Source: Mesorhizobium sp.
GTDB taxonomy: Bacteria > Pseudomonadota > Alphaproteobacteria > Rhizobiales > Rhizobiaceae
Direction: 5' to 3'
Length of the DNA: 64,000 nucleotides
Assembly: GCA_004020545.1 (NCBI GenBank)
Contig: SAQE01000027.1
Location: 1-64,000, forward strand
Positions 1 to 64,000 of the stretch are shown here, piece by piece. Position 1 is the stretch's first letter, and every line of letters begins with the position of its first letter. The position numbers and the translations under genes were made by a program. The notes beneath the pieces are model-generated. The model did not search any database, was not told where the DNA came from, and was given only the letters and a program-made list of their open reading frames with translations.

Positions 1-89
1 TGCCGCGCGAGCGCAAGGTGCGCGTCGCCATGAGCAACGCCTTCGCCATGGGCGGTACGAACGCAGTTCTGGCATTCAGGCAGGTGTAG
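1..89 (+). CDS. nodE: 3' end of NodE-type beta-ketoacyl-ACP synthase (partial)
   Basis: The window opens inside a gene ending at the TAG at 87-89. The last 28 residues contain SNAFAMGGTNAVLAF, the C-terminal active-site region of KAS-II type condensing enzymes; the ending AFRQV resembles NodE more than housekeeping FabF. NodE with NodF makes the host-specific polyunsaturated acyl chain of Nod factors. Only the tail is visible, so FabF-like paralogues cannot be excluded; the nearby nif genes and the NodL-like gene favour NodE. Confidence 0.7.
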   Translation, partial: PRERKVRVAMSNAFAMGGTNAVLAFRQV

Positions 90-842
90 AAGCCATGCAA
101 GACGCATCATTTGAGGTCACCTGTCGTATCTAGCTGCTGAGGGGCGGGGCATTGTGAAACAGGGGGAGCTGTGTGGCCCCTCTTTCTCGGCTCGACGATG
201 TGGAAGGAGCCTGTGCGGCGAAACGGGCCGACGCCCTCAGGCCCAGAACTTGGGCGAAACCAACTCCCACCAAAGCACAGCCGCTTTAGTAGCCGAACAA
301 TGAAGCCTCGCTCGACGAGCCGCCGCCTCTACTGTCAGCGGCATCACGCGGTTGAAGCGAACAGCGCAGCGGCTACTGTTTCCCGCACAACTCGGATGGC
401 AATTGGGACAAGTCCGCACATGTCGTCACGTACGCTGAACGCCGCAGGTACAGCCAAATTGGGGGCGGAGCGTTTCTGCCGTTTTGATAGAATTCTATCA
501 AACTGACAATTTTCCTTGCACGAATGCAAGGAGAGCTCGATTGACTCCCCTCCTTTCTTGTCAAGGATGGGTTTGCAGGCTGCGGTGCGGCAGAAGCCGG
601 ACAGAACGGCGACCGGTCGAGTAAAGGCCTGCGCAAACAAGCGCGCATATTGCGGGCGCCCGCACGGAGGAGAAGACGCTCGTCCTGGTGAAAGACAACG
701 ATGCTCAGGCGCCATTGCCATTTGCCGAGGGCGTCCGCGCGCCGGAAATTTCGAGGCACAAAGGTGAGATCGAGAATGATAATGACGAAAAACAACACAG
801 CTCACCGTCAAGTGCAGTTCCACCGGCGGGTGGCGGAGTGGG
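90..842. other. Intergenic stretch nodE-nifA, no recognised gene
   Basis: About 750 bases without a recognisable gene; open frames on both strands give low-complexity, Arg/Ser-rich translations typical of shadow frames. It holds the 20-bp palindrome at 483-502. I found no GG-N10-GC sigma54 promoter or convincing nod box upstream of nifA here. Confidence 0.6.
483..502. promoter_or_regulatory. 20-bp perfect palindrome, possible operator
   Basis: TTTGATAGAATTCTATCAAA is a perfect inverted repeat in otherwise GC-rich DNA, about 340 bases upstream of nifA. It is not a FixK/FNR box (TTGAT-N4-ATCAA), because the half sites are 8 bases apart. Its core ATAGAATTCTA recurs at 7422-7432 upstream of the DarT1 toxin gene. 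The binding protein is unknown. Confidence 0.4.
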
Positions 843-1901
843 ATGGGCTGCCAAATGGAGCGTAAAAAGATCAGCAAGGAGATGCTTGGCGATAGTCTGG
901 CGCTGCGCAAGCTGCGTGAGCACCTTGTCAAGGTGGCCAAGGCGAAGACTACGGTCATGTTGCGAGGTGAATCCGGAACCGGCAAGGAGCTGGTTGCCAA
1001 AGCCATTCACGAACTCTCGCCTCGCGCCAAGCAGCCCTTCATCAAGGTCAATTGCGCGGCGCTCACCGAGACGCTTCTGGAATCTGACTTGTTCGGTCAT
1101 GAGAAGGGTTCCTTCACCGACGCGATCAATTTGCGCAAGGGGCGCTTTGAGGCTGCCGACAAAGGCACATTGTTTCTGGACGAGATTGGCGAAATATCGG
1201 GCTCGTTCCAGGCTAAGCTGCTGCGTGTCCTGCAGGAGCAGGAGTTTGAGCGTGTCGGCAGCAACCACACCATTAAAGTCGATGTTCGCGTGATTGCCGC
1301 AACCAACAGGGACTTGGAAAAGGCAGTTCAACGCAAGGAGTTCCGGCAAGACCTCTATTACCGCATCAGCGTCGTCACTTTACGCGTGCCGGCATTGCGC
1401 GAAAGGCGAGGTGATATTCCGCTCTTGGCCGCTCAGTTTCTCAAGAATTTCAATACTGAGAATGATCACACGCTGACCTTCGCTCCCGAAGCGATTGAGG
1501 TGCTAATGAATTGCGAATTTCCAGGCAACATCCGAGAGCTCGAAAACTGCGTTCAACGGACGGCAGTTCTGGCGACGGGTCCATCAATCCTCAGAACTGA
1601 CTTTGCCTGTTGCGTGGGTGAGTGCTTGGCCGCGGCGCTGTGGAAGAACGGACCGCCGACGTCAGAGAACTCGACTACGATCGAGCCTTCCGCCGCCCGT
1701 GCCGCCCCGCCCGTCGGCGACGGGCAAGCGCCGATAGGCCCTGCCACGACTCGTGGTAGGGTGCCCGATGCCGATACGGTCATTGCCGCCATGGAAAAGT
1801 GTGGCTGGGTGCAGGCAAAGGCGGCGCGCCTGCTCGGTTTGACCCCGCGCCAGATCGGCTACGTGCTGAGAAAACACGGCATCGAGATCAAGCGTCTCTG
1901 A
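843..1901 (+). CDS. nifA: NifA-family sigma54 activator lacking the N-terminal GAF domain
   Basis: 352-residue enhancer-binding protein that would activate RpoN-dependent nif/fix promoters. It starts almost directly with the AAA+ domain: Walker A GESGTGKE at 42-49, Walker B GTLFLDEIGE at 108-117. The sigma54-contact loop reads GSFTDA (89-94) instead of GAFTGA. The C224-x11-C236-x19-C256-x4-C261 cysteine pattern of oxygen-sensitive rhizobial NifA is intact, and the Fis-type helix-turn-helix lies near 326-346 (GWVQAKAARLLGLTPRQ). Full NifA is over 500 residues; about 350-residue GAF-less forms are known in some rhizobia. An ATG at 855 is an alternative start. The site is unusual: the normal nifA position before nifB holds only a relic, so this may be the only nifA in the region. 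Confidence 0.9.
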   Translation: MGCQMERKKISKEMLGDSLALRKLREHLVKVAKAKTTVMLRGESGTGKELVAKAIHELSPRAKQPFIKVNCAALTETLLESDLFGHEKGSFTDAINLRKGRFEAADKGTLFLDEIGEISGSFQAKLLRVLQEQEFERVGSNHTIKVDVRVIAATNRDLEKAVQRKEFRQDLYYRISVVTLRVPALRERRGDIPLLAAQFLKNFNTENDHTLTFAPEAIEVLMNCEFPGNIRELENCVQRTAVLATGPSILRTDFACCVGECLAAALWKNGPPTSENSTTIEPSAARAAPPVGDGQAPIGPATTRGRVPDADTVIAAMEKCGWVQAKAARLLGLTPRQIGYVLRKHGIEIKRL

Positions 1902-2076
1902 AACAACCCGCCGAGCAAGAGCTGGAGCAGGTCAAGCATTGGTGCTCTGGCGCCGAGCCCATCGGCCACCTTACGAACGTGGGTGTGAACAGCGCTGCCA
2001 AGATTCCGGCCGTGTGCTTTCTACCACCAGTCGTACTGGGGCTCTGCGGCTGACAAAACTAAGAAGGAGGAATCCT

Positions 2077-2229
2077 ATGGCTAGTAACTTCGCTCTACAC
2101 CGCAAGGGCAAATCCAATCCGACGTGCCTGAAATCCAGAAATAATCGATGTATCATTGGTGACACGCCAGCATGCGTAGAGGCGACGCGCAGATCTCCGC
2201 TGGCGGGACCTGGTCGATACATAAGCTGA
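2077..2229 (+). CDS. Small hypothetical ORF with strong ribosome binding site
   Basis: A 50-residue frame (MASNFALHRKG...) begins 7 bases after AAGGAGG, one of the best Shine-Dalgarno sites in the window, between nifA and the autotransporter. The product is basic at its N-terminus and has three cysteines. No family is recognised. It could be a leader peptide for the autotransporter gene starting 71 bases downstream, or the remnant of a gene whose body is lost. Confidence 0.35.
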   Translation: MASNFALHRKGKSNPTCLKSRNNRCIIGDTPACVEATRRSPLAGPGRYIS

Positions 2230-2299
2230 TCGCTTGCCGCTCGATATCGCGCCAATCTGATCTGAAAGAAATAAGTAGTTTTGGGAATAGGGATTAAGC

Positions 2300-5200
2300 A
2301 TGCCAACGCGCTTCAGAACGATCAAATTGTTTTTAGCAACAACGGCGCTCTTCGCACCAAATCTGTCCTTGGCCCAGGAATCAGTCGCGTCGCCTGCGCC
2401 GGTGGCAGATGCCGAATATTCCAGAAATTGGGGCCTGAGTATGATCAACGCCCTGCCCGCCTACCTTAAAGGCTATACGGGCAAGGGCGTCGTCGTTGCG
2501 ATTGTGGATACAGGACTGGATATCAACCATCCCGAATTCGTGGCGCGCATTTCGAAGGCGCTGCACAACTTCGGGACGGATAAACGCTTGGCTGACGTCA
2601 GCCATTCTGTCGACAAAGACGGTGTGCCTGACGGACACGGGACCCATGTGGCGGGGATAATCGGCGCCGCGCGCGACGGCACGGGCATGCAGGGCGTGGC
2701 CTATGAATCGACAGTATTGCCCCTTCGAGCAGTGGATATCGGCGACCCAGATGATCCCGAGATGGACCCGACCAATGAAGCGATCGAATACGCGATTGGT
2801 GCGGGAGCTGGCGTGCTCAATGGGAGCTACGGGCCAGGCCTGTTGCTGGGGCGGTATCTCAAGGACGAGAACGGCCAACTGAAACTCGATGGCAAGGGAT
2901 ATGCCATCGATAATAAAAACTATGAGATTCTCGACTATCAGGCCATCTATGATGATCCGAGCAATCTCGTCGATACCTACAATACGTTGAAGAAGGCGGC
3001 TAAGGCGGACATCGTGCTCGTCTTCGCCGCCGGTAATGATGCCAGTACCGACGACCAACCCGGCGCTGCTTCGGCGATTCCCAGCGGCATCGGCACGTTG
3101 CCGTTAATAACGCCAGAAAATACCAAAGATGGAAATCTTTATAAGTTCATCGACACAAACGATCAAACAAACAAAGGTTTCGATTTCAATAACCCAAATA
3201 CATACAAGATAGTGAGCGGGTCTGATGTCTCGAAGCTCGACTTCTCGGATCTGGCAGGCTCGCTGATAACAGTCGTTGCTGTCGGCAAGGATGGCAAGAT
3301 TGCCAGCTATAGCAATAGATGCGGAGCCACAGCAGAGTGGTGCCTCGCGGCTCCGGGTGGCGATATTAATGCCGATCCCGATAATCCGATTGATGAGAAC
3401 GGCATTTATTCTACCTGGCCACAAGGGGATCGGGCGAACAAGAACAACCCGTATAAGTACGAGGAAGGTACTTCCATGGCAACGCCGCATGTTGCTGGCG
3501 CGGCGGCAGTGATCCGGTCGGCATTCCCTTACATGAACGCCCGCCAGACCATTGAAACCCTCCTGACAACGACGACCACCAAAGGGTTCGAGGATGAACA
3601 AGTCTTCGGCCAGGGTCTGCTCAATCTCGGCGTTGCGATCGAGGGTCCGGGCGAGTTCCGCTACGCCGGCGTCTTCGACGTCGACACCAAAGGCTACTCC
3701 TCGATCTGGTCGAATTCAATCTCGGGCGCCGGAGACCTGACGAAGCGCGGCGAAGGAGCGCTGATCCTGTCCGGCGAAAACAGCTACAGCGGGCCGACCA
3801 AGGTGCTTGGAGGCATACTCGCCGTCGATGGCCGCATTGTTTCGAAGGTAGGCGTCTCGGCTACTGGTACCCTTACGGGTATCGGTGCAGTCGGCTCTCT
3901 TACGGTTGGCGCAGGCGGCACCGTCGCTCCTGGCAGCGTGCTCGATCCAAGCAAGGGGGTTGCAGTGCTCACCGTCAACGGTGACTTCGTGCAGCAGGCC
4001 GGGTCGACCTATTTGGCGGGTATCGCACCGAGCAAGGCTTCAGATCTCATCGACGTTGCCGGCAGTGCCGCCATCAACAAGGGAGCGAGCGTCAACCTGG
4101 TGCGTGAAGGTGCCGGGCATTTCTCAGTCGATACCCGCTACACGCTTCTGACCGCCGCTGGCGGCGTGATCGGGACCTACGGCGGGCTGACAGGAGGCCT
4201 CTTTACAGACTCGCCCTTCGTCGATTTCGAACTCGCTTATGACCCGACCAACGTCTATCTCGACGTCGATCGCAATTCTGTCACCTTTGCCGATGTCGGC
4301 AATACCTTCAATCAGCGATCCGTGGGCGCGGCTGCGGAAGCCCTTGGTTCCGGCAACACGATCCACGACAACATCCTCTTCCTGACGGGACAGGGATCCC
4401 GCAACGCATTCGATCAGCTTTCGGGCGAGATCCATGCTTCCGTTCACAGCGCCTTTGTCGAAGACAGCCATTTCGTCCGTGACGCCGCCGGCGATCGCAT
4501 TCGCGCAGCGTTCGCAGGCGTGGGCGCATCAACCGTGCCGGTCATGGCATATGGACCGGAAGGCCCGGAACTGGCTCCCGCGACCAGCGAAAACTTCGCC
4601 GTCTGGGGCAGCGGTTTCGGCGCCTGGGGACATTTGGACGGAGACGGCAACGCTGCTCGCCTCGACCGCTCGACGGGAGGCTTTATTGCAGGCGGCGATG
4701 CGGCCATCGGCGAAAGCTGGCGGCTCGGGCTTCTTGCCGGTTATAGCCATACGTCCATCCATGTGGATGATCGCGCCTCCTCCGGCTCAGGCAACAATTA
4801 TCACCTCGGGATCTACGCTGGCACGCAGCGTGGCCCTCACAGCTTCCGTTCCGGCCTTGCCTATACGTGGAACCGCATCGAGACCGGCAGGTCGGTGGCG
4901 TTTCCGGGCTTCTCCGACAGCCTTTCGGCCGATTACCATGCCGGCACGTTCCAGGCTTTCGGCGAACTCGGCTCTCGACTGGATACAGCTTCCGTATCTT
5001 TCGAGCCCTATGCGAACCTAGCCTATGTGAACTTCAACGCGGATGGCTTCACAGAGCATGGCGGTGCCGCTGCGCTTTCCGGAAAAGACCGGTCGAGCGA
5101 CACGACATTCACCACGATAGGGCTGCGCGCCTCGACCGCTTTCCCGCTTGGTTCCGTCAATACAACCGCCCGTGGCGGTATCGGCTGGCGTCATGCGTTC

Positions 5201-5413
5201 GGCGATGTGGTGCCTGAAACGGCGCTTGCCTTCACAGGCGGCTCATCCTTCGCCGTGGAGGGAACGCCAATCGCAAAGAACGCTGCCGTCTTCGAAGCTG
5301 GTATCGATGTCAACCTTACCGACAAGGCAACCATCGGGCTTACCTATAAAGGTCAGCTTGCCTCGGACGCGCAGGAGCATGGCTTCAACGCCAAACTCAG
5401 TGTTCGGTTTTAA
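2300..5413 (+). CDS. Autotransporter subtilisin-like serine protease
   Basis: 1037-residue type V secreted protease. A signal peptide ends near residue 26 (NLSLAQ). The S8 domain spans about 50-450 with the catalytic triad visible: D70 in VAIVDTGLD, H113 in DGHGTHVAG, S392 in EGTSMATPHVAG. A passenger-associated repeat follows near 475-510 (GAGDLTKRGEGALILSG). The last ~270 residues form an autotransporter beta-barrel ending in the outer-membrane signature phenylalanine (LSVRF). The substrate is unknown; surface or secreted proteolysis during infection is inference. It follows nifA on the same strand by 400 bases with no clear promoter. Confidence 0.92.
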   Translation: MPTRFRTIKLFLATTALFAPNLSLAQESVASPAPVADAEYSRNWGLSMINALPAYLKGYTGKGVVVAIVDTGLDINHPEFVARISKALHNFGTDKRLADVSHSVDKDGVPDGHGTHVAGIIGAARDGTGMQGVAYESTVLPLRAVDIGDPDDPEMDPTNEAIEYAIGAGAGVLNGSYGPGLLLGRYLKDENGQLKLDGKGYAIDNKNYEILDYQAIYDDPSNLVDTYNTLKKAAKADIVLVFAAGNDASTDDQPGAASAIPSGIGTLPLITPENTKDGNLYKFIDTNDQTNKGFDFNNPNTYKIVSGSDVSKLDFSDLAGSLITVVAVGKDGKIASYSNRCGATAEWCLAAPGGDINADPDNPIDENGIYSTWPQGDRANKNNPYKYEEGTSMATPHVAGAAAVIRSAFPYMNARQTIETLLTTTTTKGFEDEQVFGQGLLNLGVAIEGPGEFRYAGVFDVDTKGYSSIWSNSISGAGDLTKRGEGALILSGENSYSGPTKVLGGILAVDGRIVSKVGVSATGTLTGIGAVGSLTVGAGGTVAPGSVLDPSKGVAVLTVNGDFVQQAGSTYLAGIAPSKASDLIDVAGSAAINKGASVNLVREGAGHFSVDTRYTLLTAAGGVIGTYGGLTGGLFTDSPFVDFELAYDPTNVYLDVDRNSVTFADVGNTFNQRSVGAAAEALGSGNTIHDNILFLTGQGSRNAFDQLSGEIHASVHSAFVEDSHFVRDAAGDRIRAAFAGVGASTVPVMAYGPEGPELAPATSENFAVWGSGFGAWGHLDGDGNAARLDRSTGGFIAGGDAAIGESWRLGLLAGYSHTSIHVDDRASSGSGNNYHLGIYAGTQRGPHSFRSGLAYTWNRIETGRSVAFPGFSDSLSADYHAGTFQAFGELGSRLDTASVSFEPYANLAYVNFNADGFTEHGGAAALSGKDRSSDTTFTTIGLRASTAFPLGSVNTTARGGIGWRHAFGDVVPETALAFTGGSSFAVEGTPIAKNAAVFEAGIDVNLTDKATIGLTYKGQLASDAQEHGFNAKLSVRF

Positions 5414-5552
5414 TCGCCGCAAGGGAGGGCGATATGTCATGCCCGATTCCAGCAGCGAACTGACAGCCATCTCTATTGAAAGATCTTATCGCCTTGCAAT
5501 GGCCGACCATCCTTCGGCCATTGCTGCTTTTGCTTTCCGGAAGGAGTGTTTC

Positions 5553-5851
5553 GTGAACAAAGTAATTCTAATTGCGATTTGGCAGGGTGCCTTTCTTTCG
5601 CTGCCGGGTGCAGTACGTCCGACGGCGGCAACTGGGTGAAGGACGAGACGCCGCGCAGTGCTGCCCAGCAGGACTACACTGAATGCAAGTATCAGTCGGA
5701 AATGACGACGGCGACGATCGGAACGAATAGCCGCCCGAAAACGATGACAGATGCAATCGGGGACGGTGTCGGGGATCGTATCGTCAAGGGTATGGAACAA
5801 GGCAATCTCGTCAAGGATTGCATGAGAGCCCGCGGCTACACTCAATCCTGA
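5553..5851 (+). pseudogene. Small lipoprotein gene with a frameshift in the signal peptide
   Basis: A GTG start at 5553 follows AAGGAG and opens a signal peptide (VNKVILIAI). The lipobox FAAGC and the mature part (CSTSDGGNWVKDE... to CMRARGYTQS) are in another frame, beginning about 5578. Adding one T in the run at 5577-5580 restores one ~100-residue lipoprotein. Either the gene is inactivated or there is a sequencing error. The mature domain is small and hydrophilic; no function recognised. Confidence 0.6.
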
Positions 5852-6061
5852 CAGGCAACTCATGGGCTTCCGCCGCTATCGAAGGGATTGTAAAGGACCC
5901 GTCGATCTTCGAGAAACGAGGAAGCGGCGTACGATTTCTGTCTCTGAGGGGCTGGGGTCCGACCATGACACGCCGAAGACAGGTGTACTGATACCGGTTA
6001 CCCGGCGTGCGGTCTCGGCAGTGACCTTGCTGCTCTAGCGAATAAATTGCGCTACTGCCTG

Positions 6062-6775
6062 CTAGCCGACCCTAAGTCTGGCCTGCTTCAAATGAGGTTG
6101 ATGCTCGGTCGGCCGAAGCGAATGAGCAGCCATCGCGGCAATGAAAACCTCGGGCGTTTTTAGGTAGCGCTCCAGCTTGTTCTCCCTCATGAGCACTACG
6201 AACAGAGCGCACGTTTTCGCCTGACAATTGACCGACTTGGTAGGGTTGAACTCTATGTCAGTGAAACCGGCATACCGCATTTCGCCGTCCACTCGATTTT
6301 TGAGCCATACACGGTGAGGAAAGATGGCATTGAGATAAAGCCAATCGTAGAACACGGTCGTGGGTTCTAGCGGGAACTCGAAGCCGTCGAATTTGAAGCC
6401 CACCAGTGCGCCGGATTCGCGGAGTCGTGGCTCGCGCTTCGCATCGCGCGGTTCAACCTCGTACAGATCGGTGTACGGCCCGCCACGCTCGAATACCTTA
6501 CTTCCCTGAAAGGCGTTCTCCAGCGGTATCTCGCCGATGCTGGTCCTCACGCGCAGGTGAAACGCGCTAAGATGCTGGCCGGCGACTTCATCAGACTTGC
6601 TAGACACTTCTAGCAGCGGCGCATATCCGGCTTTCTTGGCGGCCTCATGCAGCGACCGTATATTCTTCTTCTTCTGAACCTCAGCGAAGCCACCGGCCCA
6701 CGGAATTTCGAAATCCAATCGCCTGACGTAACCTTCGTCCTCGGTTGCAGGGATAAAGACTGGTCTCTCAGCCAT
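6062..6775 (-). CDS. DarT1-associated NADAR-type antitoxin
   Basis: 237-residue protein starting 2 bases after the stop of the DarT-like gene. Landmarks match my recollection of the NADAR antitoxins paired with DarT1: LEVSSKSDE then LSAFHLRV near 55-75, ENAFQGSKVF near 85, and a C-terminal FNPTKSVNCQAKTCALFV. The family removes ADP-ribose from guanine, reversing the toxin. Tight coupling with the toxin supports a two-gene TA unit. Assignment is from motif memory; a profile search would settle it. Confidence 0.75.
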   Translation of the reverse strand: MAERPVFIPATEDEGYVRRLDFEIPWAGGFAEVQKKKNIRSLHEAAKKAGYAPLLEVSSKSDEVAGQHLSAFHLRVRTSIGEIPLENAFQGSKVFERGGPYTDLYEVEPRDAKREPRLRESGALVGFKFDGFEFPLEPTTVFYDWLYLNAIFPHRVWLKNRVDGEMRYAGFTDIEFNPTKSVNCQAKTCALFVVLMRENKLERYLKTPEVFIAAMAAHSLRPTEHQPHLKQARLRVG

Positions 6776-6776
6776 T

Positions 6777-7286
6777 CTAAATGTTCCTTATTAAGCCCAG
6801 CAGAATGACATGGGGAACCAACACCTCGTATTTCTCCGCCTGAGTGAGACGCGCCTTAATCGCCGAATCCTTCCAGTCCGTTCGGGTGTAAAGTATCTCA
6901 AAATCGATTAGCGGTTCAGCCTCTCCGATAGGAATCGATTCGACGCCAGCTTTGTTCGCGACATCGTTGGTAAAACGAACACCCGTGAACTGCATTACCG
7001 AGGAATGTATTTGCAGAAAGATCGTGTCCGTAATCCTCCCATCCTGCCGGGCAACGTACTCCATCGGATGGGTGCTACGAAAGCAAAGGTGGACGTAGTT
7101 GCCCATTCCCTTCAACGCGTCGGCGTCACGACTCCATTCATTGCCGCCCGGTGCCGGAACCTTGACCTTCTTCTGGTCAAGCTGCGCGAGTGGATAGAGT
7201 CCTCCCATTTCTTTAATCACCGGCAGGTTCCTCCGGTCGGTGAAGTGATAGAGCAGCGGCACCTTATCAAGAGTATCAATTGCCAT
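6777..7286 (-). CDS. darT1: DarT-like DNA ADP-ribosyltransferase toxin (DarT1 type)
   Basis: 169 residues from the ATG at 7286, chosen over an upstream ATG at 7325 because GGAGGGG lies just before it. The N-terminus LYHFTDRRNLPVIKEMGGL is the NAD-binding start of DUF4433/DarT enzymes, and the C-terminal KYEVLVPHVILL carries the glutamate motif of the family. DarT enzymes ADP-ribosylate bases in DNA; the NADAR partner downstream, rather than a macrodomain DarG, suggests the guanine-modifying DarT1 class. Likely roles are plasmid or island maintenance or phage defence. Confidence 0.8.
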   Translation of the reverse strand: MAIDTLDKVPLLYHFTDRRNLPVIKEMGGLYPLAQLDQKKVKVPAPGGNEWSRDADALKGMGNYVHLCFRSTHPMEYVARQDGRITDTIFLQIHSSVMQFTGVRFTNDVANKAGVESIPIGEAEPLIDFEILYTRTDWKDSAIKARLTQAEKYEVLVPHVILLGLIRNI

Positions 7287-7406
7287 GTTCCCCTCCGTCG
7301 CAGGCCGGTAGCAGCCTTGCCCCACACGGGTGGAATCTTACGGCAGTCATCGTCCGAACGCCATGATCCGAGGCGAGGTGTTCAGATTGGCGACGTTTCT
7401 CAATTG

Positions 7407-7432
7407 TTCTATACGATTAAAATAGAATTCTA
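7407..7432. promoter_or_regulatory. AT-rich inverted repeats upstream of darT1, candidate TA operator
   Basis: TTCTAT (7407-7412), nine bases, then ATAGAA (7422-7427) form an inverted repeat, and 7422-7432 reads ATAGAATTCTA, overlapping it. This is the only AT-rich patch between darT1 and the transposase and lies 120 bases upstream of the toxin start, so it could hold the TA promoter or operator. The 11-base core is identical to the centre of the palindrome at 483-502. Confidence 0.3.
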
Positions 7433-7441
7433 CATCGCCAA

Positions 7442-8593
7442 CTATGGTTCGAAATCGTCGTGCACGGCAGCTCCACAACGATCATCATCCCGGATCGGAC
7501 TGTGCGGGAGCTGCAATCGCAGCCGCGCGAAGGCGACCGTGTTGTCACGAGCAACGACGCGCTCCTCCTCGATGCACAGGATCTGGGCCAATTGCTGCGG
7601 GTCGGCGGCGACAAAGGCACTGTCTTCAACCGCGGCGGGCCTGGCGAAGCGGGCATTGTGAGCCGGCAGATAGGTCTGTGCGACGAAGCGGTTGGCGGCC
7701 TCGATATCAGCCATGCCGGCCAGTGCCAGTTCCCTCGGCAGTCGGTCCTGCAAGGTTGAGAACATCCGCTCGGAGCGGCCCCTGGCTCCAGGCGAATAGG
7801 CTGGAATATGTTCGATGCCGAGCCGCTCGAGCGCCCGACCGACCTGGGTCATGCGAATCTTGTCGACAGCCCCGCCCGCCTTGAGCGTCACGAAATAGTG
7901 TCTGCCACGATCGCTGTAGAGGCTTGACGGCAATCCCTTGGCGACAAAGGTCTCCAGAAGTCCCTGGAAGCTCGACGCCGTGCCTTCCTCCTCGATCAGA
8001 AAGGCCGAATAGATCGTGCTCGTCGCATCGTCCATAGTCACGATCAGATCCAGCATCGGCCCACTCGCCAGCCACTGATGACGGCTGCCGTCCTGGTGTA
8101 GCATCATCCCTTCGCACGGCTTCCTTTCCCGCTTGCGCCGGTGAGCACCGCGCCGCTTGGCCCGTTCCACCAGGCCCGCCGCGTGAAGCTGCGTCTTGAT
8201 GAAGGTGTAGCCCCAGCTGAAATCGTGATCGCGCAGCAGGTGCTCGTGGAAATGCTTCACGTTCCAGCCAAGGTAGCGATGGCGATAAAGCTCCAGCATC
8301 TCCTCGATCGCCTCCACTGGCACCCGGCGCGTCGAAAGCTTGCCCAAACGCCGGTCCAGCAACCCAGCCTCCCCGGCCTCTTCGTAACGGTCGCGATAAC
8401 GCCGAAATTGCCGCTCCGACATGCCCAGCAACTCGCCTGCCTCCATCATCGAGAGATCGCCGCCAGTCCAACGGCTCAATACGTCCCGAAACTTCTGTAT
8501 TCTCCGTCCTGGAGCCACGCTGCCCGCTTCATCCCCAGCTTCCATTCGCTGGCGATGAAACCGGACAACTCCTGTGCTACCTAATCCGGACAA
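7442..8593 (-). mobile_element. ISNCY/IS481-like transposase, C-terminally truncated
   Basis: 383 residues. N-terminal helix-turn-helix: GMSERQFRRYRDRYEEAG. The DDE integrase core is marked by LHQDGSRHQWL, LIVTMDDATSTIYSAF, LYSDRGRHYFV and AYSPGARGRSERMF. The match to the family stops near ARLRLQLPHSPIR; the last ~20 residues run into unrelated sequence, so the 3' end of the element is lost next to the DarT1 module. Probably inactive. Confidence 0.85.
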
Positions 8594-8786
8594 ATCATGT
8601 GCTTACGACACGCCGGAGCGGAACGCTTGCCTGCGGCATCGCGGTCGGGTAATTGTTGCAGATACGTCGGCCCGAAGATCGGCATCGATTTTCGGGCCGA
8701 CGCGTCGTTTCAATCGGATAGAGCGCCATTCTCGCCTCGAAGGCACGCGCGGCGCTCCACGACAAGGGGGCAACGGAGCTTTGCTG

Positions 8787-9314
8787 ATGTCGGATTCGTC
8801 CAGGATTTGTGCGGTGGCCGCGGCCACCCTCATGGCGCTTTCCGCGTCGTTGGCAGCTCAGGAAGCCGGGCTGCCGGGCGGTGCTTCCTCGCTGAAGGAG
8901 ACCTATGAGGACTGGGATCTCTCCTGCCAGGCCACGCCGACGCTGGTATGCGCGGCTACCTATCAGCAGTCGCAGCAGAACGGACGGCGCCTGCTTGCGG
9001 TCGAATTGGGCAAGGGGCAGGAGGACGGCATTGCGGGCAATCTCGTCCTGCCCTTCGGCCTGCAACTCGCCGTCGGCGCGACGCTTCAGGTCGACGATGG
9101 GCAAGCGGGCAAGCCGCTGCCCTTCTCGACCTGCCTGCCCGCCGGCTGCTTCGTGCCCCTCAGCTTCGACGCGAAAGCAGCCGCGTCGCTGCGCACGGGC
9201 ACAACGCTCAAGGTCACGGTTAAGAGTCTCGACCAGAAGGATGTGCCCTTGTCGGTTTCATTGAAGGGTTTGACGGCGGCGCTGGACAGGTTGAAGGTGC
9301 TGCTCGGGGCTTAG
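8787..9314 (+). CDS. Invasion-associated locus B (IalB) family protein
   Basis: 175 residues from the ATG at 8787 (GGAG 10 bases upstream). A signal peptide ends near SLAAQ. The mature domain has the IalB layout: ETYEDWDLSCQ, then LVCAATYQQSQ, LPFGLQLAVG and a Cys pair in FSTCLPAGCFVPL. The family is periplasmic and common in alphaproteobacteria; its exact job is not established. The upstream part of this open frame (8574-8786) overlaps the transposase end and is probably not translated. Confidence 0.8.
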   Translation: MSDSSRICAVAAATLMALSASLAAQEAGLPGGASSLKETYEDWDLSCQATPTLVCAATYQQSQQNGRRLLAVELGKGQEDGIAGNLVLPFGLQLAVGATLQVDDGQAGKPLPFSTCLPAGCFVPLSFDAKAAASLRTGTTLKVTVKSLDQKDVPLSVSLKGLTAALDRLKVLLGA

Positions 9315-9389
9315 ATTGGGGGCTGGCTGGCTGATGATCTCGGTTGTCACTTTCCTTTGTTCCACTACGGCTTTTCGACATTTTGGTCA

Positions 9390-9620
9390 GATAATCCCCA
9401 CGCGCGAGAAGCGCGCGGTCTCGGCCTGAGTGATCTCGGGCGGGCGAGTGGCGCCCGACGCTTCCGACTCCGCGGCAGCGATCCGCTCGATCGCCTTCTT
9501 CACCTTTGCACGAACATTCTCGTCGAACGTCCGTACACTGACCTTGAGGAGGGTCTCATCCGGGATTACGTCGTACTTTGTCCCCGCATTGATCGCGCCC
9601 ACCTTTACAATCATCGCGGC
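9390..9620 (-). pseudogene. Fragment of an M20D amidohydrolase
   Basis: The minus strand encodes VGAINAGTKYDVIPDE, then VRTFDENVRAKVKKAIERIA and ASGATRPPEI: the dimerisation domain of hippurate hydrolase/IAA-amino-acid amidohydrolase type enzymes. Neither the metal-binding N-terminus nor the C-terminus is present, so this is a ~75-residue relic between IalB and the broken hydrolase. Confidence 0.65.
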
Positions 9621-9642
9621 TGTCCTGAGGGAGAGAAGAGTA

Positions 9643-10566
9643 ATGATGCGCAGAACGTTTCTCATGGCGGGCGTGTCCCTGTCTGCCGTAGCGGTCGGCA
9701 AGTCCTTAGCCGCGTCGGTATTCCTCGACTACACACAGGAGCAACTGGATACGGCGTATGACCAGTCATTCTGGGCGCCGCGGATGGCGGAACTGGAGGA
9801 AGGCGATGGCATCGCCAGCGCCGAGGTCCGGCGCGCGATGCCGCCGCGTCCGGCAAAATACGGTCCAGATGCCAGAGATCTCATCGATGTGTTCGCGCCT
9901 GGGATGCCAAGGCCGCCCCGGTCCTGGTCTTCATCCATGGCGGTGCCTGGACCCGAAACACTCGCGAGGATGCATCCTATCCGGCCCCGACCTTCGTTTC
10001 GCGCGGGGCGGCCTATGCCGCGCCTGACTTCGGCAGTGTGAAAACGCTGACGCTGCGACAGATGGTCGAGAATTGCAGGCGGGCGGTGGAGTGGACGATG
10101 AAGAATGCCGCCAGTTTCGGCGGCGACCCGAACCGGGTGTATGTGGCGGGTCATTCTTCCGGCGCGCATCTGGCGGCCTGCGTCCTCATCACCGACTGGA
10201 CGGAGCGCAGCCTACCGGCGGATGCCCTCAAGGGCGGCTTGCTGATGAGCGGCATGTATGATCTCTATCCGGTGATGCTTTCCTCGCGCAGCAGCTACCT
10301 GCATCTGACGGAGGGGGGAAGAGGCGGAATTCAGCCCGATGCGCCATCTCGACCGGATCACCTGCCCGATTGCCGTCGTGTCAGCCGACCAGGACAGTCC
10401 GGAGTTCAAGCGCCAGTCCGATGTGTTCGGTGAAGCGCTGCGCGGCATGGGGAGATTGGCCAGTCGAACGATAGCCTTCAACGCCAACCACTTCCAGGAA
10501 CCCGAGCATCTGAAAGACCCCGACACTGAAGTCAGCCAGGCGGCGTTCAAGCTGATGGGGATCTGA
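9643..10566 (+). pseudogene. Alpha/beta hydrolase (esterase/kynurenine formamidase-like) with two frameshifts
   Basis: Starts at 9643 with a signal-like segment (MMRRTFLMAGVSLSAVAVG). The first frame runs to about 9895; the oxyanion motif VLVFIHGGAWT and nucleophile elbow YVAGHSSGAH lie in a second frame; after a run of G residues near 10312-10318 the ending (EFSPMRHLDRITCPIAVV to KLMGI) is in a third. Restoring both shifts gives one ~305-residue secreted esterase of the BD-FAE/formamidase type. As written it is inactive. Confidence 0.8.
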
Positions 10567-10932
10567 CACGGATGTGTTGCAAACTCTTCAGCTAATGGGA
10601 TTGTTAGTTTCGTACAAAACGATGCACTTTCTCAATCTTAGAGGGTGTTTGGGAATTAAGTATTTCGGCGTTCGAGCGCGTTGCGCCGCGCTCATGGCAC
10701 CCGTTGAGATGGGCATGAAAGTGAGTTCGACCGCTGGACAGTTGCCGACTTCGTCAGGTATTGGCCCTGCGACCGGTTGATCTGCGATATTTCCAAAATT
10801 CGCAGAAGTTGGTCGAGACGAAACTGTCGCCCCGGCTTGACCACGCGCCCGGCAGACCGAGTTACAAAGTTGCCGAGGCAGTTTGATGTGCGTTCCTGCA
10901 TCACTGCACGGGACACGACCTGACGGGAGACT

Positions 10933-11499
10933 ATGATGCGTAGCCAGAAAGAAAAGATGCTCGCAGGCGAGTTTTACAATGCGGCGGATCCGGAGATCCA
11001 AGCTGACCTGTTGGCCACCGGGGCTTGGCTCAAGCGGTACAATGATACGCTGGGGCAGACCACGGAGCATTGGCATGAGCTTTTGTCCGAGCGGCTGGGA
11101 GAGGTTGGGCGCGGAACGGTCATCCGTCCGCCCTTTTTTTGCGACTACGGATTCAATATCCGCATTGGCGCCAATGCCTACATCAACTTCAACTGCGTTA
11201 TTCTTGACGTGGTAGAGGTCAAAATCGGGCAAGGAACGGCAATTGGGCCTGCCGTGCAGATTTATACCGCCGATCATCCACATGATGCCGAGCAGCGACA
11301 GGCCGGCCTGCAGGTCGGGCGTCCTGTTCGCATTGGCAGCCGTGTCTGGATCGGCGGTGGAGCAATCATTCTGCCTGGCGTCACGATTGGCGATAATGCG
11401 GTCGTAGGCGCTGGCAGCGTGGTCACACGCGATGTTCCCGCCGGGGCAAAGGTAGTGGGAATTCCTGCTCGCGTCGCCAACCCACATAAACAGGCATAA
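10933..11499 (+). CDS. nodL: NodL-like sugar O-acetyltransferase (hexapeptide repeat)
   Basis: 188 residues, LacA/NodL/Maa family. The N-terminal maltose-acetyltransferase segment (MLAGEFYNAADPEI) is followed by left-handed beta-helix repeats (IGANAYINFNC, VWIGGGAIILPGVTIG, VVGAGSVVTRDVP); the catalytic His is in YTADHPHD. NodL 6-O-acetylates the non-reducing glucosamine of Nod factors using acetyl-CoA. Close relatives include generic maltose/galactoside acetyltransferases, so the symbol rests on family likeness and the symbiotic setting. GGGAG precedes the ATG. A weak 6-bp stem (11503-11522) follows the stop. Confidence 0.65.
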   Translation: MMRSQKEKMLAGEFYNAADPEIQADLLATGAWLKRYNDTLGQTTEHWHELLSERLGEVGRGTVIRPPFFCDYGFNIRIGANAYINFNCVILDVVEVKIGQGTAIGPAVQIYTADHPHDAEQRQAGLQVGRPVRIGSRVWIGGGAIILPGVTIGDNAVVGAGSVVTRDVPAGAKVVGIPARVANPHKQA

Positions 11500-11806
11500 T
11501 CAACCTCCTTGACCCTGGAGGTGCATGCGAACTGTCGAAACTGTGCCAAATTTCTGCCGAAGCCATTGAGCGCTGCATATCTTGTCGCGGTTCGGCTCGG
11601 GCGCTTCAGTTCTTTTGCCACGGGTGTCACAAAATCATGTGCGTAATGCCGCCGCAACGTGCTCACGTCCCGCAGCAGCGGGCCCTTTCACATGGCCCAA
11701 CGAATTCAGAGCCTCCGTTGTGCTGCCAGTAGCATTACTGCTCAGATGTATTCCCAACTGAGTTTTCGCCCTTGGAGGCAAGCGACTCACCAGCAATCGC
11801 CGGCCA
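11500..11806. other. Convergent intergenic gap, nothing recognised
   Basis: About 300 bases between the converging acetyltransferase and SIR2-like genes. Apart from the short stem ACCTCC/GGAGGT just after the acetyltransferase stop, I see no gene, repeat or promoter here. Confidence 0.5.
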
Positions 11807-12700
11807 TTAATCCTGGCTAGCATCGACCCCGACGAGGCGAGCCGCGGCGTTGCCGATCGGCATGTCGATGACCGTGATTGCGCCTTCGGCAAGGAAACGA
11901 CGTTCGTTTCTGGTCAGCGTAGCCGAATCGATCACCGCAAAATGTGGGCCAGTGGAGCGCTTCATCATCTGTCTGGCATATGTGCGCAGCATCTGATCGT
12001 TGAAGCGACAGCCAACGAAGAAAAAGCCCCGGTTGACGCGCCGTTGCTTCACCACGTCCGGGATCGGCGTCTGGATATCAATTTCGGTTAGGACTTCGAC
12101 GTAATCGGAATCAGCCACGAGGAAGTTTGCGGCCGGCCTGACGCTGCCGTGCGGCGCATAGAGCACCGTCCTTGCCACTTGTTCGGCGTCGAGTTCTGTT
12201 CCTGACAAATCGTAAGTTCTCGTCCAGATGTTACCAATTCCGGTCGCTCGCGTGGTTCCTTGTATCTCGACAACGTCTGTTTGGCCGGCCTCTGCAAGGG
12301 CTGCCCGCATGGCGCCATCGTACCAGCTGTCGATGATGACAGACAGTTGAAGGGTTGCGAGCCAGGCGTGAAGAACGGTCGGCTCGGCGGGGGCTGCGAA
12401 TATCTCCGCCATCCACGCTTGAAGAGTCCGACGATGTCGGCGCTGCTCGATAAACTGCGCGACCGACCACATATTGGTGCGAATCCTGGAAGGGGCAGGC
12501 GCCCGCTTGTTGAGCGCCGCGGCGACATCTTCAGGGGTGCAAGGTGCAGGTGATTCCGGCGTGTTAAGCTGCAGAAGACCAGGACCGAGATAGGGGATCA
12601 CTCGATCGGCCTTGAGAGCGCCCTTCAGCAGGTCAATCAGCTTTTTGGCAAAACTGCCCCGGACGACGACGAGATGGTCCCAGCTCAGCATCGTGTTCAT
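11807..12700 (-). CDS. SIR2-like protein at the end of the nifB operon
   Basis: 297 residues. IPYLGPGLL near 36-44 resembles the glycine-rich NAD-binding start of SIR2-like domains, VIDSWYDGAM near 125 fits the second part, and GFFFVGCRFNDQMLRTYARQM near 225-245 matches the helical end of SIR2_2-type proteins. Similar genes follow nifT in other rhizobial nif clusters, but the role is not established; NAD-dependent signalling or protein modification is only a guess. GGAGAGGAAA precedes the ATG, and it follows nifT by 34 bases, so it is likely cotranscribed with nifB. Confidence 0.7.
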   Translation of the reverse strand: MNTMLSWDHLVVVRGSFAKKLIDLLKGALKADRVIPYLGPGLLQLNTPESPAPCTPEDVAAALNKRAPAPSRIRTNMWSVAQFIEQRRHRRTLQAWMAEIFAAPAEPTVLHAWLATLQLSVIIDSWYDGAMRAALAEAGQTDVVEIQGTTRATGIGNIWTRTYDLSGTELDAEQVARTVLYAPHGSVRPAANFLVADSDYVEVLTEIDIQTPIPDVVKQRRVNRGFFFVGCRFNDQMLRTYARQMMKRSTGPHFAVIDSATLTRNERRFLAEGAITVIDMPIGNAAARLVGVDASQD

Positions 12701-12734
12701 ACGCGTTTCCTCTCCGCCACTGAACCCACCGGCA

Positions 12735-12947
12735 TCAGGCCCCGTCGGAAATCTTCATCGCCTCGACGGTGATCGGCAAACGCGTATCGCGCGGAAGGTC
12801 GGGCAGCATGAGCCGCCAACCGTTCCTGAGCGTCACGGTCCCGCCCCATAAGTCTGCGTTCTCAATCTCGGTGATCGGCTCTTCGAGATCCTTCTTGGGG
12901 ACATAAGCCGACAAGCCAGTAGCGGTCCTGCGAATCATTACTTTCAT
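12735..12947 (-). CDS. nifT: NifT/FixU nitrogen fixation protein
   Basis: 70 residues, the usual NifT/FixU length, with MKVMIRRTATGLSAYVPKKDLEE and the GGTVTLRNGWRLMLPD core. Its ATG overlaps the nifZ stop (ATGA), showing translational coupling. The function of NifT is not settled; it is dispensable in tested diazotrophs. Confidence 0.92.
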   Translation of the reverse strand: MKVMIRRTATGLSAYVPKKDLEEPITEIENADLWGGTVTLRNGWRLMLPDLPRDTRLPITVEAMKISDGA

Positions 12948-13273
12948 CCGGCTGTTCCTCCGTTGGAAATGCCTTCAGCTCCGCAGGGAACCTCGACTTT
13001 GTCGAGGCTAATGAGTTCGCGCGCTCGCATGCCGACGACCGTGCCACGATCGATCCATTCGACCGCATAGATGAAGAATTGCTGGAGAAAGGTTCCAATG
13101 TCGCGCACGTAGCCTTCGTCGCCCTTCCGCACGAGGTTTTCGCCGATCTCCTTGCCGGGATAGGTGCCGTCGTTTTTTATGTGGCGTGTTGCACGGACCC
13201 GCTCACCCTGCATGAACCGTGGCGGTCTGCCGATTTCGACCTCCTGTTCGCGTCTGGACCACATGCTGTCCAT
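12944..13273 (-). CDS. nifZ: NifZ, P-cluster maturation protein
   Basis: 109 residues. Family core: FMQGERVRATRHIKNDGTYPG, then GDEGYVRDIGTFLQQFFIYAVEW. NifZ acts with NifH in joining [4Fe-4S] pairs into the P-cluster of NifDK. An ATG nine bases in (MWSRREQEV) is an alternative start. It lies 76 bases after fdxN and overlaps nifT. Confidence 0.92.
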   Translation of the reverse strand: MDSMWSRREQEVEIGRPPRFMQGERVRATRHIKNDGTYPGKEIGENLVRKGDEGYVRDIGTFLQQFFIYAVEWIDRGTVVGMRARELISLDKVEVPCGAEGISNGGTAG

Positions 13274-13349
13274 TCCTTTCTCGAGGCTTTTGGTGTGGTC
13301 GCGGGTTGCAGGCGTCCTCGCGCGGCGAACCCGACCGTTTCGGTAGGAA

Positions 13350-13544
13350 TCAAGCGGGAACGCAGGTTTTCGGTACCGGACAGACCGACACGCATTGCTG
13401 CTTATCGAAGGCCTCCTTGCATTCGGTGCACTTGATTGGATCGATCACATAGGCGTCGCCCTTGAACTTGATCGCTTCCGAGGGACATTCGAACTCGCAG
13501 GCCCCGCATTGGGTACATTGGGATGCGATGATCTTGAAAGCCAT
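13350..13544 (-). CDS. fdxN: FdxN, 2[4Fe-4S] ferredoxin
   Basis: 64 residues with two cluster motifs: [12 protein letters not shown], and [18 protein letters not shown] with the longer inter-Cys loop typical of nif ferredoxins. FdxN donates electrons to nitrogenase or supports NifB in rhizobia. It lies 29 bases after nifB in the same operon. Confidence 0.95.
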
Positions 13545-13573
13545 TCTAACTCCTGGTTATCGGACGAGACCGC

Positions 13574-15055
13574 TCAGGCCGTCGCCGCTAGTGGTCTGAT
13601 CCCAAACTCTGCCGCGTAAAGTGCGCTGACTGCGGTCTCGATGTAGTCATGGCCATAGGCGTCGGTTACGCGCAGTCCAGCTCGCGAGAGTTGTTCCTTC
13701 GGGCGATTTCCGATCTTGGCGCATAGCACTATGTGTATGCCTTCCAGCGCAGCGAAGACGCCCTCGAGGGTGGCGTCTTCGCCCCCGCCTCCGAGGCAAT
13801 ACCGCTCGACCTTCCGATGCCCGACCAAGCTGATCCCTCTAGGCGAGACTTCATAAACCTGGAATTCCTTCGCGTGGCCGAAGTGTTCGTTGACGCGTCC
13901 ACCTCCCTTTGTGGCCACCGCAACCAGAAGCGACTTTTCGGAGTCTGTTGCCTTGACCATACCGATGGCCTCGCTCCTCGCCGCCTCATGATCACGGCGC
14001 TCGTGTGCGACCACCTGCCGATAGGCCTGACGCTTGCCAGCATCGTAGGTGACATCGTCGGGAATCCCATCCAGCGTGAATTCCTGGCCACGATCTTCAC
14101 CGAGCAGGCCGACAGCATCTGCCCGGCACTGCCGGCAGTGGCGCATCAACTTGGCGCCACCTTCAAGTCGATCCTGAAGAGCCATCATCTCCATTGCCGT
14201 TGGGCCGCGCTGCCCGATGAGTCCGTAGTGGGTGCCGTGCGCCGGGTCCGAAATCAGAGGCATCACGTTGTGCAGGAACGCGCCCCGCTCCTTGACCATT
14301 TTGTTCACCTCAAACAGGTGCTGGTCGTTCACTCCAGGAATCATCACCGAGTTGATTTTGGTGAGGATGCCGCGCGCGCTCAGCATCTCCAGGCCCAGCA
14401 TCTGCCGCGCGTGCAAGATTCGAGCGGCTTCGATGCCGAAGTAGCGGCGATTTTCATAAAAAATCCAAGGATAGATCTTTGCGCCGACTTCCGGGTCGAC
14501 CATGTTGATGGTGATCGTCACGTGATCAACATTCATTTCGGCAAGCTCAGCTACATGGTCCGGCAGCACGAGCCCGTTGGTGGAGACGCACAGCTTTATG
14601 TCGGGGATTTCCCTGATGACGCGGTCGAACGTTGCCTTCGTTTTCTCCCAGTCGTAACAGGCATCCCCCGGCCCAGCGATGCCAAGAACCGAAAGCTGCG
14701 GAACTTCGTTGGCAACCGCGATGACCTTGCGTAGCGCTTGGTCGGGCGTCAGCTTCTCAGACACAACACCAGGCCGGCTCTCGTTGGCGCAATCGTATTT
14801 GCGATTGCAGTAGTTGCACTGGACATTGCAAGCCGGCGCGACCGCCACATGCATACGCGCGAAATAGTGATGCGCTTCCTCCGAAAAGCAGGGGTGATCC
14901 TTGATCTTGTCCCAAATAGCCGGATCCACATCGCCCGGGCTGGTCGGCGACGAACCGTAGGAGGACGGTGCGCAGCCACCGGATTTCGCGGCTGCCAGAA
15001 AACCCTCGGATGTCGTGCTGGTCGGCCCCTCAATCGAAACTGTCGGTGAGGACAT
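13574..15055 (-). CDS. nifB: NifB, radical SAM FeMo-cofactor core synthase
   Basis: 493 residues from the ATG at 15055 (CGGAG upstream), preferred to an ATG at 15109 that overlaps the promoter. The radical SAM motif CNVQCNYCNRKYDC lies near 95; the C-terminal NifX-like domain starts near 370 (LLVAVATKGGGRVNEHFGHA). NifB fuses two [4Fe-4S] clusters with an interstitial carbide to make NifB-co, the 8Fe precursor handed to NifEN. A NifA/sigma54 promoter lies 38 bases upstream. Confidence 0.97.
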   Translation of the reverse strand: MSSPTVSIEGPTSTTSEGFLAAAKSGGCAPSSYGSSPTSPGDVDPAIWDKIKDHPCFSEEAHHYFARMHVAVAPACNVQCNYCNRKYDCANESRPGVVSEKLTPDQALRKVIAVANEVPQLSVLGIAGPGDACYDWEKTKATFDRVIREIPDIKLCVSTNGLVLPDHVAELAEMNVDHVTITINMVDPEVGAKIYPWIFYENRRYFGIEAARILHARQMLGLEMLSARGILTKINSVMIPGVNDQHLFEVNKMVKERGAFLHNVMPLISDPAHGTHYGLIGQRGPTAMEMMALQDRLEGGAKLMRHCRQCRADAVGLLGEDRGQEFTLDGIPDDVTYDAGKRQAYRQVVAHERRDHEAARSEAIGMVKATDSEKSLLVAVATKGGGRVNEHFGHAKEFQVYEVSPRGISLVGHRKVERYCLGGGGEDATLEGVFAALEGIHIVLCAKIGNRPKEQLSRAGLRVTDAYGHDYIETAVSALYAAEFGIRPLAATA

Positions 15056-15092
15056 CAAACGGCTCCGTTGCTGGTAACGTCGCGGTTCAAGG

Positions 15093-15195
15093 TGCAAGAG
15101 CCATACCAACTTAAAAAAGCGGCTTCAGTTCACTATTTGGGTCGATGTCGGATTGTGTGAGGCCGGCGCGACACAATTTTGTCCTGCTTGCGACA
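15093..15195 (-). promoter_or_regulatory. nifB sigma54 promoter and NifA upstream site
   Basis: On the minus strand 15108-15093 reads TGGTATGGCTCTTGCA, a -24/-12 element with the required GG-N10-GC spacing. At 15180-15195 TGTCCTGCTTGCGACA is an exact TGT-N10-ACA NifA site, 72 bases upstream. Spacing and orientation fit the 38-base distance to the nifB start. Confidence 0.85.
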
Positions 15196-15288
15196 GTGCA
15201 AGTCCAAATCCGTTCAGAAGCACAAAGCACTCCTTGTCGCGCAGAGGGCGCGCAAGACCACTGGCCTGACGATTGGCTCATCAGGCTC

Positions 15289-15702
15289 TTAGAATTTCCT
15301 TCACCTCGAGACTATGCCGGCGTATCGCCTAGCCGACTTGTCGCGGCGTGAGGCGGAGAATTCGAGCCGCATTAGCCTGAACCCAGCCGGCCTTCTCCAT
15401 TGTGTCGATCAGCCGGTCACGCTCCGTCCGTCGCGGTCCCAGCGCCGGTCCGGCCGTATCGTTAGAATCGCAACCGGCTATCTCGTGTTCAGGGGCGCCG
15501 ATGCGCCTAACCGGCTTCGTGCTGGGCCGTGAGAGCTCGTCGATGCCATTGCCACGTTCCGAAAGATTGGTTCCTTCCAGAGGAGAACGCGCAAGTGTGG
15601 CTGTTCTTTACACGCAGTTCTCCAGCTCGCGGACGTTGCCGGGGAAATAGCATTGCGAGATCAGCTCAACTGCCGACGGCGTAAAGCCATGGTTCTCCAT
15701 AT
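15289..15702 (-). pseudogene. nifA: nifA relic (C-terminal third) between fixX and nifB
   Basis: Read on the minus strand: ENHGFTPSAVELISQCYFPG, then NVRELENCV followed directly by a TAA where NifA has CAA (Gln), then RTATLA, a decayed linker, and the HTH region ERDRLIDTMEKAGWVQANAA-RILRLTPRQ, with a frame slip before the end RRHSLEVKEIL. The GAF domain and most of the AAA+ domain are absent. This is the classical nifA site in fixABCX-nifA-nifB clusters, so the original nifA has been destroyed here. The break at 15702 is followed by IS66 sequence. Confidence 0.85.
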
Positions 15703-15789
15703 TTCAAGGGTAAGCGCTGTGTCCTTCCAGGAGTGCCCGCGATCTGTGGGCCTGCCGATTCTGAGGTGGATCGGAGATCGGCTTGTGTC

Positions 15790-16100
15790 TGAACTTGAAC
15801 TTTACGATTGACCCTGAGCGGCAGCCTCGGCGTTTCAAGGTGATCAACGGCGCTGTTAGTCGGCAGGCATTGGTCGATGGACGACAAGGGACGGAGTCAT
15901 CGCCGAGACCCTGGGGCCGAACGTGGTGATCTCGGAGGTTGCCCGGCGCTACGGGCTGCGGCCGCGGCGGAACGCTCGCAAGCTTGCGACGTCGGCAGGA
16001 CAGGCCACTCCCGCCTTTGTTCCGGTGGTGGTTTCGGTGGCGCCACCGGAACGACCCGTTGGGCCTACATCCGTGCACCAGAACTCAAGGCCGCGGCCTG
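15790..16100 (+). mobile_element. IS66-family orfA (TnpA) relic
   Basis: Several plus-strand frames join into an IS66 OrfA-like protein: HWSMDDKGR, then VIAETLGPNVVISEVARRYG, then FVPVVVSVAPPE. IS66 OrfA is the small helix-turn-helix accessory protein of the element. Frames are broken and orfB/orfC are missing. It sits at the breakpoint of the nifA relic, so insertion here probably caused or followed loss of nifA. Confidence 0.55.
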
Positions 16101-16135
16101 AGAATCGGCCGCCCGCTCACCCTTTACTTGGTTCC

Positions 16136-16855
16136 TCAGCCGACAGCGCTAAGAAGGAGAGCAACTTCCGTCGGTGCGAGGATCATTGCGTCGTGGCCAG
16201 TGGCGAGTTCCTGCCACGCCAGCCATCCTGCTTCGCGACCCATTCTCGCGCTCCCGCCGTCGGCGGGTGGAGCGGATTAGTGCAGACGACATAGGTTCGG
16301 GGCCTGCCGTTGCCGAGCGGGGGCTCGAGCTTAAGTCTGCTTTCGTAGGTGCTTGCCGCATGCGGTGTTATCCGGCGCCGCACCCAGTCCGTGAGCGAGT
16401 GTCCCTTGGGAATGCCGAATGCTGTTGGCGGCGGAGTCGGCATGAAGATACCCCGTCCTTCCTCCGCAACCAATTTTCGACGGGCGGCGACGATGTCGGG
16501 GGGCATGGTGCTGAATACACTTTGACCGCTCTCGACGATGGCGCCGTCGAGCGAGATAAACGAGATGGCTGATATGGTCGGGTATCCGGTCGGCGGCGCC
16601 GGTGATGCTGATGCCGCCTAGACTGTGACCGACAAGGATCACATCGCTCAGCTCTTCCGTTACAATGTGGTTGACGATGTCGGTCACGAATGTGTCGGGC
16701 GTGATGTCCTTGCACAGCAAATGTGCGCGTTCGCCGACACCTGTCTGGGTCGGCGTGGTCACGTGGCATCCCATCTTGCGAAGATTGGCGGCGACGTCCC
16801 GCCAACACCATCCGCCATGCCAGGCACCATGCACTAGCACATACGTCTTTGTCAT
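16136..16855 (-). pseudogene. Alpha/beta hydrolase (EstC/MenH-like esterase) with frameshifts
   Basis: N-terminal frame starts at 16855 with MTKTYVLVHGAWHGGWCWRD and carries the nucleophile elbow DVILVGHSLGG near 93; it shifts near 16560. The middle continues in another frame (LVAEEGRGIFMPTPPP to YVVCTNPLHP), and the end (WQELATGHDAMILAPTEVA) with the catalytic GHDAM histidine is in a third. Joined, this is a ~235-residue salicylate-esterase-like hydrolase of the type common in rhizobia. Inactive as written; lies between fixX and the IS66 relic. Confidence 0.8.
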
Positions 16856-17120
16856 GGATTGTGCCGTTCCATTTGCTCACCGGCCGTTGTGGCTGCCATC
16901 CGGCACGATGGCCGAACGTTGTCCCAAAGGGGCTCGACCACGTTACCGGTGGTAAGTCCGGCGCACAGGCCGCCGCCGTGGCCTGAGGACACCCCTACCA
17001 GTCGAGGAAATTTGAATTGCGAACGCCCAATATTCACTAGCTCTTTGCAAGTGGATGGAGAGGCTCATGGTGTGCCGCAGTTGCTCGCTGCCGGCATGCT
17101 CTTGGCACGGTCCCGGCTGA

Positions 17121-17420
17121 TCATCCGAACTTGAACAGGACACCAAAGCCGCCGCGCGGATAGTTCCACTCGATGTCGCCGCCTTTCTCGCACAATATCC
17201 GGCAGGTGCCGCATTCCATGCAGCCGTCGGCGGTGATCTCGACTTGGCCCCTGTCATTCAACTCATAGCATTTCGCTGGACAGACGTAGGTCAACGCAAG
17301 CAAGTTCGCGCTTGGCTTCTCGTGCGGTCGCACTATGATATGGGGGCGGCCGGAATCGACCAGGTAGCGGTTCTGGTAAAGCTTGTCCTCGACACGAACC
17401 TTCGTCACTGCGATCGTCAT
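17121..17420 (-). CDS. fixX: FixX ferredoxin-like protein
   Basis: 99 residues, full length. Cluster cysteines lie in [11 protein letters not shown] and [14 protein letters not shown]. FixX is the [4Fe-4S] partner of FixABC, the electron-bifurcating complex that uses NADH to reduce quinone and a low-potential ferredoxin or flavodoxin for nitrogenase. Starts 12 bases after fixC; last gene of the operon. Confidence 0.96.
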
Positions 17421-17432
17421 CTTGTACCCTCT

Positions 17433-18737
17433 TCAGCGCCATGCCAATGCCAGCCGGACCGCGTCGCTGACCAACCCCCAGCGCGAGCGCGCGTTGATGA
17501 AGGCGGCCGTGGTGGCCCTTTCCTTCTCGATCTTCGGCGTGCCGTCGACACGCATGAAGTTCTGAGCGGCATACGACATCAACCGCGGATAGCTGGTAAA
17601 AAAGTTGCTGGAATTGGTGTGGAGTAAGGCTGGCATGTCCTTGTATTTCTTAAGATCCTTGATCACAAAGGATTCATCCAGCATCGTCTTGTAGAGCGCA
17701 AGGTTCCCTTTGGTCATAGGACCGTTGCGGCTTTTGACTTTGATGATCGCCTCAGCCGCGACACGACCCGAGGTCATGGCAAGGTTCGAACCCTCACGGT
17801 GAATGGCATTGTTCAGTTGCGCTGCGTCGCCGACGATGACCCAACCGTCGCCGAAGAGCTGCGGAATGGCCCTGTAACCACCTTCGGGGATAAGATGGGC
17901 GGCATATTCTTTCACCTCCGAGCCAGCGATCAGCGGCCGGATCGAAGGATGGTTTTTCATCGCGTCTAGGAGGGCGGACGGGCTCTCCAACATCGCGGCG
18001 AAATCCGAGACCAGGCAGCCGATGCCGAGTGAAATCGACTCCTTGTTGGTGTAAAGGAAGCCGAGCCCGGCCATGTCGCGAGAGATCGTGCCCACGGCCT
18101 CGATTACGCAGCCTTCATCGCCCTTGACACCGAACCGCTGGTCAATGACCTCTTCGGGCAAGAAATGCATTTCCTTGACGGCAAGCGCCACGGTCTCCGG
18201 CTTCGGCATCTCGCGCAGGCCTGCGCGAGTGCCAAGCAATCCCGACACCCCTTCTGCGAGAACGACCACATTCGCGAAGACCACTCCGCCAGCCCGGTCT
18301 GTGCGGACGCCGATCACCTTGCCATTGCCATCACGGACGAGTTCCGTCGCGGTCGTCTCACACAGGACCGTCGCGCCAGCCTCGCGCACCTTGCGGGAAA
18401 ACCATTTGTCGAACTGGGCGCGGATGATCGTGTAGCGGTTGGGTTTCGCCTCATTGAAGTCGTCCGACCGGTAATGAATTCCGGTGTGAGATGTGTTGTC
18501 CATCACCCAAAGTCGCTGTTCGACCAGGTGCCGCTCGAGGGGCGCATCATCCCGGAAGTCCGGGATGATCTTCTCCAGCATGTTCGCGTACATTATGGCG
18601 CCCTGGACGTTCTTAGAGCCCGGATATTCCCCGCGCTCCAACTGCAGTACCTTCAGCCCCTGGCTTGCCAAAGTGTAAGCAGCTGCGTTTCCGGACATGC
18701 CGGCTCCGACCACAATGGCATCGAATTGTTCAATCAT
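17433..18737 (-). CDS. fixC: FixC flavoprotein, ETF:quinone oxidoreductase-like
   Basis: 434 residues from the ATG at 18737 (GGGAGAGG just upstream). FAD-binding motif [15 protein letters not shown] at the N-terminus; [21 protein letters not shown] near 290 is the second flavin motif. FixC passes electrons from FixAB to quinone. It overlaps nothing and is 10 bases from fixB. Confidence 0.96.
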
Positions 18738-18747
18738 GTCCTCTCCC

Positions 18748-19857
18748 TCAACTCGCAAGCTTGTCTCGACTGTGCGGCGACAGCCGCCGGGTGAAGGCTT
18801 CCGTGAGTGCGGGCAGGAAGCGGATTGCATCCGTGACGATCCCGAGGTGGGCGAACTCGAAAATCGGCGCGTTCGGATCGGTGTTGATCGCGACGATGAG
18901 ATCGGCCCCCTCGACCCCAACTCGGTGCTGGATGGCGCCGGAAATTCCGGCCGCGATGTAAAGCTTCGGTCGAATGGTCTTGCCAGTTTGGCCAATCTGG
19001 CGATCAGCCGGCATCCAGCCCTTCTGGACCAAGGGGCGCGAACAGCCATGCTCGGCGCCGATCGCTCGGGCAAGATTCTTCACAAGCTGAAGGTTCTCCG
19101 CCGCACCGAGACCGAGGCCTCCCGCAACCACGACATCCGCATAGGCAAGATTTGCCATTGCCGACTGGTTATCCGGTAGGAAGCCGAGGACTTTGGTGAC
19201 GATATCGTCCTCAACGAGCGACAGCTTGTGCCGCATGACACGCCCGACCGGCTTATCCACCCGTTGCGGCATAGGCATGACCCTTGGTCGCACCGTCGCC
19301 ATTTGCGGCCGGTAATTTAGTGTATAGATCGTACACAACAACGAGCCACCAAAAGTCGGACGGGTCGCGGCGAGTGAACCGTCGGAATCTACATCAAGTT
19401 CGGTGCAGTCGGCCGTGAGCCCCGTCTGCAGGGTCGTCGCTACCGAGCCCGCAAGATCCCTGCCCAGTGTGGTCGCGCCGAGAAGGAGGATTTCGGGTTT
19501 ATGGGTATTGACCAGATCCGTGAGCGCCTTGGCGAACGGCTCGTTGCGGTAGTCGGCGAGCGGCGGCGCATCGACGATGTAGACAAGATCCGCCCCGTAA
19601 GCGAAGGCCTCGGCAACAGCGTCCTCGACCATCTCGCCCGGCGGTCCCAGCACGACGCCCGCGAGCTGGACTTCAAGCTTGTCGGCTAATTTGCGGCCTT
19701 CACCCAGCAGTTCGAATGATACAGGATGCACATTGCCGCGTTCGAGCTCGAGGAAGACCCACACGTGCCGGTAGTCTTTGAAACGGTCGGGAAGTTCTTT
19801 CTTTACACCGGCACGGCCGGGGGCAAGGCGAGGGGTAGCTTGGCTTGCGGTCGACAT
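18748..19857 (-). CDS. fixB: FixB, electron transfer flavoprotein alpha-like subunit
   Basis: 369 residues from the ATG at 19857 (CCAGGAGC upstream). N-terminal half matches ETF alpha domain I ([20 protein letters not shown]); the C-terminal FAD domain has [18 protein letters not shown] and [16 protein letters not shown]. Pairs with FixA to bind the bifurcating FAD. Lies 16 bases after fixA. Confidence 0.96.
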
Positions 19858-19873
19858 TTTCTGCTCCTGGCCG

Positions 19874-20725
19874 TCACGTGCCGCTGTTGAAGGCCAACTC
19901 ATGTTCCAGCGCCGGCCGGCGGGTTAAGATATCGGCGATGAGTTCATCGGCGATGTCCTGCAAGCCCTTTTCCGCGGTGTCGATCTGCGTCGCGCTTTCT
20001 GCCCGTGCGGTGGGGGCGAAAACACGCTTGACGACTGTCGGCGAGCCACGCAGACCGCACCGGGTGAGATCGTCAATGCCGGCGTCGGCTGCAGTCCACT
20101 TCACGACTTGGCTGCGCGCCGCGCAAAGAGCCTGCTGGAGCGAGCCCCGGCGGATTTCGTTGGTGTCTTCCAGCATGGTAATGAGGCAGGGGAGTCTGCT
20201 CTTCAGCAACTGGGTGCCGCCTTCGGCGCGACGCGCGACTTCGATCTCGCGCGTTTTGAGATCGATGGAGGCAATCTTCGCGACGTAGGTAAGTTGCGAT
20301 AGATTCAGGCGCTTGGCTATGCCTGGTCCGACCTGGGCGGTATCGCCGTCAATCGTCTGCTTGCCGGTGAAGACGATGTCTGGCCTGCCGAAAGTCTCCC
20401 CAATTTTTGCGATTGCTTGCGAAAGAGCAAAGGAGGTCGCCAGCGTATCGGATCCGGCAAAATAGCGGTCCGTCAAGAGAACTGCTCGGTCAGCACCGTA
20501 ACCGAGCGCCTTTCGCAGCGAGTCCTCCGCCATGGGCGGACCCATTGTGAGCACAGTAACCTCGCCACCATGAACGTCGCGCAGTTTGAGCGCTTCTTCG
20601 AGGGCGAACAGGTCGTAAGGATTGATGATGGTCGGCACACCCTGACGCATGATCGTGTTCGTCACCGGGTGGACGCGGATCTGGGCCGAATCCGGCACCT
20701 GCTTGATGCAGATTACGATGTGCAT
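19874..20725 (-). CDS. fixA: FixA, electron transfer flavoprotein beta-like subunit
   Basis: 283 residues from the ATG at 20725, matching family length; upstream in-frame extension overlaps the promoter. Starts [20 protein letters not shown] and carries the ETF beta signature [20 protein letters not shown] near 190-210. First gene of fixABCX, with its own NifA/sigma54 promoter 58 bases upstream. The SD is weak (AGAGAAA). Confidence 0.96.
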
Positions 20726-20782
20726 TGGCGATTTCTCTAAGCTCCCAGTCCGGATGCGTGCTTGGCGGTTCACCTCATTGCC

Positions 20783-20885
20783 TGCATCGTTCATGCCAAG
20801 TCTTCTTCCTGCCTCTATTCCAGAAGGTGGCTTCGTTTGCGTCCGAGGAGGCGTCATGAGGACTGGATTTGTCGACTTCCCGACA
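20783..20885 (-). promoter_or_regulatory. fixA sigma54 promoter and NifA upstream site
   Basis: Minus strand 20798-20783 reads TGGCATGAACGATGCA: a near-consensus -24/-12 element with GG-N10-GC. TGTCGACTTCCCGACA at 20870-20885 is an exact TGT-N10-ACA site 72 bases upstream, the same spacing as at nifB. It lies between nifW and fixA, so fixABCX need not depend on the nifS-nifW promoter. Confidence 0.88.
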
Positions 20886-20913
20886 TTGTCGCGTCGCAGC
20901 CGTGTCGGGCTCA

Positions 20914-21291
20914 TTACTTTCCGAACCGCTTCAGTGCAGAGTCGAGCGGGACGAAGGCGCGGCCAGGTGCGGGACATATGTTTGGATCGTGGTCCCTTAG
21001 CACCTTGAACACACGTTGCGTGAGCGGCGAGGAAGTCGCGAAATCTTCGTAGGCGCGTTCCAGCTTGGCGCGCACCCGCGCGGCGATTACCTGGTCAGGC
21101 AGACCGGAGAAATCTTCTTCGGCAAGGTATTGGCCCACGCGCTTCATGATATGGAGCCGCGAGACATTCATCACTTTCGGGTCGTAGGAGACGCCAAGGC
21201 AGGCGAAGAAGTCCTCCGCAGCCGACAGGCCCTTCAGTCGCGCCAGGATATCGGTGGGATCAATCGGGCGGCTGTCAGCGGAGCAGTTCAT
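20914..21291 (-). CDS. nifW: NifW, nitrogenase protection/maturation protein
   Basis: 125 residues from the ATG at 21291. Core features: DILARLKGLSAAEDFFACLG and YDPKVMNVSRLHIMKRVGQY, the usual NifW layout. NifW helps keep nitrogenase intact under oxygen or aids maturation with NifZ. A candidate -24/-12 element lies 47 bases upstream. Confidence 0.93.
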   Translation of the reverse strand: MNCSADSRPIDPTDILARLKGLSAAEDFFACLGVSYDPKVMNVSRLHIMKRVGQYLAEEDFSGLPDQVIAARVRAKLERAYEDFATSSPLTQRVFKVLRDHDPNICPAPGRAFVPLDSALKRFGK

Positions 21292-21337
21292 TGTATTCTC
21301 CCGGCGCGAAATTGTGGTGTCGATGCGTTGGTGACAT

Positions 21338-21353
21338 TGCTGACGGCGTGCCG
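21338..21353 (-). promoter_or_regulatory. Candidate sigma54 promoter for nifW
   Basis: Minus strand reads CGGCACGCCGTCAGCA, with GG-N10-GC but a weaker -12 half (CAGCA). No TGT-N10-ACA site was found upstream, so NifA dependence is less certain than at fixA or nifB. Confidence 0.35.
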
Positions 21354-21478
21354 ACCTCTGGCACGGCGGCTGGGGCAAGAGACTTGGCGATCTCAAGCTT
21401 TTCTGAAGTGGTGAAGGCGACCCCGGGTTGCCTGCTCTCCATTGCGTAGGGTCGTCACGTTGAGGAAGTCCTCACGGC

Positions 21479-22693
21479 TCATGAGTGGGCGTCGGCTATT
21501 GTGCCGCTCGGGCCCGGGCCGGAATGAAGGTGTTCTGCACCTCGCCCGCACAGTCCAGCACTGGGAACGGCACGTAGTTTCTCGATGATCGCAGGCAGGA
21601 CCTCAAGCACGCGGTCTACGTCATCTTCGCCGTTGTCACGCGACAAGGAGAAGCGGACTGCCCCACATGCCGCGTTCATAGCGATCAGAACATGGCTCGG
21701 TTCCATTGAGCCAGAGGCACAGGCGGACCCGGCGGAACAGGCGATTCCCAGCCGGCTGAGGACAATTGGGATTGCATCGCCTTCGATACCTTCGAATCCA
21801 ATGTTTGCAGTGTTTGGCAATCGCTCCTGCGGATCGCCGTTGATGGATGCGTTTGGGATGCGCTGGATGATCCCGTTCTCAAGGCGGTCGCGCAACCATT
21901 TTATTCGTGTTGTCTCGTCCATGAATTTCAAGGCGAGTTCGGCCGCCATGCCCAGTCCGACTATGCCGGGTGTGTTTTCAGTGCCTGCACGCCGGTCGCG
22001 CTCTTGGTGGCCACCCTTGATCAGGGAGGAGAAGCGCACGCCACGTCTTACATAAAGCGCGCCTATCCCCTTTGGACCATGCAGCTTGTGGGCGGAGAGC
22101 GACAGCATGTCGATCGCGGTCGATTTCAGCTCAATCGGAAACCTTCCGACCGCCTGCACTGCATCAGTGTGGAAAAGCGCGCCGACTTCCCTGGCTAGGT
22201 CGGCAAGCTCAACCACGGGAAAGATCGTACCGGTCTCACTGTTCGCCCACATTATCGAGACGATTGCCACTTGTGGGGTGAGGGCGGTTCTGTAGGCGTC
22301 CAGGTCGAGCCGGCCGTGGTGATCGACTGGGATAATGTGCACCTTGACGCCGCGCGTCTTTTCAAGGTGCGCGCACAACTTCAGAACGGCCGGATGTTCA
22401 ACCGCGGAAGTCACTATTTCCGTTCGACCGGGCATTACCTCGAGCGCCGAAAGGATGGCTGTACTGTCGCTTTCAGTCCCGCCCGAGGTGAAGATGATCT
22501 CGTCCTCGAATCCCGCGCCGATGAGGGCTTGCAACTGCCGCCTCGCCTTTCTCACGGCTTCAGCAACCGATGCGCCATAGGCGTGCATGGACGAAGGATT
22601 GCCAAATTGCTCCGTAAAGAAAGGCAACATCGCTCCAAGGACTGCAGGATCAACCCGCGTCGTTGCGTTGTTGTCGAGATAGACAGGTCTCAT
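21479..22693 (-). CDS. nifS: NifS cysteine desulfurase
   Basis: 404 residues, PLP-dependent. N-terminus VYLDNNATTRVDP is diagnostic; the Schiff-base lysine is in LSAHKLHGPKG and the persulfide cysteine in CSAGSACASGSMEPSHV. NifS supplies sulfur for nitrogenase Fe-S clusters, normally on the NifU scaffold; here nifU is only a fragment upstream, so iscN or a housekeeping scaffold must serve. The C-terminal ~25 residues (SAGLCGRGAEHLH...) diverge from the family. Confidence 0.95.
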   Translation of the reverse strand: MRPVYLDNNATTRVDPAVLGAMLPFFTEQFGNPSSMHAYGASVAEAVRKARRQLQALIGAGFEDEIIFTSGGTESDSTAILSALEVMPGRTEIVTSAVEHPAVLKLCAHLEKTRGVKVHIIPVDHHGRLDLDAYRTALTPQVAIVSIMWANSETGTIFPVVELADLAREVGALFHTDAVQAVGRFPIELKSTAIDMLSLSAHKLHGPKGIGALYVRRGVRFSSLIKGGHQERDRRAGTENTPGIVGLGMAAELALKFMDETTRIKWLRDRLENGIIQRIPNASINGDPQERLPNTANIGFEGIEGDAIPIVLSRLGIACSAGSACASGSMEPSHVLIAMNAACGAVRFSLSRDNGEDDVDRVLEVLPAIIEKLRAVPSAGLCGRGAEHLHSGPGPSGTIADAHS

Positions 22694-22892
22694 GGGAGTG
22701 ATCCTTCAACTGCTGAAATGATTCAAGGGTAGGCGGGCCATTGAACCTCTGGCGCATATCGTATCTGGTGAGGTGGGCGGCCGGGCGAGCGATGGCTTGG
22801 CTGACCGGTCGCTGCCGACATTGCCATTTGGTGGCGGCATCCGCCGGGAATTCAGCTGTTTCGGGCAATGTTGTTTGCTTGCCCACGGCAAC

Positions 22893-23023
22893 GATCGATG
22901 ATCGCGATTTGGCACATCACCGAACGCAATTGTTCCGGGCCGACAGTGCGTGTCGGCTGGTTCCAGAGCGCCGGGGGTTACCGGTTTGACGCAGTATTCC
23001 TTGGCGTCGCTATAGTCGAACAT
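22893..23023 (-). pseudogene. nifU: nifU relic (first ~40 codons)
   Basis: An ATG at 23023, 18 bases after iscN and preceded by AGGGGAAC, opens MFDYSDAKEYCVKPVTPGAL, then EPADTHCRPGTIAFGDV, which resembles the NifU/IscU N-terminus (WDYSEKVKEHF...NPKNAGAL...GSIACGD). The conserved cluster cysteines are not kept and the rest of NifU is missing before nifS. The iscN-nifU-nifS order is known from other rhizobia. Confidence 0.55.
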
Positions 23024-23040
23024 AGCCTGTTCCCCTGCAA

Positions 23041-23361
23041 TCATTTGCAGGACTTGCCGCAGCTGCACTTCTCCTGCGCATTGGGGTTATCGAAAACAAA
23101 GCCGGATGTTTCGAGCCCTGTGACGAAGTCGACGGTCATGCCGGCGGCATGGGGTTGGGAGCCTCTATCCATGAACACCTTGAGCCCATCTCGCTCGATG
23201 ATCGTATCGCCCTCATGTGAGACGCTCTCCAGGCCCATTGAGTATTGGAAGCCGGCGCAGCCGCCGGCATGGACCATGATGCGAAATCCTTCCGCCGGCT
23301 CGCTGGCGCGGTAAAGAGCGGCCTTGATGGCGGCAACAGCGTTGTCGGTGAGCGTAATCAT
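23041..23361 (-). CDS. iscN: IscN/IscA-type Fe-S carrier
   Basis: 106 residues from the ATG at 23361. HesB/IscA fold: MITLTDNAVAAIKAAL start, the first conserved cysteine in HAGGCAGFQYSMG, and the C-terminal CSCGKSC tail. In rhizobia iscN heads the iscN-nifU-nifS group and is NifA-regulated. The family carries iron or [Fe-S] clusters to targets. A strong -24/-12 element lies 44 bases upstream. Confidence 0.92.
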   Translation of the reverse strand: MITLTDNAVAAIKAALYRASEPAEGFRIMVHAGGCAGFQYSMGLESVSHEGDTIIERDGLKVFMDRGSQPHAAGMTVDFVTGLETSGFVFDNPNAQEKCSCGKSCK

Positions 23362-23404
23362 GGCTCGATTTCTCCTCGGTCCGTGACGTTTTCGCGGATC
23401 ATCT

Positions 23405-23420
23405 CGCATGAACCGTGCCA
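23405..23420 (-). promoter_or_regulatory. iscN sigma54 promoter
   Basis: Minus strand 23420-23405 reads TGGCACGGTTCATGCG, consensus -24 and a good -12 with GG-N10-GC. The only NifA-site-like sequence upstream is imperfect: TGTCGCGTCCGCGTCACA at 23515-23532 has TGT and ACA separated by 12 rather than 10 bases. Confidence 0.75.
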
Positions 23421-23514
23421 AAGGGAAGACGTGTGTAAAAACGGTAGGACATCCCGACGTCTCTATGCTCGATTGCTGGGGAGACGTCCGACAACCGACA
23501 CTTACTGTCGGGTT

Positions 23515-23709
23515 TGTCGCGTCCGCGTCACAGGAGGGGCGCCTGAGTTCGCGATGCACTCACGCGTAAAGCAATGAACAGAGCCAAAGATGTTCAGAGC
23601 TTGCCGCGGAGCAACTGGCACGACTTTTGAGAGCCTTCGTTGCGGCGGCAAAATTGCCGGCCGATTCACCTTTGGGTTGCCCTCGCAATCGAAGAACGAA
23701 GGAAGCAAT
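23515..23709 (+). promoter_or_regulatory. Reiterated nifH promoter/leader, rightward, with altered -12
   Basis: This block repeats the layout of the true nifH control region at 48685-48893. TTTGTCGCGTCCGCGTCACA matches nifH TTTGTCGTGTCCGTGACA; 83 bases on, TGGCACGACTTTTGAG (23616-23631) matches the classic rhizobial nifH promoter except that the -12 GC is GA; GCGGCAAAATTGCC parallels nifH GCGGCACGAGCTGCC; and AACGAAGGAAG before ATGTC is shared exactly. It drives, or once drove, the short ORF and heme gene downstream. Confidence 0.7.
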
Positions 23710-23949
23710 ATGTCGCTCCTCCCTCAGACCCGCCTTGTGTGGGAAAGCAGCACCGCCGGTGGAACCCGAATGCTCGATCGGCCGATTGGCGCCGACCACC
23801 CAACAATCGCTCTCTACCGGCGATTGGCCGCTGACCGCCCGGAGACAGGATTCGACTGGCGTGTGCCTGACGATCAATCGCGTCCGCCGTGCACACCCCT
23901 GAGGCCCTTTTTTCGACCGATCGTCAAAAGAAGAACGGGGCGGGGTTAA
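23710..23949 (+). CDS. Small ORF behind the nifH-like leader
   Basis: 79 residues from an ATG preceded by AAGGAAG. Its first codons resemble the nifH start at the nucleotide level (ATGTC, then CTCAGA-CGCCTT), but the protein (MSLLPQTRLVWESSTAGGT...) is not NifH and lacks a P-loop. It ends 4 bases before the heme gene start, so it may act as a coupled leader. It could equally be a by-product of the promoter duplication. Confidence 0.35.
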   Translation: MSLLPQTRLVWESSTAGGTRMLDRPIGADHPTIALYRRLAADRPETGFDWRVPDDQSRPPCTPLRPFFRPIVKRRTGRG

Positions 23950-23953
23950 AAAC

Positions 23954-25012
23954 ATGGATCAGCGCAAGAAGCGGTCGCCCAACGAAATCCGGCGTGCGTG
24001 GGAAGTCTGTCCGAGCATTCCCGCGCGTGATTTCGCCGCCCAATTGGGCATTTCGGAAGCGGAACTGGTCGCGGCCCATTGCGGTTTCGGCGCGGCACGC
24101 ATCGACCCGCGCGTCAATCACCTGCTGACGGGCCTCGAATTCGTGGGCGAAGTGACGGCGCTGACCCGCAATCAAGGTGCCGTGCACGAAAAGATTGGCG
24201 TCTTCAACAAAGTGATAACCGGCAACAATCACGCCATGGTCCTTGGTGACGAATTCGACCTTCGCGTCTTCCCGCAGGCTTGGAGGTATGGTTTCGCTGT
24301 TGAAAGGCGCCATCGCGGCGGAATCCAGCGCAGTTTGCAATTCTTCGACGCCGCCGGCGCAGCAGTGCATAAGGTGCATCTCAGGCCGGTCTCCAACCTT
24401 CATGCCTATCGAAAGCTGGTGGCCGAGCTCGTATCCGCCAACCAGGAGCCGACCATGTCGCTTAAGGCGAGAGTAGCCGACCTGGGCGCGAGGACTGCGG
24501 ACCGGGCCGGCACGGTGGACGACCTACGCGAGCACTGGAGCCGGCTGACTGACGTCAACCTTCTGAAGACGCTCAAGCTCAGCCGCTGCCAGGCTTTGCG
24601 CATGGTAGGCCAGGATTACGCTTGGCTGCTCGACAATGCTGCAGTTGGCGCCGTGCTCCAGCGTGCGGCCGAAGACGAATTGCCGATCATGTGCTTCGTC
24701 GGCAACCGAGGCTCTATCCAGACCCATTCCGGCTTAATCAAGTCGGTCAAGCAGATCGGGCCGTGCATCTATGTGCTGGACGAAACCTTCCGGCTGCATC
24801 TCAGGAGCCACCAAATCCGTGAGGTTTGGGCCGTGCGCAAGCCGACCAATGACAGTCACGTCACCTCGCTCGAAGCATATGGGTCCGACGGCAAGATGAT
24901 CATCCAGTTGTTCGGTGCGCGCAAGGAAGGCGAACGCGAGCGCGACGACTGGCGGGTTCTGGCGGAAAACCTGCCGCGTTTCCCCGACAGCTACATGAGA
25001 ACAGCTACATGA
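23954..25012 (+). CDS. hmuS: HmuS/HemS-family heme-handling protein
   Basis: 352 residues with the two-repeat HemS fold: repeat 1 about 10-165 (IRRAWEVCPSIPARDFAAQL, RNQGAVHEKIGVF, KVHLRPVSN) and repeat 2 about 185-345 (LREHWSRLTDV, CFVGNRGSIQTHSGLIKSV, LDETFRLHLRS, LEAYGSDGKMIIQLFGARKE). The family binds cytoplasmic heme and delivers or degrades it for iron. No heme ABC transporter genes are adjacent. Its placement behind a nifH-like leader suggests nodule expression, where iron demand is high. Confidence 0.88.
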   Translation: MDQRKKRSPNEIRRAWEVCPSIPARDFAAQLGISEAELVAAHCGFGAARIDPRVNHLLTGLEFVGEVTALTRNQGAVHEKIGVFNKVITGNNHAMVLGDEFDLRVFPQAWRYGFAVERRHRGGIQRSLQFFDAAGAAVHKVHLRPVSNLHAYRKLVAELVSANQEPTMSLKARVADLGARTADRAGTVDDLREHWSRLTDVNLLKTLKLSRCQALRMVGQDYAWLLDNAAVGAVLQRAAEDELPIMCFVGNRGSIQTHSGLIKSVKQIGPCIYVLDETFRLHLRSHQIREVWAVRKPTNDSHVTSLEAYGSDGKMIIQLFGARKEGERERDDWRVLAENLPRFPDSYMRTAT

Positions 25013-25261
25013 GAAAGACCGATCGTTGTCGGTGGGACGCCGGCGCCCATCTGCCTCCGCAGCGAGTAGCCGGGCATTGAAGCCGAGATCGGGAACACGA
25101 TGACGCAATAAGCGCGCTGTATTGTCATAACGCGATGAGCAGGTAGCAATTTGGCGCTGCCCCATCGAAGGCATGGTTACGACGAAGCCGCGGCCTTTGG
25201 CCGAGCTCAGAGGTGACAATAGCGTTAACGCCACCGACCGTCGTCACTCCCCACCAGGCGG

Positions 25262-26494
25262 TCAGCTGTTGCGGTTCGGGCCGAGCAGAAATACTGTCAA
25301 GACAGCGAGGAACGTGGCAACCGCGCTGTAGAGAAAGACACTGGCAATGCCCGTGTGATCCACCAATAGGCCACCGAAAGTTGTGCCGGCTGCGATCGCC
25401 ACTTGGAAGGCTATGACCATCAGTACACCAGCGCTCTCGGCCTGTTTCGGAGCGGCGCGCAGCACCATCCAGGTCTGCAATCCGACCGGGACCGCGCCAA
25501 AAGCAAAGCCCCATACGGCAACTGCAATTGCCGAGGTCAAGGCCGATGCTCCCATAGTCAGGAGCGAGACAGCGGCTACGGCAATGAGCAGGGGCGGCAG
25601 GGCCGCGACTGCCTTGAGACTGTGTTTGGTGAGGAATGCGCCCGCTAAATTGCCGAAGACGCCGGCCGTGCCAGAAGCAAGGAACACGAGCGGGATCGAC
25701 TTCTTGTCGAGCGGAGGAACGCTCTCGAGAAAGTCGCGGATGTAGGCGAAGCTGGCAAAATGGCCGGAAGCGACCAATAGCACGACTAGGACCGCAACCT
25801 TCATCGTCGGATTCTTCGCGACATCCAGCGGACTGCGGAATCTGCGCACTTCGATCGGAGGCAGTGGCGGAATGGTTACGAGTTGCACGAGCAGCGCAAC
25901 GGCACTCACGATTGCGGCGACCTTGAACGAGGCTCGCCATCCCCAAATGTCACCGACATAAGCGCCGATTGGAGCCGCGCAGACGGAGGCGACAGAAACG
26001 CCGGTGAGGATGATCGACATGGCGCGCGGCATGAGGTGACTTGGAACCAGCCGCATTGCCAACGCTGCCGAAATTGACCAAAAACCACCGAGCGATATGC
26101 CGAGGACGACGCGTGCCGCCAGCAACACCGGCAGCGACCCCGCAACCTCCGCCAGAACGTTCGACAGGATCAGCAGCAGCGTCATCGCCCAGATGACGAC
26201 CCTGCGGTCCAGACGCTTTGTCACGATGGCCATTGTCGGTGCCGAGATCGCCGCGACGATTGCGGTCGCTGTTAGCGCCTGTCCAGCCGTGCCAGTGCTG
26301 ATACCGAGATCATGCGCGAGCGGTGTCAGAACGCTGGCGGGCAGAAACTCTGCCGTCACAAGCCCGAAGGTGCCGAAGGAAAGCGAAATGATCGCACCCC
26401 ATGCGGGGCCAGACCGTTGATAGGGACTTTCTGGGTCAAGCCGATCTCGGTCGAACAGAGCCGCGTCCACTAAATCTGTCGCCGATTCGGTCAT
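25262..26494 (-). CDS. MFS transporter, DHA1 drug/nucleoside efflux type
   Basis: 410 residues with about 12 hydrophobic segments. The loop 2-3 signature is present as TKRLDRRVVIWAMTLLLILS, and FGLVTAEFLPASVLTPLAHD near 40 is typical of the AraJ/NepI/arabinose-efflux branch. Substrate unknown. It converges on hmuS with a 250-base gap and is not obviously in an operon. Confidence 0.88.
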   Translation of the reverse strand: MTESATDLVDAALFDRDRLDPESPYQRSGPAWGAIISLSFGTFGLVTAEFLPASVLTPLAHDLGISTGTAGQALTATAIVAAISAPTMAIVTKRLDRRVVIWAMTLLLILSNVLAEVAGSLPVLLAARVVLGISLGGFWSISAALAMRLVPSHLMPRAMSIILTGVSVASVCAAPIGAYVGDIWGWRASFKVAAIVSAVALLVQLVTIPPLPPIEVRRFRSPLDVAKNPTMKVAVLVVLLVASGHFASFAYIRDFLESVPPLDKKSIPLVFLASGTAGVFGNLAGAFLTKHSLKAVAALPPLLIAVAAVSLLTMGASALTSAIAVAVWGFAFGAVPVGLQTWMVLRAAPKQAESAGVLMVIAFQVAIAAGTTFGGLLVDHTGIASVFLYSAVATFLAVLTVFLLGPNRNS

Positions 26495-27770
26495 GAATGA
26501 GTTCTCCAGCTAGGAGCTGTTGCAGCAGGGGTGGCTATATCGCCGGGGATCAAAGCCGCTAGACCTTCCGGCGGCGGCCAGTCGGCCTCAGTCGAGGCCT
26601 CGGCGCCCACGCATCCGAGGCCTCATCGGAGGGCCGACGGACACAACCGTCGACAATGCGGGAGAGTTCTCGGCGCGGTCGCATCGATCGCATCCGTCGA
26701 AGTGCGGCCTGTTCACTGCGAACCAAGCAAGCCGAACGCGGTGTCCTCGATCGAGGCCTTGATGGGGGGATGATCGACGATCTCTATATTGCTTTGAAGC
26801 AGGAAGTTCCGTCGCCATATGCGGTTATCCTGGCAGCCAGAATTGAGCGGTCGTCGCAAGCACCAAGGCGGTCGCAATGAGTGCAACGAGGCGGAAGTCT
26901 GATCGATGGCTGCGGTTCGATGGCCGCGCGATCGACAGAATTGAGGTGATGAGTTATCCCTTTTGAAGCCGTTGCTCCCAATTCTGGGATAAGGTAATTG
27001 CAGGCGGTCCCAGCAACGTCGGGCGGCCTTTTTGGTGATTGAATTCATGGGACGACACTCTCGGTCCGTGACGCGTCTGCGAATGACTGCGCAAGTACCG
27101 TGCCATCAACGACAAATCTGGCTCTGCTGAGCGGGTGGTGGAGGCACGAGCGTGGGCTATCCCAAGAGCTTGCCGCAAGGTTGTTCGAAGTTGAGGTGCC
27201 GGATAGGCCGCAAATATGTCGGGCGGCCTGGGGTTCGCCAACACGAAGATGCGCAAGTTCAAAAGGACGAGCTGAACCCTTGCCGATATCCGTCCGAGGC
27301 TGATCTGGAGAAGGTCAAGAACTGCGTCTTGAAGGCTTTCCGCCGCACCGGCAAATGCGAAGCCAAGGTGCTGGGCAAGATGGACAGGGCCACACAACCC
27401 CTCGACTGGACGCTCATTAACGGCATCGGTGTGGCTCTGGTAGCTGGCGAGAAAACGCCGTGCTGAAAGACGAAAGCTCGTGTGGCCGGCTCTGAAGGAG
27501 GGCCAATGAGGCAGGCGAGGAGAGGCTATAGCCCATTCTTGTAGACTGACCTTGTCCCACGGAGGCGGCTAACCACCCCGCCAGACATCATCGAGGGGAG
27601 CGCCACTAGGCTCACGAACAAGTGTTGGTCATTTCCACCTGGGTGACCTCGGCCAAGTCACCAAACCGCTTAGCGCAACCTTTCGAACTGGATGCTCCCC
27701 GGGCACATGATCGGCTAGCGATCCCACCAATTGAGTTGCTCCAAGTCGGTGTCTAGCTTTCTACATTCTG
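26495..27770. other. 1.3-kb stretch with no intact gene recognised
   Basis: Frames in this stretch are short and mutually overlapping. One minus-strand frame near 26880-26790 ends in a hydrophobic stretch (LVALIATALVLATTAQFWLP) that could be a membrane-protein remnant. A plus-strand frame at 27152-27466 (KDELNPCRYPSEADLEKVKN) has protein-like composition but matches nothing I know. Probably decayed genes. Confidence 0.4.
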
Positions 27771-27885
27771 TGTCCGACGCTGGACAAGAATGTTGCAATC
27801 CCGACCAGTAAGTCAGCACAGGCGCCACCTGTTGCCCAGCAAACGGCAAGGATTATCGAAAGACGAATTCGGCACGGAGCTTGCA
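27771..27885 (+). promoter_or_regulatory. Predicted NifA/sigma54 promoter of the P450 operon
   Basis: TGTCCGACGCTGGACA at 27771-27786 is an exact TGT-N10-ACA NifA site. CGGCACGGAGCTTGCA at 27870-27885 is a good -24/-12 element (GG-N10-GC, perfect TTGCA). The 84-base spacing agrees with nifH, fixA and nifB here. Transcription would start near 27896, almost at the first ATG of the P450 gene, implying a leaderless message or a later start codon. Confidence 0.65.
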
Positions 27886-27896
27886 CCAACGATTGC

Positions 27897-29162
27897 ATGC
27901 AAATGCCGACAGCATCTCATGAACGGTCTCTCGATTCTGGCGCGGTTAAATCGCGGCCGGTTCCAGATCATGTCCCGCCCGAAATGGTGAGGGACTTCAG
28001 CCTGTTTACGTCGCCCGGCATGTTGCCGACGGCCAACGGGGATCCGCATGCAGCGGTTGCTTGCGTTCATGCCGGGCCTCCGATCTTTTATTCAACCAGC
28101 AACACGCGCGACGGTCGGGGTACCTGGGTCATCACTCGCGCGAGCGACCAGCGCCGGGTGCTGCAGGACACCGAAACGTTTTCCAGCCATCGCAGCATCT
28201 TCGCCTCTGTGCTCGGCGAGAGCTGGCCGATGATCCCGCTTGAGCTCGATCCGCCATTCCACGGTGTTTTTCGCTCACTGCTCAATCCGCTGCTTTCGCC
28301 AAAGCGGGTAATGGCATTGGAGCCGGCTGTCCGGGAACGAGCGATCAAGCTGATCGACAGGATCGCCGCATCAGGCACGAGCTGCGACATCATGAAGGAT
28401 TTTGCAGTTCCGTTCGCGGTCAATATCTTCCTTCGCTTTATTGGGCTTTCGGACGACGGACTAGAAACATTTGTCGGCTGGGCTAGAGATCTGCTCCACG
28501 GCGATAAGGAGCAACGACCACCCGCAGCCCGGACGATCGTGGCCTTCATCGACGAACTTGCCACCGAGCGCCGCAAGGAGCCGGTCGATGATTTCATGAC
28601 CTTCATCGTGAAGGCAAAGGTCGAGGGCCGTCTGCTCAGTGACGAAGAAGTCCGTGGCATCGGCGTGCTTGTGTTCGTCGCGGGGCTCGACACGGTCTCA
28701 GCAGCCATATGCTTCGACTTGGCCCATCTCGCGCGCAACCCCAAAGATCAGGAATTGCTACGAAGCGAACCGGACCGGATTGCCGTCGCCGCGGAAGAAT
28801 TGCTGCGCGCCTATTCGACCATTCAGATGATCCGAGTGGCAACGAAGGATGTCGACTTCAAAGGCGCGCCGATCCGCAAGGGAGACTATGTTTCCTGTGC
28901 CACGATGATTGCCAATCGTGACCCGGCGGAATTCGAATACCCGAATGAGATCGATCTGGCGCGCGAGGACAACCGGCACGCTGCCTTTGGCTATGGTCCC
29001 CATCGTTGTCTTGGCTCACACCTTGCCCGGCGGGAGATTGTCATTGGCCTGGAGGAGTGGCTGGCGCGCATCCCAGCCTTTCGGATCAAGACAGGGACTG
29101 AACCCATCACCTTCGGCGGCCATGTGTTCGGGATCGAGAATCTGATCCTGGACTGGTCCTGA
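27897..29162 (+). CDS. Cytochrome P450, CYP127A-like
   Basis: Up to 421 residues. Heme-cysteine loop [18 protein letters not shown]-helix oxygen motif [12 protein letters not shown] and ExxR in AEELLRAYS are all intact, so it should be active. It resembles the CYP127A group known from rhizobial symbiotic DNA (for example in NGR234); subfamily naming is from memory. It would hydroxylate an unknown small molecule using the ferredoxin encoded 30 bases downstream. Start uncertain: ATGs at 27897 and 27903 lie at the predicted transcription start; the N-terminal [13 protein letters not shown] looks P450-like, favouring an early start over the ATG at 27984. Confidence 0.92.
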
Positions 29163-29191
29163 AGTTTCCGCCAACGACATTGGAGTTCGCT

Positions 29192-30040
29192 ATGCGTGTC
29201 ATCGTACACAAAGCCAGATGCCAGGGTCATGCGCGCTGCTTGGCGCGGGCGCCGAGAGTCTTCAAGCTTGATGACGACGGCTACATCTTGCCCGGTGATA
29301 TTGATGTTGCCGATGGGGAGCAACTGCTTGCCTCACAAGGGGTAAGAGCCTGCCCCGAACAAGCTCTGGAAGTTGACGAGCCCCCCGCTAACTCAATTGT
29401 AGAGAGAGACACACGCAAAGTGCAGACTGGCGTCGGGAAGGACAAAACAATCATACAATTCGCGACAGAACCTGTCGACCACGCGAAAATTACCGAACTG
29501 CGTGACCGAGAGGCGATCCGCAACTGCCTGTATCGGTACTGCCGCGGGATTGACCGCGCCGATGAGGCGGCGCTGCGTAGCGCATACTGGCCCGAAGCGT
29601 ATGACAGGCACGGTCCCTATTGCGGACCGGCAGAGGACTTCATCCAATTTGCTCTCGGTCTGCCGGGGCAGCGTAACATCCATCAAATCACGAACAGCCT
29701 GATCGACTTCATCAGTTCAGCAGAGGCCGCGGTCGAGAGCTATTTCACCGCGCTGCAACGCGGACCGGATACAGACCAAGAAATACGTCAGACGCTGCTT
29801 TGCGGCCGTTACTGCGATCTGTTTCAGAAGAGGCAGGACGAGTGGCGAATTGCGGAACGGACAGTCGTCTACGATTGGGTTGAGGAGCAAATCCCGCCAG
29901 CGATTCTTGAGGCAGATAGGTTCGGCCGGCGACAGCCGATTGGAGCACCACATCCAGACGATCCCATCTACCAGCTGCTCAAGCGTCACATCCCCACCGA
30001 CCAAGATGGCGTCGAGGGTCCCCAACTGGGAGCTGCATAA
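29192..30040 (+). CDS. Ferredoxin fused to a SnoaL/NTF2-like domain
   Basis: 282 residues from the ATG at 29192. Residues 1-70 are a P450-type [3Fe-4S] ferredoxin: CQGHARC, then ACPEQAL as the third ligand region. After a linker, residues ~100-260 form a SnoaL_4/NTF2-like domain ([54 protein letters not shown]), a fold used in polyketide cyclases, steroid isomerases and ring-hydroxylating dioxygenase beta subunits. The fusion joins the P450 redox partner to a likely substrate-acting domain. Confidence 0.85.
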
Positions 30041-30188
30041 GTGGGTAGAAATGGAGGATGAGCGCCTTGCGGGATTGAGATCTGTGTGGGGCCGCAACTG
30101 GCGGTCACTGCAACGATTTGGCTCGACCCTTCATTCCGCCCAAGGTCGATGGGCTGAGATCACAAGCGGTCATCGTGGAGAAGCTCTC

Positions 30189-31790
30189 GTGAAACTGGCA
30201 GCACGCACCGTAATCATCACAGGCGCCGCGGGCGGGATCGGCCGTGCCCTGGTCGATATCCTTGCCGCGGACGGAGACACTGTAGTTGCGGTGGACCTTC
30301 CGGGCAGTGGTGTGGTTGAACTGGCTCGGGATCTCGGGTCGCCGCACGTCGGTCTGGAGTGCGATGTGTCGCGAGAGAAGGACATGCTCTCACTTTTCGG
30401 CCAGGTCGAAGCACGGTTCGCGCAAATCGATGTCCTCATCAACAATGCGGCGGTTGGACCCACGATGGATAGGATCATCGACACCGCTGTCGATACCTTC
30501 CGACGCGGCGTGACAGTGAACCTTATTGGGCCATTCGTTATGGCCCGGGAAGCGGCGCGGCGCATGAGGCCGGGCGGTGCGATCGTCAATGTGGCTTCGA
30601 TGGCGGGCGTGGTCGGCAATCCCAGGCGCAACGCCTACGCAGCCTCGAAAGCTGGCGTGATCTCGTTGACAAAGTCCCTTGCGTGCGAGTGGGCTATGCG
30701 AGGAATCCGCGTCACGGCGGTGGCGCCGGGCTCCGTCCGCACCCCAATGGTCACAGAACTGGCACGCGCTGGCAAAATGGACCTCGCGGCGATACGCCGC
30801 CGCGTGCCGATGGGGCGCTTGGCTCGCCCCGACGAGATCGCCAGGGTCGTGCGTTTTCTGAGCAGCACGCAGGCGCGCTACATCACCGGCTCGGTGCTGG
30901 CAGTCGACGGAGGCTGGATGTCATTCAACCAGCCGGGGGATGCTCACCCGCCGGTGGATAGTGCGCTCCAAGCCGAGCTCTCCTGTCCGGCCGAATGCAC
31001 AGATGCGCGAATCGTGCTCGTCACCGGTGGCGCAAAAAGCATTGGCGCGGCCGTCGCTCGCCGCTTTGCCGCGAACGGCGACACCGTCGTGATTGCTGAT
31101 AAAGATGGCACTGCAGCGGCAGAGCTGGCTACATCGCTCCCCGGCAAGCATCTGGCGAAATCGCTGGACGTGGCCGTCGAGAGCGATGTGGTGTCGATGT
31201 TCGAAGAGCTGAGGCGACGCTTCGGGTATATCGATGTTCTGGTCAATAGTGCTGATACCGCCGACAGGATTGTGCCTGCGATCGAGCAACTGTCGAAACA
31301 GCTCGAACACGTCCTGGATGTCAACCTTACCGGCGCCTTCACCTGCGCGCGCGAAGCGATCAAGGCTATGCGCCCGGGCGGCGTGATCCTCAATCTCGGG
31401 TCGATCGACAGCTTTCTGCCGTTCGCGCCGCGCCATGCCTACGGCGCCTCCAAGGCGGGGATGGATATGCTGACCCGTTGCATGGCGGCCGAACTCGGCC
31501 CGGTCGGAATTCGGACAGCCACCGTCGCTCCTGGCCACATCCGCACGCCCGCACTTGCTCAGTTGGCCAAAGCCGGCCGCATCGACCTGGCAGCAATCGG
31601 ACGACGCATCCCCATGGGCAGGATGGGACGGCCAGAAGACGTCGCAGATGCATCGTTCTTCCTTGCTTCGTCTGACGCCTCATACATCAACGGCTCGATC
31701 CTCTACGTGGACGGCGGCTGGACCTCGTTCGGTGATGCGGGAAACGCCAGCGAACTCTATGACGAATGTTTTGCGGAGGCCGCAGGTTAA
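30189..31790 (+). CDS. Tandem short-chain dehydrogenase/reductase (two SDR domains)
   Basis: 533 residues from the GTG at 30189, chosen because GGAGAAG precedes it; an ATG further up overlaps the ferredoxin gene. Domain 1 (5-245): VIITGAAGGIGRAL, LINNAAVG, VASMAG, YAASKAG. Domain 2 (275-520): VLVTGGAKSIGAAV, LVNSADTAD, LGSIDSF, YGASKAG. Both keep TGxxxGxG-type NAD(P) binding and the YxxxK catalytic pair. A similar duplicated SDR, y4lA, is known next to a P450 in NGR234. Likely oxidises or reduces the P450 product. Confidence 0.9.
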   Translation: MKLAARTVIITGAAGGIGRALVDILAADGDTVVAVDLPGSGVVELARDLGSPHVGLECDVSREKDMLSLFGQVEARFAQIDVLINNAAVGPTMDRIIDTAVDTFRRGVTVNLIGPFVMAREAARRMRPGGAIVNVASMAGVVGNPRRNAYAASKAGVISLTKSLACEWAMRGIRVTAVAPGSVRTPMVTELARAGKMDLAAIRRRVPMGRLARPDEIARVVRFLSSTQARYITGSVLAVDGGWMSFNQPGDAHPPVDSALQAELSCPAECTDARIVLVTGGAKSIGAAVARRFAANGDTVVIADKDGTAAAELATSLPGKHLAKSLDVAVESDVVSMFEELRRRFGYIDVLVNSADTADRIVPAIEQLSKQLEHVLDVNLTGAFTCAREAIKAMRPGGVILNLGSIDSFLPFAPRHAYGASKAGMDMLTRCMAAELGPVGIRTATVAPGHIRTPALAQLAKAGRIDLAAIGRRIPMGRMGRPEDVADASFFLASSDASYINGSILYVDGGWTSFGDAGNASELYDECFAEAAG

Positions 31791-31928
31791 TTGCCAGGCA
31801 TTCGCAGGGCGACCGGCCGAGCATTATGAAGCCTCGGCTCCACGACGCACCCGAGGTGCTTGAGATCCAAGCATGCGCATGCCGAGCACATTCCCGGTCG
31901 GCTGACGTGTCTATAACGAGGAGAAATC

Positions 31929-32981
31929 ATGGAATTTGCCACTTTCATTCTGGCCGCCCAGCGTGGCTATCACCAATCCTCAGAAAGCGTCATCCGCAAC
32001 TCCATCGAACAGGCCGTCGCTTCGGAGCAGGCTGGGTTCAACACCGCGTGGTTTGCTGAGCACCACTTCAACAATTACAGCCTCATACCATCCCCGCTGA
32101 TGATGGTGGCGCACTGCGCCGGCTTGACAAGCACGATTCGCCTGGGCACTGCCGTCTGCGTGCTGCCGCTTTACCAACCGCAGCGCCTGCTGTCCGAGAT
32201 CGGCTTCGCCGACATCGTTGCGAACGGCCGTCTCGAGCTCGGCGTAGGCTTGGGATACCAGCAGTTCGAGTTCGAACGGTTCGGCGTGGACATCGATGAG
32301 GCGCCGGCCGTCTTTTCGGAATACCTGGACATCATTCTCAAGGGCCTCAACCAAAACGTCTTCGAACACGACGGCCAGTATGAGAAGATCCCCCCAACAG
32401 CGATTTCGGTCCGCACAGTCCAGCAGCCGACGCCGCCTATCTGGATCGCTGGCGGAGCCGCACGGATGGCTCGGGCCTACCGCGAGGGGCACAATTTTTT
32501 TGTCACAGCCTTCCACGACGGCTTAGAGACTTTGACCACACTGCGTGAATCAGTCGAGAGGGCGGCGGCATCCGAGGAAAAGAACGTCACCGACGTCAAG
32601 ATATCGCTGCTGCGCTGCTGCTATGCCAGCCACGACGAGTTGGAGATCAACAGCTATCTCGACAATGCCCGCTTCCAGCGCCGGCTTTCTGAAGCCCTGC
32701 ATCAGCGCCGCCAACAGAGCCACGATGGCTACCTGCTGCAGGAGACACCGACCCAGCAGGATCTGTCCTTCGAGACCATGCGCAAAAATTTGCCGATTGG
32801 CAGCGTAAATCGCGTGATTGATCGCCTGCTGGAAGAGATCGATATCTTGAAACCGGACCAGATCGCAGTTCAGACTCAATTGGGCGACTTCGACCAAAAG
32901 ACGATGCTGCGCCAGATCGAGCTCTGGGGCGACAAGATCATCCCTGCGGTCAACAAGGCGCTTTGTCATGCCGGAAGCTGA
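31929..32981 (+). CDS. Luciferase-like (LLM) flavin-dependent monooxygenase
   Basis: 350 residues, starting after AACGAGGAGAAATC. Bacterial luciferase fold: NTAWFAEHHFNNYSL near 38-52, RLGTAVCVLPLYQPQRL, GRLELGVGLGYQQFEFERFG, and PPIWIAGGAARMARAYREGH. The family uses FMNH2 and O2 from a separate reductase. Last catalytic gene of the P450 operon, 138 bases after the SDR and 14 before nifQ. Confidence 0.88.
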   Translation: MEFATFILAAQRGYHQSSESVIRNSIEQAVASEQAGFNTAWFAEHHFNNYSLIPSPLMMVAHCAGLTSTIRLGTAVCVLPLYQPQRLLSEIGFADIVANGRLELGVGLGYQQFEFERFGVDIDEAPAVFSEYLDIILKGLNQNVFEHDGQYEKIPPTAISVRTVQQPTPPIWIAGGAARMARAYREGHNFFVTAFHDGLETLTTLRESVERAAASEEKNVTDVKISLLRCCYASHDELEINSYLDNARFQRRLSEALHQRRQQSHDGYLLQETPTQQDLSFETMRKNLPIGSVNRVIDRLLEEIDILKPDQIAVQTQLGDFDQKTMLRQIELWGDKIIPAVNKALCHAGS

Positions 32982-32995
32982 AGCCGGCCGTTACG

Positions 32996-33595
32996 ATGAT
33001 GGCTGCCTATCCACGCGCGCAATGGCGTGGGTCCGAGCTAGGGAGGAGCTTCGATCAGCATGTGCTGCCCTGCGTGCTTTCGCGTTCGCTTGAGGAGGTC
33101 CAGGCGGGCGAGGTGTTGGCGACGGAGGGGACAGGCCTTTCGTCTGTCGAATTGCGTGATGTCTTGGCCGCAACTTTCCCGTCTACCTCCAGCAGCGTAT
33201 TCGCTTTGGAGGAGTTGAGCGAGCCCGAGCCGGAACTGGAAGAGGAGCTGCTGCGCCGGCTGCTGCTAGCGCATGCTGCGCCGGGCGACCCGGCGAGCGC
33301 CCGCTTGGCCAAGATCATCGCCCGGCGTGCGATGCGCACGGACCATCTTTGGCGGGATCTTGGCCTCTCAAATCGCGCTGAGCTCAGCCGCCTGCTTGCC
33401 AGACATTTTCCCGCGCTGGCGGCAGGCAACACAGAAAACATGAAATGGAAAAAGTACTTTTACCGCAAGCTGTGTGAGGCCGAAGGCTTTTCGTCATGCA
33501 CTGCACCCAGTTGTCGGGAATGCCATGACTTCGAAAGCTGCTTCGGCCCGGAGGAAGTTGAGAGTCGCCTCTCGCCGACCAGGAATGCCGGTTAG
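32996..33595 (+). CDS. nifQ: NifQ, molybdenum delivery protein
   Basis: 199 residues from the ATG at 32996; a TTG at 32963 is a longer alternative overlapping the monooxygenase gene. The NifQ signature is complete: MKWKKYFYRKLCEAEGF, then C-x4-C-x2-C-x5-C in CTAPSCRECHDFESCFG. NifQ carries a Mo-Fe-S cluster that donates Mo for FeMo-co. It appears cotranscribed with the P450 operon, and its TAG overlaps the convergent rpoN stop. Confidence 0.93.
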   Translation: MMAAYPRAQWRGSELGRSFDQHVLPCVLSRSLEEVQAGEVLATEGTGLSSVELRDVLAATFPSTSSSVFALEELSEPEPELEEELLRRLLLAHAAPGDPASARLAKIIARRAMRTDHLWRDLGLSNRAELSRLLARHFPALAAGNTENMKWKKYFYRKLCEAEGFSSCTAPSCRECHDFESCFGPEEVESRLSPTRNAG

Positions 33596-35025
33596 TCACT
33601 TCGCTTGATCGCAGCTGCGGACAACCGCTTATCACGGCGCCGTAGTATGGAGGAAGGGATGTTCATCGCCTCGCGATATTTGGTGACGGTACGGCGAGCG
33701 ACATTGATGCCGGTCTGCTTGAGCTGAGCAACGATGTCTTCGTCGGAAAGTACCTTGTCGAGCGATTCTTCGGCGATGATTGCCTTGATCCGATGGCGGA
33801 CAGATTTGGCGGAGTGCGCGTCGCCGCCCTCGCAGGATGCGATTGTCGCTGTGAAAAAATACTTCAGCTCGAACACCCCGCGCGGAGTTAACATGTACCT
33901 GTTCGAAGCCACCCGGCTTACCGTCGACTGGTGCATTTTGATCCCGTCAGCGACATTTTTGAGACAGAGAGGCCGCAGATGGGCGACGCCGTGTGTAAAA
34001 AAGGCATCCTGCTGGCGCACGATTTCGGTCGCAACCTTAAGGATCGTCTTAGCGCGCTGCTCGAGACAGCTGATCAGCCAGTTCCCTTTTTCCTGGCAAT
34101 GGTCGAGAAACGCTTTGCCTTCCGGATTTTGATTGGTCAGCTGCGAGATTTCGGCGACATAGGTGTGGTTGATCAACACTTTGGGCAGCGTGGCCGGATC
34201 AAGCTCCACCCGCCATCCACCTTCGGACTTGGGCATTACCCAGACGTCCGGTACGATGGTTTCCGGCGTCCCGGACTGGAACCGGTCTCCAGGCTTGGGA
34301 TCGAGCGCGCGGATTTCGTTCCTCATGTCGAGGAGATCCTCCTCGTCGACTCCGCAACGCTGCTTCAATCCCTGAAAATCCCCCCGTGCAAGCATCTCGA
34401 GATTGGCGACCAAAGCTGCCATAGCCGGGTCGAACCGGTCTTGCTGGCGCAGCTGAATCTCCAGGCATTCGCTGAGAGTTCGCGCAAAAATCCCCGGCGG
34501 ATCAAATTGCTGCAAGATTCCGATGACCCGTTCCACATCAGCTTGCCGAACGTTTAACCTCCCGGCCAGATCGAAAAGGTTTACCTGAAGATAGCCAGTG
34601 TCCTCCAGATGGGCGGCGAGCTGTCCGGCAATCAGCCGCTCCTGCGGGGTGAACGGGGTGAGGGCGACCTGGCGGGCGACATGGTCGTGCAATGTTTCGG
34701 TGTGGGCGGTAAACTCCTCGACGGCAGGTCGATCGTTGCCGCTACTGCGTTGCGACTTCCATTGCCCGCGCCCGCCAGACGGCCCGCCAATGGGCGATTC
34801 GCCGATTTCGCTTCTGCTTTGACTGCTCCGCTGATCCACCCCTGACAGCGGCGAAACGTCGTCAAACGGGTCAGGCTTCAAAACGGGGTTCTTCTCGAGT
34901 GCCTGCTCCACGAGCTGATGGAGTTCAGTATGCGTCAATCGCAGCAAGCGAATAGCTTCAATGGCTTGAGGCGATAAGACCATACGTTGCTTCTGGCGTT
35001 GAAGCAGGCTTGCTGAGAGATGCAT
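33592..35025 (-). CDS. rpoN2: RpoN, RNA polymerase sigma54 (symbiotic copy)
   Basis: 477 residues. N-terminal activator region: LQRQKQRMVLSPQAIEAIRLLRLTH; acidic region II near 50-100; C-terminal RpoN box ARRTVTKYRE. It directs RNA polymerase to -24/-12 promoters and needs NifA to open them. It follows prxS by 69 bases, an arrangement known as prxS-rpoN2 in Rhizobium etli, where it is expressed in bacteroids. Its stop overlaps nifQ's stop by four bases on the opposite strand. Confidence 0.96.
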   Translation of the reverse strand: MHLSASLLQRQKQRMVLSPQAIEAIRLLRLTHTELHQLVEQALEKNPVLKPDPFDDVSPLSGVDQRSSQSRSEIGESPIGGPSGGRGQWKSQRSSGNDRPAVEEFTAHTETLHDHVARQVALTPFTPQERLIAGQLAAHLEDTGYLQVNLFDLAGRLNVRQADVERVIGILQQFDPPGIFARTLSECLEIQLRQQDRFDPAMAALVANLEMLARGDFQGLKQRCGVDEEDLLDMRNEIRALDPKPGDRFQSGTPETIVPDVWVMPKSEGGWRVELDPATLPKVLINHTYVAEISQLTNQNPEGKAFLDHCQEKGNWLISCLEQRAKTILKVATEIVRQQDAFFTHGVAHLRPLCLKNVADGIKMHQSTVSRVASNRYMLTPRGVFELKYFFTATIASCEGGDAHSAKSVRHRIKAIIAEESLDKVLSDEDIVAQLKQTGINVARRTVTKYREAMNIPSSILRRRDKRLSAAAIKRSD

Positions 35026-35094
35026 GTTGAACCGGTAATCTGCCGAGGAGGCTCTAGTGTGTGCTGGGGTTGTGTGAGACTTGCCACTTCTGGG

Positions 35095-35628
35095 TCATGC
35101 CGCCGCCTTCAGTTTGTCGAGAACGTTTTGCGGGGATGAAACGCCATAGGGGTCCGTCTCGCAGTTGTCACAGAAGCCTTCCTCCTCGAACCACTGCTCC
35201 ACCACGCCATCGTCGATCAGAGCGGCGTATCGCCAGGAGCGCATGCCAAAGCCCAGATTGTCCTTCGCGACCAGCATGCCCATCTTGCGCGTGAACTCGC
35301 CCGACCCGTCTGGGATCAGCTCGATCTTCTGCAGCCCCAAGGACTTTCCCCACGCATTCATGACGAAAGCATCGTTGACTGAGACGCAGTAGATCGCGTC
35401 AATTCGCAGTTCCAGAAATTGATCATAGAGTTTTTCGAAATCGGGCAGTTGGAAGGTCGAGCAGGTCGGGGTGAAGGCGCCAGGCAGCGAGAACAGGATA
35501 ACGCGCTTGCCCCCGAAATAATCGTCGGAGGTCTTGTTCTCCCACCGATAAGGATTTGGCCCCCCGATCGACTCATCGCGAACACGCGTGCGAAAGGTCA
35601 CGAGAGGAACGTTCTTTCTATCGGTCAT
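35095..35628 (-). CDS. prxS: PrxS, Prx5-type peroxiredoxin
   Basis: 177 residues. Peroxidatic cysteine in SLPGAFTPTCSTFQLPDF near 50; resolving candidate CDNC in EEEGFCDNCETDPYG near 150. It reduces peroxides with thiol donors. First gene of prxS-rpoN2, giving peroxide protection in nodules. A possible -24/-12 element lies at 35749-35764 on the minus strand. Confidence 0.92.
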   Translation of the reverse strand: MTDRKNVPLVTFRTRVRDESIGGPNPYRWENKTSDDYFGGKRVILFSLPGAFTPTCSTFQLPDFEKLYDQFLELRIDAIYCVSVNDAFVMNAWGKSLGLQKIELIPDGSGEFTRKMGMLVAKDNLGFGMRSWRYAALIDDGVVEQWFEEEGFCDNCETDPYGVSSPQNVLDKLKAAA

Positions 35629-35748
35629 TGATTTGCTCCCAGGCCAAAGTGGTACGGTGCATTTTTCGGTTAAACTGAAGCGGCATCGACTTCGGTGGAC
35701 AGTTCCGGCAGCCTTTCGCCCTGGCGTGGTTGCCTCGGACCAGTCTTG

Positions 35749-35764
35749 TGCAAGACCGCCCCCG
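35749..35764 (-). promoter_or_regulatory. Candidate sigma54 promoter for prxS-rpoN2
   Basis: Minus strand reads CGGGGGCGGTCTTGCA: GG-N10-GC spacing and an ideal TTGCA -12, but a poor -24. It lies 120 bases upstream of prxS. No TGT-N10-ACA was found nearby. In R. etli this operon autoregulates through NifA, which would need a site like this. Confidence 0.3.
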
Positions 35765-36397
35765 AGCAGGGACGTTTAACGGCGACGAGCTTCCAGTTTT
35801 CCGCGGGGACGGGGAATGTTTGCTCGCGTGCTTTATCGAGCTTTGAGAGGTAGGCATGGTCTCCAACCGTGGTTTTGACTGCGTTCTAGCGACCGAGTCG
35901 CAAGCGCCATGCCAATTGACCCCATGCCTTGGGTTCACTTCGGTTTTTGCAGCAACTTTCGTGTTGTGCAGTAATGCCGGTCGATATTATTGCTCAAGCA
36001 GCACTGGAAATTGGGTGGGACTCCGTTCGGCAAACCCGGCCTTTGTCCGAAGCCGGACACGAATGTCGGAAATTAGCCAAACGCCAGGACCTGGGGCGGG
36101 TTAAGAAACGTTGCCGTGGGCACCGTTCTTCAGCACAATTGCGCCACGCGAGCATGGCTCCCAGCGTCAATGCCGTGCAGCAGCGAGACGAAAGTCACTG
36201 CAGAATATCAACCTCTGCGAAGTCGTTGAGACGATGGGACAGGATAGCCAAGGAGGTGCGCCGTCTTGCATGCCCCGCCAGCGAGGCGAACCCTCTTGGC
36301 TACGCGCGCCACCAGAGACGCTCCATATCGTCAGGCCCGCGTCTCATGCTCAGATGAGCCGGTATTTGGCTCTCTCATCAGCGAACCGAGAGAGCCC
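35765..36397. other. Intergenic stretch, nothing recognised
   Basis: Just over 600 bases between the prxS promoter region and the IS21 relic. Short frames on both strands show no recognisable family, RNA gene or repeat. Confidence 0.4.
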
Positions 36398-36640
36398 ATG
36401 CCAAGACGGAAGCAAGCAAGACGAACGAGCGTCAAAGATACCCGGACGATCCTGCGCCTGACCCGTAAACAGGGCAGTCCGGTGGGCGAGGTGGCAGAGC
36501 AACTGAGGTTCGGCAAGACCTCGGTTTCCACCTATTTCTGCGGGCGCTGGAGGCGGGCTGTCGTGCTGGCCCTGCATGCGGCTTTGACGACGATGCGATG
36601 TTGAAACACCGTCTGTTGCGCCGAATCGGCCGTCGGCCAC
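36398..36640 (+). mobile_element. IS21-family IstA relic (N-terminus)
   Basis: Starts MPRRKQARRTSVKDTRTILR and continues LTRKQGSPVGEVAEQLRFGK then TSVSTY: the N-terminal helix-turn-helix of IS21-type IstA. Further pieces in other frames (GFDDDAM, LKHRLLRRIGRRPH) continue the same protein. The catalytic core and istB are absent. Confidence 0.7.
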
Positions 36641-36811
36641 ACGTTGGGTCGTCATCAGGTTCTCGACAGCTTCCCGGTGTCAAATCCAAACCGTGGTCGG
36701 CGATCCCACCAAGGTGGGAAGGCAGCGCTGACATAGCCGAACGTCGATCAAGTCACGATCAACGATTGCCTCATGTCACATGCCCTGCGGGACTGAAAAA
36801 CGGAGAAGAAC

Positions 36812-38008
36812 ATGTGCGATGCAAAACTGAAGACCGTGCTTTCGCTCTTCTCGCCGGTGGCCAGCAAATTAGATGCTCTCTCGTCCAACGGACCAGCGAC
36901 GGATGCAAATTACGTTAAGCTAAATACGAACGAGAACCCGTTTCCGTTGCCGAAGAGCGTAATGCAAAGTGCAATTGCTGCGATCGAACACCATTATCTT
37001 TATCCGGAAGACGACAATCTCAGCTTAAGGGCAGCTGCCTCCGACGCTTACGGATTTTCCAAAGATCAGGTGATTGCCGGCAACGGTTCGTCGGAACTGC
37101 TCGGACTCATCTACAGAGCTTTCCTCGCCCCAGGAGATACAGTGGCGATGCTGTCGCCCGGATTTTCGTTCAACCGTAAACTTGCCATGTTACAGGGTGC
37201 CGAGTTTCTCGAAATCGCATCGAGCGAAGCTCATCCCCTGCCGATAGAAAAACTTCTGTCCGGCCCCGCAAAAGACGCGAAGTTCATTCTGTTGGCTAAT
37301 CCGAACAATCCGACCGGAACATTCGTGCCGGTGGCCGAAATCGAACGCCTTGTGGAGCAAGCAGATCGCTTGATCGTCTTGGATGAGGCCTACGTTGACT
37401 TCGCACCCGACCATGCCCTGCGCCTCGTCAATAGACATCCGAATCTTTTGATCTTGAGGACTTTTTCAAAGAGCTATGCTGCCGCTGGCGTGCGAGTCGG
37501 CTTCGGTTTCGGTCACCCAGAAATCATTGGCAGGCTGCGCAACATCCAGAATGTCTTCAACATGAACGTGATCGGGCAGGCGGTCGGGAAAAGCATTCTT
37601 GCGCATCGCCACGCCTACGAAGAGAACCACAGGCACATCAAGCATGAACGACAGCGAGTGACCCTGGCGCTGTTGCAACTTGGCTTTTCCGTAACACCCT
37701 CCCACGCAAACTTTTTGCTGGCCCGTGTGCCGGCGGGACAGGAGGGCTCATGCTGGCAAGCCGCGTTGAAAGAGCAGAAGATCCTCATCGCCAGCTTTCC
37801 TGACATAGATTTGAAGAACTGCATTCGCGTCAGCATTGGTAGCACAGAGCAGATGGACAAATTCCTTGCTGCCGCCAAACACGTCTGTATGAACTTTAAG
37901 AGGAATCGCGGTGTGCGCAAGCATGAAGTCAATTCACATTGCATTGGAAATGTATTAAGTAATAAGTGTCGATGTGTTATAAGTTATGATGTTTCCAATA
38001 GTGGATAA
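36812..38008 (+). CDS. HisC-like class I aminotransferase
   Basis: 398 residues, PLP enzyme. VKLNTNENPFPLP near 35, LANPNNPTG near 165, the aldimine aspartate in VLDEAYVDF and lysine in RTFSKSYAAAGVRVGFG are intact. Best family is histidinol-phosphate aminotransferase, but no other his genes are near, so it may transaminate another amino acid in a specialised pathway. The last ~30 residues (GVRKHEVNSHCIG...) are beyond the family end and lie in AT-richer DNA. GGAGAAG precedes the ATG. The LLM oxidoreductase starts 27 bases downstream. Confidence 0.85.
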   Translation: MCDAKLKTVLSLFSPVASKLDALSSNGPATDANYVKLNTNENPFPLPKSVMQSAIAAIEHHYLYPEDDNLSLRAAASDAYGFSKDQVIAGNGSSELLGLIYRAFLAPGDTVAMLSPGFSFNRKLAMLQGAEFLEIASSEAHPLPIEKLLSGPAKDAKFILLANPNNPTGTFVPVAEIERLVEQADRLIVLDEAYVDFAPDHALRLVNRHPNLLILRTFSKSYAAAGVRVGFGFGHPEIIGRLRNIQNVFNMNVIGQAVGKSILAHRHAYEENHRHIKHERQRVTLALLQLGFSVTPSHANFLLARVPAGQEGSCWQAALKEQKILIASFPDIDLKNCIRVSIGSTEQMDKFLAAAKHVCMNFKRNRGVRKHEVNSHCIGNVLSNKCRCVISYDVSNSG

Positions 38009-38035
38009 ATCATAGGTAATTTGGAGAATAATTAA

Positions 38036-39070
38036 TTGACGAAAATTTTCGCTTCGGGCCTAACCTTCGGCATCTTCGATCATCTGGACGAAAACGGCGA
38101 TGACATCGCCCAACAATATGCAGATCGGCTGAGCCTAGCAGAAGCGTGCGATGGCTATGGCTTTTATGCGTATCATCTCGCAGAGCACCACTGTACGCCA
38201 CATGGCAGAGGTCCATCACCGAATTTGTTCTTAGCGAGCGTCGCCCAGCGAACCCGCAGTCTTCGTGTTGGTCCCATGGTAATGCTACTTGCGCTCTATC
38301 ATCCGCTGCGTGCCTTCGAGGAGATCTGCATGCTTGATCAGTTGAGCGGCGGCAGGCTTGAACTCGGCATAGGGCGCGGCTCTGCTCCGACTGAATTGGG
38401 ATACTTCGGGGTTGCTGTAGAAGCAGCACCAGAACAGTACACGGAGGCCAGCGAGATTCTCATCAATGCGATGAAAGGCGGGACGCTTTCTTATGAGGGC
38501 CGCCACTTTGAGTTGAAAGACGTTCCGCTGACGTTGAGACCTCACCAATATCCCCAGCCGCCGACATGGATCGCCACCAATCGACCCGAGCCGGCTAGCT
38601 GGGCCGCCGCGAATGGGGCAAACATCGCCTGCGTCGGACCTTCCACTTCTGTTCGCAGCGTTACCGACGCGTTCCGCGCCGCCCGAATTCACGATGCTGA
38701 CATTGGCCACCAAGCGCCATTTCTTGGATTGCTCCGAATGGTGGTGATAGGGCGTTCTGAAACAGATGCGTATTTGCTCGCAGCACCTGCCTATGAACGA
38801 TGGCTCAAGAGCTTCAAATTTCTATACGAACTAAATGCCATTCCCACTCCACCAAACTTGCCTTTGAACTTCGATGCAGCAATTGAAAGTGAATTGTGCG
38901 TCGTGGGAACGGCAGCTTCTGTCCGAAAAGCTCTCCTTGATCAGCTGGAAGAGGCAGGTGCTAATTATCTTCTGTGTCAACTGGCATTTGGGGATTTGCC
39001 GCTGGATGCCTCGCTATACACCGCATCGACCATTCGATCCGAAATCATGGCTCGAGTTGCCGCATCGTGA
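38036..39070 (+). CDS. Second luciferase-like (LLM) flavin-dependent oxidoreductase
   Basis: 344 residues with a TTG start preceded by TTTGGAGAAT. Family landmarks: GYGFYAYHLAEHHCTPHG, LRVGPMVMLLALYHPLRAFE, GGRLELGIGRGSAPTELGYFG. Clearly related in fold to the P450-operon monooxygenase but not a recent duplicate. Forms a two-gene unit with the HisC-like aminotransferase; oxidation of an amino- or keto-acid product is a reasonable inference. Confidence 0.88.
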   Translation: MTKIFASGLTFGIFDHLDENGDDIAQQYADRLSLAEACDGYGFYAYHLAEHHCTPHGRGPSPNLFLASVAQRTRSLRVGPMVMLLALYHPLRAFEEICMLDQLSGGRLELGIGRGSAPTELGYFGVAVEAAPEQYTEASEILINAMKGGTLSYEGRHFELKDVPLTLRPHQYPQPPTWIATNRPEPASWAAANGANIACVGPSTSVRSVTDAFRAARIHDADIGHQAPFLGLLRMVVIGRSETDAYLLAAPAYERWLKSFKFLYELNAIPTPPNLPLNFDAAIESELCVVGTAASVRKALLDQLEEAGANYLLCQLAFGDLPLDASLYTASTIRSEIMARVAAS

Positions 39071-39171
39071 ATCCGTTGTGTGATTGGAGGAGCAGCGGCA
39101 GCGCTGCTGCTCATTCCGAAACGGTTGTGGGGGCCGGACTCTTGTGTCAGGCGTAAACACTAGGCCGGTGC

Positions 39172-39965
39172 TTGGTCGCCGACCGCGATACTGCAGCCCT
39201 CGCCCATTTCAGTCCCGATGACATTCCTGCCGCGACGGTTGCAGTGCCGCACTCCGCAAATTCCCCATACAGAAACAGACTTCTTGGCCTGCTCGACCAG
39301 CAGGATGGGTCCCTGCTCTCGCCGGATCTGGAGCACGTCGAACTGGCACTGAGCGATCGCCTTGAACAGCAAGGCAGGCCGATCAACTTCGTGTACTTCA
39401 TAGAGGAGGGCTTCGGCTCTATCATCGCCAAAATGGCGCCCGGCCGGGATGCCGAAGCCGGCATTCTGGGCCACAAAGGCATGACAGGAACGGTTGTCGT
39501 CCTCGGCGACAATCTGGCGCCGCATGATTGCGTCGTCCAGCTCGCCGGAGAGGCGATGCGCATTCCGATAGCCCCCTTTCATGAGGCACTCGAGCAAAGT
39601 CCCACCCTGCGGCTGTTTCTTCTGCGCTTCGTGCAATGCCTGATGGTGCAGACCAGCTACACCGCTCTCACGCGAACGCCCGCCAGGGGCTCGAAAGCCG
39701 TCTCGTCCGATGGCTGCTGTTGTGTGAGGATCGCGCTGGCCCCGAGCTGAAACTCACGCGCGAATTCCTGTCGATCATGCTCGGCGTGAGGCGGCCGGGC
39801 GTAACCGTCGCCATCGAGGTCCTGGAAGGCAATGGCTTGATCCGCGCCACGTGCGGCAAGATCGTCATCCGTGATTGGGAAGGACTGATCAAACTGGCCG
39901 ATGGCAGCTATGGCCCACCGGAAGCCGAGTACGAAAGGCTTATCGGTAGCAGTCCACTCCGCTGA
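39172..39965 (+). pseudogene. Crp/Fnr-family regulator with a frameshift
   Basis: The sensor half (39172 to about 39670) has a cyclic-nucleotide-binding-like barrel: VYFIEEGFGSIIAKM and AGILGHKGMTGTVVVLGD. The continuation NARQGLESRLVRWLLLCEDR and the HTH LTREFLSIMLGVRRPGVTVA are one frame over; one missing base near 39672 explains it. Restored length ~264, close to the family. No FNR-type N-terminal cysteines. Start (TTG at 39172) uncertain. Confidence 0.8.
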
Positions 39966-40009
39966 AGGCTGTAGGGACCCTCGACAGCAGTGAGCCCATA
40001 GGAGATCAC

Positions 40010-40345
40010 ATGGCCGCCCTTTCCCTTAATTATTTTGACGTACGCAACAATGATCGGCTCTTTTCCGACACTGAAGGGACATGGTTAGCCGGCGGCATGG
40101 ATTCCGTCAGGCTCGAGGCTTTCGCCGCGCTGACAGACTATGCGCGGGAAGTCACCCCCACCGTCATTTGCCGCCGCCTTACCGTTGAAGCCCGCGACGA
40201 AGACAGCAAGCCGCTCTTGGAAGCTGTTATGGACGTGGTCATCGGGGTCGTTTGTCTCAGACGACCCCGAACAGCCAAAGCGCTAAAAAAACGCCGAGCG
40301 CCAGCTCGGATGCCTTCCGGTGAACCGATCTGCGGGGCCGACTAG
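40010..40345 (+). CDS. DUF6894-like small protein
   Basis: 111 residues after a TAGGAGATCAC binding site. The first ~85 residues match a rhizobial family of unknown function: YFDVRNNDRLFSDTEGTWLA, EAFAALTDYAREV, VEARDEDSKPLLEAVMDVVI. The last ~25 residues (RRPRTAKALKKRRAP...) are basic and atypical, suggesting a late frameshift or run-on into the ligase relic. Follows the broken Crp/Fnr gene by 45 bases. Confidence 0.55.
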   Translation: MAALSLNYFDVRNNDRLFSDTEGTWLAGGMDSVRLEAFAALTDYAREVTPTVICRRLTVEARDEDSKPLLEAVMDVVIGVVCLRRPRTAKALKKRRAPARMPSGEPICGAD

Positions 40346-40740
40346 TCCTCTCGAACATCGGTCAGAGTGGCATGGCGCAGCCCGCCCTCGCCTTTCAGGA
40401 AGCTGATGTGGCCGACCAGGCCGGGCTTGATCCACTGCGCGTTCGGCTTCTTGATCGGAATTCCTTTGCGCGCCCGGCCGGGCATCCGGCGACGCGCTCG
40501 TAGAGCCGTTCCTTCATGGCGCGGTTCAGACCGATCACCGCGGCCCCGACATATTTTCGTGAGCCGTCGGCCTTGGCCATGAGAGCCATCGGCGCGGCGA
40601 GTAACCCTGAGGGTCTCGAGCTGCATCAGCATGGAGAGCCTGCCTATAACGGACCCCGTGCCGTCGTCGCGCTTTCCGAAGAAGTCGTCCGCCCACGGCA
40701 ACCAGAGCGTCCTATCGAGGACAAAGCATGTTTGCCTGCG
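40345..40740 (-). pseudogene. ATP-dependent DNA ligase (LigD-like) C-terminal relic
   Basis: Minus-strand fragments in different frames: VIGRLSMLMQLETLRVTRR, then ADGSRKYVGAAVIGLNRAMK, then NAQWIKPGLVGHISFLKGEG and LRHATL. These are the last parts of the OB-fold of Ku-associated ATP ligases. Frameshifts and the missing nucleotidyltransferase domain show it is dead. Confidence 0.7.
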
Positions 40741-40852
40741 GCATTCTGAATCACATCCGAGACGAGGGTTGCCAGCTAATGGGTGGGCAGGCAGGGTGGC
40801 GCGCCAACGGCACACGGCCGCACGATGTAATGCAAATAGTACGAGGAAACCG

Positions 40853-41626
40853 ATGCCCCCCATCACCCGTCGTCATGCCCTCTGCGCGCTCGCAGCCCTT
40901 TTTGGTGGAAAACACGCCCATGCTCAAACTTCTGTACAAGGCGGGCTCGATATCGTCCGCGGCAAGCGGACCACGTCTAAAGAGCATCCTTGGTACGTCG
41001 AACTCAATATTGTCACAGAGGATAAAATTGTCAGAGAGGATAAATCTTATCTATGCGGTGGAGTGGTGATCGGAGACCAATGGATCCTCACAGCGGCACA
41101 CTGTTTAGCGGGTGCAACCAAGGTCGAGGCCTTTGTGAAGAATGGCGTTTCGTTAGATGTAACGGACTTTATTGTTCACGAAGAATATGTCGCGAAGACA
41201 TTCAAACATGATCTGGCGCTCGTGCGGGTGCGCAGTACGCTACCCGCAGTGGCCATTCCCCTTGCTACCCCCCGGATGGACATTCCTAATGGCGAGCTCC
41301 TTACCGTGACGGGTAAGGGAGTTACACGACATGGTGGAGAGGAATCAGAAGAGCTCCGAGAGGGCAAGGTCCCATACGTCGACAACAAAACGTGCAGCCG
41401 CAAATATGGGGAGGAGATCTTTCCTGGGATGATGTGCGCCGGAACCGAAAGCGGCGGGACCGATCCTTGCCAAGGGGACAGTGGAGGTCCTCTGACCAAA
41501 GCCCATGGCAAAAACCCTATCTTGGTTGGAATTGTCTCGAGTGGGGCCGGTTGCGGAAGGACATACGGTGTGTATACGCGCGTGTCGTATTATCGCGAGT
41601 GGATCACGAAACATACCGGTGACTGA
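40853..41626 (+). CDS. Trypsin-like (S1A) secreted serine protease
   Basis: 257 residues from the ATG at 40853 (GAGGAAAC upstream). Twin-arginine-like signal: TRRHALCALAALFGG, cleavage near HAHAQ. Triad: H in LTAAHCLAG, D in KHDLALVRV, S in GDSGGPLTK; an Asp before the Ser region (DPCQGDSGG) suggests cleavage after Lys/Arg. Cysteines are spaced as in chymotrypsin-fold disulfides. Such animal-like S1A proteases are uncommon in bacteria. Target unknown. Confidence 0.9.
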   Translation: MPPITRRHALCALAALFGGKHAHAQTSVQGGLDIVRGKRTTSKEHPWYVELNIVTEDKIVREDKSYLCGGVVIGDQWILTAAHCLAGATKVEAFVKNGVSLDVTDFIVHEEYVAKTFKHDLALVRVRSTLPAVAIPLATPRMDIPNGELLTVTGKGVTRHGGEESEELREGKVPYVDNKTCSRKYGEEIFPGMMCAGTESGGTDPCQGDSGGPLTKAHGKNPILVGIVSSGAGCGRTYGVYTRVSYYREWITKHTGD

Positions 41627-41849
41627 GGGGGCGAGTCGGGATGCGTGCAGGGTGGAAAGTTCACGTTGCCGCGTATCCGAACGCGCAGAATGTCCAGACT
41701 AATCGGAGTTCATCTAACAGGTATCCTGACCATGTCCCATGAAGGCTGTGCAGGCTAGGAAGCCCCGAGGCACCCGCGCCTGGCTCATCAGCGGAGCTGG
41801 GGGCTCTGATTAGACCCGCCGGAGATCAGGGCGGCGGGCTCTATCCAGC

Positions 41850-42143
41850 GGCACTGTATGACGCCAAGTCCAAACGCAAATTTGATGACGACGTGCGCGA
41901 TAGCGGGCTTGGGGATTTTGTCGAGGCGGTCGAAGCCACCCCTCACGCCCTTGGCTAAGAAACCAAGCCTTCTTCAGCTTCCAAGAGACCGAGCACAGTG
42001 GTGCCAGAGTGGTCGGTCGAGGCATGCTGGCGAATGCGCGACAAAAGCAGCTTGTGGCCATAGAAGGCAGCGACACAAGCAAGACTGGTCGCCCCGCAAT
42101 CGGTGATATCGCGCTGCTTAAACTTGCTGACCTTGCTTGACAT
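41850..42143 (-). pseudogene. Relic of a peptidase-containing ABC exporter (C39 domain only)
   Basis: From the ATG at 42143: SKFKQRDITDCGATSLACVA, then AAFYGHKLLLSRIRQHAS and GTTVLGLLEAEE, the C39 peptidase start with its catalytic Cys in DCGAT. After a frameshift near 41955 the next piece reads GGFDRLDKIPKPAIAHVVIK. The catalytic His region is decayed and no membrane or ATPase domains follow. C39 exporters cleave and export double-glycine peptides. Confidence 0.75.
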
Positions 42144-42289
42144 GGCGGCTCGCTGACTGTCTGGAAATTGAAGATTAGTCGCCCGCGTAGAGCGGATTGA
42201 GCTAATCGTCGACTTTATCATAGAGGAGTTGCAGCAAAGTGCGGCCTGCAACGAGAAAGCGTGCCCAAACGGTAATGCCTTTCTTCAGG

Positions 42290-43039
42290 TGAGCGATGCC
42301 CCCGTTCTTAAGGACGAGTTGGTTGCGAGACAGCGCAAGGGGGACCTTGAAGAAGGGCTCCCGCCGTGGAGAATGGAGTCCTGCGCCACGTTGAGCACCT
42401 TGGCGTCAGTGACACCCCATTGATTGTAGTTTGTAGGCATCGATTTGGATATGCACCGACTGGCCCGGGTGCACAAAAGCGATGTCTTTGGGGGGAACGT
42501 AGATTTCCACCACCAGTTCGGTACCGGCGAAACCCAACCGACGTTTTGCCCGGCCTGTACGTAGCTGCCGGAAGTGAGGCCTGAGAATTGCTCAAGAGTA
42601 CTGGGGCTCGAATATGAGTCAGATCCCGCTCGTTCTCGAGCTCATGCAAAGTGGCCGTGAGCTCCTTGAGGCGCAGGTTGATGTCGAAGAGTTGCTGGTT
42701 TCATTCGGCGATTTTTCGCCGGGCCAGGATCTCGCCCTGGAGCTCAATGTTGTGGAGGGCGAAAGTCTTTTCTTCAACAGTTTTCGCGGGCGCTGCAGAA
42801 GCCGAAAGCAGTCGCTTGGCACGGTCGAGTTCCGCTGCGGCATTGGTGCGGGCGTATTCGTTTTCCCGCAACAAGTTGAGGAAATGCGCGCGGTCAGCTT
42901 TGGCGGATTCGGTCGAGAGGCGGATCGGGTCCTTGGCCTGCGTGCCGGAGGAGATCAGGTTTTCGAGATCACCGGCAAGATCGCTCCTTGCGACCCATGC
43001 TCGCTCCAATCGGGCTGTGCGGAAATTCTCCCGGTTCAC
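42290..43039 (-). pseudogene. HlyD-family membrane fusion protein relic
   Basis: Coiled-coil part at 43039-42701 (LNLLRENEYARTNAAAELDR), then in other frames LKELTATLHELENERDLTHI and RAP, then a barrel-sandwich-like part (IYVPPKDIAFVHPGQSVHIQ). At least two frameshifts; N-terminal membrane anchor not visible. It lies just upstream of the C39 exporter relic on the same strand, so both are remnants of one type I-like export system. Confidence 0.65.
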
Positions 43040-43116
43040 AAAATTGAGTCGCTGGAGTAGTGGGGGCGCAGAGAAATCTCCGGTCGCAGCCTTACCCGGT
43101 CAAAACAAGGATACCA

Positions 43117-43818
43117 ATGATGAAGACTCTCGCCGTCTGCTCTGGCGGATTGGACTCCGTTTCCCTTGCTCACATGGTGGCAGCGGAGCACGAACTCACC
43201 GGCCTTCTATCTTTCGACTATGGCCAACGGCACAGGAAGGAATTGGGCTTCGCCGCTCTTTGCGCGCAGCGACTGAAGGTCCCGCACCAGATCATCGACA
43301 TCGGCGAAATCGGCCGTGGCCTTTCCGGCTCAGCGCTGACCGACAGTGTCGACGTGCCGGACGGCCACTACGCCGAAGACACGATGAAGATTACGGTGGT
43401 GCCGAACCGCAATGCCATCATGTTGGCAATCGCCTTCGGTCTCGCCGCCGCCCACAACGCCGAAGCGGTGGCGGCGGCCATGCATGGTGGGGACCACTTC
43501 ATCTATCCCGATTGCCGTCCGGCCTTCATTGAAGCTTTCCAGACAATGCAAGACCGCGCGCTCGACGGCTATGCGCAGATACGCCTCTATGCACCGTATG
43601 TGAATCTCGGAAAAGCTGACATTGTTGCGGATGGCGCAAGATACGGCACCCCGTTTGCCGAGACCTGGTCCTGTTACAAGGGCGGCGTGCGTCACTGCGG
43701 ACGATGCGGGACCTGCGTCGAGCGGCGCGAAGCGTTCCATCTCGCCGGGCACGCTGATCCCACCGACTACGAGGACGCCGATTTCTGGCTCGAGGCGCTG
43801 CGCAGGAGGCGCGCGTAA
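43117..43818 (+). CDS. queC: QueC, 7-cyano-7-deazaguanine synthase
   Basis: 233 residues. ATP-pyrophosphatase motif AVCSGGLDSVSLA at the N-terminus; NRNAIMLAIAFGLAA near 105; C-terminal zinc site CYKGGVRHCGRCGTCVERR. QueC converts CDG to preQ0. Stop and next start overlap as TAATG, coupling it to queD. Start at 43117 chosen for family length over an open extension to 43060. Confidence 0.95.
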   Translation: MMKTLAVCSGGLDSVSLAHMVAAEHELTGLLSFDYGQRHRKELGFAALCAQRLKVPHQIIDIGEIGRGLSGSALTDSVDVPDGHYAEDTMKITVVPNRNAIMLAIAFGLAAAHNAEAVAAAMHGGDHFIYPDCRPAFIEAFQTMQDRALDGYAQIRLYAPYVNLGKADIVADGARYGTPFAETWSCYKGGVRHCGRCGTCVERREAFHLAGHADPTDYEDADFWLEALRRRRA

Positions 43819-44174
43819 TGTTCCACATCAGCAAGGAATTCCACTTCTCGGCCTCGCATCAGCTCACCTCCTTGCCTCCCAACCATCAATGTGCGCGCCT
43901 GCACGGGCATAACTATGTCGTCGTAGTGGAGCTGTCGGCCAAGGAACTGGACGCCCACGGCTTCGTGCGCGACTATCACGATCTGGCGCCGCTCAAACGC
44001 TACATTGACGAGAGCTTCGACCATCGGCACCTCAACGACGTGCTGGGACATGAGAAGGTCACGGCGGAATGCCTGGCCAGACATTTCTATGAATGGTGCA
44101 AGGCACGTCTGCCGCAGACCGCGGCCGTGCGCGTTAGCGAAACACCGAAAACTTGGGCGGAATACCGTCCGTGA
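43818..44174 (+). CDS. queD: QueD, 6-carboxytetrahydropterin synthase
   Basis: 118 residues, T-fold. Zinc histidines in FSASHQL and CARLHGHNY with the catalytic Cys before the second motif; DFDHRHLND-like [10 protein letters not shown] near 70. Makes 6-carboxy-tetrahydropterin from GTP-derived dihydroneopterin triphosphate. Overlaps queC by one base and queE by four. Confidence 0.95.
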
Positions 44175-44905
44175 CCGACATGCATCCCGTAATCCGTGTG
44201 AGCGAGATATTCGGGCCGACGATCCAGGGCGAGGGCGTGCTCATCGGCTTGCCGACGGTGTTCATCAGAACCGGCGGATGTGATTATCGCTGTTCATGGT
44301 GCGACAGCCTTCACGCGGTGGACAATCAGTATCGCCATGAATGGCTACCGATGCCGATCGATGCCGTGTGGCAAACCGTCCATGCGCTTTCCGGCGGCAG
44401 GCCGGTTATGGTCTCCTTGTCAGGCGGCAACCCGGCCATTCAGCCGTTCGGTCCCCTCATAGAACGAGGCCATCGCGAGGGCTATCGTTTTGCACTGGAA
44501 ACGCAGGGTTCCGTGGTGAGGGAGTGGTTTGCGGATCTTGACGTGCTGACCCTTAGCCCAAAGCCGCCGTCCAGCGAAATGACGACCCGTTGGGCTGCGT
44601 TTGAGGCGTGCCTCGAAGCGGCGCAAGAGAAGCCGCAAATCGTGCTCAAGCTCGTCGTTTTCGACGAGAGTGACTATGCCTACGCCAAAGAAGTCGCGGC
44701 GCGATATCCGCACCTTCCGATCTATCTGCAACCCGGCAATCACACGCCGCCGCGCCCCGGCAGTGAAGACGCCTCTGTCGACTTGGACGGAATAATGATG
44801 CGAATGGAATGGCTTGTCGAAAGGGTGACCAGCGACAGGTGGTTCGAAGCCCGCGTGTTGCCGCAGCTGCACGTTCTGCTTTGGGGTAACAAGAGGGCGG
44901 TCTAG
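44171..44905 (+). CDS. queE: QueE, 7-carboxy-7-deazaguanine synthase
   Basis: 244 residues from the GTG at 44171 that overlaps the queD stop (GTGA); ATG at 44180 is possible. Radical SAM motif [25 protein letters not shown] start; GGN motif [11 protein letters not shown]. Makes CDG from QueD product. With queC and queD it forms a preQ0 module; queF and DNA-inserting dpd genes are absent here. Its 3' end is duplicated at 46645-46844. Confidence 0.94.
44685..44901 (+). repeat. Direct repeat copy 1 (queE 3' end)
   Basis: The intact queE 3' end. From 44725 to 44901 it aligns with 46669-46844; a shorter match to the left (AAAGAAGTCGCGGCG here, AAAGACGTCGCGGCG at the second copy) extends it to about 44685. 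Copy 2 lacks about 17 bases between these two blocks. Confidence 0.85.
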
Positions 44906-45751
44906 TCTGCGGCTTGCGTCGCACCGGAAGGCCGGGCTCCGACGGCTTGGCAGGCTCTCTTCGCGTGCCGAGTACAGCCGAGCTTTGTTCGCGCCAGCGG
45001 TCTCGCGATTGTGCGGCTGGAAACCGCCCGGACACCCGCTGCCGGCGTGTGTCACCTTGACTCCGATGAGCTGTCGTCACGCAAAGTTGAAATCCGCAAG
45101 AACTGGCCTTCTCGCCCCACCTGCTTGACTGTTTCCTCCGTCGCAAGCACGTCATCCCCTCATCCTTGTTCAGCTCTTATCGATGTATCTCATTGTCCGG
45201 CCTGACGCTCGACTGTCAGACACCAGAACGCCCAACGGGGCTGGCCCGCCGGTCAACGGCAGCTGCTAAACAGAACGGCGATGTGCATGGGAATGCATCC
45301 ATTGCGTAAATGCCTTCCATAAAGAAGATCGATTTCCTCACTGGCCCAACGTGAAATATAGCAACGTCTTCGTGGCGTCGTCGGCTGCGTCAGGAGTAGC
45401 GATGAAAACGTATTGGGGTCGCCTGCGTCTCCTTGGGCGGCGAGTGTAAAGTGTAGCGATGCGGCCTCAGGCGCGAACGGCGAGCCGCGCAGTGATCACC
45501 TTCGCCTGTGCCTTTGCGGCGGGGGTCAAGCGCTGGTCTGCTCGAATTTTTATCGTCTAGCTGGTTGAAACTGCGTCCGTTGCGGGCTGCAGAAGCCGGC
45601 CGGCCGAGAAACGGCAGCCGCACTTATAAAAGCACGCCAAGGCATGCGGGCATCCGTCAGTTGCAAAGGACAATAGTGGCCGCGCCGATTGGCCATCACG
45701 GGTCCATTAGGGCAGCCACCAACATCAGTTCGCAAGAGGAGCAAAAGCAAT
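44906..45751. other. Intergenic stretch upstream of carbonic anhydrase
   Basis: About 850 bases between queE and the carbonic anhydrase gene. Frames on both strands are short and Arg-rich; no family recognised, and no GG-N10-GC promoter with good -12 was found. Together with 46451-46644 it is the extra DNA separating the two queE ends. Confidence 0.4.
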
Positions 45752-46450
45752 ATGTATCGTCGTCACCTGATCAAAGGGTTGGTTGCGCTCGGCGCATGCC
45801 GGATTTGCGTTCAAGCCGCCCAAGCGACCAGTGCCCATTGGGGATACACCGGTCCGGTCGGACCGGAGCACTGGGCTGATCTGGATAAGAAAAATTTCGT
45901 ATGCTCTGCCGGCACGCAGCAATCGCCGATCGATATCAACAGCGCGGTCAAGGCGGATATCCCGCATATCGCCATCGGCTGGCACAAGGGCGGCGGCAAT
46001 ATGGTGAACAACGGCCACACCATTCAAATCAATATGCCACAAGGCAGCACGCTGACCCGCGGCGATCGTGTCTACGAACTGGTACAGTTCCATTTCCATG
46101 CGCCAAGCGAACATCACGTGGCGGGCAAGAGCTTCCCGCTGGAGGTGCATTTCGTTCACAAGGACACGCAAAGTGGTACTCTGGGCGTGCTGGGCGTCTT
46201 TTTAACGCCCGGCGCGACAAATGCCAGCTTTGCTGCCCTTGCTGCGGCCTTTCCCGAACTGCCGAATGGGGAGGTTACGATCGACGAGGTGAATCCCAAC
46301 TGGCTTCTGCCAGCGTCGCTTGGCTATTGGACTTATGAGGGCTCACTGACGACGCCGCCGTGCGCCGAAAACGTCGAGTGGATGGTGGCGATGGAACCGG
46401 TTGACGTTGATCCGGCAGACATCCAGCGATTTACCTCACTTTACCCGTGA
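45752..46450 (+). CDS. Alpha-class carbonic anhydrase, C-terminus frameshifted
   Basis: 232 residues. Signal peptide ends near VQAAQA; zinc histidines in QFHFHAPSEHH and EVHFVH; substrate-pocket TTPPCAENV. Periplasmic CO2/bicarbonate interconversion; an alpha-CA is known from Mesorhizobium loti nodules. The frame ends SLYP, but another frame continues VNARPFHSPNRRFILRQS, the normal alpha-CA ending, so one base is missing near 46445 and the last ~18 residues are lost. Activity is uncertain. Confidence 0.9.
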   Translation: MYRRHLIKGLVALGACRICVQAAQATSAHWGYTGPVGPEHWADLDKKNFVCSAGTQQSPIDINSAVKADIPHIAIGWHKGGGNMVNNGHTIQINMPQGSTLTRGDRVYELVQFHFHAPSEHHVAGKSFPLEVHFVHKDTQSGTLGVLGVFLTPGATNASFAALAAAFPELPNGEVTIDEVNPNWLLPASLGYWTYEGSLTTPPCAENVEWMVAMEPVDVDPADIQRFTSLYP

Positions 46451-46644
46451 ACGCGCGCCCTTTTCATTCACCCAATCGACGCTTCATCCTGCGCCAGAGT
46501 TGAGCGCCGCCCCAGCGGTTCCGCACGGTCCAACATTCTTGGCACAAATTGGCGCGAAGCCTCCTCTTCCGGTCTGGCGGTCTGACGGCGCTCCCCAAGC
46601 TGGCTAGTCTAAAGGATAGGGATTCGGTGCCGGCACCACTCGTC

Positions 46645-46844
46645 CCAAAGACGTCGCGGCGAGGTTTGTCTGCAACCCGGCAATCACACGCCGCCCCGCC
46701 GTGGCAATGAAGACGTCTCTGTCGAGTCCGACGGAATATGATGCGCATGGAATAGCTGGCCGAAAAGGTGACCAGCGACAGGTGGTTCGAAGCCCGCGTC
46801 TTGCCGCAGCTGCACGTTCTACTCTGGGGTAACAAGAGGGCGGT
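46645..46844 (+). pseudogene. queE: queE 3'-end relic, direct repeat copy 2
   Basis: Matches the last ~200 bases of queE at high identity but with a premature TAG (GAATAGCTGG for GAATGGCTTG), a one-base deletion (GGAATATGATG) and a 17-base deletion. It ends at GGGCGGT as in queE, where the stop is replaced (GGGCGGTGTATAC). No other part of queE is nearby. It shows that a second queE copy once existed beyond the carbonic anhydrase. Confidence 0.85.
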
Positions 46845-46967
46845 GTATACCTTCTCTTAGCTTCGCCGCCAACTACTCGGTTTTCCGAATTGCTCTCTAT
46901 ATTCTTGAAGGCGATGCGTTCGTTAAAGACATGTGCTGCGCACCTGGTGTAAAAGCTGCTCTCATCA

Positions 46968-47130
46968 TGCAGAGGTCAAGTTGTAGCTGATGTTGCCCTT
47001 GATGCCGCAGCCTACCGCGGCGGGACCAAACTCAATGGCAAGCAGGCCGGCTAGGATCGTGCAGCCAGTCGCGAGCCTCGCCCACAACGGGGTCTCACGC
47101 GCATGATGGCGCCGGCCATGGGTTCGGCGG
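46968..47130 (-). pseudogene. Possible small membrane/secreted protein fragment
   Basis: A minus-strand frame reads LWARLATGCTILAGLLAIEF then GPAAVGCGIKGNISYNL before a stop. A hydrophobic segment followed by CxIKGNIS resembles the start of small rhizobial proteins with a KGNIS...HxPG motif, but the HxPG part is missing. No start codon is evident. The rest of 46845-47340 shows no recognisable gene. Confidence 0.25.
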
Positions 47131-47340
47131 TTGTACTCATTGTCTACATAGCGCCGTTTGCCCTCGCTCTTTCTCCCCGCGGGGCAGTATGCCCATCTAT
47201 CATGACCAGGTGCATATTAGCCCTATGCAGACAAGCGGGTGGCTACTTACATCGTGAGCGTTCTCGAGAAGCCGTAGTGGCGCACCGTGCTGACCAACAA
47301 CGAAAAGGCGCAACCCTTTGCCCGCGCGTTCGGTTGCCGC

Positions 47341-47768
47341 TCACTCGTCATCTTCTGGCGGTTCTAGTTTGCCAACCGAAACCTCTAGCCTCGTGGTGCA
47401 CTCAATAAGGTTAGCTAGCAATTTGGCATCAATGTCTGTGTGCCCCTCGTACTCGGAGAGGTTTCGCTCGTTGTGCGCTTTAGAAAAATCTGAATGTCAG
47501 CCTTGTCGGTTCCGACGGTATGAACGAGCGCTTGAAACACCGAAGTGCGATTGTCCGAGCGATAGCCTTCGCGGCGTAGGGCTGCCAGGGCAAGCCGATG
47601 CGCAGCTCCATATAAGAGAGTGAATTGGCTGTCGGGGTCGAGACCTTTCTGTGCGTCAGTTAAATTCTTGCGGGCGCCACCCAGCATGCCGTCATATTCG
47701 GACAGCGATGGGGGCTCACTTTTCATCAGCCCAATCTTTACGAGGTTGTCTAGTTCTTGCTTGCCCAC
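47341..47768 (-). pseudogene. HEPN-domain toxin with a frameshift
   Basis: Starts at a GTG (47768) inside the 3' end of the nucleotidyltransferase gene. First frame: KQELDNLVKIGLMKSEPPSL, LLYGAAHRLALAALRREGYR, FQALVHTVGT. The active-site part (KAHNERNLSEYEG, an RNase-like HEPN motif) and the C-terminus (LEVSVGKLEPPEDDE) are one frame over, with the shift near 47490. Restored, ~141 residues. As written the catalytic motif is not translated, so the toxin is probably dead. Confidence 0.7.
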
Positions 47769-48313
47769 GCTTGTAAATCTTTCTCCGAGCCGATGAGGAA
47801 AATCTTTGGAAGGGTACTTACCTTTCGGACAAACGACCCTTTCTGCGACGCCTTTCGTTGCCATTCCTCCGGCGACAGAAATGTCGGACTGACCTTTCGG
47901 CCTAGTCTCAGTTCCGCGTTTTGTGCGGCTGAATAAAGTTCAGAGAGGTTCAGGTTATCGCCGACCACCATCAAATCGATATCGCTGCGTTCTGTGTCCG
48001 TGCCTTTGGCGACTGAACCGTACACGAAGGCAGATTTGATCGAATGAAAGTGCGACAGCAATTCCCTTAGTGGCTCGGTTGGTATTTGGTTCTTAAGTGA
48101 AAAGTGCGCCGTGCTCTGCAAAGCAGGGGGGGCTGCGTTCTCAGGCCCCGCGCTAGTGCCGTCACGATGCGCCTTTAGGCGCTGGTATTCATCGACCGAA
48201 AGCAGCACAAGCCGTTCGCGGCCATTCTTGCTGATGATCACGGGTTCCGCTAGCGCCTTGTCCTGATACACCCCTAAGTTGCGCTGAAATTCAACCGAGC
48301 TAATGACCGACAT
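47750..48313 (-). CDS. Phd-like/nucleotidyltransferase (MNT) fusion antitoxin
   Basis: 187 residues. Residues 1-50 look like a Phd/YefM antitoxin DNA-binding domain (ISSVEFQRNLGVYQDKALAE, VIISKNGRERLVLLSVDEYQ). Residues ~85-180 are a minimal nucleotidyltransferase with GSVAKGTDTERSDIDLMVVG, the GSx10DxD catalytic motif. MNT proteins neutralise HEPN RNases by AMPylating them. The HEPN gene overlaps its 3' end by 19 bases. The Phd domain may add operator binding. Confidence 0.8.
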   Translation of the reverse strand: MSVISSVEFQRNLGVYQDKALAEPVIISKNGRERLVLLSVDEYQRLKAHRDGTSAGPENAAPPALQSTAHFSLKNQIPTEPLRELLSHFHSIKSAFVYGSVAKGTDTERSDIDLMVVGDNLNLSELYSAAQNAELRLGRKVSPTFLSPEEWQRKASQKGSFVRKVSTLPKIFLIGSEKDLQAWASKN

Positions 48314-48684
48314 AGAATTGTCCCGATAATCCGTTATATCCGTATAATACGTATCTTTTTGAAAATATCAATGATCTCGTGCTAAGGTACTGAATTATTT
48401 GCCTTCGATATAGCGCGTCGGCGGAACCAACTCGTAGACGGGCTATGAAAGGTTAAGCGCGGATGTCTATCGGCCGCCGGCGTTCCCGCTCCGCAAGCCT
48501 GCCTGAACTATTCCGCGCGGCGGTCAAGCCCCAGGCTCCTGCTCATCCAGCGACCGCAGGCTGGAAAGACAATAGCCGACGTCTTCCGATGGTCTCGCCA
48601 TCAGCTTTGGGCTAGCTCCCCATTATCCCGCTTCGAGCTCGACACAGGGCGGTTTCGATGGCGCACGACAATCTGTGTCGGCTT

Positions 48685-48806
48685 TGTCGTGTCCGTGACA
48701 GACGCCTGAAAGGCCCGCTCGCGCGTTTTGCCGCCGTCTAAGTGGCTGGAATTTAATAACGAAGTTTCTTCTCGGATCGGCCGATCACGCTGGTACGCTT
48801 TTTGCG
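48685..48806 (+). promoter_or_regulatory. nifH sigma54 promoter and NifA upstream site
   Basis: TGTCGTGTCCGTGACA at 48685-48700 is an exact TGT-N10-ACA NifA site; TGGTACGCTTTTTGCG at 48791-48806 is the -24/-12 element with GG-N10-GC. Ninety bases separate them, with an AT-rich patch (AATTTAATAACGAAG) suited to IHF. The rest of 48314-48893 holds no gene. The leader has AACGAAGGAAGG before the nifH start. Confidence 0.92.
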
Positions 48807-48872
48807 ATGCTTGGTGTGAGGCGGCACGAGCTGCCTATCGGCACTTGTGTCGCGGGCAGTCGCGATGACTAG

Positions 48873-49787
<915 letters not shown>

Positions 49788-49873
49788 TGACATTAGCGCT
49801 GCCATGAATCGGCGCGCCTTGCAGAGAACGGCGCCTATTCGTTGAGGCGTCACCCAACCTTGAAAGGGGACTC

Positions 49874-51376
49874 ATGAGCCGGGAATACGAGAATGACGGT
49901 GCTCTTCATGCGAAGCTTATCGAAGAGGTGTTGTCGCATTATCCCGACAAGGCGGCGAAGCGCCGCAAGAAGCACCTCAACGTCGCAAAGAGCGGCAACG
50001 AGGCTGGCGGGGAAAGCGAGGTCCTTTCCGAATGCGACGTCAAATCGAACATCAAGTCCATTCCCGGGGTGATGACGATTCGCGGCTGTGCATATGCGGG
50101 TTCGAAAGGCGTGGTGTGGGGGCCAGTCAAGGATATGGTCCATATCTCGCACGGCCCGGTCGGCTGCGGCCAATACTCTTGGTCGCAGCGCCGCAACTAC
50201 TACGTCGGTACGACGGGCGTCGACACGTTCGGGACAATGCAGTTCACCTCCGATTTCCAGGAGAAGGACATCGTCTTCGGCGGCGACAAGAAGCTGGAAC
50301 AGATCATTGACGAGATTGAAGTCTTGTTTCCGCTCAACAACGGCATCACCGTGCAATCCGAATGCCCTATCGGCCTGATTGGCGATGACACCGAGGCGGT
50401 TTCTCGCAAAAAGACCAAGGAGTATGACAAGACGATCGTGCCGGTACGCTGCGAGGGTTTCCGCGGCGTCTCGCAGTCGCTTGGCCACCACATCGCCAAT
50501 GATGCGATCCGGGATTGGGTCTTCGACAAAAAGGATGTCAAGTTCGAGGCCGGCCCCTACGACGTCAACGTCATCGGCGACTACAATATCGGCGGCGATG
50601 CCTGGGCCTCGCGCATACTGCTTGAGGAGATAGGGCTGCGCGTGGTCGGCAACTGGTCGGGTGACGCCACACTCGCAGAGATCGAGCGCGCCCCGAAGGC
50701 TAAGCTCAATCTTATCCACTGCTACCGGTCGATGAACTACATCTGTCGGCATATGGAGGAAAAGTATGGCGTCGCTTGGATGGAGTACAATTTCTTCGGT
50801 CCCTCCCAGATCGAAGCCTCTCTGCGCAACATAGCCAAGCATTTTGGGCCGGAAATCGAGGAAAAGACCGAAAAGGTCATTGCCAAGTACAGGCCGCTTG
50901 TTGATGCGGTCATCGCCAAGTACCTGTCGCGCCTGGAAGGAAATACCGTGATGCTCTATGTCGGCGGCCTGCGCCCCCGCCACGTCGTCACGGCCTACGA
51001 GGACCTCGGCATGGTCATCGTGGGCACCGGCTATGAATTCGCCCACAGCGACGACTATCAGCGCACCGGCCACTACGTGAAGAACGGCACGCTGATCTAT
51101 GATGACGTGACCGGCTATGAGTTGGAGAAATTCATCGAAGGGATTCGCCCAAATCTGGTCGGCTCGGGAATCAAAGAAAAATACCCGGTGCAGAAGATGG
51201 GCATACCGTTCCGCCAGATGCATTCCTGGGATTATTCAGGCCCGTATCACGGGTACGATGGCTTTGCCATTTTCGCACGTGATGTGGATCTCGCCATCAA
51301 CAACCCGGTCTGGGACCTATTCCACGCGCCTTGGAAAAGAAGCCGGGGCGATGAGCGGGCGATGGCTGCCGAATAA
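49874..51376 (+). CDS. nifD: NifD, nitrogenase MoFe protein alpha chain
   Basis: 500 residues. P-cluster cysteines in [20 protein letters not shown] and [12 protein letters not shown]; FeMo-co cysteine in [12 protein letters not shown] and histidine in [14 protein letters not shown]. Forms the alpha2beta2 MoFe protein with NifK. AAAGGGG precedes the ATG, 86 bases after nifH. Confidence 0.99.
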
Positions 51377-51505
51377 ACATCTGCTTTAGCCCCAGTCTCC
51401 CACTGAGACGGTGAACTCCCGCGGCCTCTGATCCGCCGGAGCCTGGAACGTCTTGACGTCCTGAGCTGCCGTACCGCGCAGCCAGATGCAAAAGAGGTAA
51501 TCATC

Positions 51506-53047
51506 ATGCCGCAGTCGGCTGAAAAAATTCTCGATCACGCTCCCCTGTTCCGCGAGCCGGAATACAGAAAGATGCTCGCTGAGAAGAAGCTAAACTTCGA
51601 ATGTCCGCACCCCGATGAGATCGTTTCCGATCAGCGCGATTTCACCCAGACGTGGGAATACCGCGAAAAGAACCTCGCCCGCAAAGCGCTTGTCGTGAAC
51701 CCGGCCAAGGCCTGCCAGCCGCTGGGTGCGGTATTCGCTGCCGCCGGCTTCGAACGAACCATGTCCTTCGTCCACGGCAGCCAAGGTTGCGTCGCCTATT
51801 ACCGCTCGCACCTGTCGCGCCATTTCAAGGAGCCTGCCGCGGCGGTCTCCTCCTCAATGACCGAGGATGCGGCGGTGTTTGGCGGCCTGAAGAACATGGT
51901 CGACGGGCTCGCCAACACCTACCAGCTCTACGACCCGAAGATGATTGCCGTGTCGACGACCTGTATGGCAGAGGTCATTGGCGACGACCTGCACAGCTTC
52001 ATCCAGAACGCCAAGGACGAAGATTCAGTCCCGCGCGACTTCGACGTGCCCTTTGCCCACACGCCGGCCTTCGTTGGCAGTCATGTCGACGGCTATGACA
52101 ACATGGTCAAAGGCATTTTGGAGCACTTCTGGAAAGGCCAGGAGCGTACGCAAGTCGAAGGAGCCATCAACATCATTCCGGGCTTCGACGGCTTCTGCGT
52201 CGGCAACAACCGGGAGCTCAAGCGCCTGCTCGATGTAATGGGCGTGTCCTACACATTCATCCAGGATGCCTCTGACCAGTTCGATACGCCTTCGGACGGT
52301 GAATACCGCATGTATGACGGGGGCACGAAGATCAACGAGGTGAAGAAGGCCCTCAACGCCGAGGCAACGCTTTCGCTGCAGCATCACAACACCCGAAAGA
52401 CGCTGGGCTATTGCGAGGAGGTCGGGCAGGCGACGGCCTCGTTCCACTATCCGCTCGGCGTTCAGGCGACCGACGAATTCCTGATGGAGGTCGCGGCGAT
52501 TTCCGGCAAGGAGATCCCCGAGGCAATTCGCCTCGAGCGCGGCCGACTGGTAGACGCCATGGCGGACAGCCAATCCTGGTTGCATGGTAAGAAATACGCC
52601 ATCTACGGCGATCCCGACTTCGTTCACGCGATGGCCCGCTTTGTCATGGAGACCGGCGGCGAGCCAACCCATTGCCTCGCCACCAATGGCACCTCGGCAT
52701 GGGAAGCCGATTTGAAGAAGCTGCTAGCATCCTCGCCTTTCGGCAAGGCTGCCCAGGTTTGGGCGGGCAAGGACCTGTGGGCGCTGCGCTCACTGCTCTT
52801 TACCGAGCCGGTGGACCTTTTGATCGGCAATTCCTACGGCAAGTACCTGGAGCGCGACACCGGAACGCCGCTGATCCGGCTGATGTTTCCGATCTTCGAT
52901 CGGCACCATCATCACCGCTTTGCGCTCTTTGGCTACCAGGGCGCGTTGCGCGTGCTTACGACGATCCTCGACAAGATCTTCGACAAACTCGATCGCGAGA
53001 CGAGCGAGACGGGTGTGACGGATTATTCCTATGACCTCACGCGCTAA
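51506..53047 (+). CDS. nifK: NifK, nitrogenase MoFe protein beta chain
   Basis: 513 residues. P-cluster cysteines in [26 protein letters not shown] and [13 protein letters not shown]-terminal [32 protein letters not shown] precedes the start; 129 bases after nifD. Confidence 0.99.
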
Positions 53048-53108
53048 GAGCCGTGGCCGGCTTTTCGCCGAGGCCATTCCTTGCCCAATGGACTGGGGAG
53101 GCTGAGCA

Positions 53109-54584
53109 ATGTCCTCCCTCAGCGCCAAAATCAAGGACGCCTTCGATGAGCCCGCCTGCGATAAGAACCGTGGCAAAGATGCCAAGGCGCGCAAGGAGGG
53201 CTGCTCGAAGTCGCTGACACCAGGGGCGGCAGCCGGCGGCTGCGCCTTTGACGGAGCCAAGATCGTCCTGCAGCCGATCACCGACGTTGCGCATCTGGTC
53301 CATGCGCCGCTTGCCTGCGAGGGCAATTCTTGGGACAACCGTGGTGCGGTTTCGTCAGGGCCGACCTTGTGGCGGACAAGCTTCACGACCGACCTCACCG
53401 AACTCGACCTGGTGATGGGGCAGGGCGAGCGGAAACTCTTCAAGGCGATCCGCGAGATCAAGCACACATACGCGCCGCCGGCGATCTTCGTCTACTCGAC
53501 TTGCGTAACGGCGCTGATCGGTGACGACATCGAGGCCGTGTGCAAACGCGCCACGGAAAAGTTCGGTTTGGCCGTGGTGCCGATCAATGCGCCTGGCCTG
53601 GCAGGCTCCAAGAACCTCGGCAACAAGCTCGCCGCCGAGGCGTTGCTCGATCATGTCATCGGCACGGTCGAACCCGACGACTCTGGGCCCTACGACATCA
53701 ACATCCTTGGCGAATTCAACCTCTCGGGCGAATTCTGGCTTGTAAAGCCGCTCCTCGATCGGCTCGGGATCCGGGTGCGCGCCTGCATTCCCGGCGATGC
53801 GCGTTACCGCGACATTGCTTCCGCGCACCGCGCCCGGGCGGCAATGATGGTGTGCTCGACCGCGCTGATCAGTCTTGCCCGCAAGATGGAGGAGCGCTGG
53901 GACATCCCGTTCTTCGAGGGCTCCTTCTATGGCATCTCCGACACATCGCAAGCTCTTCGCAACCTTGTCAGGCTGCTGGTGAGGAAGGGCGCCGATCCGG
54001 AGATCCTCGAGCGCACAGAGACGCTAATCGCGCAGCAGGAGGCGATCGCGTGGAAGAAACTCGAATCCTACCGGCAAAGGCTCCAAGGCAAGCGCGTGCT
54101 GCTCAACACAGGCGGTGTGAAGTCCTGGTCGGTTGTCCATGCGCTGATGGAGATCGGAATCGAGATCGTCGGCACCTCGGTCAAGAAATCTACGGTGCAG
54201 GACAAGGAGCGCATCAAACAAGTTCTCAAGCACGACAAGCACATGTTCGAATCCATGGCTGCGCGCGAGCTGTACGCCATGCTCTCTGAACACAGGGCCG
54301 ATATCATGCTGTCGGGCGGTCGCACGCAATTCATTGCGCTCAAGGCCAAGACGCCCTGGCTCGATATCAACCAGGAGCGCCAGCATCCTTATGCCGGCTA
54401 TGACGGCATGGTGGAACTCGTACGCCAGATCGACCTCGCCATTCACAATCCGATCTGGTCTCAGGTGCGCCAGCCGGCCCCGTGGGATTGCCAGCCTGAT
54501 CTGATAGGCGAATTGCCGTGCACGAGGAACGAGACCGCGTACCTGTTTGATGAATTCGCCTGCGCGACGGCACACGAGTGTTGA
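53109..54584 (+). CDS. nifE: NifE, FeMo-cofactor scaffold subunit
   Basis: 491 residues, NifD paralogue. Conserved cysteines in GGCAFDGAKIVLQP, APLACEGNSWDNRG and YSTCVTALIGDD. With NifN it converts NifB-co into a Mo-less FeMo-co precursor. 61 bases after nifK; TGGCCGGCTTTTCGCC at 53054-53069 has GG-N10-GC spacing and could be a weak internal sigma54 promoter. Confidence 0.98.
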   Translation: MSSLSAKIKDAFDEPACDKNRGKDAKARKEGCSKSLTPGAAAGGCAFDGAKIVLQPITDVAHLVHAPLACEGNSWDNRGAVSSGPTLWRTSFTTDLTELDLVMGQGERKLFKAIREIKHTYAPPAIFVYSTCVTALIGDDIEAVCKRATEKFGLAVVPINAPGLAGSKNLGNKLAAEALLDHVIGTVEPDDSGPYDINILGEFNLSGEFWLVKPLLDRLGIRVRACIPGDARYRDIASAHRARAAMMVCSTALISLARKMEERWDIPFFEGSFYGISDTSQALRNLVRLLVRKGADPEILERTETLIAQQEAIAWKKLESYRQRLQGKRVLLNTGGVKSWSVVHALMEIGIEIVGTSVKKSTVQDKERIKQVLKHDKHMFESMAARELYAMLSEHRADIMLSGGRTQFIALKAKTPWLDINQERQHPYAGYDGMVELVRQIDLAIHNPIWSQVRQPAPWDCQPDLIGELPCTRNETAYLFDEFACATAHEC

Positions 54585-54592
54585 GGCGACCG

Positions 54593-55975
54593 ATGGCCCG
54601 CATCCTTCTCCAGAGCAAATCGGCTGCGGTCAACCCGCTGAAGTCGTCGCAGCCGCTGGGTGCCGCCTTTGCCTTTCTTGGCGTCGACGGTGCGATGCCG
54701 CTGTTCCACGGCAGCCAGGGATGCACAAGCTTTGCGCTCGTTCTCTTCGTGCGGCACTTCAAAGAAGCGATTCCCTTGCAGACTACGGCGATGGATGAGG
54801 TGGCGACCATCCTCGGCGCAGCCGACCATCTGGAAGAGGCGATCCTCAACCTCAAGAACCGCACGAAGCCAAAGCTGATCGGGGTGTGCACGACCGCGCT
54901 CGTGGAGACGCGTGGCGAAGATTGCGCGGGTGATATTGCCAACGTCAAGCTGAAGCACACGCAAGAGCTTGCGGGTACGGAGGTCGTGCTGGCCAACACG
55001 CCGGATTTTGACGGCGCGATCGAAGAGGGCTGGGCCAGGGCAGTCACCGCAATGATCGAAGGGATTACACGCTCGGGCGAACGGGCGCGGCACCCGAAGA
55101 AGATCGCAATCCTGCCCGGATGCAACCTCACTGTCGCCGACGTCGAGCATATGCGGGACATGGTTGAAAGCTTTGGGCTCAAGCCGGTTATTCTGCCCGA
55201 CATCTCAGGCTCGCTCGACGGTACGGTTCCTGACCGCTGGGTAGCGACCACATACGGCGGCACCAGCGTCGAGGACATTCGCGAGTTGGGCACGGCCATG
55301 CAATGCATCGCCATCGGTGAGCACATGCGCCGCCCGGCGAAAGCGCTGCTCGGGTTGACCGGCGTGCCTTACGTGTTGTTCCAGTCACTGACTGGGCTGC
55401 AGGACACGGACCGCTTCGTGTCGCTGCTGTCTTCGATTTCGGGCGCGGCGGTACCGGCCCGCGTGCGCCGGCGCCGGGCGCAATTGCAGGACGCGATGCT
55501 CGACGGACATTTCCATTTCGGCGGCAAGAAAATTGCCATCGCTGCCGAACCAGACCAGCTGTTCCAACTTGCAACCTTCTTTGCTGGCCTCGGCTCCGAG
55601 ATAGCCGCGGCCGTCACAACGACCGACAGGTCTAAAATTCTCGAGAAAGTCCCGGCGGTTTCGGTTCAGATCGGCGATCTCGGCGATCTGGAAAGTCTTG
55701 CCGTCGGTGCTGACCTGCTTGTCACGCATTCGCACGGGCGCCAAGCATCGGAGCGGCTCCGAATTCCGCTCATGCGCATCGGGTTCCCGGTCTTCGATCG
55801 ACTAGGCAGCCAGCACAAGCTCGCAATTCTCTATCAGGGCACCCGCGACCTGATCTTCGAGGTCGCCAACATCTTCCAGGCCAACCAACACGCGCCCACT
55901 CCTGAGGCGCTTGATCCACTCCGTAATCGAGAAATATCACATGAACGCTGTTCGCCGCCTCTCGCTGGTCAGTAA
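54593..55975 (+). CDS. nifN: NifN, FeMo-cofactor scaffold subunit
   Basis: 460 residues, NifK paralogue. SAAVNPLKSSQPLGAAFAFL then FHGSQGCTSF and CTTALVETRGEDCAGDI. Starts 8 bases after nifE and overlaps nifX by 35 bases, indicating coupled translation for the NifEN complex. Confidence 0.98.
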   Translation: MARILLQSKSAAVNPLKSSQPLGAAFAFLGVDGAMPLFHGSQGCTSFALVLFVRHFKEAIPLQTTAMDEVATILGAADHLEEAILNLKNRTKPKLIGVCTTALVETRGEDCAGDIANVKLKHTQELAGTEVVLANTPDFDGAIEEGWARAVTAMIEGITRSGERARHPKKIAILPGCNLTVADVEHMRDMVESFGLKPVILPDISGSLDGTVPDRWVATTYGGTSVEDIRELGTAMQCIAIGEHMRRPAKALLGLTGVPYVLFQSLTGLQDTDRFVSLLSSISGAAVPARVRRRRAQLQDAMLDGHFHFGGKKIAIAAEPDQLFQLATFFAGLGSEIAAAVTTTDRSKILEKVPAVSVQIGDLGDLESLAVGADLLVTHSHGRQASERLRIPLMRIGFPVFDRLGSQHKLAILYQGTRDLIFEVANIFQANQHAPTPEALDPLRNREISHERCSPPLAGQ

Positions 55976-56438
55976 TGAGGTTTTCGCCCCGATGCCTGAA
56001 CGACGTGCGGGCGCATTGCGCGTTGCGATCGCCACTCAGGACATGCAGAACCTCAATGCCCATTTCGGGTCGGCCAGGCGCTTTGCTGTCTACGACGTGA
56101 CGCGCGAGGAATGGAATCTCGTCGAAGCCGTGGCCTTCGATGACGTTTCGGATGAAAGCGGGGAGCATCGGGCCGAGGGCGATGACCGCATCACGCCCAA
56201 GGTGGATGCGCTCAAGGGCTGTCAGATCCTGTTTTGTCTGGCAATTGGCGGCCCTTCGGCAGCCAAGCTTGTCGCGGCAAAAATCCACCCGATCAAAGTG
56301 GCGGAGCCCCAATCGATCCCACAGGTGCTCTTGCGCACGCAGATGATGCTCAGGACGTGTCCTCCGCCCTGGCTGCGCAAGGTGCTGGCGCGAGCGGGCA
56401 TTGCCGAAAAGAAACCGTCCTTCGAGGACGAGGACTGA
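55941..56438 (+). CDS. nifX: NifX, FeMo-cofactor precursor carrier
   Basis: 165 residues from the ATG at 55941, inside the nifN 3' end. [20 protein letters not shown] is the family start; [20 protein letters not shown] near 105. NifX shuttles NifB-co and VK-cluster between NifB and NifEN. An upstream ATG at 55911 lacks a binding site. Confidence 0.96.
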
Positions 56439-56454
56439 AAAGAGGAGGACGCCA

Positions 56455-56934
56455 ATGCCTGACCCCGCAATCCCCCCAGCTGTCGCCGAAGACGAGGCGG
56501 CTCTTTGCACCCCGTTCGTCAAATGCCTCGTGCGGCTGATCCGTTCTCAGGATTCCTATGGCTCGTGGGAACGCAAAGCGGACGCTGAGCTGCTGGGCGA
56601 CTTCATCATTACCAAGGAACAGCGCCGAGGGATCCCAATCATCGGAGATCCCGATCCCGACGTGCTGTGGAGGCTCGACAAGTACTACGCCGCCATCGGG
56701 CTTGCGATCGAGGAGCGCTGCGGCCTTATGGCATCGCCGATGATCCAGGTGAGCCATGAGGGTTTTGGTCGGGTGCTTTTCACGACCGGACGGCTGGTCG
56801 TTTTGTCCAAAACGCTGCGCGATGTCCACCGGTTTGGCTTCGAGACGCTCCTGAAGCTCGCCACGGCCGGTACGAAGCTGGTCGACGATGCGATTTCAGT
56901 CATCGAAACCTTTCCCCACGTGGCGCTGGCATGA
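56455..56934 (+). CDS. NifX-associated nitrogen fixation protein (DUF269)
   Basis: 159 residues; AGAGGAGG precedes the ATG, 16 bases after nifX. DUF269 core: [20 protein letters not shown] and [38 protein letters not shown]. Regularly found after nifX in diazotrophs; its role is not defined but is assumed to be in cofactor handling. Its TGA overlaps an ATG (56931) in the next frame. Confidence 0.95.
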
Positions 56935-57041
56935 TGGGCGCGATTTTCGAGAAAGGCCATCATGACGGACCCGAGAAACTATGTTGGCCAGTCCCCTCGA
57001 TCCAGGGGCTCGAGGCCGACCAGGTTGTTGGGGTATCGCCG

Positions 57042-57746
57042 ATGAAGAAGCCGCTGGTCCTGATCTGCTCGCAAGATGCCGAGTTCTATCTGCTCTACAG
57101 CCACATACTGGAGGTGGACGGTTTCAGCAGTGAGACGGCAGACGGCGCGAAGGCTGCGCTGGCCTTGGCCGAACAACGGGAGCTTCAGGCCGTAGTGCTG
57201 GATTGCGACCCAGCCAGCATAAACGGGTCCGCAATTTGCGCCCACCTCAAGCGGGAACCGCGCACCACCGACCTGCCCATCATCGCCCTGATCGCGCCTG
57301 GCGCCGAGCACCAGCACCTCGATCTCTTGAAGGCAGGCGTTGAGAGCTTTGTGCGGCCGGTGGCTCCGGCCAAGCTGCTCGACTGCCTGCGGGCGAGGCT
57401 CGGGCTGACCAAGCGTGGTCCGAACGGGGTTGAAAACGACAGTTGGATTTGTTGTGGAGGCCTGGAGATGAAGCTCGATGCCCATCGGGTTCGCGGTAAT
57501 GGCCACGACATCCATCTCGGACGGATCGATTTCAACGTGCTGCGGCTTATGATTGAGGCCCCCGGCAAGGTCTTCAGCCGGGACGAGCTTATCGGGGCGG
57601 CCTGGCTGCCCAACATTCATGTCGGTGCACGCACCGTCGATGTCCATATCAGCCGAATCAGGAGGGCGCTGAAAACGGCCTTGCCCGGCAGCGTCATTCG
57701 CACCGTCAGGTCGGCCGGCTACTCGCTCGAGAAGCCGGACGACTGA
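57042..57746 (+). CDS. OmpR-type response regulator with atypical receiver
   Basis: 234 residues from the ATG at 57042; the frame is open back to an ATG at 56931 coupled to the DUF269 stop. Receiver 1-120: acidic pair region LICSQDAEF and phospho-acceptor Asp in VVLDCDPAS, but the usual Lys is Arg (SFVRPVAP) and the Thr/Ser is replaced (ALIAPG). C-terminal winged helix: GRIDFNVLRLMIEAPGKVFS, RDELIGAAW, RTVDVHISRIRRAL. No kinase gene adjacent. It may regulate late nif or downstream genes without phosphorylation. Confidence 0.88.
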   Translation: MKKPLVLICSQDAEFYLLYSHILEVDGFSSETADGAKAALALAEQRELQAVVLDCDPASINGSAICAHLKREPRTTDLPIIALIAPGAEHQHLDLLKAGVESFVRPVAPAKLLDCLRARLGLTKRGPNGVENDSWICCGGLEMKLDAHRVRGNGHDIHLGRIDFNVLRLMIEAPGKVFSRDELIGAAWLPNIHVGARTVDVHISRIRRALKTALPGSVIRTVRSAGYSLEKPDD

Positions 57747-57767
57747 AATCGGTGGTCGAATGTGGTG

Positions 57768-57793
57768 CCGCTCTCTCTTCCTCCTGAGAGCGG
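57768..57793 (+). terminator. Hairpin at the end of the nif operon
   Basis: CCGCTCTC, ten-base loop, GAGAGCGG: a perfect 8-bp GC-rich stem 21 bases after the response regulator stop. No T-run follows, so it may be a processing or Rho-type end. Confidence 0.6.
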
Positions 57794-57841
57794 TGTTGCC
57801 GCTTTGAGACGCTCCTAACGAAGACCAGGAGAAGCAGGCAA

Positions 57842-58714
57842 ATGGAATTTAAAAGCATATTCAGTGTGACGGGTGCTGATCATTCTGATGAGGACCTCAC
57901 AACAGCTGCCGGACTGTGTGCCGAGGTCGGCGCGCACCTATCGGTACTCATTATACCGCCTCCATTGCTCTTGATGTCGTCTCCGCCCCCCGAATGGAAT
58001 ACAGGACGTGCACAGGCAATTGCAGTACCGAACTATCGATTTCAGCAAATCGAGAAATTTTCACAGGACGTGACCAGAATGGAAAGACGGTCCGCGGATA
58101 TCCTCAAAAGGCTGAAAGCTATGTCGCTTTCCTGTGACGTTGACACCGACTATTGCGATCCGGCTAGCCTCGGTGAAGTGGCACGACAGCGGGCGCTCTG
58201 CGCTGACCTGACGATCGTTGGAGGAGACCTCCTCAACGATGAGACTCTCGGACCTCCTGTTGTCAACGGCTGCTTGTTCGATAGCGGAAAGCCGGTGCTC
58301 ATCGTGCCGAAGGGCGCTAAGGCGACCCTGTCGCCTCGACGCGTGCTGGTCGGCTGGGATTCGCGCGTAGAGGCCTCGCGTGCGGTTCGGGAAGCTCTTA
58401 GTATCCTATCCGCTGCCAAGGAAGTCTGTGTCGCTATGGTCGATCCGAAGGCGCAAAACAACGGGAAAGGCGCGCAGTCTGGAGCTGACATCGCTGCCTA
58501 TCTTACTCGGCACGGTGCTCGGGTCTCTGTTGACCTGCTTAAGAGCGCCGGCAAATCGGCGGGCACAGTGCTGACTCAGCACGCGAACGACATCTGTGCT
58601 GACATGATGGTCATGGGTGCTTATGGCAGCCGTGGGCTGCGTGAGCGGATTTTCGGCGGTCCGCCGAGCTGGAGCTTTGGGAACACCACATTGCCGCTGT
58701 TTTTGGCTCGCTGA
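57842..58714 (+). CDS. Universal stress protein (tandem Usp)
   Basis: 290 residues, two Usp domains. The second has VLVGWDSRVEASRAVREALS and the nucleotide-binding tail MGAYGSRGLRERIFGG; the first (SIFSVTGADHSDEDL, LTIVGGD) is degenerate. Usp proteins often accompany nif genes and respond to low oxygen or energy stress. Starts after ACCAGGAGAAGC, beyond the nif hairpin. Confidence 0.88.
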   Translation: MEFKSIFSVTGADHSDEDLTTAAGLCAEVGAHLSVLIIPPPLLLMSSPPPEWNTGRAQAIAVPNYRFQQIEKFSQDVTRMERRSADILKRLKAMSLSCDVDTDYCDPASLGEVARQRALCADLTIVGGDLLNDETLGPPVVNGCLFDSGKPVLIVPKGAKATLSPRRVLVGWDSRVEASRAVREALSILSAAKEVCVAMVDPKAQNNGKGAQSGADIAAYLTRHGARVSVDLLKSAGKSAGTVLTQHANDICADMMVMGAYGSRGLRERIFGGPPSWSFGNTTLPLFLAR

Positions 58715-59555
58715 TCAGTTCCGTAGGAAGACCGATCAGGTCGTAGGACCGCCAACCAGTCCGAAGTCGTCGTCGGTTACCGGTCGGATTGCGGAGACAT
58801 GGCTGGATCAGCGAACATCTTGCGACGCTTGTCAGAGCCAAACCGGACGCCTCGACTGCTTCACGACGCTCTCGTGCATCCAACTCGTGCGAGATCGTCT
58901 GTAACCGGCAGTAAAGACGAACGGCTGCAGCAGACCGCAGCCAAGCCACAGGGCGGGTGTACCAGGGGCCCCCGCCTCGGGCGCGAACCCTGTTGGAATG
59001 CCCCTGATCAGTACCCGGACGCGGGTCAAATCGGCGGCTGCCCCTGTCAGGCCTGCGGTGTGCAAGGGCCGCTGCCGCGGAGCTTCCCCTGCCCGATCGT
59101 CGGGCGCGACAATGTCGGGTTCCAGACGAGCTGGAATTAGGAGAACTCGTTGGTTTGACGTTTTCTTTATCCGGCACGCTGCATGCATGGGAGTCTACGA
59201 ACGCATTACGAGCCGTTATCCATGGTTACGCCCCTCGAAGAAAGAGCCGCTTCCGTCGTAACCGGGAAACAGTCAATCCTGGGGTGGAGGCAGCCGCTAG
59301 GAGCCGCCGTAAAATCCGGAGAGCTGCGCGACAGCATCACACGCGGTCCTTCTCGCTCTTGGGTTCGGATGATGCGGTGCCCGCTGTCGATGTCGCCCAT
59401 TGAGCTCAAGACCTGGAAGGCCGCGCAGGCTTTTGCCTTCCTCTCAGTCGGGACCGCGGCTCAAGGATGCCTGTGAGGTTCGCAATGCTCAATGCCTGGC
59501 GGTCGCCGCGCACATGCCGCTGAGTTGGAAAACACTCCTAGAGGAGCAAGGATAA
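58715..59555. other. Intergenic stretch, no recognised gene
   Basis: About 840 bases between the Usp and N-hydroxylase genes. Frames present are short, overlapping and unlike any family I know. No good sigma54 promoter was found. Confidence 0.4.
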
Positions 59556-60854
59556 GTGGACCTCTTTTGCATTGGTATCGGTGCTGGGCCGTCTAATTTG
59601 AGCCTTGCGTGTCAGATACAGGAAGAGATTGCGCAAGGGGCACTGTTCCTGGATCGGCAGGTTGATTTCCGCGGACATCCAGGCAGCGCTTTCGATTGCG
59701 CGGAGCTCCAGGTCGGCCACTTCCAGGATCTGGTTACTCTGGTCAATCCGCGATCAGCCTACACATTCGTAAACTACCTCCACGAGAACGGGCGTCTTTA
59801 CCATTTCCTCAATGCGCAATTTCACGGGGTGCTCAGAGCCGAGTTCGCTCAATATCTCAACTGGGCGTTCCAGAAGAATCCGCTTGTCCGTGGCGGCGAG
59901 GCCGTTCGCGAAATCCGCTTTGACGGCGAGTTTCGCGTGCGGACGGACAACGCGGTCCTTGATGCGAGAAACCTCGTCATCGACATAGGCAAGCAGGCGC
60001 AAATTCCGCCTCAGTTTCATGGCTGGACTGGACCCAACCTGTTCCACTCATCTGAGTTGGCCCACATCAATCCTGAGGTGCAAAAAAAGCATGTCTGCGT
60101 TGTTGGCGGCGGACAGTCGGGAGCCGAGCTGCTGCTGCACCTTGTCGGCCGGCCGAAAGAACGGCGGCCCGCGGCGATCACTTGGGTCTTGACGCGCGAG
60201 ATGCCTTTCGACGACCACCCGTTCACAAACGAGCTGTTCACGCCTTGCTTTTCGGATCGTTTTGCGGCCATGAGCGAGGTGCATCGCCAGCTGTTCCTGC
60301 GGCGTTTCGCGCTTGCCTCCGACGGGATTTCAGAAAGCACGTTGCGCGCGGTCTATCAGGCGCTCTACCACCACGCCTTTCTCGAGCCACACCAATGCGA
60401 CATCACACTGCGGCCAAGTTGCAACGTGTCGCGCTGCATCAACGCAGGGGCGGGGCACAGGCTCACGCTGCAGCGCGGCATGGATAACATCGGAGAAGTA
60501 ACCGCGGACATCGTCATCCTGGCCATGGGGTACGAGAACGCGCTGCCGGACTTCCTGGAACCGATCGCAGATCGCCTCGAGCAGATCGGCAATGAGCTCG
60601 CCACCGGCGAGGATTTTTCGGTGTACTGGGACGGACCGCGAGACAGACGCCTTTTCGTTCAGAACGCCTGCCTTGGACAGCGCGGGCTGGCTGATCCGAA
60701 CTTTGGCCTGCTGGCCTGGCGAGCGCGCCGCATCCTGGACAGCCTTCTGGGGCGCCCGCCATGCACCAATCCCGAGCATCTGGGCTTCATCAGCCGTACG
60801 TTGATCGAGCGCCGGCCCGACCTCGTAGCCGAAGAAATGGGCAGCGGGATATAA
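59556..60854 (+). CDS. SidA/IucD-type lysine/ornithine N-hydroxylase
   Basis: 432 residues with a GTG start after GAGGAGCAAGG. FAD motif GIGAGPSNLSLACQI; NADPH motif CVVGGGQSGAELLLHL; QVGHFQDLVTLVNPRSAYTF and the C-terminal ADPNFGLLAWRA are typical of siderophore amine monooxygenases. It would N-hydroxylate lysine, ornithine or a diamine. No siderophore synthetase or exporter genes follow; a short frame after it (GLLLFIGGGIQGMMYAFVAA) could be a remnant of a membrane protein. Confidence 0.9.
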   Translation: MDLFCIGIGAGPSNLSLACQIQEEIAQGALFLDRQVDFRGHPGSAFDCAELQVGHFQDLVTLVNPRSAYTFVNYLHENGRLYHFLNAQFHGVLRAEFAQYLNWAFQKNPLVRGGEAVREIRFDGEFRVRTDNAVLDARNLVIDIGKQAQIPPQFHGWTGPNLFHSSELAHINPEVQKKHVCVVGGGQSGAELLLHLVGRPKERRPAAITWVLTREMPFDDHPFTNELFTPCFSDRFAAMSEVHRQLFLRRFALASDGISESTLRAVYQALYHHAFLEPHQCDITLRPSCNVSRCINAGAGHRLTLQRGMDNIGEVTADIVILAMGYENALPDFLEPIADRLEQIGNELATGEDFSVYWDGPRDRRLFVQNACLGQRGLADPNFGLLAWRARRILDSLLGRPPCTNPEHLGFISRTLIERRPDLVAEEMGSGI

Positions 60855-61641
60855 CTGGTCTACTATTGTTCATTGGCGGTGGCATCCAGGGAATGATGTA
60901 CGCCTTCGTTGCGGCGAACGCGGGAGCCTTAGCCCAGATCATCTTGACCGAATAAGCACTCGGGCCCTGAGGCACATCGTATATTCTGCGGACGTTTCCC
61001 CTACGCTCGTTAAGTCCTTACGTTCACTCGAAAGAGTGCGGTAGCCTCAGCGGCCATGGCTGAGCCCGCGCTCAGCGGGGAGGGTCCTTGCCTTTGGCGA
61101 TGCATGTCGTGGCTGGACCCGGTGAGTTAGGTGAGTCCGGCCCGGTCTACCCAGCCCCTGCGCCCGCCCCGAAGCCGCTCGCCCGCTCAGCGCTATCGAG
61201 GGGGCGCTCGCGCGGCTTCGCTGACCGCCGCGTTACAGCGTAAGGACGCGACCCCAGTGAAGGCATACTCCAGTGTCGCCAATCCCGTTTGGTTGGCCCG
61301 CCGCAAGCCGGTCTTCCAACCAAAGGCCGAACTCGCCAATTCGCCAGCCAACTCCACCAACGATTGTCTAAATCCGCTGCCGAGGGCGGTTCGCTCGGGC
61401 TCGCTTGCTTGAGCACGGCACAGACGGGATCGCGAGCATGATGCCGCGGAATGGGAACGCATCATGCTTGGGCACGAGGGCCCGTGCCAACGCGCATCGC
61501 GCCAATCGGCGTCGTCACGTCCGAGATTCAGCACCGGCTGCTCGGCGCTTTTACGCTCGCATCATGGGCCGGCATGCCGCTGGCGATCCATGACGCGATG
61601 CCGCCGAGGCTGCTAGTTCATGGAAAGCGATAAGCACTAGA
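60855..61641. other. Intergenic stretch with possible decayed frames
   Basis: Nearly 800 bases without a clear gene. A minus-strand frame near 61440-61200 (GSGFRQSLVELAGELASSAF) and a plus-strand frame ending 61633 look protein-like but match no family I can name. Confidence 0.35.
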
Positions 61642-61992
61642 TTAATGGGCAACCTCGTCGGGACCGAAAAGGGCGCTAAACCGGCTGGCTAGATCGATCC
61701 AGGGTGCCGCGTCTCCGCGCTCTGAAGCTATTCGAACGACCGTCGCCAGATAATCGGTAAAAGCCTTCAGTCTGATGGCGCCTTGCTCAGAAAGGTGGTC
61801 AATGGCGTCAAGCGGCTGGTGAACGGCAGCCAGCATATGTTGCACCAAAAGCAGTGAGGATGGGCAAGGGCAGTCGCTCTTACTCGCGAGGCGCCTGCAC
61901 TCGCTGCAAAGCGGCGGAATGTCCTCTAAGGCTAGGTCGCCGGAAAGCCGTTGTATGAGATTGTCAGTGGCGTTCCACAAATTCGCTCGCAT
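61642..61992 (-). CDS. Hypothetical protein downstream of pyrE
   Basis: 116 residues from the ATG at 61992, overlapping the pyrE 3' end by 29 bases (an ATG at 62019 is longer). Helical, with a cysteine cluster [16 protein letters not shown] near 35-50 that could bind metal. No family recognised. The overlap suggests cotranslation with pyrE. Confidence 0.5.
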
Positions 61993-62560
61993 GCAGAACG
62001 GAATGCAGCGTGACCCCATGTTGGGCTAGCAGCGCCGTAGCTCCCTCGTCGCGGTCCACGAGGCAAGCAGCGTCACCTACAATGCCCCCGGCGCGGCGAA
62101 CCTCTTCAATCGCCTTCAATATCGACTTGCCGCTTGTGGCAACGTCGTCAACGATCAGGACGACTTTTCCCTCGAGATCTTCTTTGGGCCCAAGACCTTC
62201 AATCACGTCCCTTGTGCCATGAGGCTTTGGAGTCTTGCGAACGAAGATCGTGTTTATGGGTTTGTTCATCGCCGAGCTGACAGCTGCCATCGATCCGATT
62301 ACGGGGACCGCTCCCATTTCAAGGCCGCCGACGTACTCTGCTTTCACTTGCTCAGCGATTTTTAGGAACTCAAGAGCGGCAAGTTGCGCGCCTCGCGCCA
62401 TCATCATGGTAGGCTTCATATTGAAATAGATGTCGCTCTCTATGCCCGACGAGAGCGTGTAGCGTCCGGATCGAAAAGAGCGCTCACGGACGATTTCGCG
62501 GAGTTCGTCCTTGTCGTGTTGGCTGGAATCAACTGGTCTGAATTTTGCCAGTGCCGCCAT
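61964..62560 (-). CDS. pyrE: Orotate phosphoribosyltransferase-like protein
   Basis: 198 residues. PRPP-binding motif [14 protein letters not shown] near 130; [32 protein letters not shown] and [13 protein letters not shown] fit PyrE. Makes OMP from orotate. As an island-borne copy it is probably additional to the chromosomal gene; no other pyr genes are near, so use in another phosphoribosyl transfer is possible. Confidence 0.9.
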
Positions 62561-63586
62561 AGATCAGACCTCGCCCTAGGGAAAAAATTGGGTGCGGCAT
62601 GCACCTAGTCACTACCGCTATGTGACTTATGCAAGTGTTCGCGGGGTGTGTCAATTAATGTCAATACCGGTGCGACCGTTTCGCGCAGATTTTTCCATTA
62701 TCGTTATTGGGTGCCTAAAGCGTGATCACGGGTTTCCCTACGGCTGGGTAGCGTTGGCCACCCGCCCTTGCCCGATCTCGGCAGGCACGGCTTTTCTCGA
62801 TGCGGGCCGTCTCTTTGAGGATTTGGGCGTTTCATCCTCGTCCCCTCGAGTTCCGCCTCGCTCGGCCCCGTTTGCGCCAGCTTCTTAACCAGGTTGCGCA
62901 TGAGGTGAGCGTTTCGGCCGCCATGTCGGCCCGTGTCGCTCTTGTGATGACGAGTGGGCAAGGCCGCGCTTTTCGTGCAACCCCGTCGTAGAGGCGCGAG
63001 AGGTAAAGTTCGAGCCGCCGAGAATTTTTGTCATCAGCACCGCGGCGCAACATTTCGGCTCGCTTCATCTGACGACGGTAGAAAGCAAAGTTCAAGGTAG
63101 GTCGTAGTCCACCTCCCTGCCGGCCGAGTCTTTACGGCGATATCGGCGACAGGGGCGAGCGTCTGCCTCTGAGGCAGACGCCGAACAGCAGGCCGAGCCT
63201 TACACTGATTTTGGTGACATTGAGTTCGCCGACACCCCTGAGATGGAGCCTATCACGGGCGGGAAGCGCCTTGTGGCAGAACTCGACAAGCGGCGCTACG
63301 TTCTGGACGCCGGCGTTGCTGACAGGACATCGAGGCGCCCGAAGGTTTCGATTGCCTGCATCAGCCGCGTTCCACCTGCCTCTCACCCTGGCAACCATTT
63401 TTCGTCAATCGATCGATCCCGGACGCCGTTGTTGGACTTCGCTGTGATCAAGATCCGCGGACCACTCTTGCTCCCTCGCGGGCGAACCGCGCTTTCCTTG
63501 CCGACCCCGCTCGCGGCTTCGGCGATCACCGCCACCTTGTCGATAAGCCGGCCACCGGCTCCCCGTCGCGCTGGTTCAACAAAATA
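62561..63586. other. Intergenic stretch, decayed frames only
   Basis: About 1 kb. A minus-strand frame at 63095-62832 (FAFYRRQMKRAEMLRRGADD) and a plus-strand piece near 63180-63350 (DIEFADTPEMEPITGGKRLV) look like fragments of real proteins, but neither is recognised. Contains the hairpin at 63159-63181. Confidence 0.35.
63159..63181. terminator. Strong hairpin
   Basis: GCGTCTGCCT, CTG, AGGCAGACGC: a perfect 10-bp stem with a 3-base loop. No T-run on either strand. It lies 400 bases downstream of the decarboxylase gene, so its role as terminator is unproven. Confidence 0.4.
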
Positions 63587-64000
63587 TCATTGTGAAAGTT
63601 CATGGTTTCTTCCTTTCCGATGGCGAGGCTCGGCTTCCGCGAGATAGTCGTGGACGACCTTCCCGAGCGCGAGCGTGAGATCGGCGACGAGGTGTACGGC
63701 CGAGACTACTTCCAGCACCGGCAGTTCGGCGACGGGGGCAAGCGCATGCGACCAGAGGTTCAGGGCTGCCGGGCCGGTCCAGGCGCCTCTCAGATCGATG
63801 TCCTCCAGGTGGTATTCCACGAGTTCGCAGATGCGCGGCGTGCCGTCGACATGCGGGATGATTTTGAGGAGGAAGTTCGGGTCGGCGAGCGAGGCCTTAA
63901 CGCTCGCAAGGTCCGCGGCCCGGTGCTTGTAGCCCATCGTACCCGTCGCGACGCGGACCGGGCCGTAGTCCAGCGTGCCAACAAGCGTGTCCGTCTCTGT
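63587..64000 (-). CDS. adc: Acetoacetate decarboxylase, C-terminal part (partial)
   Basis: The gene enters from beyond 64000 and ends at 63587. Visible ~137 residues: [20 protein letters not shown], then [40 protein letters not shown] and [16 protein letters not shown], the C-terminal barrel of acetoacetate decarboxylases. The catalytic lysine region lies outside the window. Acetoacetate would become acetone and CO2. Confidence 0.88.

Follow-up and report, generated by a model that had tools for sequence, protein, structure and literature searches.

Origin and possible role of a NifA-type P450-NTF2-SDR-LLM operon linked to nifQ in chickpea-type Mesorhizobium

What does a group of oxidative enzymes encoded next to nifQ contribute to a nodule bacterium, and where did its genes come from? 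We addressed this for a 64,000-nucleotide stretch of contig SAQE01000027.1 from Mesorhizobium sp., hereafter the window. All five same-strand ORFs of a first-pass annotation were recovered with the positions and domains assigned there (P450; Fer4_15 plus SnoaL_4; two SDR; Bac_luciferase; NifQ), and the Pfam domain search of the window placed Fer4_15 and SnoaL_4 in a single ORF (Table 1). Since the ORFs overlap, the cotranscription with nifQ proposed in that annotation is likely. Of 88 non-chickpea loci that gave any match, 21 had the divergent MFS exporter gene.

Table 1. Features of the operon and its flanks in the window.
Feature	Coordinates	Strand	Remarks
Second NifA-type UAS, TGT-N10-ACA (TGTCTAGCTTTCTACA)	27750..27765	+	104 bp upstream of -24/-12 site
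Main NifA-type UAS (TGTCCGACGCTGGACA)	27771..27786	+	83 bp upstream of -24/-12 site
-24/-12 sigma-54-type promoter, CGGCACGGAGCTTGCA	27870..27885	+	Near CGGCACGCAACTTGCT of many other lineages
Cytochrome P450	27897..29162	+	Pfam p450; start ATG 27897 or ATG 27903
Ferredoxin-NTF2 fusion ORF	29192..30040	+	ATG 29192 preceded by GGAG; longest ORF from TTG 29180
Ferredoxin part	29192..29401	+	Fer4_15; C-x5-C ... CP, single-cluster 3Fe-4S/4Fe-4S type
NTF2/SnoaL_4 part	29477..30037	+	SnoaL_4
Tandem SDR, 533 aa	30189..31790	+	GTG start 30189 preceded by GGAG; NF005067/PRK06484 over cut-off
SDR half 1	30189..30938	+	Active-site motifs intact
SDR half 2	31002..31733	+	Active site in decay; one Gly and one Asn replaced by Ser
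LLM, luciferase-like FMN-type monooxygenase	31929..32981	+	Bac_luciferase 7.1e-61; ATG preceded by GAGGAG
nifQ	32963..33595	+	PF04891; TTG 32963 (overlaps LLM end) or ATG 32996
rpoN (sigma-54)	33592..35025	-	Convergent neighbour; frequent linkage in symbiotic loci
MFS exporter, NepI-like	25262..26494	-	Divergent neighbour; candidate member only

The TGT-N10-ACA site at 27771-27786 is exact, as had been claimed. The second UAS, absent from the earlier annotation, occupies a position at which TGT-N10-ACA is preserved in 10/10 distinct chickpea-type upstreams, and a UAS located 81-86 bp before a -24/-12 site recurs in 11 other distinct upstreams. The promoter ends only 17 bp from the second ATG (27903), so the P450 mRNA would be nearly leaderless. 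Neither TGT-N10-ACA alone (9 observed vs 7.39 expected) nor the -24/-12 pattern alone with two mismatches (35 vs 34.89) exceeded chance in the window. The combination of a -24/-12-like site with a UAS 60-130 bp upstream was compared with 200 first-order Markov sequences; it occurred at 5 places in the window with up to two mismatches (Markov mean 0.12, maximum 2) and at 5 places with up to three (mean 0.84; 1/200 random sequences reached 5). It is only this combination, together with its recurrence across lineages, that carries weight as promoter evidence, and it is weaker at three mismatches. By position, the other four sites precede nifH, nifB, prxS (peroxiredoxin) and a fixA-like ETF-beta gene; nifH and nifB scored over their NCBIfam cut-offs, and the best model for the fixA-like gene fell below its own. 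The spacing said to be shared by the operon, nifH, fixA and nifB is not shared, with UAS-to-site distances of 90 bp at nifH, 71 bp at both the fixA-like gene and nifB and 129 bp at prxS, as against 83 (and 104) bp in the operon.

Both elements were present at nif-like distance in 50 of 75 distinct operon upstreams, compared with 217/4000 segments of 1.5 kb drawn at random from these loci and 0/4000 Markov versions. Among loci with no P450 or a P450 fragment, a strict promoter was present before NTF2 in L034 and was not found in the 2.5 kb upstream of NTF2 in L008, L009, L010 and L049. Five Microvirga loci likewise had no strict promoter in the stretch examined. Judged from sequence, the recurrence of a UAS plus a -24/-12 site between lineages would place the operon in the NifA/sigma-54 regulon, and supports the promoter that had been predicted upstream of the P450 gene.

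The operon is the chickpea-type Mesorhizobium version of one known from NGR234 and M. loti. The first-pass annotation had named y4l genes as the NGR234 counterparts; these belong to the gibberellin operon. The counterparts instead follow nifQ-dctA on pNGR234a as nifQdctA1y4vGHIJ, an operon name that appears as a title (Fumeaux 2011) in the reference list of PMC3538637. In the open-licence literature we found neither the paper on the y4vG-y4vJ operon nor a described product. Orthologous P450, NTF2, tandem SDR and LLM genes occur on pNGR234a in identical order, linked to nifQ and with a NifA-type promoter that has two UAS; in the window the four are likewise contiguous, ordered, nifQ-linked and preceded by a NifA/sigma-54-type promoter. 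In NGR234, however, nifQ and dctA come first with the promoter before nifQ, whereas nifQ is last in the window, and no ferredoxin gene was found in the NGR234 operon, whereas the ferredoxin is fused to NTF2 in the window.

In M. loti R7A, msi332-msi331 form a P450-ferredoxin pair with a NifA/RpoN promoter that is NifA2-dependent in bacteroids; a nifH-like promoter, TTGGCACGACTTTTGAA, lies upstream of a nifQ fragment, and intact nifQ is located elsewhere (PMC3538637). Bacteroid expression of msi332::lacZ, a cis-merodiploid fusion that did not inactivate the P450, was 446.6 units, compared with 273.5 in a nifA1 mutant and 14.6 in a nifA2 mutant (PMC3538637). The related Lotus japonicus strain 131-3-5 contains all five genes. 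In nodules of an abiEi mutant of M. huakuii 7653R, the P450, NTF2, SDR, LLM and NifQ genes drop by log2 -7.12 to -10.19, and fix/nif genes fall alongside them (PMC8436566); we assigned these genes to locus L016 via the pMHb gene order, the tags being different. Nodule or NifA-dependent transcription, on which the first-pass proposal had been made to depend, has thus been seen for orthologues in both R7A and 7653R. With versions already known from NGR234 and M. loti, the operon is not undescribed.

The rhizobial gibberellin operon, which has several P450s plus diterpene cyclases, also contains P450, ferredoxin and SDR genes. We rejected it as an identity for the present operon, which has one P450, the genome's four P450 matches lying on four contigs; the comparison covered P450 count and location, and it upholds the distinction drawn in the annotation. 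A NifA-type promoter also precedes the diterpenoid genes msi071-064 of M. loti (PMC3538637). The camphor pathway of Pseudomonas putida follows a common logic with the window operon, namely P450 hydroxylation, dehydrogenation and oxygenation by an FMN-type LLM. The steps of this CAM-plasmid pathway are carried out in turn by P450cam, alcohol dehydrogenase and diketocamphane monooxygenase. The two differ in ferredoxin class and in that neither lactonase nor CoA ligase was found beside the symbiotic operon (28 symbiotic loci).

P450cam is also the nearest solved structure to the P450. The I-helix D/T, ExxR and heme Cys of the operon P450 are almost fully conserved (68-69 of 69 distinct sequences), but at the camphor-contact positions the aligned residues differ from those of P450cam. 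The P450 is a putative CYP127, a label suggested by PMC8197338, where CYP127A3v1 is assigned to M. japonicum and CYP127A3 is listed under testosterone hydroxylation. The ferredoxin part, with a CYP143-linked ferredoxin as its best PDB relative, has three invariant Cys (50/50). It continues into NTF2 in frame without a stop in 38 of the 93 loci having both parts, and the usual NTF2 start codon position reads GTC in the window and in 30/38 fused copies. Relatives of the NTF2 part are LinA- and scytalone-dehydratase-like, lyases of the SnoaL_4 type in which Tyr/Asp/His residues are catalytic. It has their Asp/His dyad and, five positions N-terminal to the Asp, the Tyr that in some is a Lys: Y34 is kept in 67/68 and D39 and H82 in 68/68 distinct symbiotic sequences, and all three in 24/24 chromosomal-type ones.

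The tandem SDR scored 718.7 on the PRK06484 model (cut-off 713), but only one of its two domains has TGxxxGxG, NNAG and YxxxK complete: in half 2 of the window protein, Ser stands in place of the central TGxxxGxG glycine and of the second NNAG asparagine, with Tyr and Lys retained. The catalytic Lys of half 2 is present in 23/50 distinct symbiotic sequences vs 17/17 chromosomal-type ones, and the second Asn in 0/50 symbiotic sequences. By its residues, half 2 in the symbionts is an active site in the process of loss. Because of this, the suggested two-step SDR is doubtful. The statement that all catalytic motifs are intact fails for half 2; it is correct for SDR half 1, as it is for the P450, for the cysteines of the ferredoxin and for the Tyr/Asp/His of NTF2. 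The LLM matched camphor-type Baeyer-Villiger enzymes weakly and partially (4.4e-7 over 90 residues) and resembles luciferase alpha more closely than it does diketocamphane monooxygenase, an enzyme of the type II Baeyer-Villiger group, whose members act on ketones with a separate FMN reductase; structure predictions on shallow alignments gave a mean pLDDT of 41.7 for the LLM and 44.7 for the NTF2 domain.

With two oxygenases in a single operon, the enzymes might act as an oxygen or electron sink that uses up O2 and helps the bacteroid to stay microoxic, any organic product being incidental. A NifA-controlled P450 (cpx), found in several Rhizobiales, is classed under adaptation to microoxic conditions in a passage of PMC4999443 that gives no P450 family. 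We consider a sink highly improbable, as it leaves unexplained both the co-retained NTF2 and SDR genes and the specific conservation of active sites.

The P450 was found in 17 of 394 Rhizobiaceae genomes, of which 15 were nifH-positive (Fisher 1.3e-19), and the NTF2 gene was present in all 17; nifH (1e-100) was detected in 23/394 genomes, 8 of them without the P450. All five genes were intact together in 69/133 loci, or 39/103 once near-identical chickpea-type copies were removed, which provides the neighbourhood conservation suggested earlier as a check. Many symbionts had a broken SDR half 2, SDR, LLM, P450 or ferredoxin, or gave no match for one of them. Median dN/dS values, for intact copies only, were 0.165 for P450, 0.131 for LLM and 0.191 for NTF2, compared with 0.217 for nifQ and 0.259 for rpoN, indicating strong purifying selection on P450 and LLM, in line with the selection that had been claimed.

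The repeated gene losses and dead copies, like the decay of SDR half 2, could also mean that the operon is a relic travelling with nif genes, expressed from its promoter and now functionless. Polar nifQ mutants of NGR234 reportedly covered y4vGHIJ. A relic would fit the statement in PMC3538637, citing Fumeaux 2011, that nifQ mutation in NGR234 was without effect on fixation. We nevertheless regard it as improbable: dN/dS is lower for intact P450 and LLM than for nifQ and rpoN, the P450 catalytic residues are near-invariant, and several different NifA-type promoters precede the operon across symbiotic loci.

A cluster with the order NTF2-flavin reductase-tandem SDR-p98-LLM, for which we found no name in the literature, occurs in hosts that are mostly nifH-negative Rhizobiaceae. 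This chromosomal-type cluster, the GC-rich loci of which had their genes called by a codon-score picker, is accompanied by ABC uptake genes, an IclR regulator, an SMP-30 lactonase and a CoA ligase, and in some cases by acyl-CoA dehydrogenases; most other clusters that contain p98 are likewise catabolic and of CoA type. The chromosomal-type cluster shares with the symbiotic operon three core genes, identically ordered and at about 55-85% identity, but lacks a P450/ferredoxin match and has a NifA-type promoter before NTF2 in 0/24 loci. NTF2, SDR and LLM were all intact, by our own criterion, in just 10/24 loci. The intact symbiotic NTF2, SDR and LLM sequences formed one clade each without chromosomal-type members (support 0.84, 0.81 and 0.84, respectively). 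This is moderate support, and midpoint rooting was used for the SDR tree.

Of 48 distinct symbiotic copies, 7 had broken flavin-reductase remnants in the matching gap and 21 showed traces of p98; flavin-reductase similarity was confined to the NTF2-SDR gap and p98 similarity to the SDR-LLM gap. No intact flavin reductase was seen beside symbiotic copies, and all matches of the flavin-reductase query to plasmid records were under 60%. When 28 symbiotic loci, that of the window among them, were searched with four parent-type queries (substrate-binding protein, IclR, lactonase, CoA ligase), none gave a match. The apparent descent of the NTF2-SDR-LLM core from the chromosomal-type cluster, with its remnants, the decay of SDR half 2, the strong constraint on P450 and LLM and the association of the P450 with nifH are new in this analysis.

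The catabolic character of the parent-type cluster would also suit a retained breakdown route that clears or detoxifies a host flavonoid, terpenoid or phenolic in the nodule, with the missing steps encoded elsewhere. One genome holds both symbiotic and chromosomal-type copies (L030, L039), and the window's genome has three flavin-reductase relatives (31-39% identity), as such a route would allow. It is rather unlikely, however, given that a second NTF2 copy was absent from the window's own genome at E 0.001 and that the four parent-type queries found nothing in the 28 loci.

We favour as probable that a degradation pathway was pared down to a few steps of oxidative tailoring that take place in bacteroids, the core having entered symbiosis replicons once. 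The tailoring-type enzyme set proposed earlier is supported; the substrate class is identified by no result, and we infer a camphor-, terpenoid- or steroid-like compound. NifA and sigma-54 would switch the operon on in bacteroids, as reported for orthologues and as the promoter suggests here. Trees and remnants point to a single entry of the core from a chromosomal-type CoA-dependent degradation cluster; the symbiotic copies would be left without the parent uptake, regulator, lactonase and CoA-ligase genes, with flavin reductase and p98 decayed and a new P450 and ferredoxin placed ahead of the core. The P450, receiving electrons from the fused or neighbouring ferredoxin, would hydroxylate a hydrophobic ring compound, and SDR half 1 would then oxidise the alcohol, in the step order that we propose. 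NTF2, putatively a lyase or isomerase that works through Tyr/Asp/His in the manner of LinA and scytalone dehydratase, would eliminate or isomerise, and the LLM would insert oxygen using FMNH2 from another reductase. The pathway would end in an oxidised compound that the nodule makes or modifies, and that is not degraded by the operon pathway because lactonase, CoA ligase and dedicated uptake are absent beside the operon.

The reported mutants indicate little need for the operon, which counts against the tailoring reading, as do the frequent loss of parts, the variable parent cluster, the weak LLM match and the differing camphor-contact residues. More tentatively, truncation and NifA control could have turned degradation into signal- or defence-type biosynthesis, with bacteroids making, and perhaps exporting, an oxidised (lactone-like) ring-compound derivative. 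If true, this would be a second nodule-specific small-molecule pathway alongside the gibberellin operon, with a source compound from the host or the bacterium. About two thirds of the sampled nifH-carrying Rhizobiaceae (15/23) have the P450, under stronger constraint than nifQ. The remnants and the catabolic ancestry offer a concrete handle on the operon chemistry: the parent pathway is accessible in non-symbiotic strains, and its substrate would point to the target in bacteroids.

The window, on contig C108 of a 6.99 Mb source genome, is a symbiosis region, as indicated by nifH at 48906 and nifA at 849. The operon as such is already known, as nifQdctA1y4vGHIJ in NGR234 and as msi332-331 in M. 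loti. In the window, gaps of 151 bp and 141 bp separate NTF2 from SDR and SDR from the luciferase-like monooxygenase (LLM), respectively. Of the 80 named loci that were retained, 28 (L065-L092) have an NTF2 sequence 98-100% identical to the one in the window; among these are loci of M. muleiense, M. mediterraneum and M. wenxiniae, which are chickpea symbionts. The nifA match at 849-1898 (+) spans only profile positions 187-534, leaving the N-terminal domain unmatched. Another piece of nifA, interrupted by two stops (15293-15691, -), adjoins the nifB promoter. An aminotransferase gene (36812-38005, +) is directly followed by a second LLM ORF with a TTG start (38036-39067, +); this pair had no match of at least 40% identity among the 88 non-chickpea loci listed.

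Genes of the operon and its downstream neighbours in the window
Feature	Position	Strand	Basis
P450	27897-29162	+	ORF call and family search
Ferredoxin-NTF2, fused in one ORF	29192-30040	+	
Tandem SDR	30189-31790	+	
LLM	31929-32981	+	
nifQ	32963/32996-33595	+	
rpoN, then peroxiredoxin gene	beyond nifQ	opposite	

To the operon the first-pass annotation had assigned a NifA-type upstream site (UAS; TGT-N10-ACA) and a -24/-12 element; both are present, at 27771-27786 and 27870-27885, along with an additional UAS at 27750-27765. Neither the UAS alone nor the -24/-12 element alone exceeds chance in the window. The combination of a UAS located 60-130 bp upstream of a -24/-12 element with at most 2 mismatches occurs at 5 places, while in 200 Markov sequences it averages 0.12 occurrences and never exceeds 2; with up to 3 mismatches the Markov mean is 0.84 and 1 of the 200 sequences reaches five. 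The other four places precede nifH, nifB, the peroxiredoxin gene and a fixA-like gene. The spacing, described earlier as the same as at nifH, fixA and nifB, is so only loosely, since the distance from UAS to site is 83/104 bp for the operon and 90, 71, 129 and 71 bp, respectively, for these four. Because the promoter is very close to the first ATG, the mRNA in the window would be nearly leaderless.

Across the relatives, a UAS and a -24/-12 element, both in strict form, were identified in 50 of 75 distinct P450 upstream sequences (up to 1.5 kb), as compared to 217 of 4000 random 1.5-kb segments drawn from these loci; none of 4000 Markov versions had the pair. The remaining 25 contained either a -24/-12 site but no strict UAS (14) or neither (11); five of them belong to the NGR234 arrangement, in which the promoter precedes nifQ in all 6 loci. 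The promoters are of different kinds. One kind is CGGCACGCAACTTGCT and near relatives, the M. loti group has TGGCACGACTTTTGAA, which is the sequence given for msi332 (PMC3538637), and four loci (L014, L015, L031, L050) use other nifH-like TGGCA..TTGAA variants. A nifH-like -24/-12 element with a UAS was also observed 387 bp before the NTF2 match in L034, a locus with an NTF2-SDR pair (at 3595 and 4282) but no P450, in a nifH-positive genome.

Expression data are available for two relatives. In bacteroids of M. loti R7A, msi332::lacZ yielded 446.6 in the wild type, 273.5 in the nifA1 mutant and 14.6 in the nifA2 mutant (PMC3538637); since the fusion kept the P450 intact, the 'fully effective' score is uninformative on P450 function. 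In abiEi-mutant nodules of M. huakuii 7653R, log2 decreases of 10.19 (P450), 8.59 (NTF2, SDR and LLM) and 7.12 (NifQ) were reported for genes with consecutive tags, alongside decreases for FixA, NifZ and NifT (PMC8436566). We matched these genes to the fetched locus L016 by their order on pMHb, as the tags differ. According to PMC4999443, a P450 termed cpx is under NifA control in several Rhizobiales.

We examined conservation in 133 loci, consisting of the window, 12 plasmid loci, 40 loci from Rhizobiaceae genomes and the 80 named loci, a set that takes in chromosomal-type loci and some same-strain pairs. All five genes were intact in 69 of these, or in 39 of 103 after exclusion of 30 near-identical chickpea-type copies. 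Gene losses are common and differ between lineages: R. leguminosarum TA1 and S. meliloti pHRB800 have P450 fragments ahead of an intact NTF2, six NGR234-group loci yielded no ferredoxin match, and several Mesorhizobium and Microvirga loci showed neither SDR nor LLM within the stretch fetched, the contigs of L120 and L122 ending too early. In loci of M. ventifaucium, M. escarrei, M. prunaredense and M. metallidurans (L105, L106, L109, L112), with neither SDR nor LLM found within the stretch fetched, NTF2 is at 10001 and nifQ at about 10750, about 200 bp after NTF2. Among 394 Rhizobiaceae genomes, the P450 was present in 17, the NTF2 gene in 46 and nifH in 23. All 17 P450 carriers had NTF2 and 15 had nifH (Fisher 1.3e-19), the two without a nifH match (G029, G194) being draft assemblies. 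A class-wide sample of 385 genomes gave four with a P450 match at 1e-75; apart from that in the genome of the window itself, the nearest had 42% identity. No non-symbiotic source of the P450 was seen in either sample.

Related genes are found in a chromosomal-type cluster, to which we assigned 24 fetched loci, 23 of them from genomes with no nifH match and the remaining one (L039) from a genome that has the symbiotic operon as well; several are on contigs of 3.9-8.4 Mb, and a chromosomal location is assumed for the rest. NTF2, SDR and LLM were all intact in 10 of the 24 by our criterion, and none of the 24 had a NifA-type promoter before NTF2. The gene order in L045 is ABC permeases, IclR regulator, a second LLM and SDR, substrate-binding protein, SMP-30 lactonase, ADP-forming CoA ligase, NTF2, flavin reductase, tandem SDR, p98 and LLM, with protein families tested on L041, L045 and L055. 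L041, L053 and L039 resemble L045, while L055, L060 and L062 additionally have an AMP ligase, acyl-CoA dehydrogenases and an enoyl-CoA hydratase. The p98 protein is 98 aa long, and its L041 copy had no Pfam match. In single gene trees, the symbiotic NTF2, SDR and LLM sequences formed one clade each (34, 27 and 31 tips; support 0.84, 0.81 and 0.84), with no chromosomal-type member inside any of them. The chromosomal-type sequences were sisters of the symbiotic clade in the NTF2 and LLM trees; the SDR tree was midpoint-rooted.

At an E-value of 0.001 in the small set of gap sequences, flavin-reductase similarity was detected in the NTF2-SDR gap of 9 of 80 symbiotic loci, corresponding to 7 of 48 distinct gap sequences, and p98 similarity in the SDR-LLM gap of 25 (21 of 48 distinct); the reverse placements were not seen in any of the 80. 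Four flavin-reductase remnants that we inspected were split across different frames, and p98 has kept an open frame in L028 and in L124 (M. albiziae), the named twin of L028. More distant p98 relatives (Arthrobacter, Sulfitobacter, Pukyongiella, Rhodococcus) adjoin flavin reductases as well as genes for SDR, LLM or CoA-type catabolism. Fusions of p98 to flavin reductase are present in L064 (9854-10660) and Sulfitobacter; those in L064 and L164 (7965-8765) suggest that p98 is a domain associated with the reductase. Given the gap remnants and these associations, the FMN-reductase component that once belonged to the symbiotic operon has apparently been lost.

The median pairwise dN/dS values for intact symbiotic copies were 0.165 for P450, 0.239 for ferredoxin, 0.191 for NTF2, 0.264 for SDR and 0.131 for LLM, compared to 0.217 for nifQ and 0.259 for rpoN, with pairs being non-independent and broken copies left out. 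In the first half of the SDR, the catalytic residues were kept in all 50 distinct symbiotic sequences, save one Asn variant. In the second half, the second Asn was retained in 0, Lys in 23, Tyr and Ser in 45 each and the middle Gly in 42 of the 50, versus Gly, Ser, Tyr and Lys in 17/17 and the second Asn in 12/17 chromosomal-type sequences. The dN/dS values for the second versus the first half were 0.307 and 0.198 in the symbiotic set, and 0.252 and 0.206 in the chromosomal-type set. We read this as a putative loss of catalysis in the second half since the transfer into symbionts; the window copy, which retains Tyr and Lys, may represent an early stage. Of 93 loci that have a ferredoxin and an NTF2 part, 38 have the two fused (17 distinct sequences), with GTC at the usual NTF2 start codon in 30 of the 38, and this recurrence rules out an assembly error in a single genome. 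We found no description in the open-licence literature of the proposed catabolic origin, the gene remnants, the apparently decaying SDR half or the ferredoxin-NTF2 fusion.

The nearest solved structure to the P450 is P450cam (4.8e-65), with the acid/alcohol pair conserved and different residues at the aligned positions that we take to be the camphor contacts. The ferredoxin is related to a CYP143-linked ferredoxin, the NTF2 part resembles LinA and scytalone dehydratase with Tyr/Asp/His conserved, and the LLM is nearest to luciferase alpha chains with a weak match to 3,6-diketocamphane monooxygenase. Testosterone hydroxylation is listed for CYP127A3 (PMC8197338). Of the 88 non-chickpea loci listed, 21 have a NepI-like MFS exporter gene in the vicinity of the operon. 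In the window, a -24/-12 site close to consensus but lacking a strict UAS (27090-27105, -) lies upstream of this gene (25262-26494, -); the exporter could carry the operon product out. The enzyme relatives, along with what the parent-type cluster encodes (lactonase, CoA ligase and, for some loci, beta-oxidation enzymes), suggest that the operon may oxidise a ring compound from alcohol to ketone and on to an oxygen-inserted product. This order is like that of camphor breakdown, but in the nodule the sequence would halt before degradation. Genome G064, which has both a symbiotic operon (L030) and a chromosomal-type cluster (L039), is a good strain in which to compare the functions of the two gene sets.
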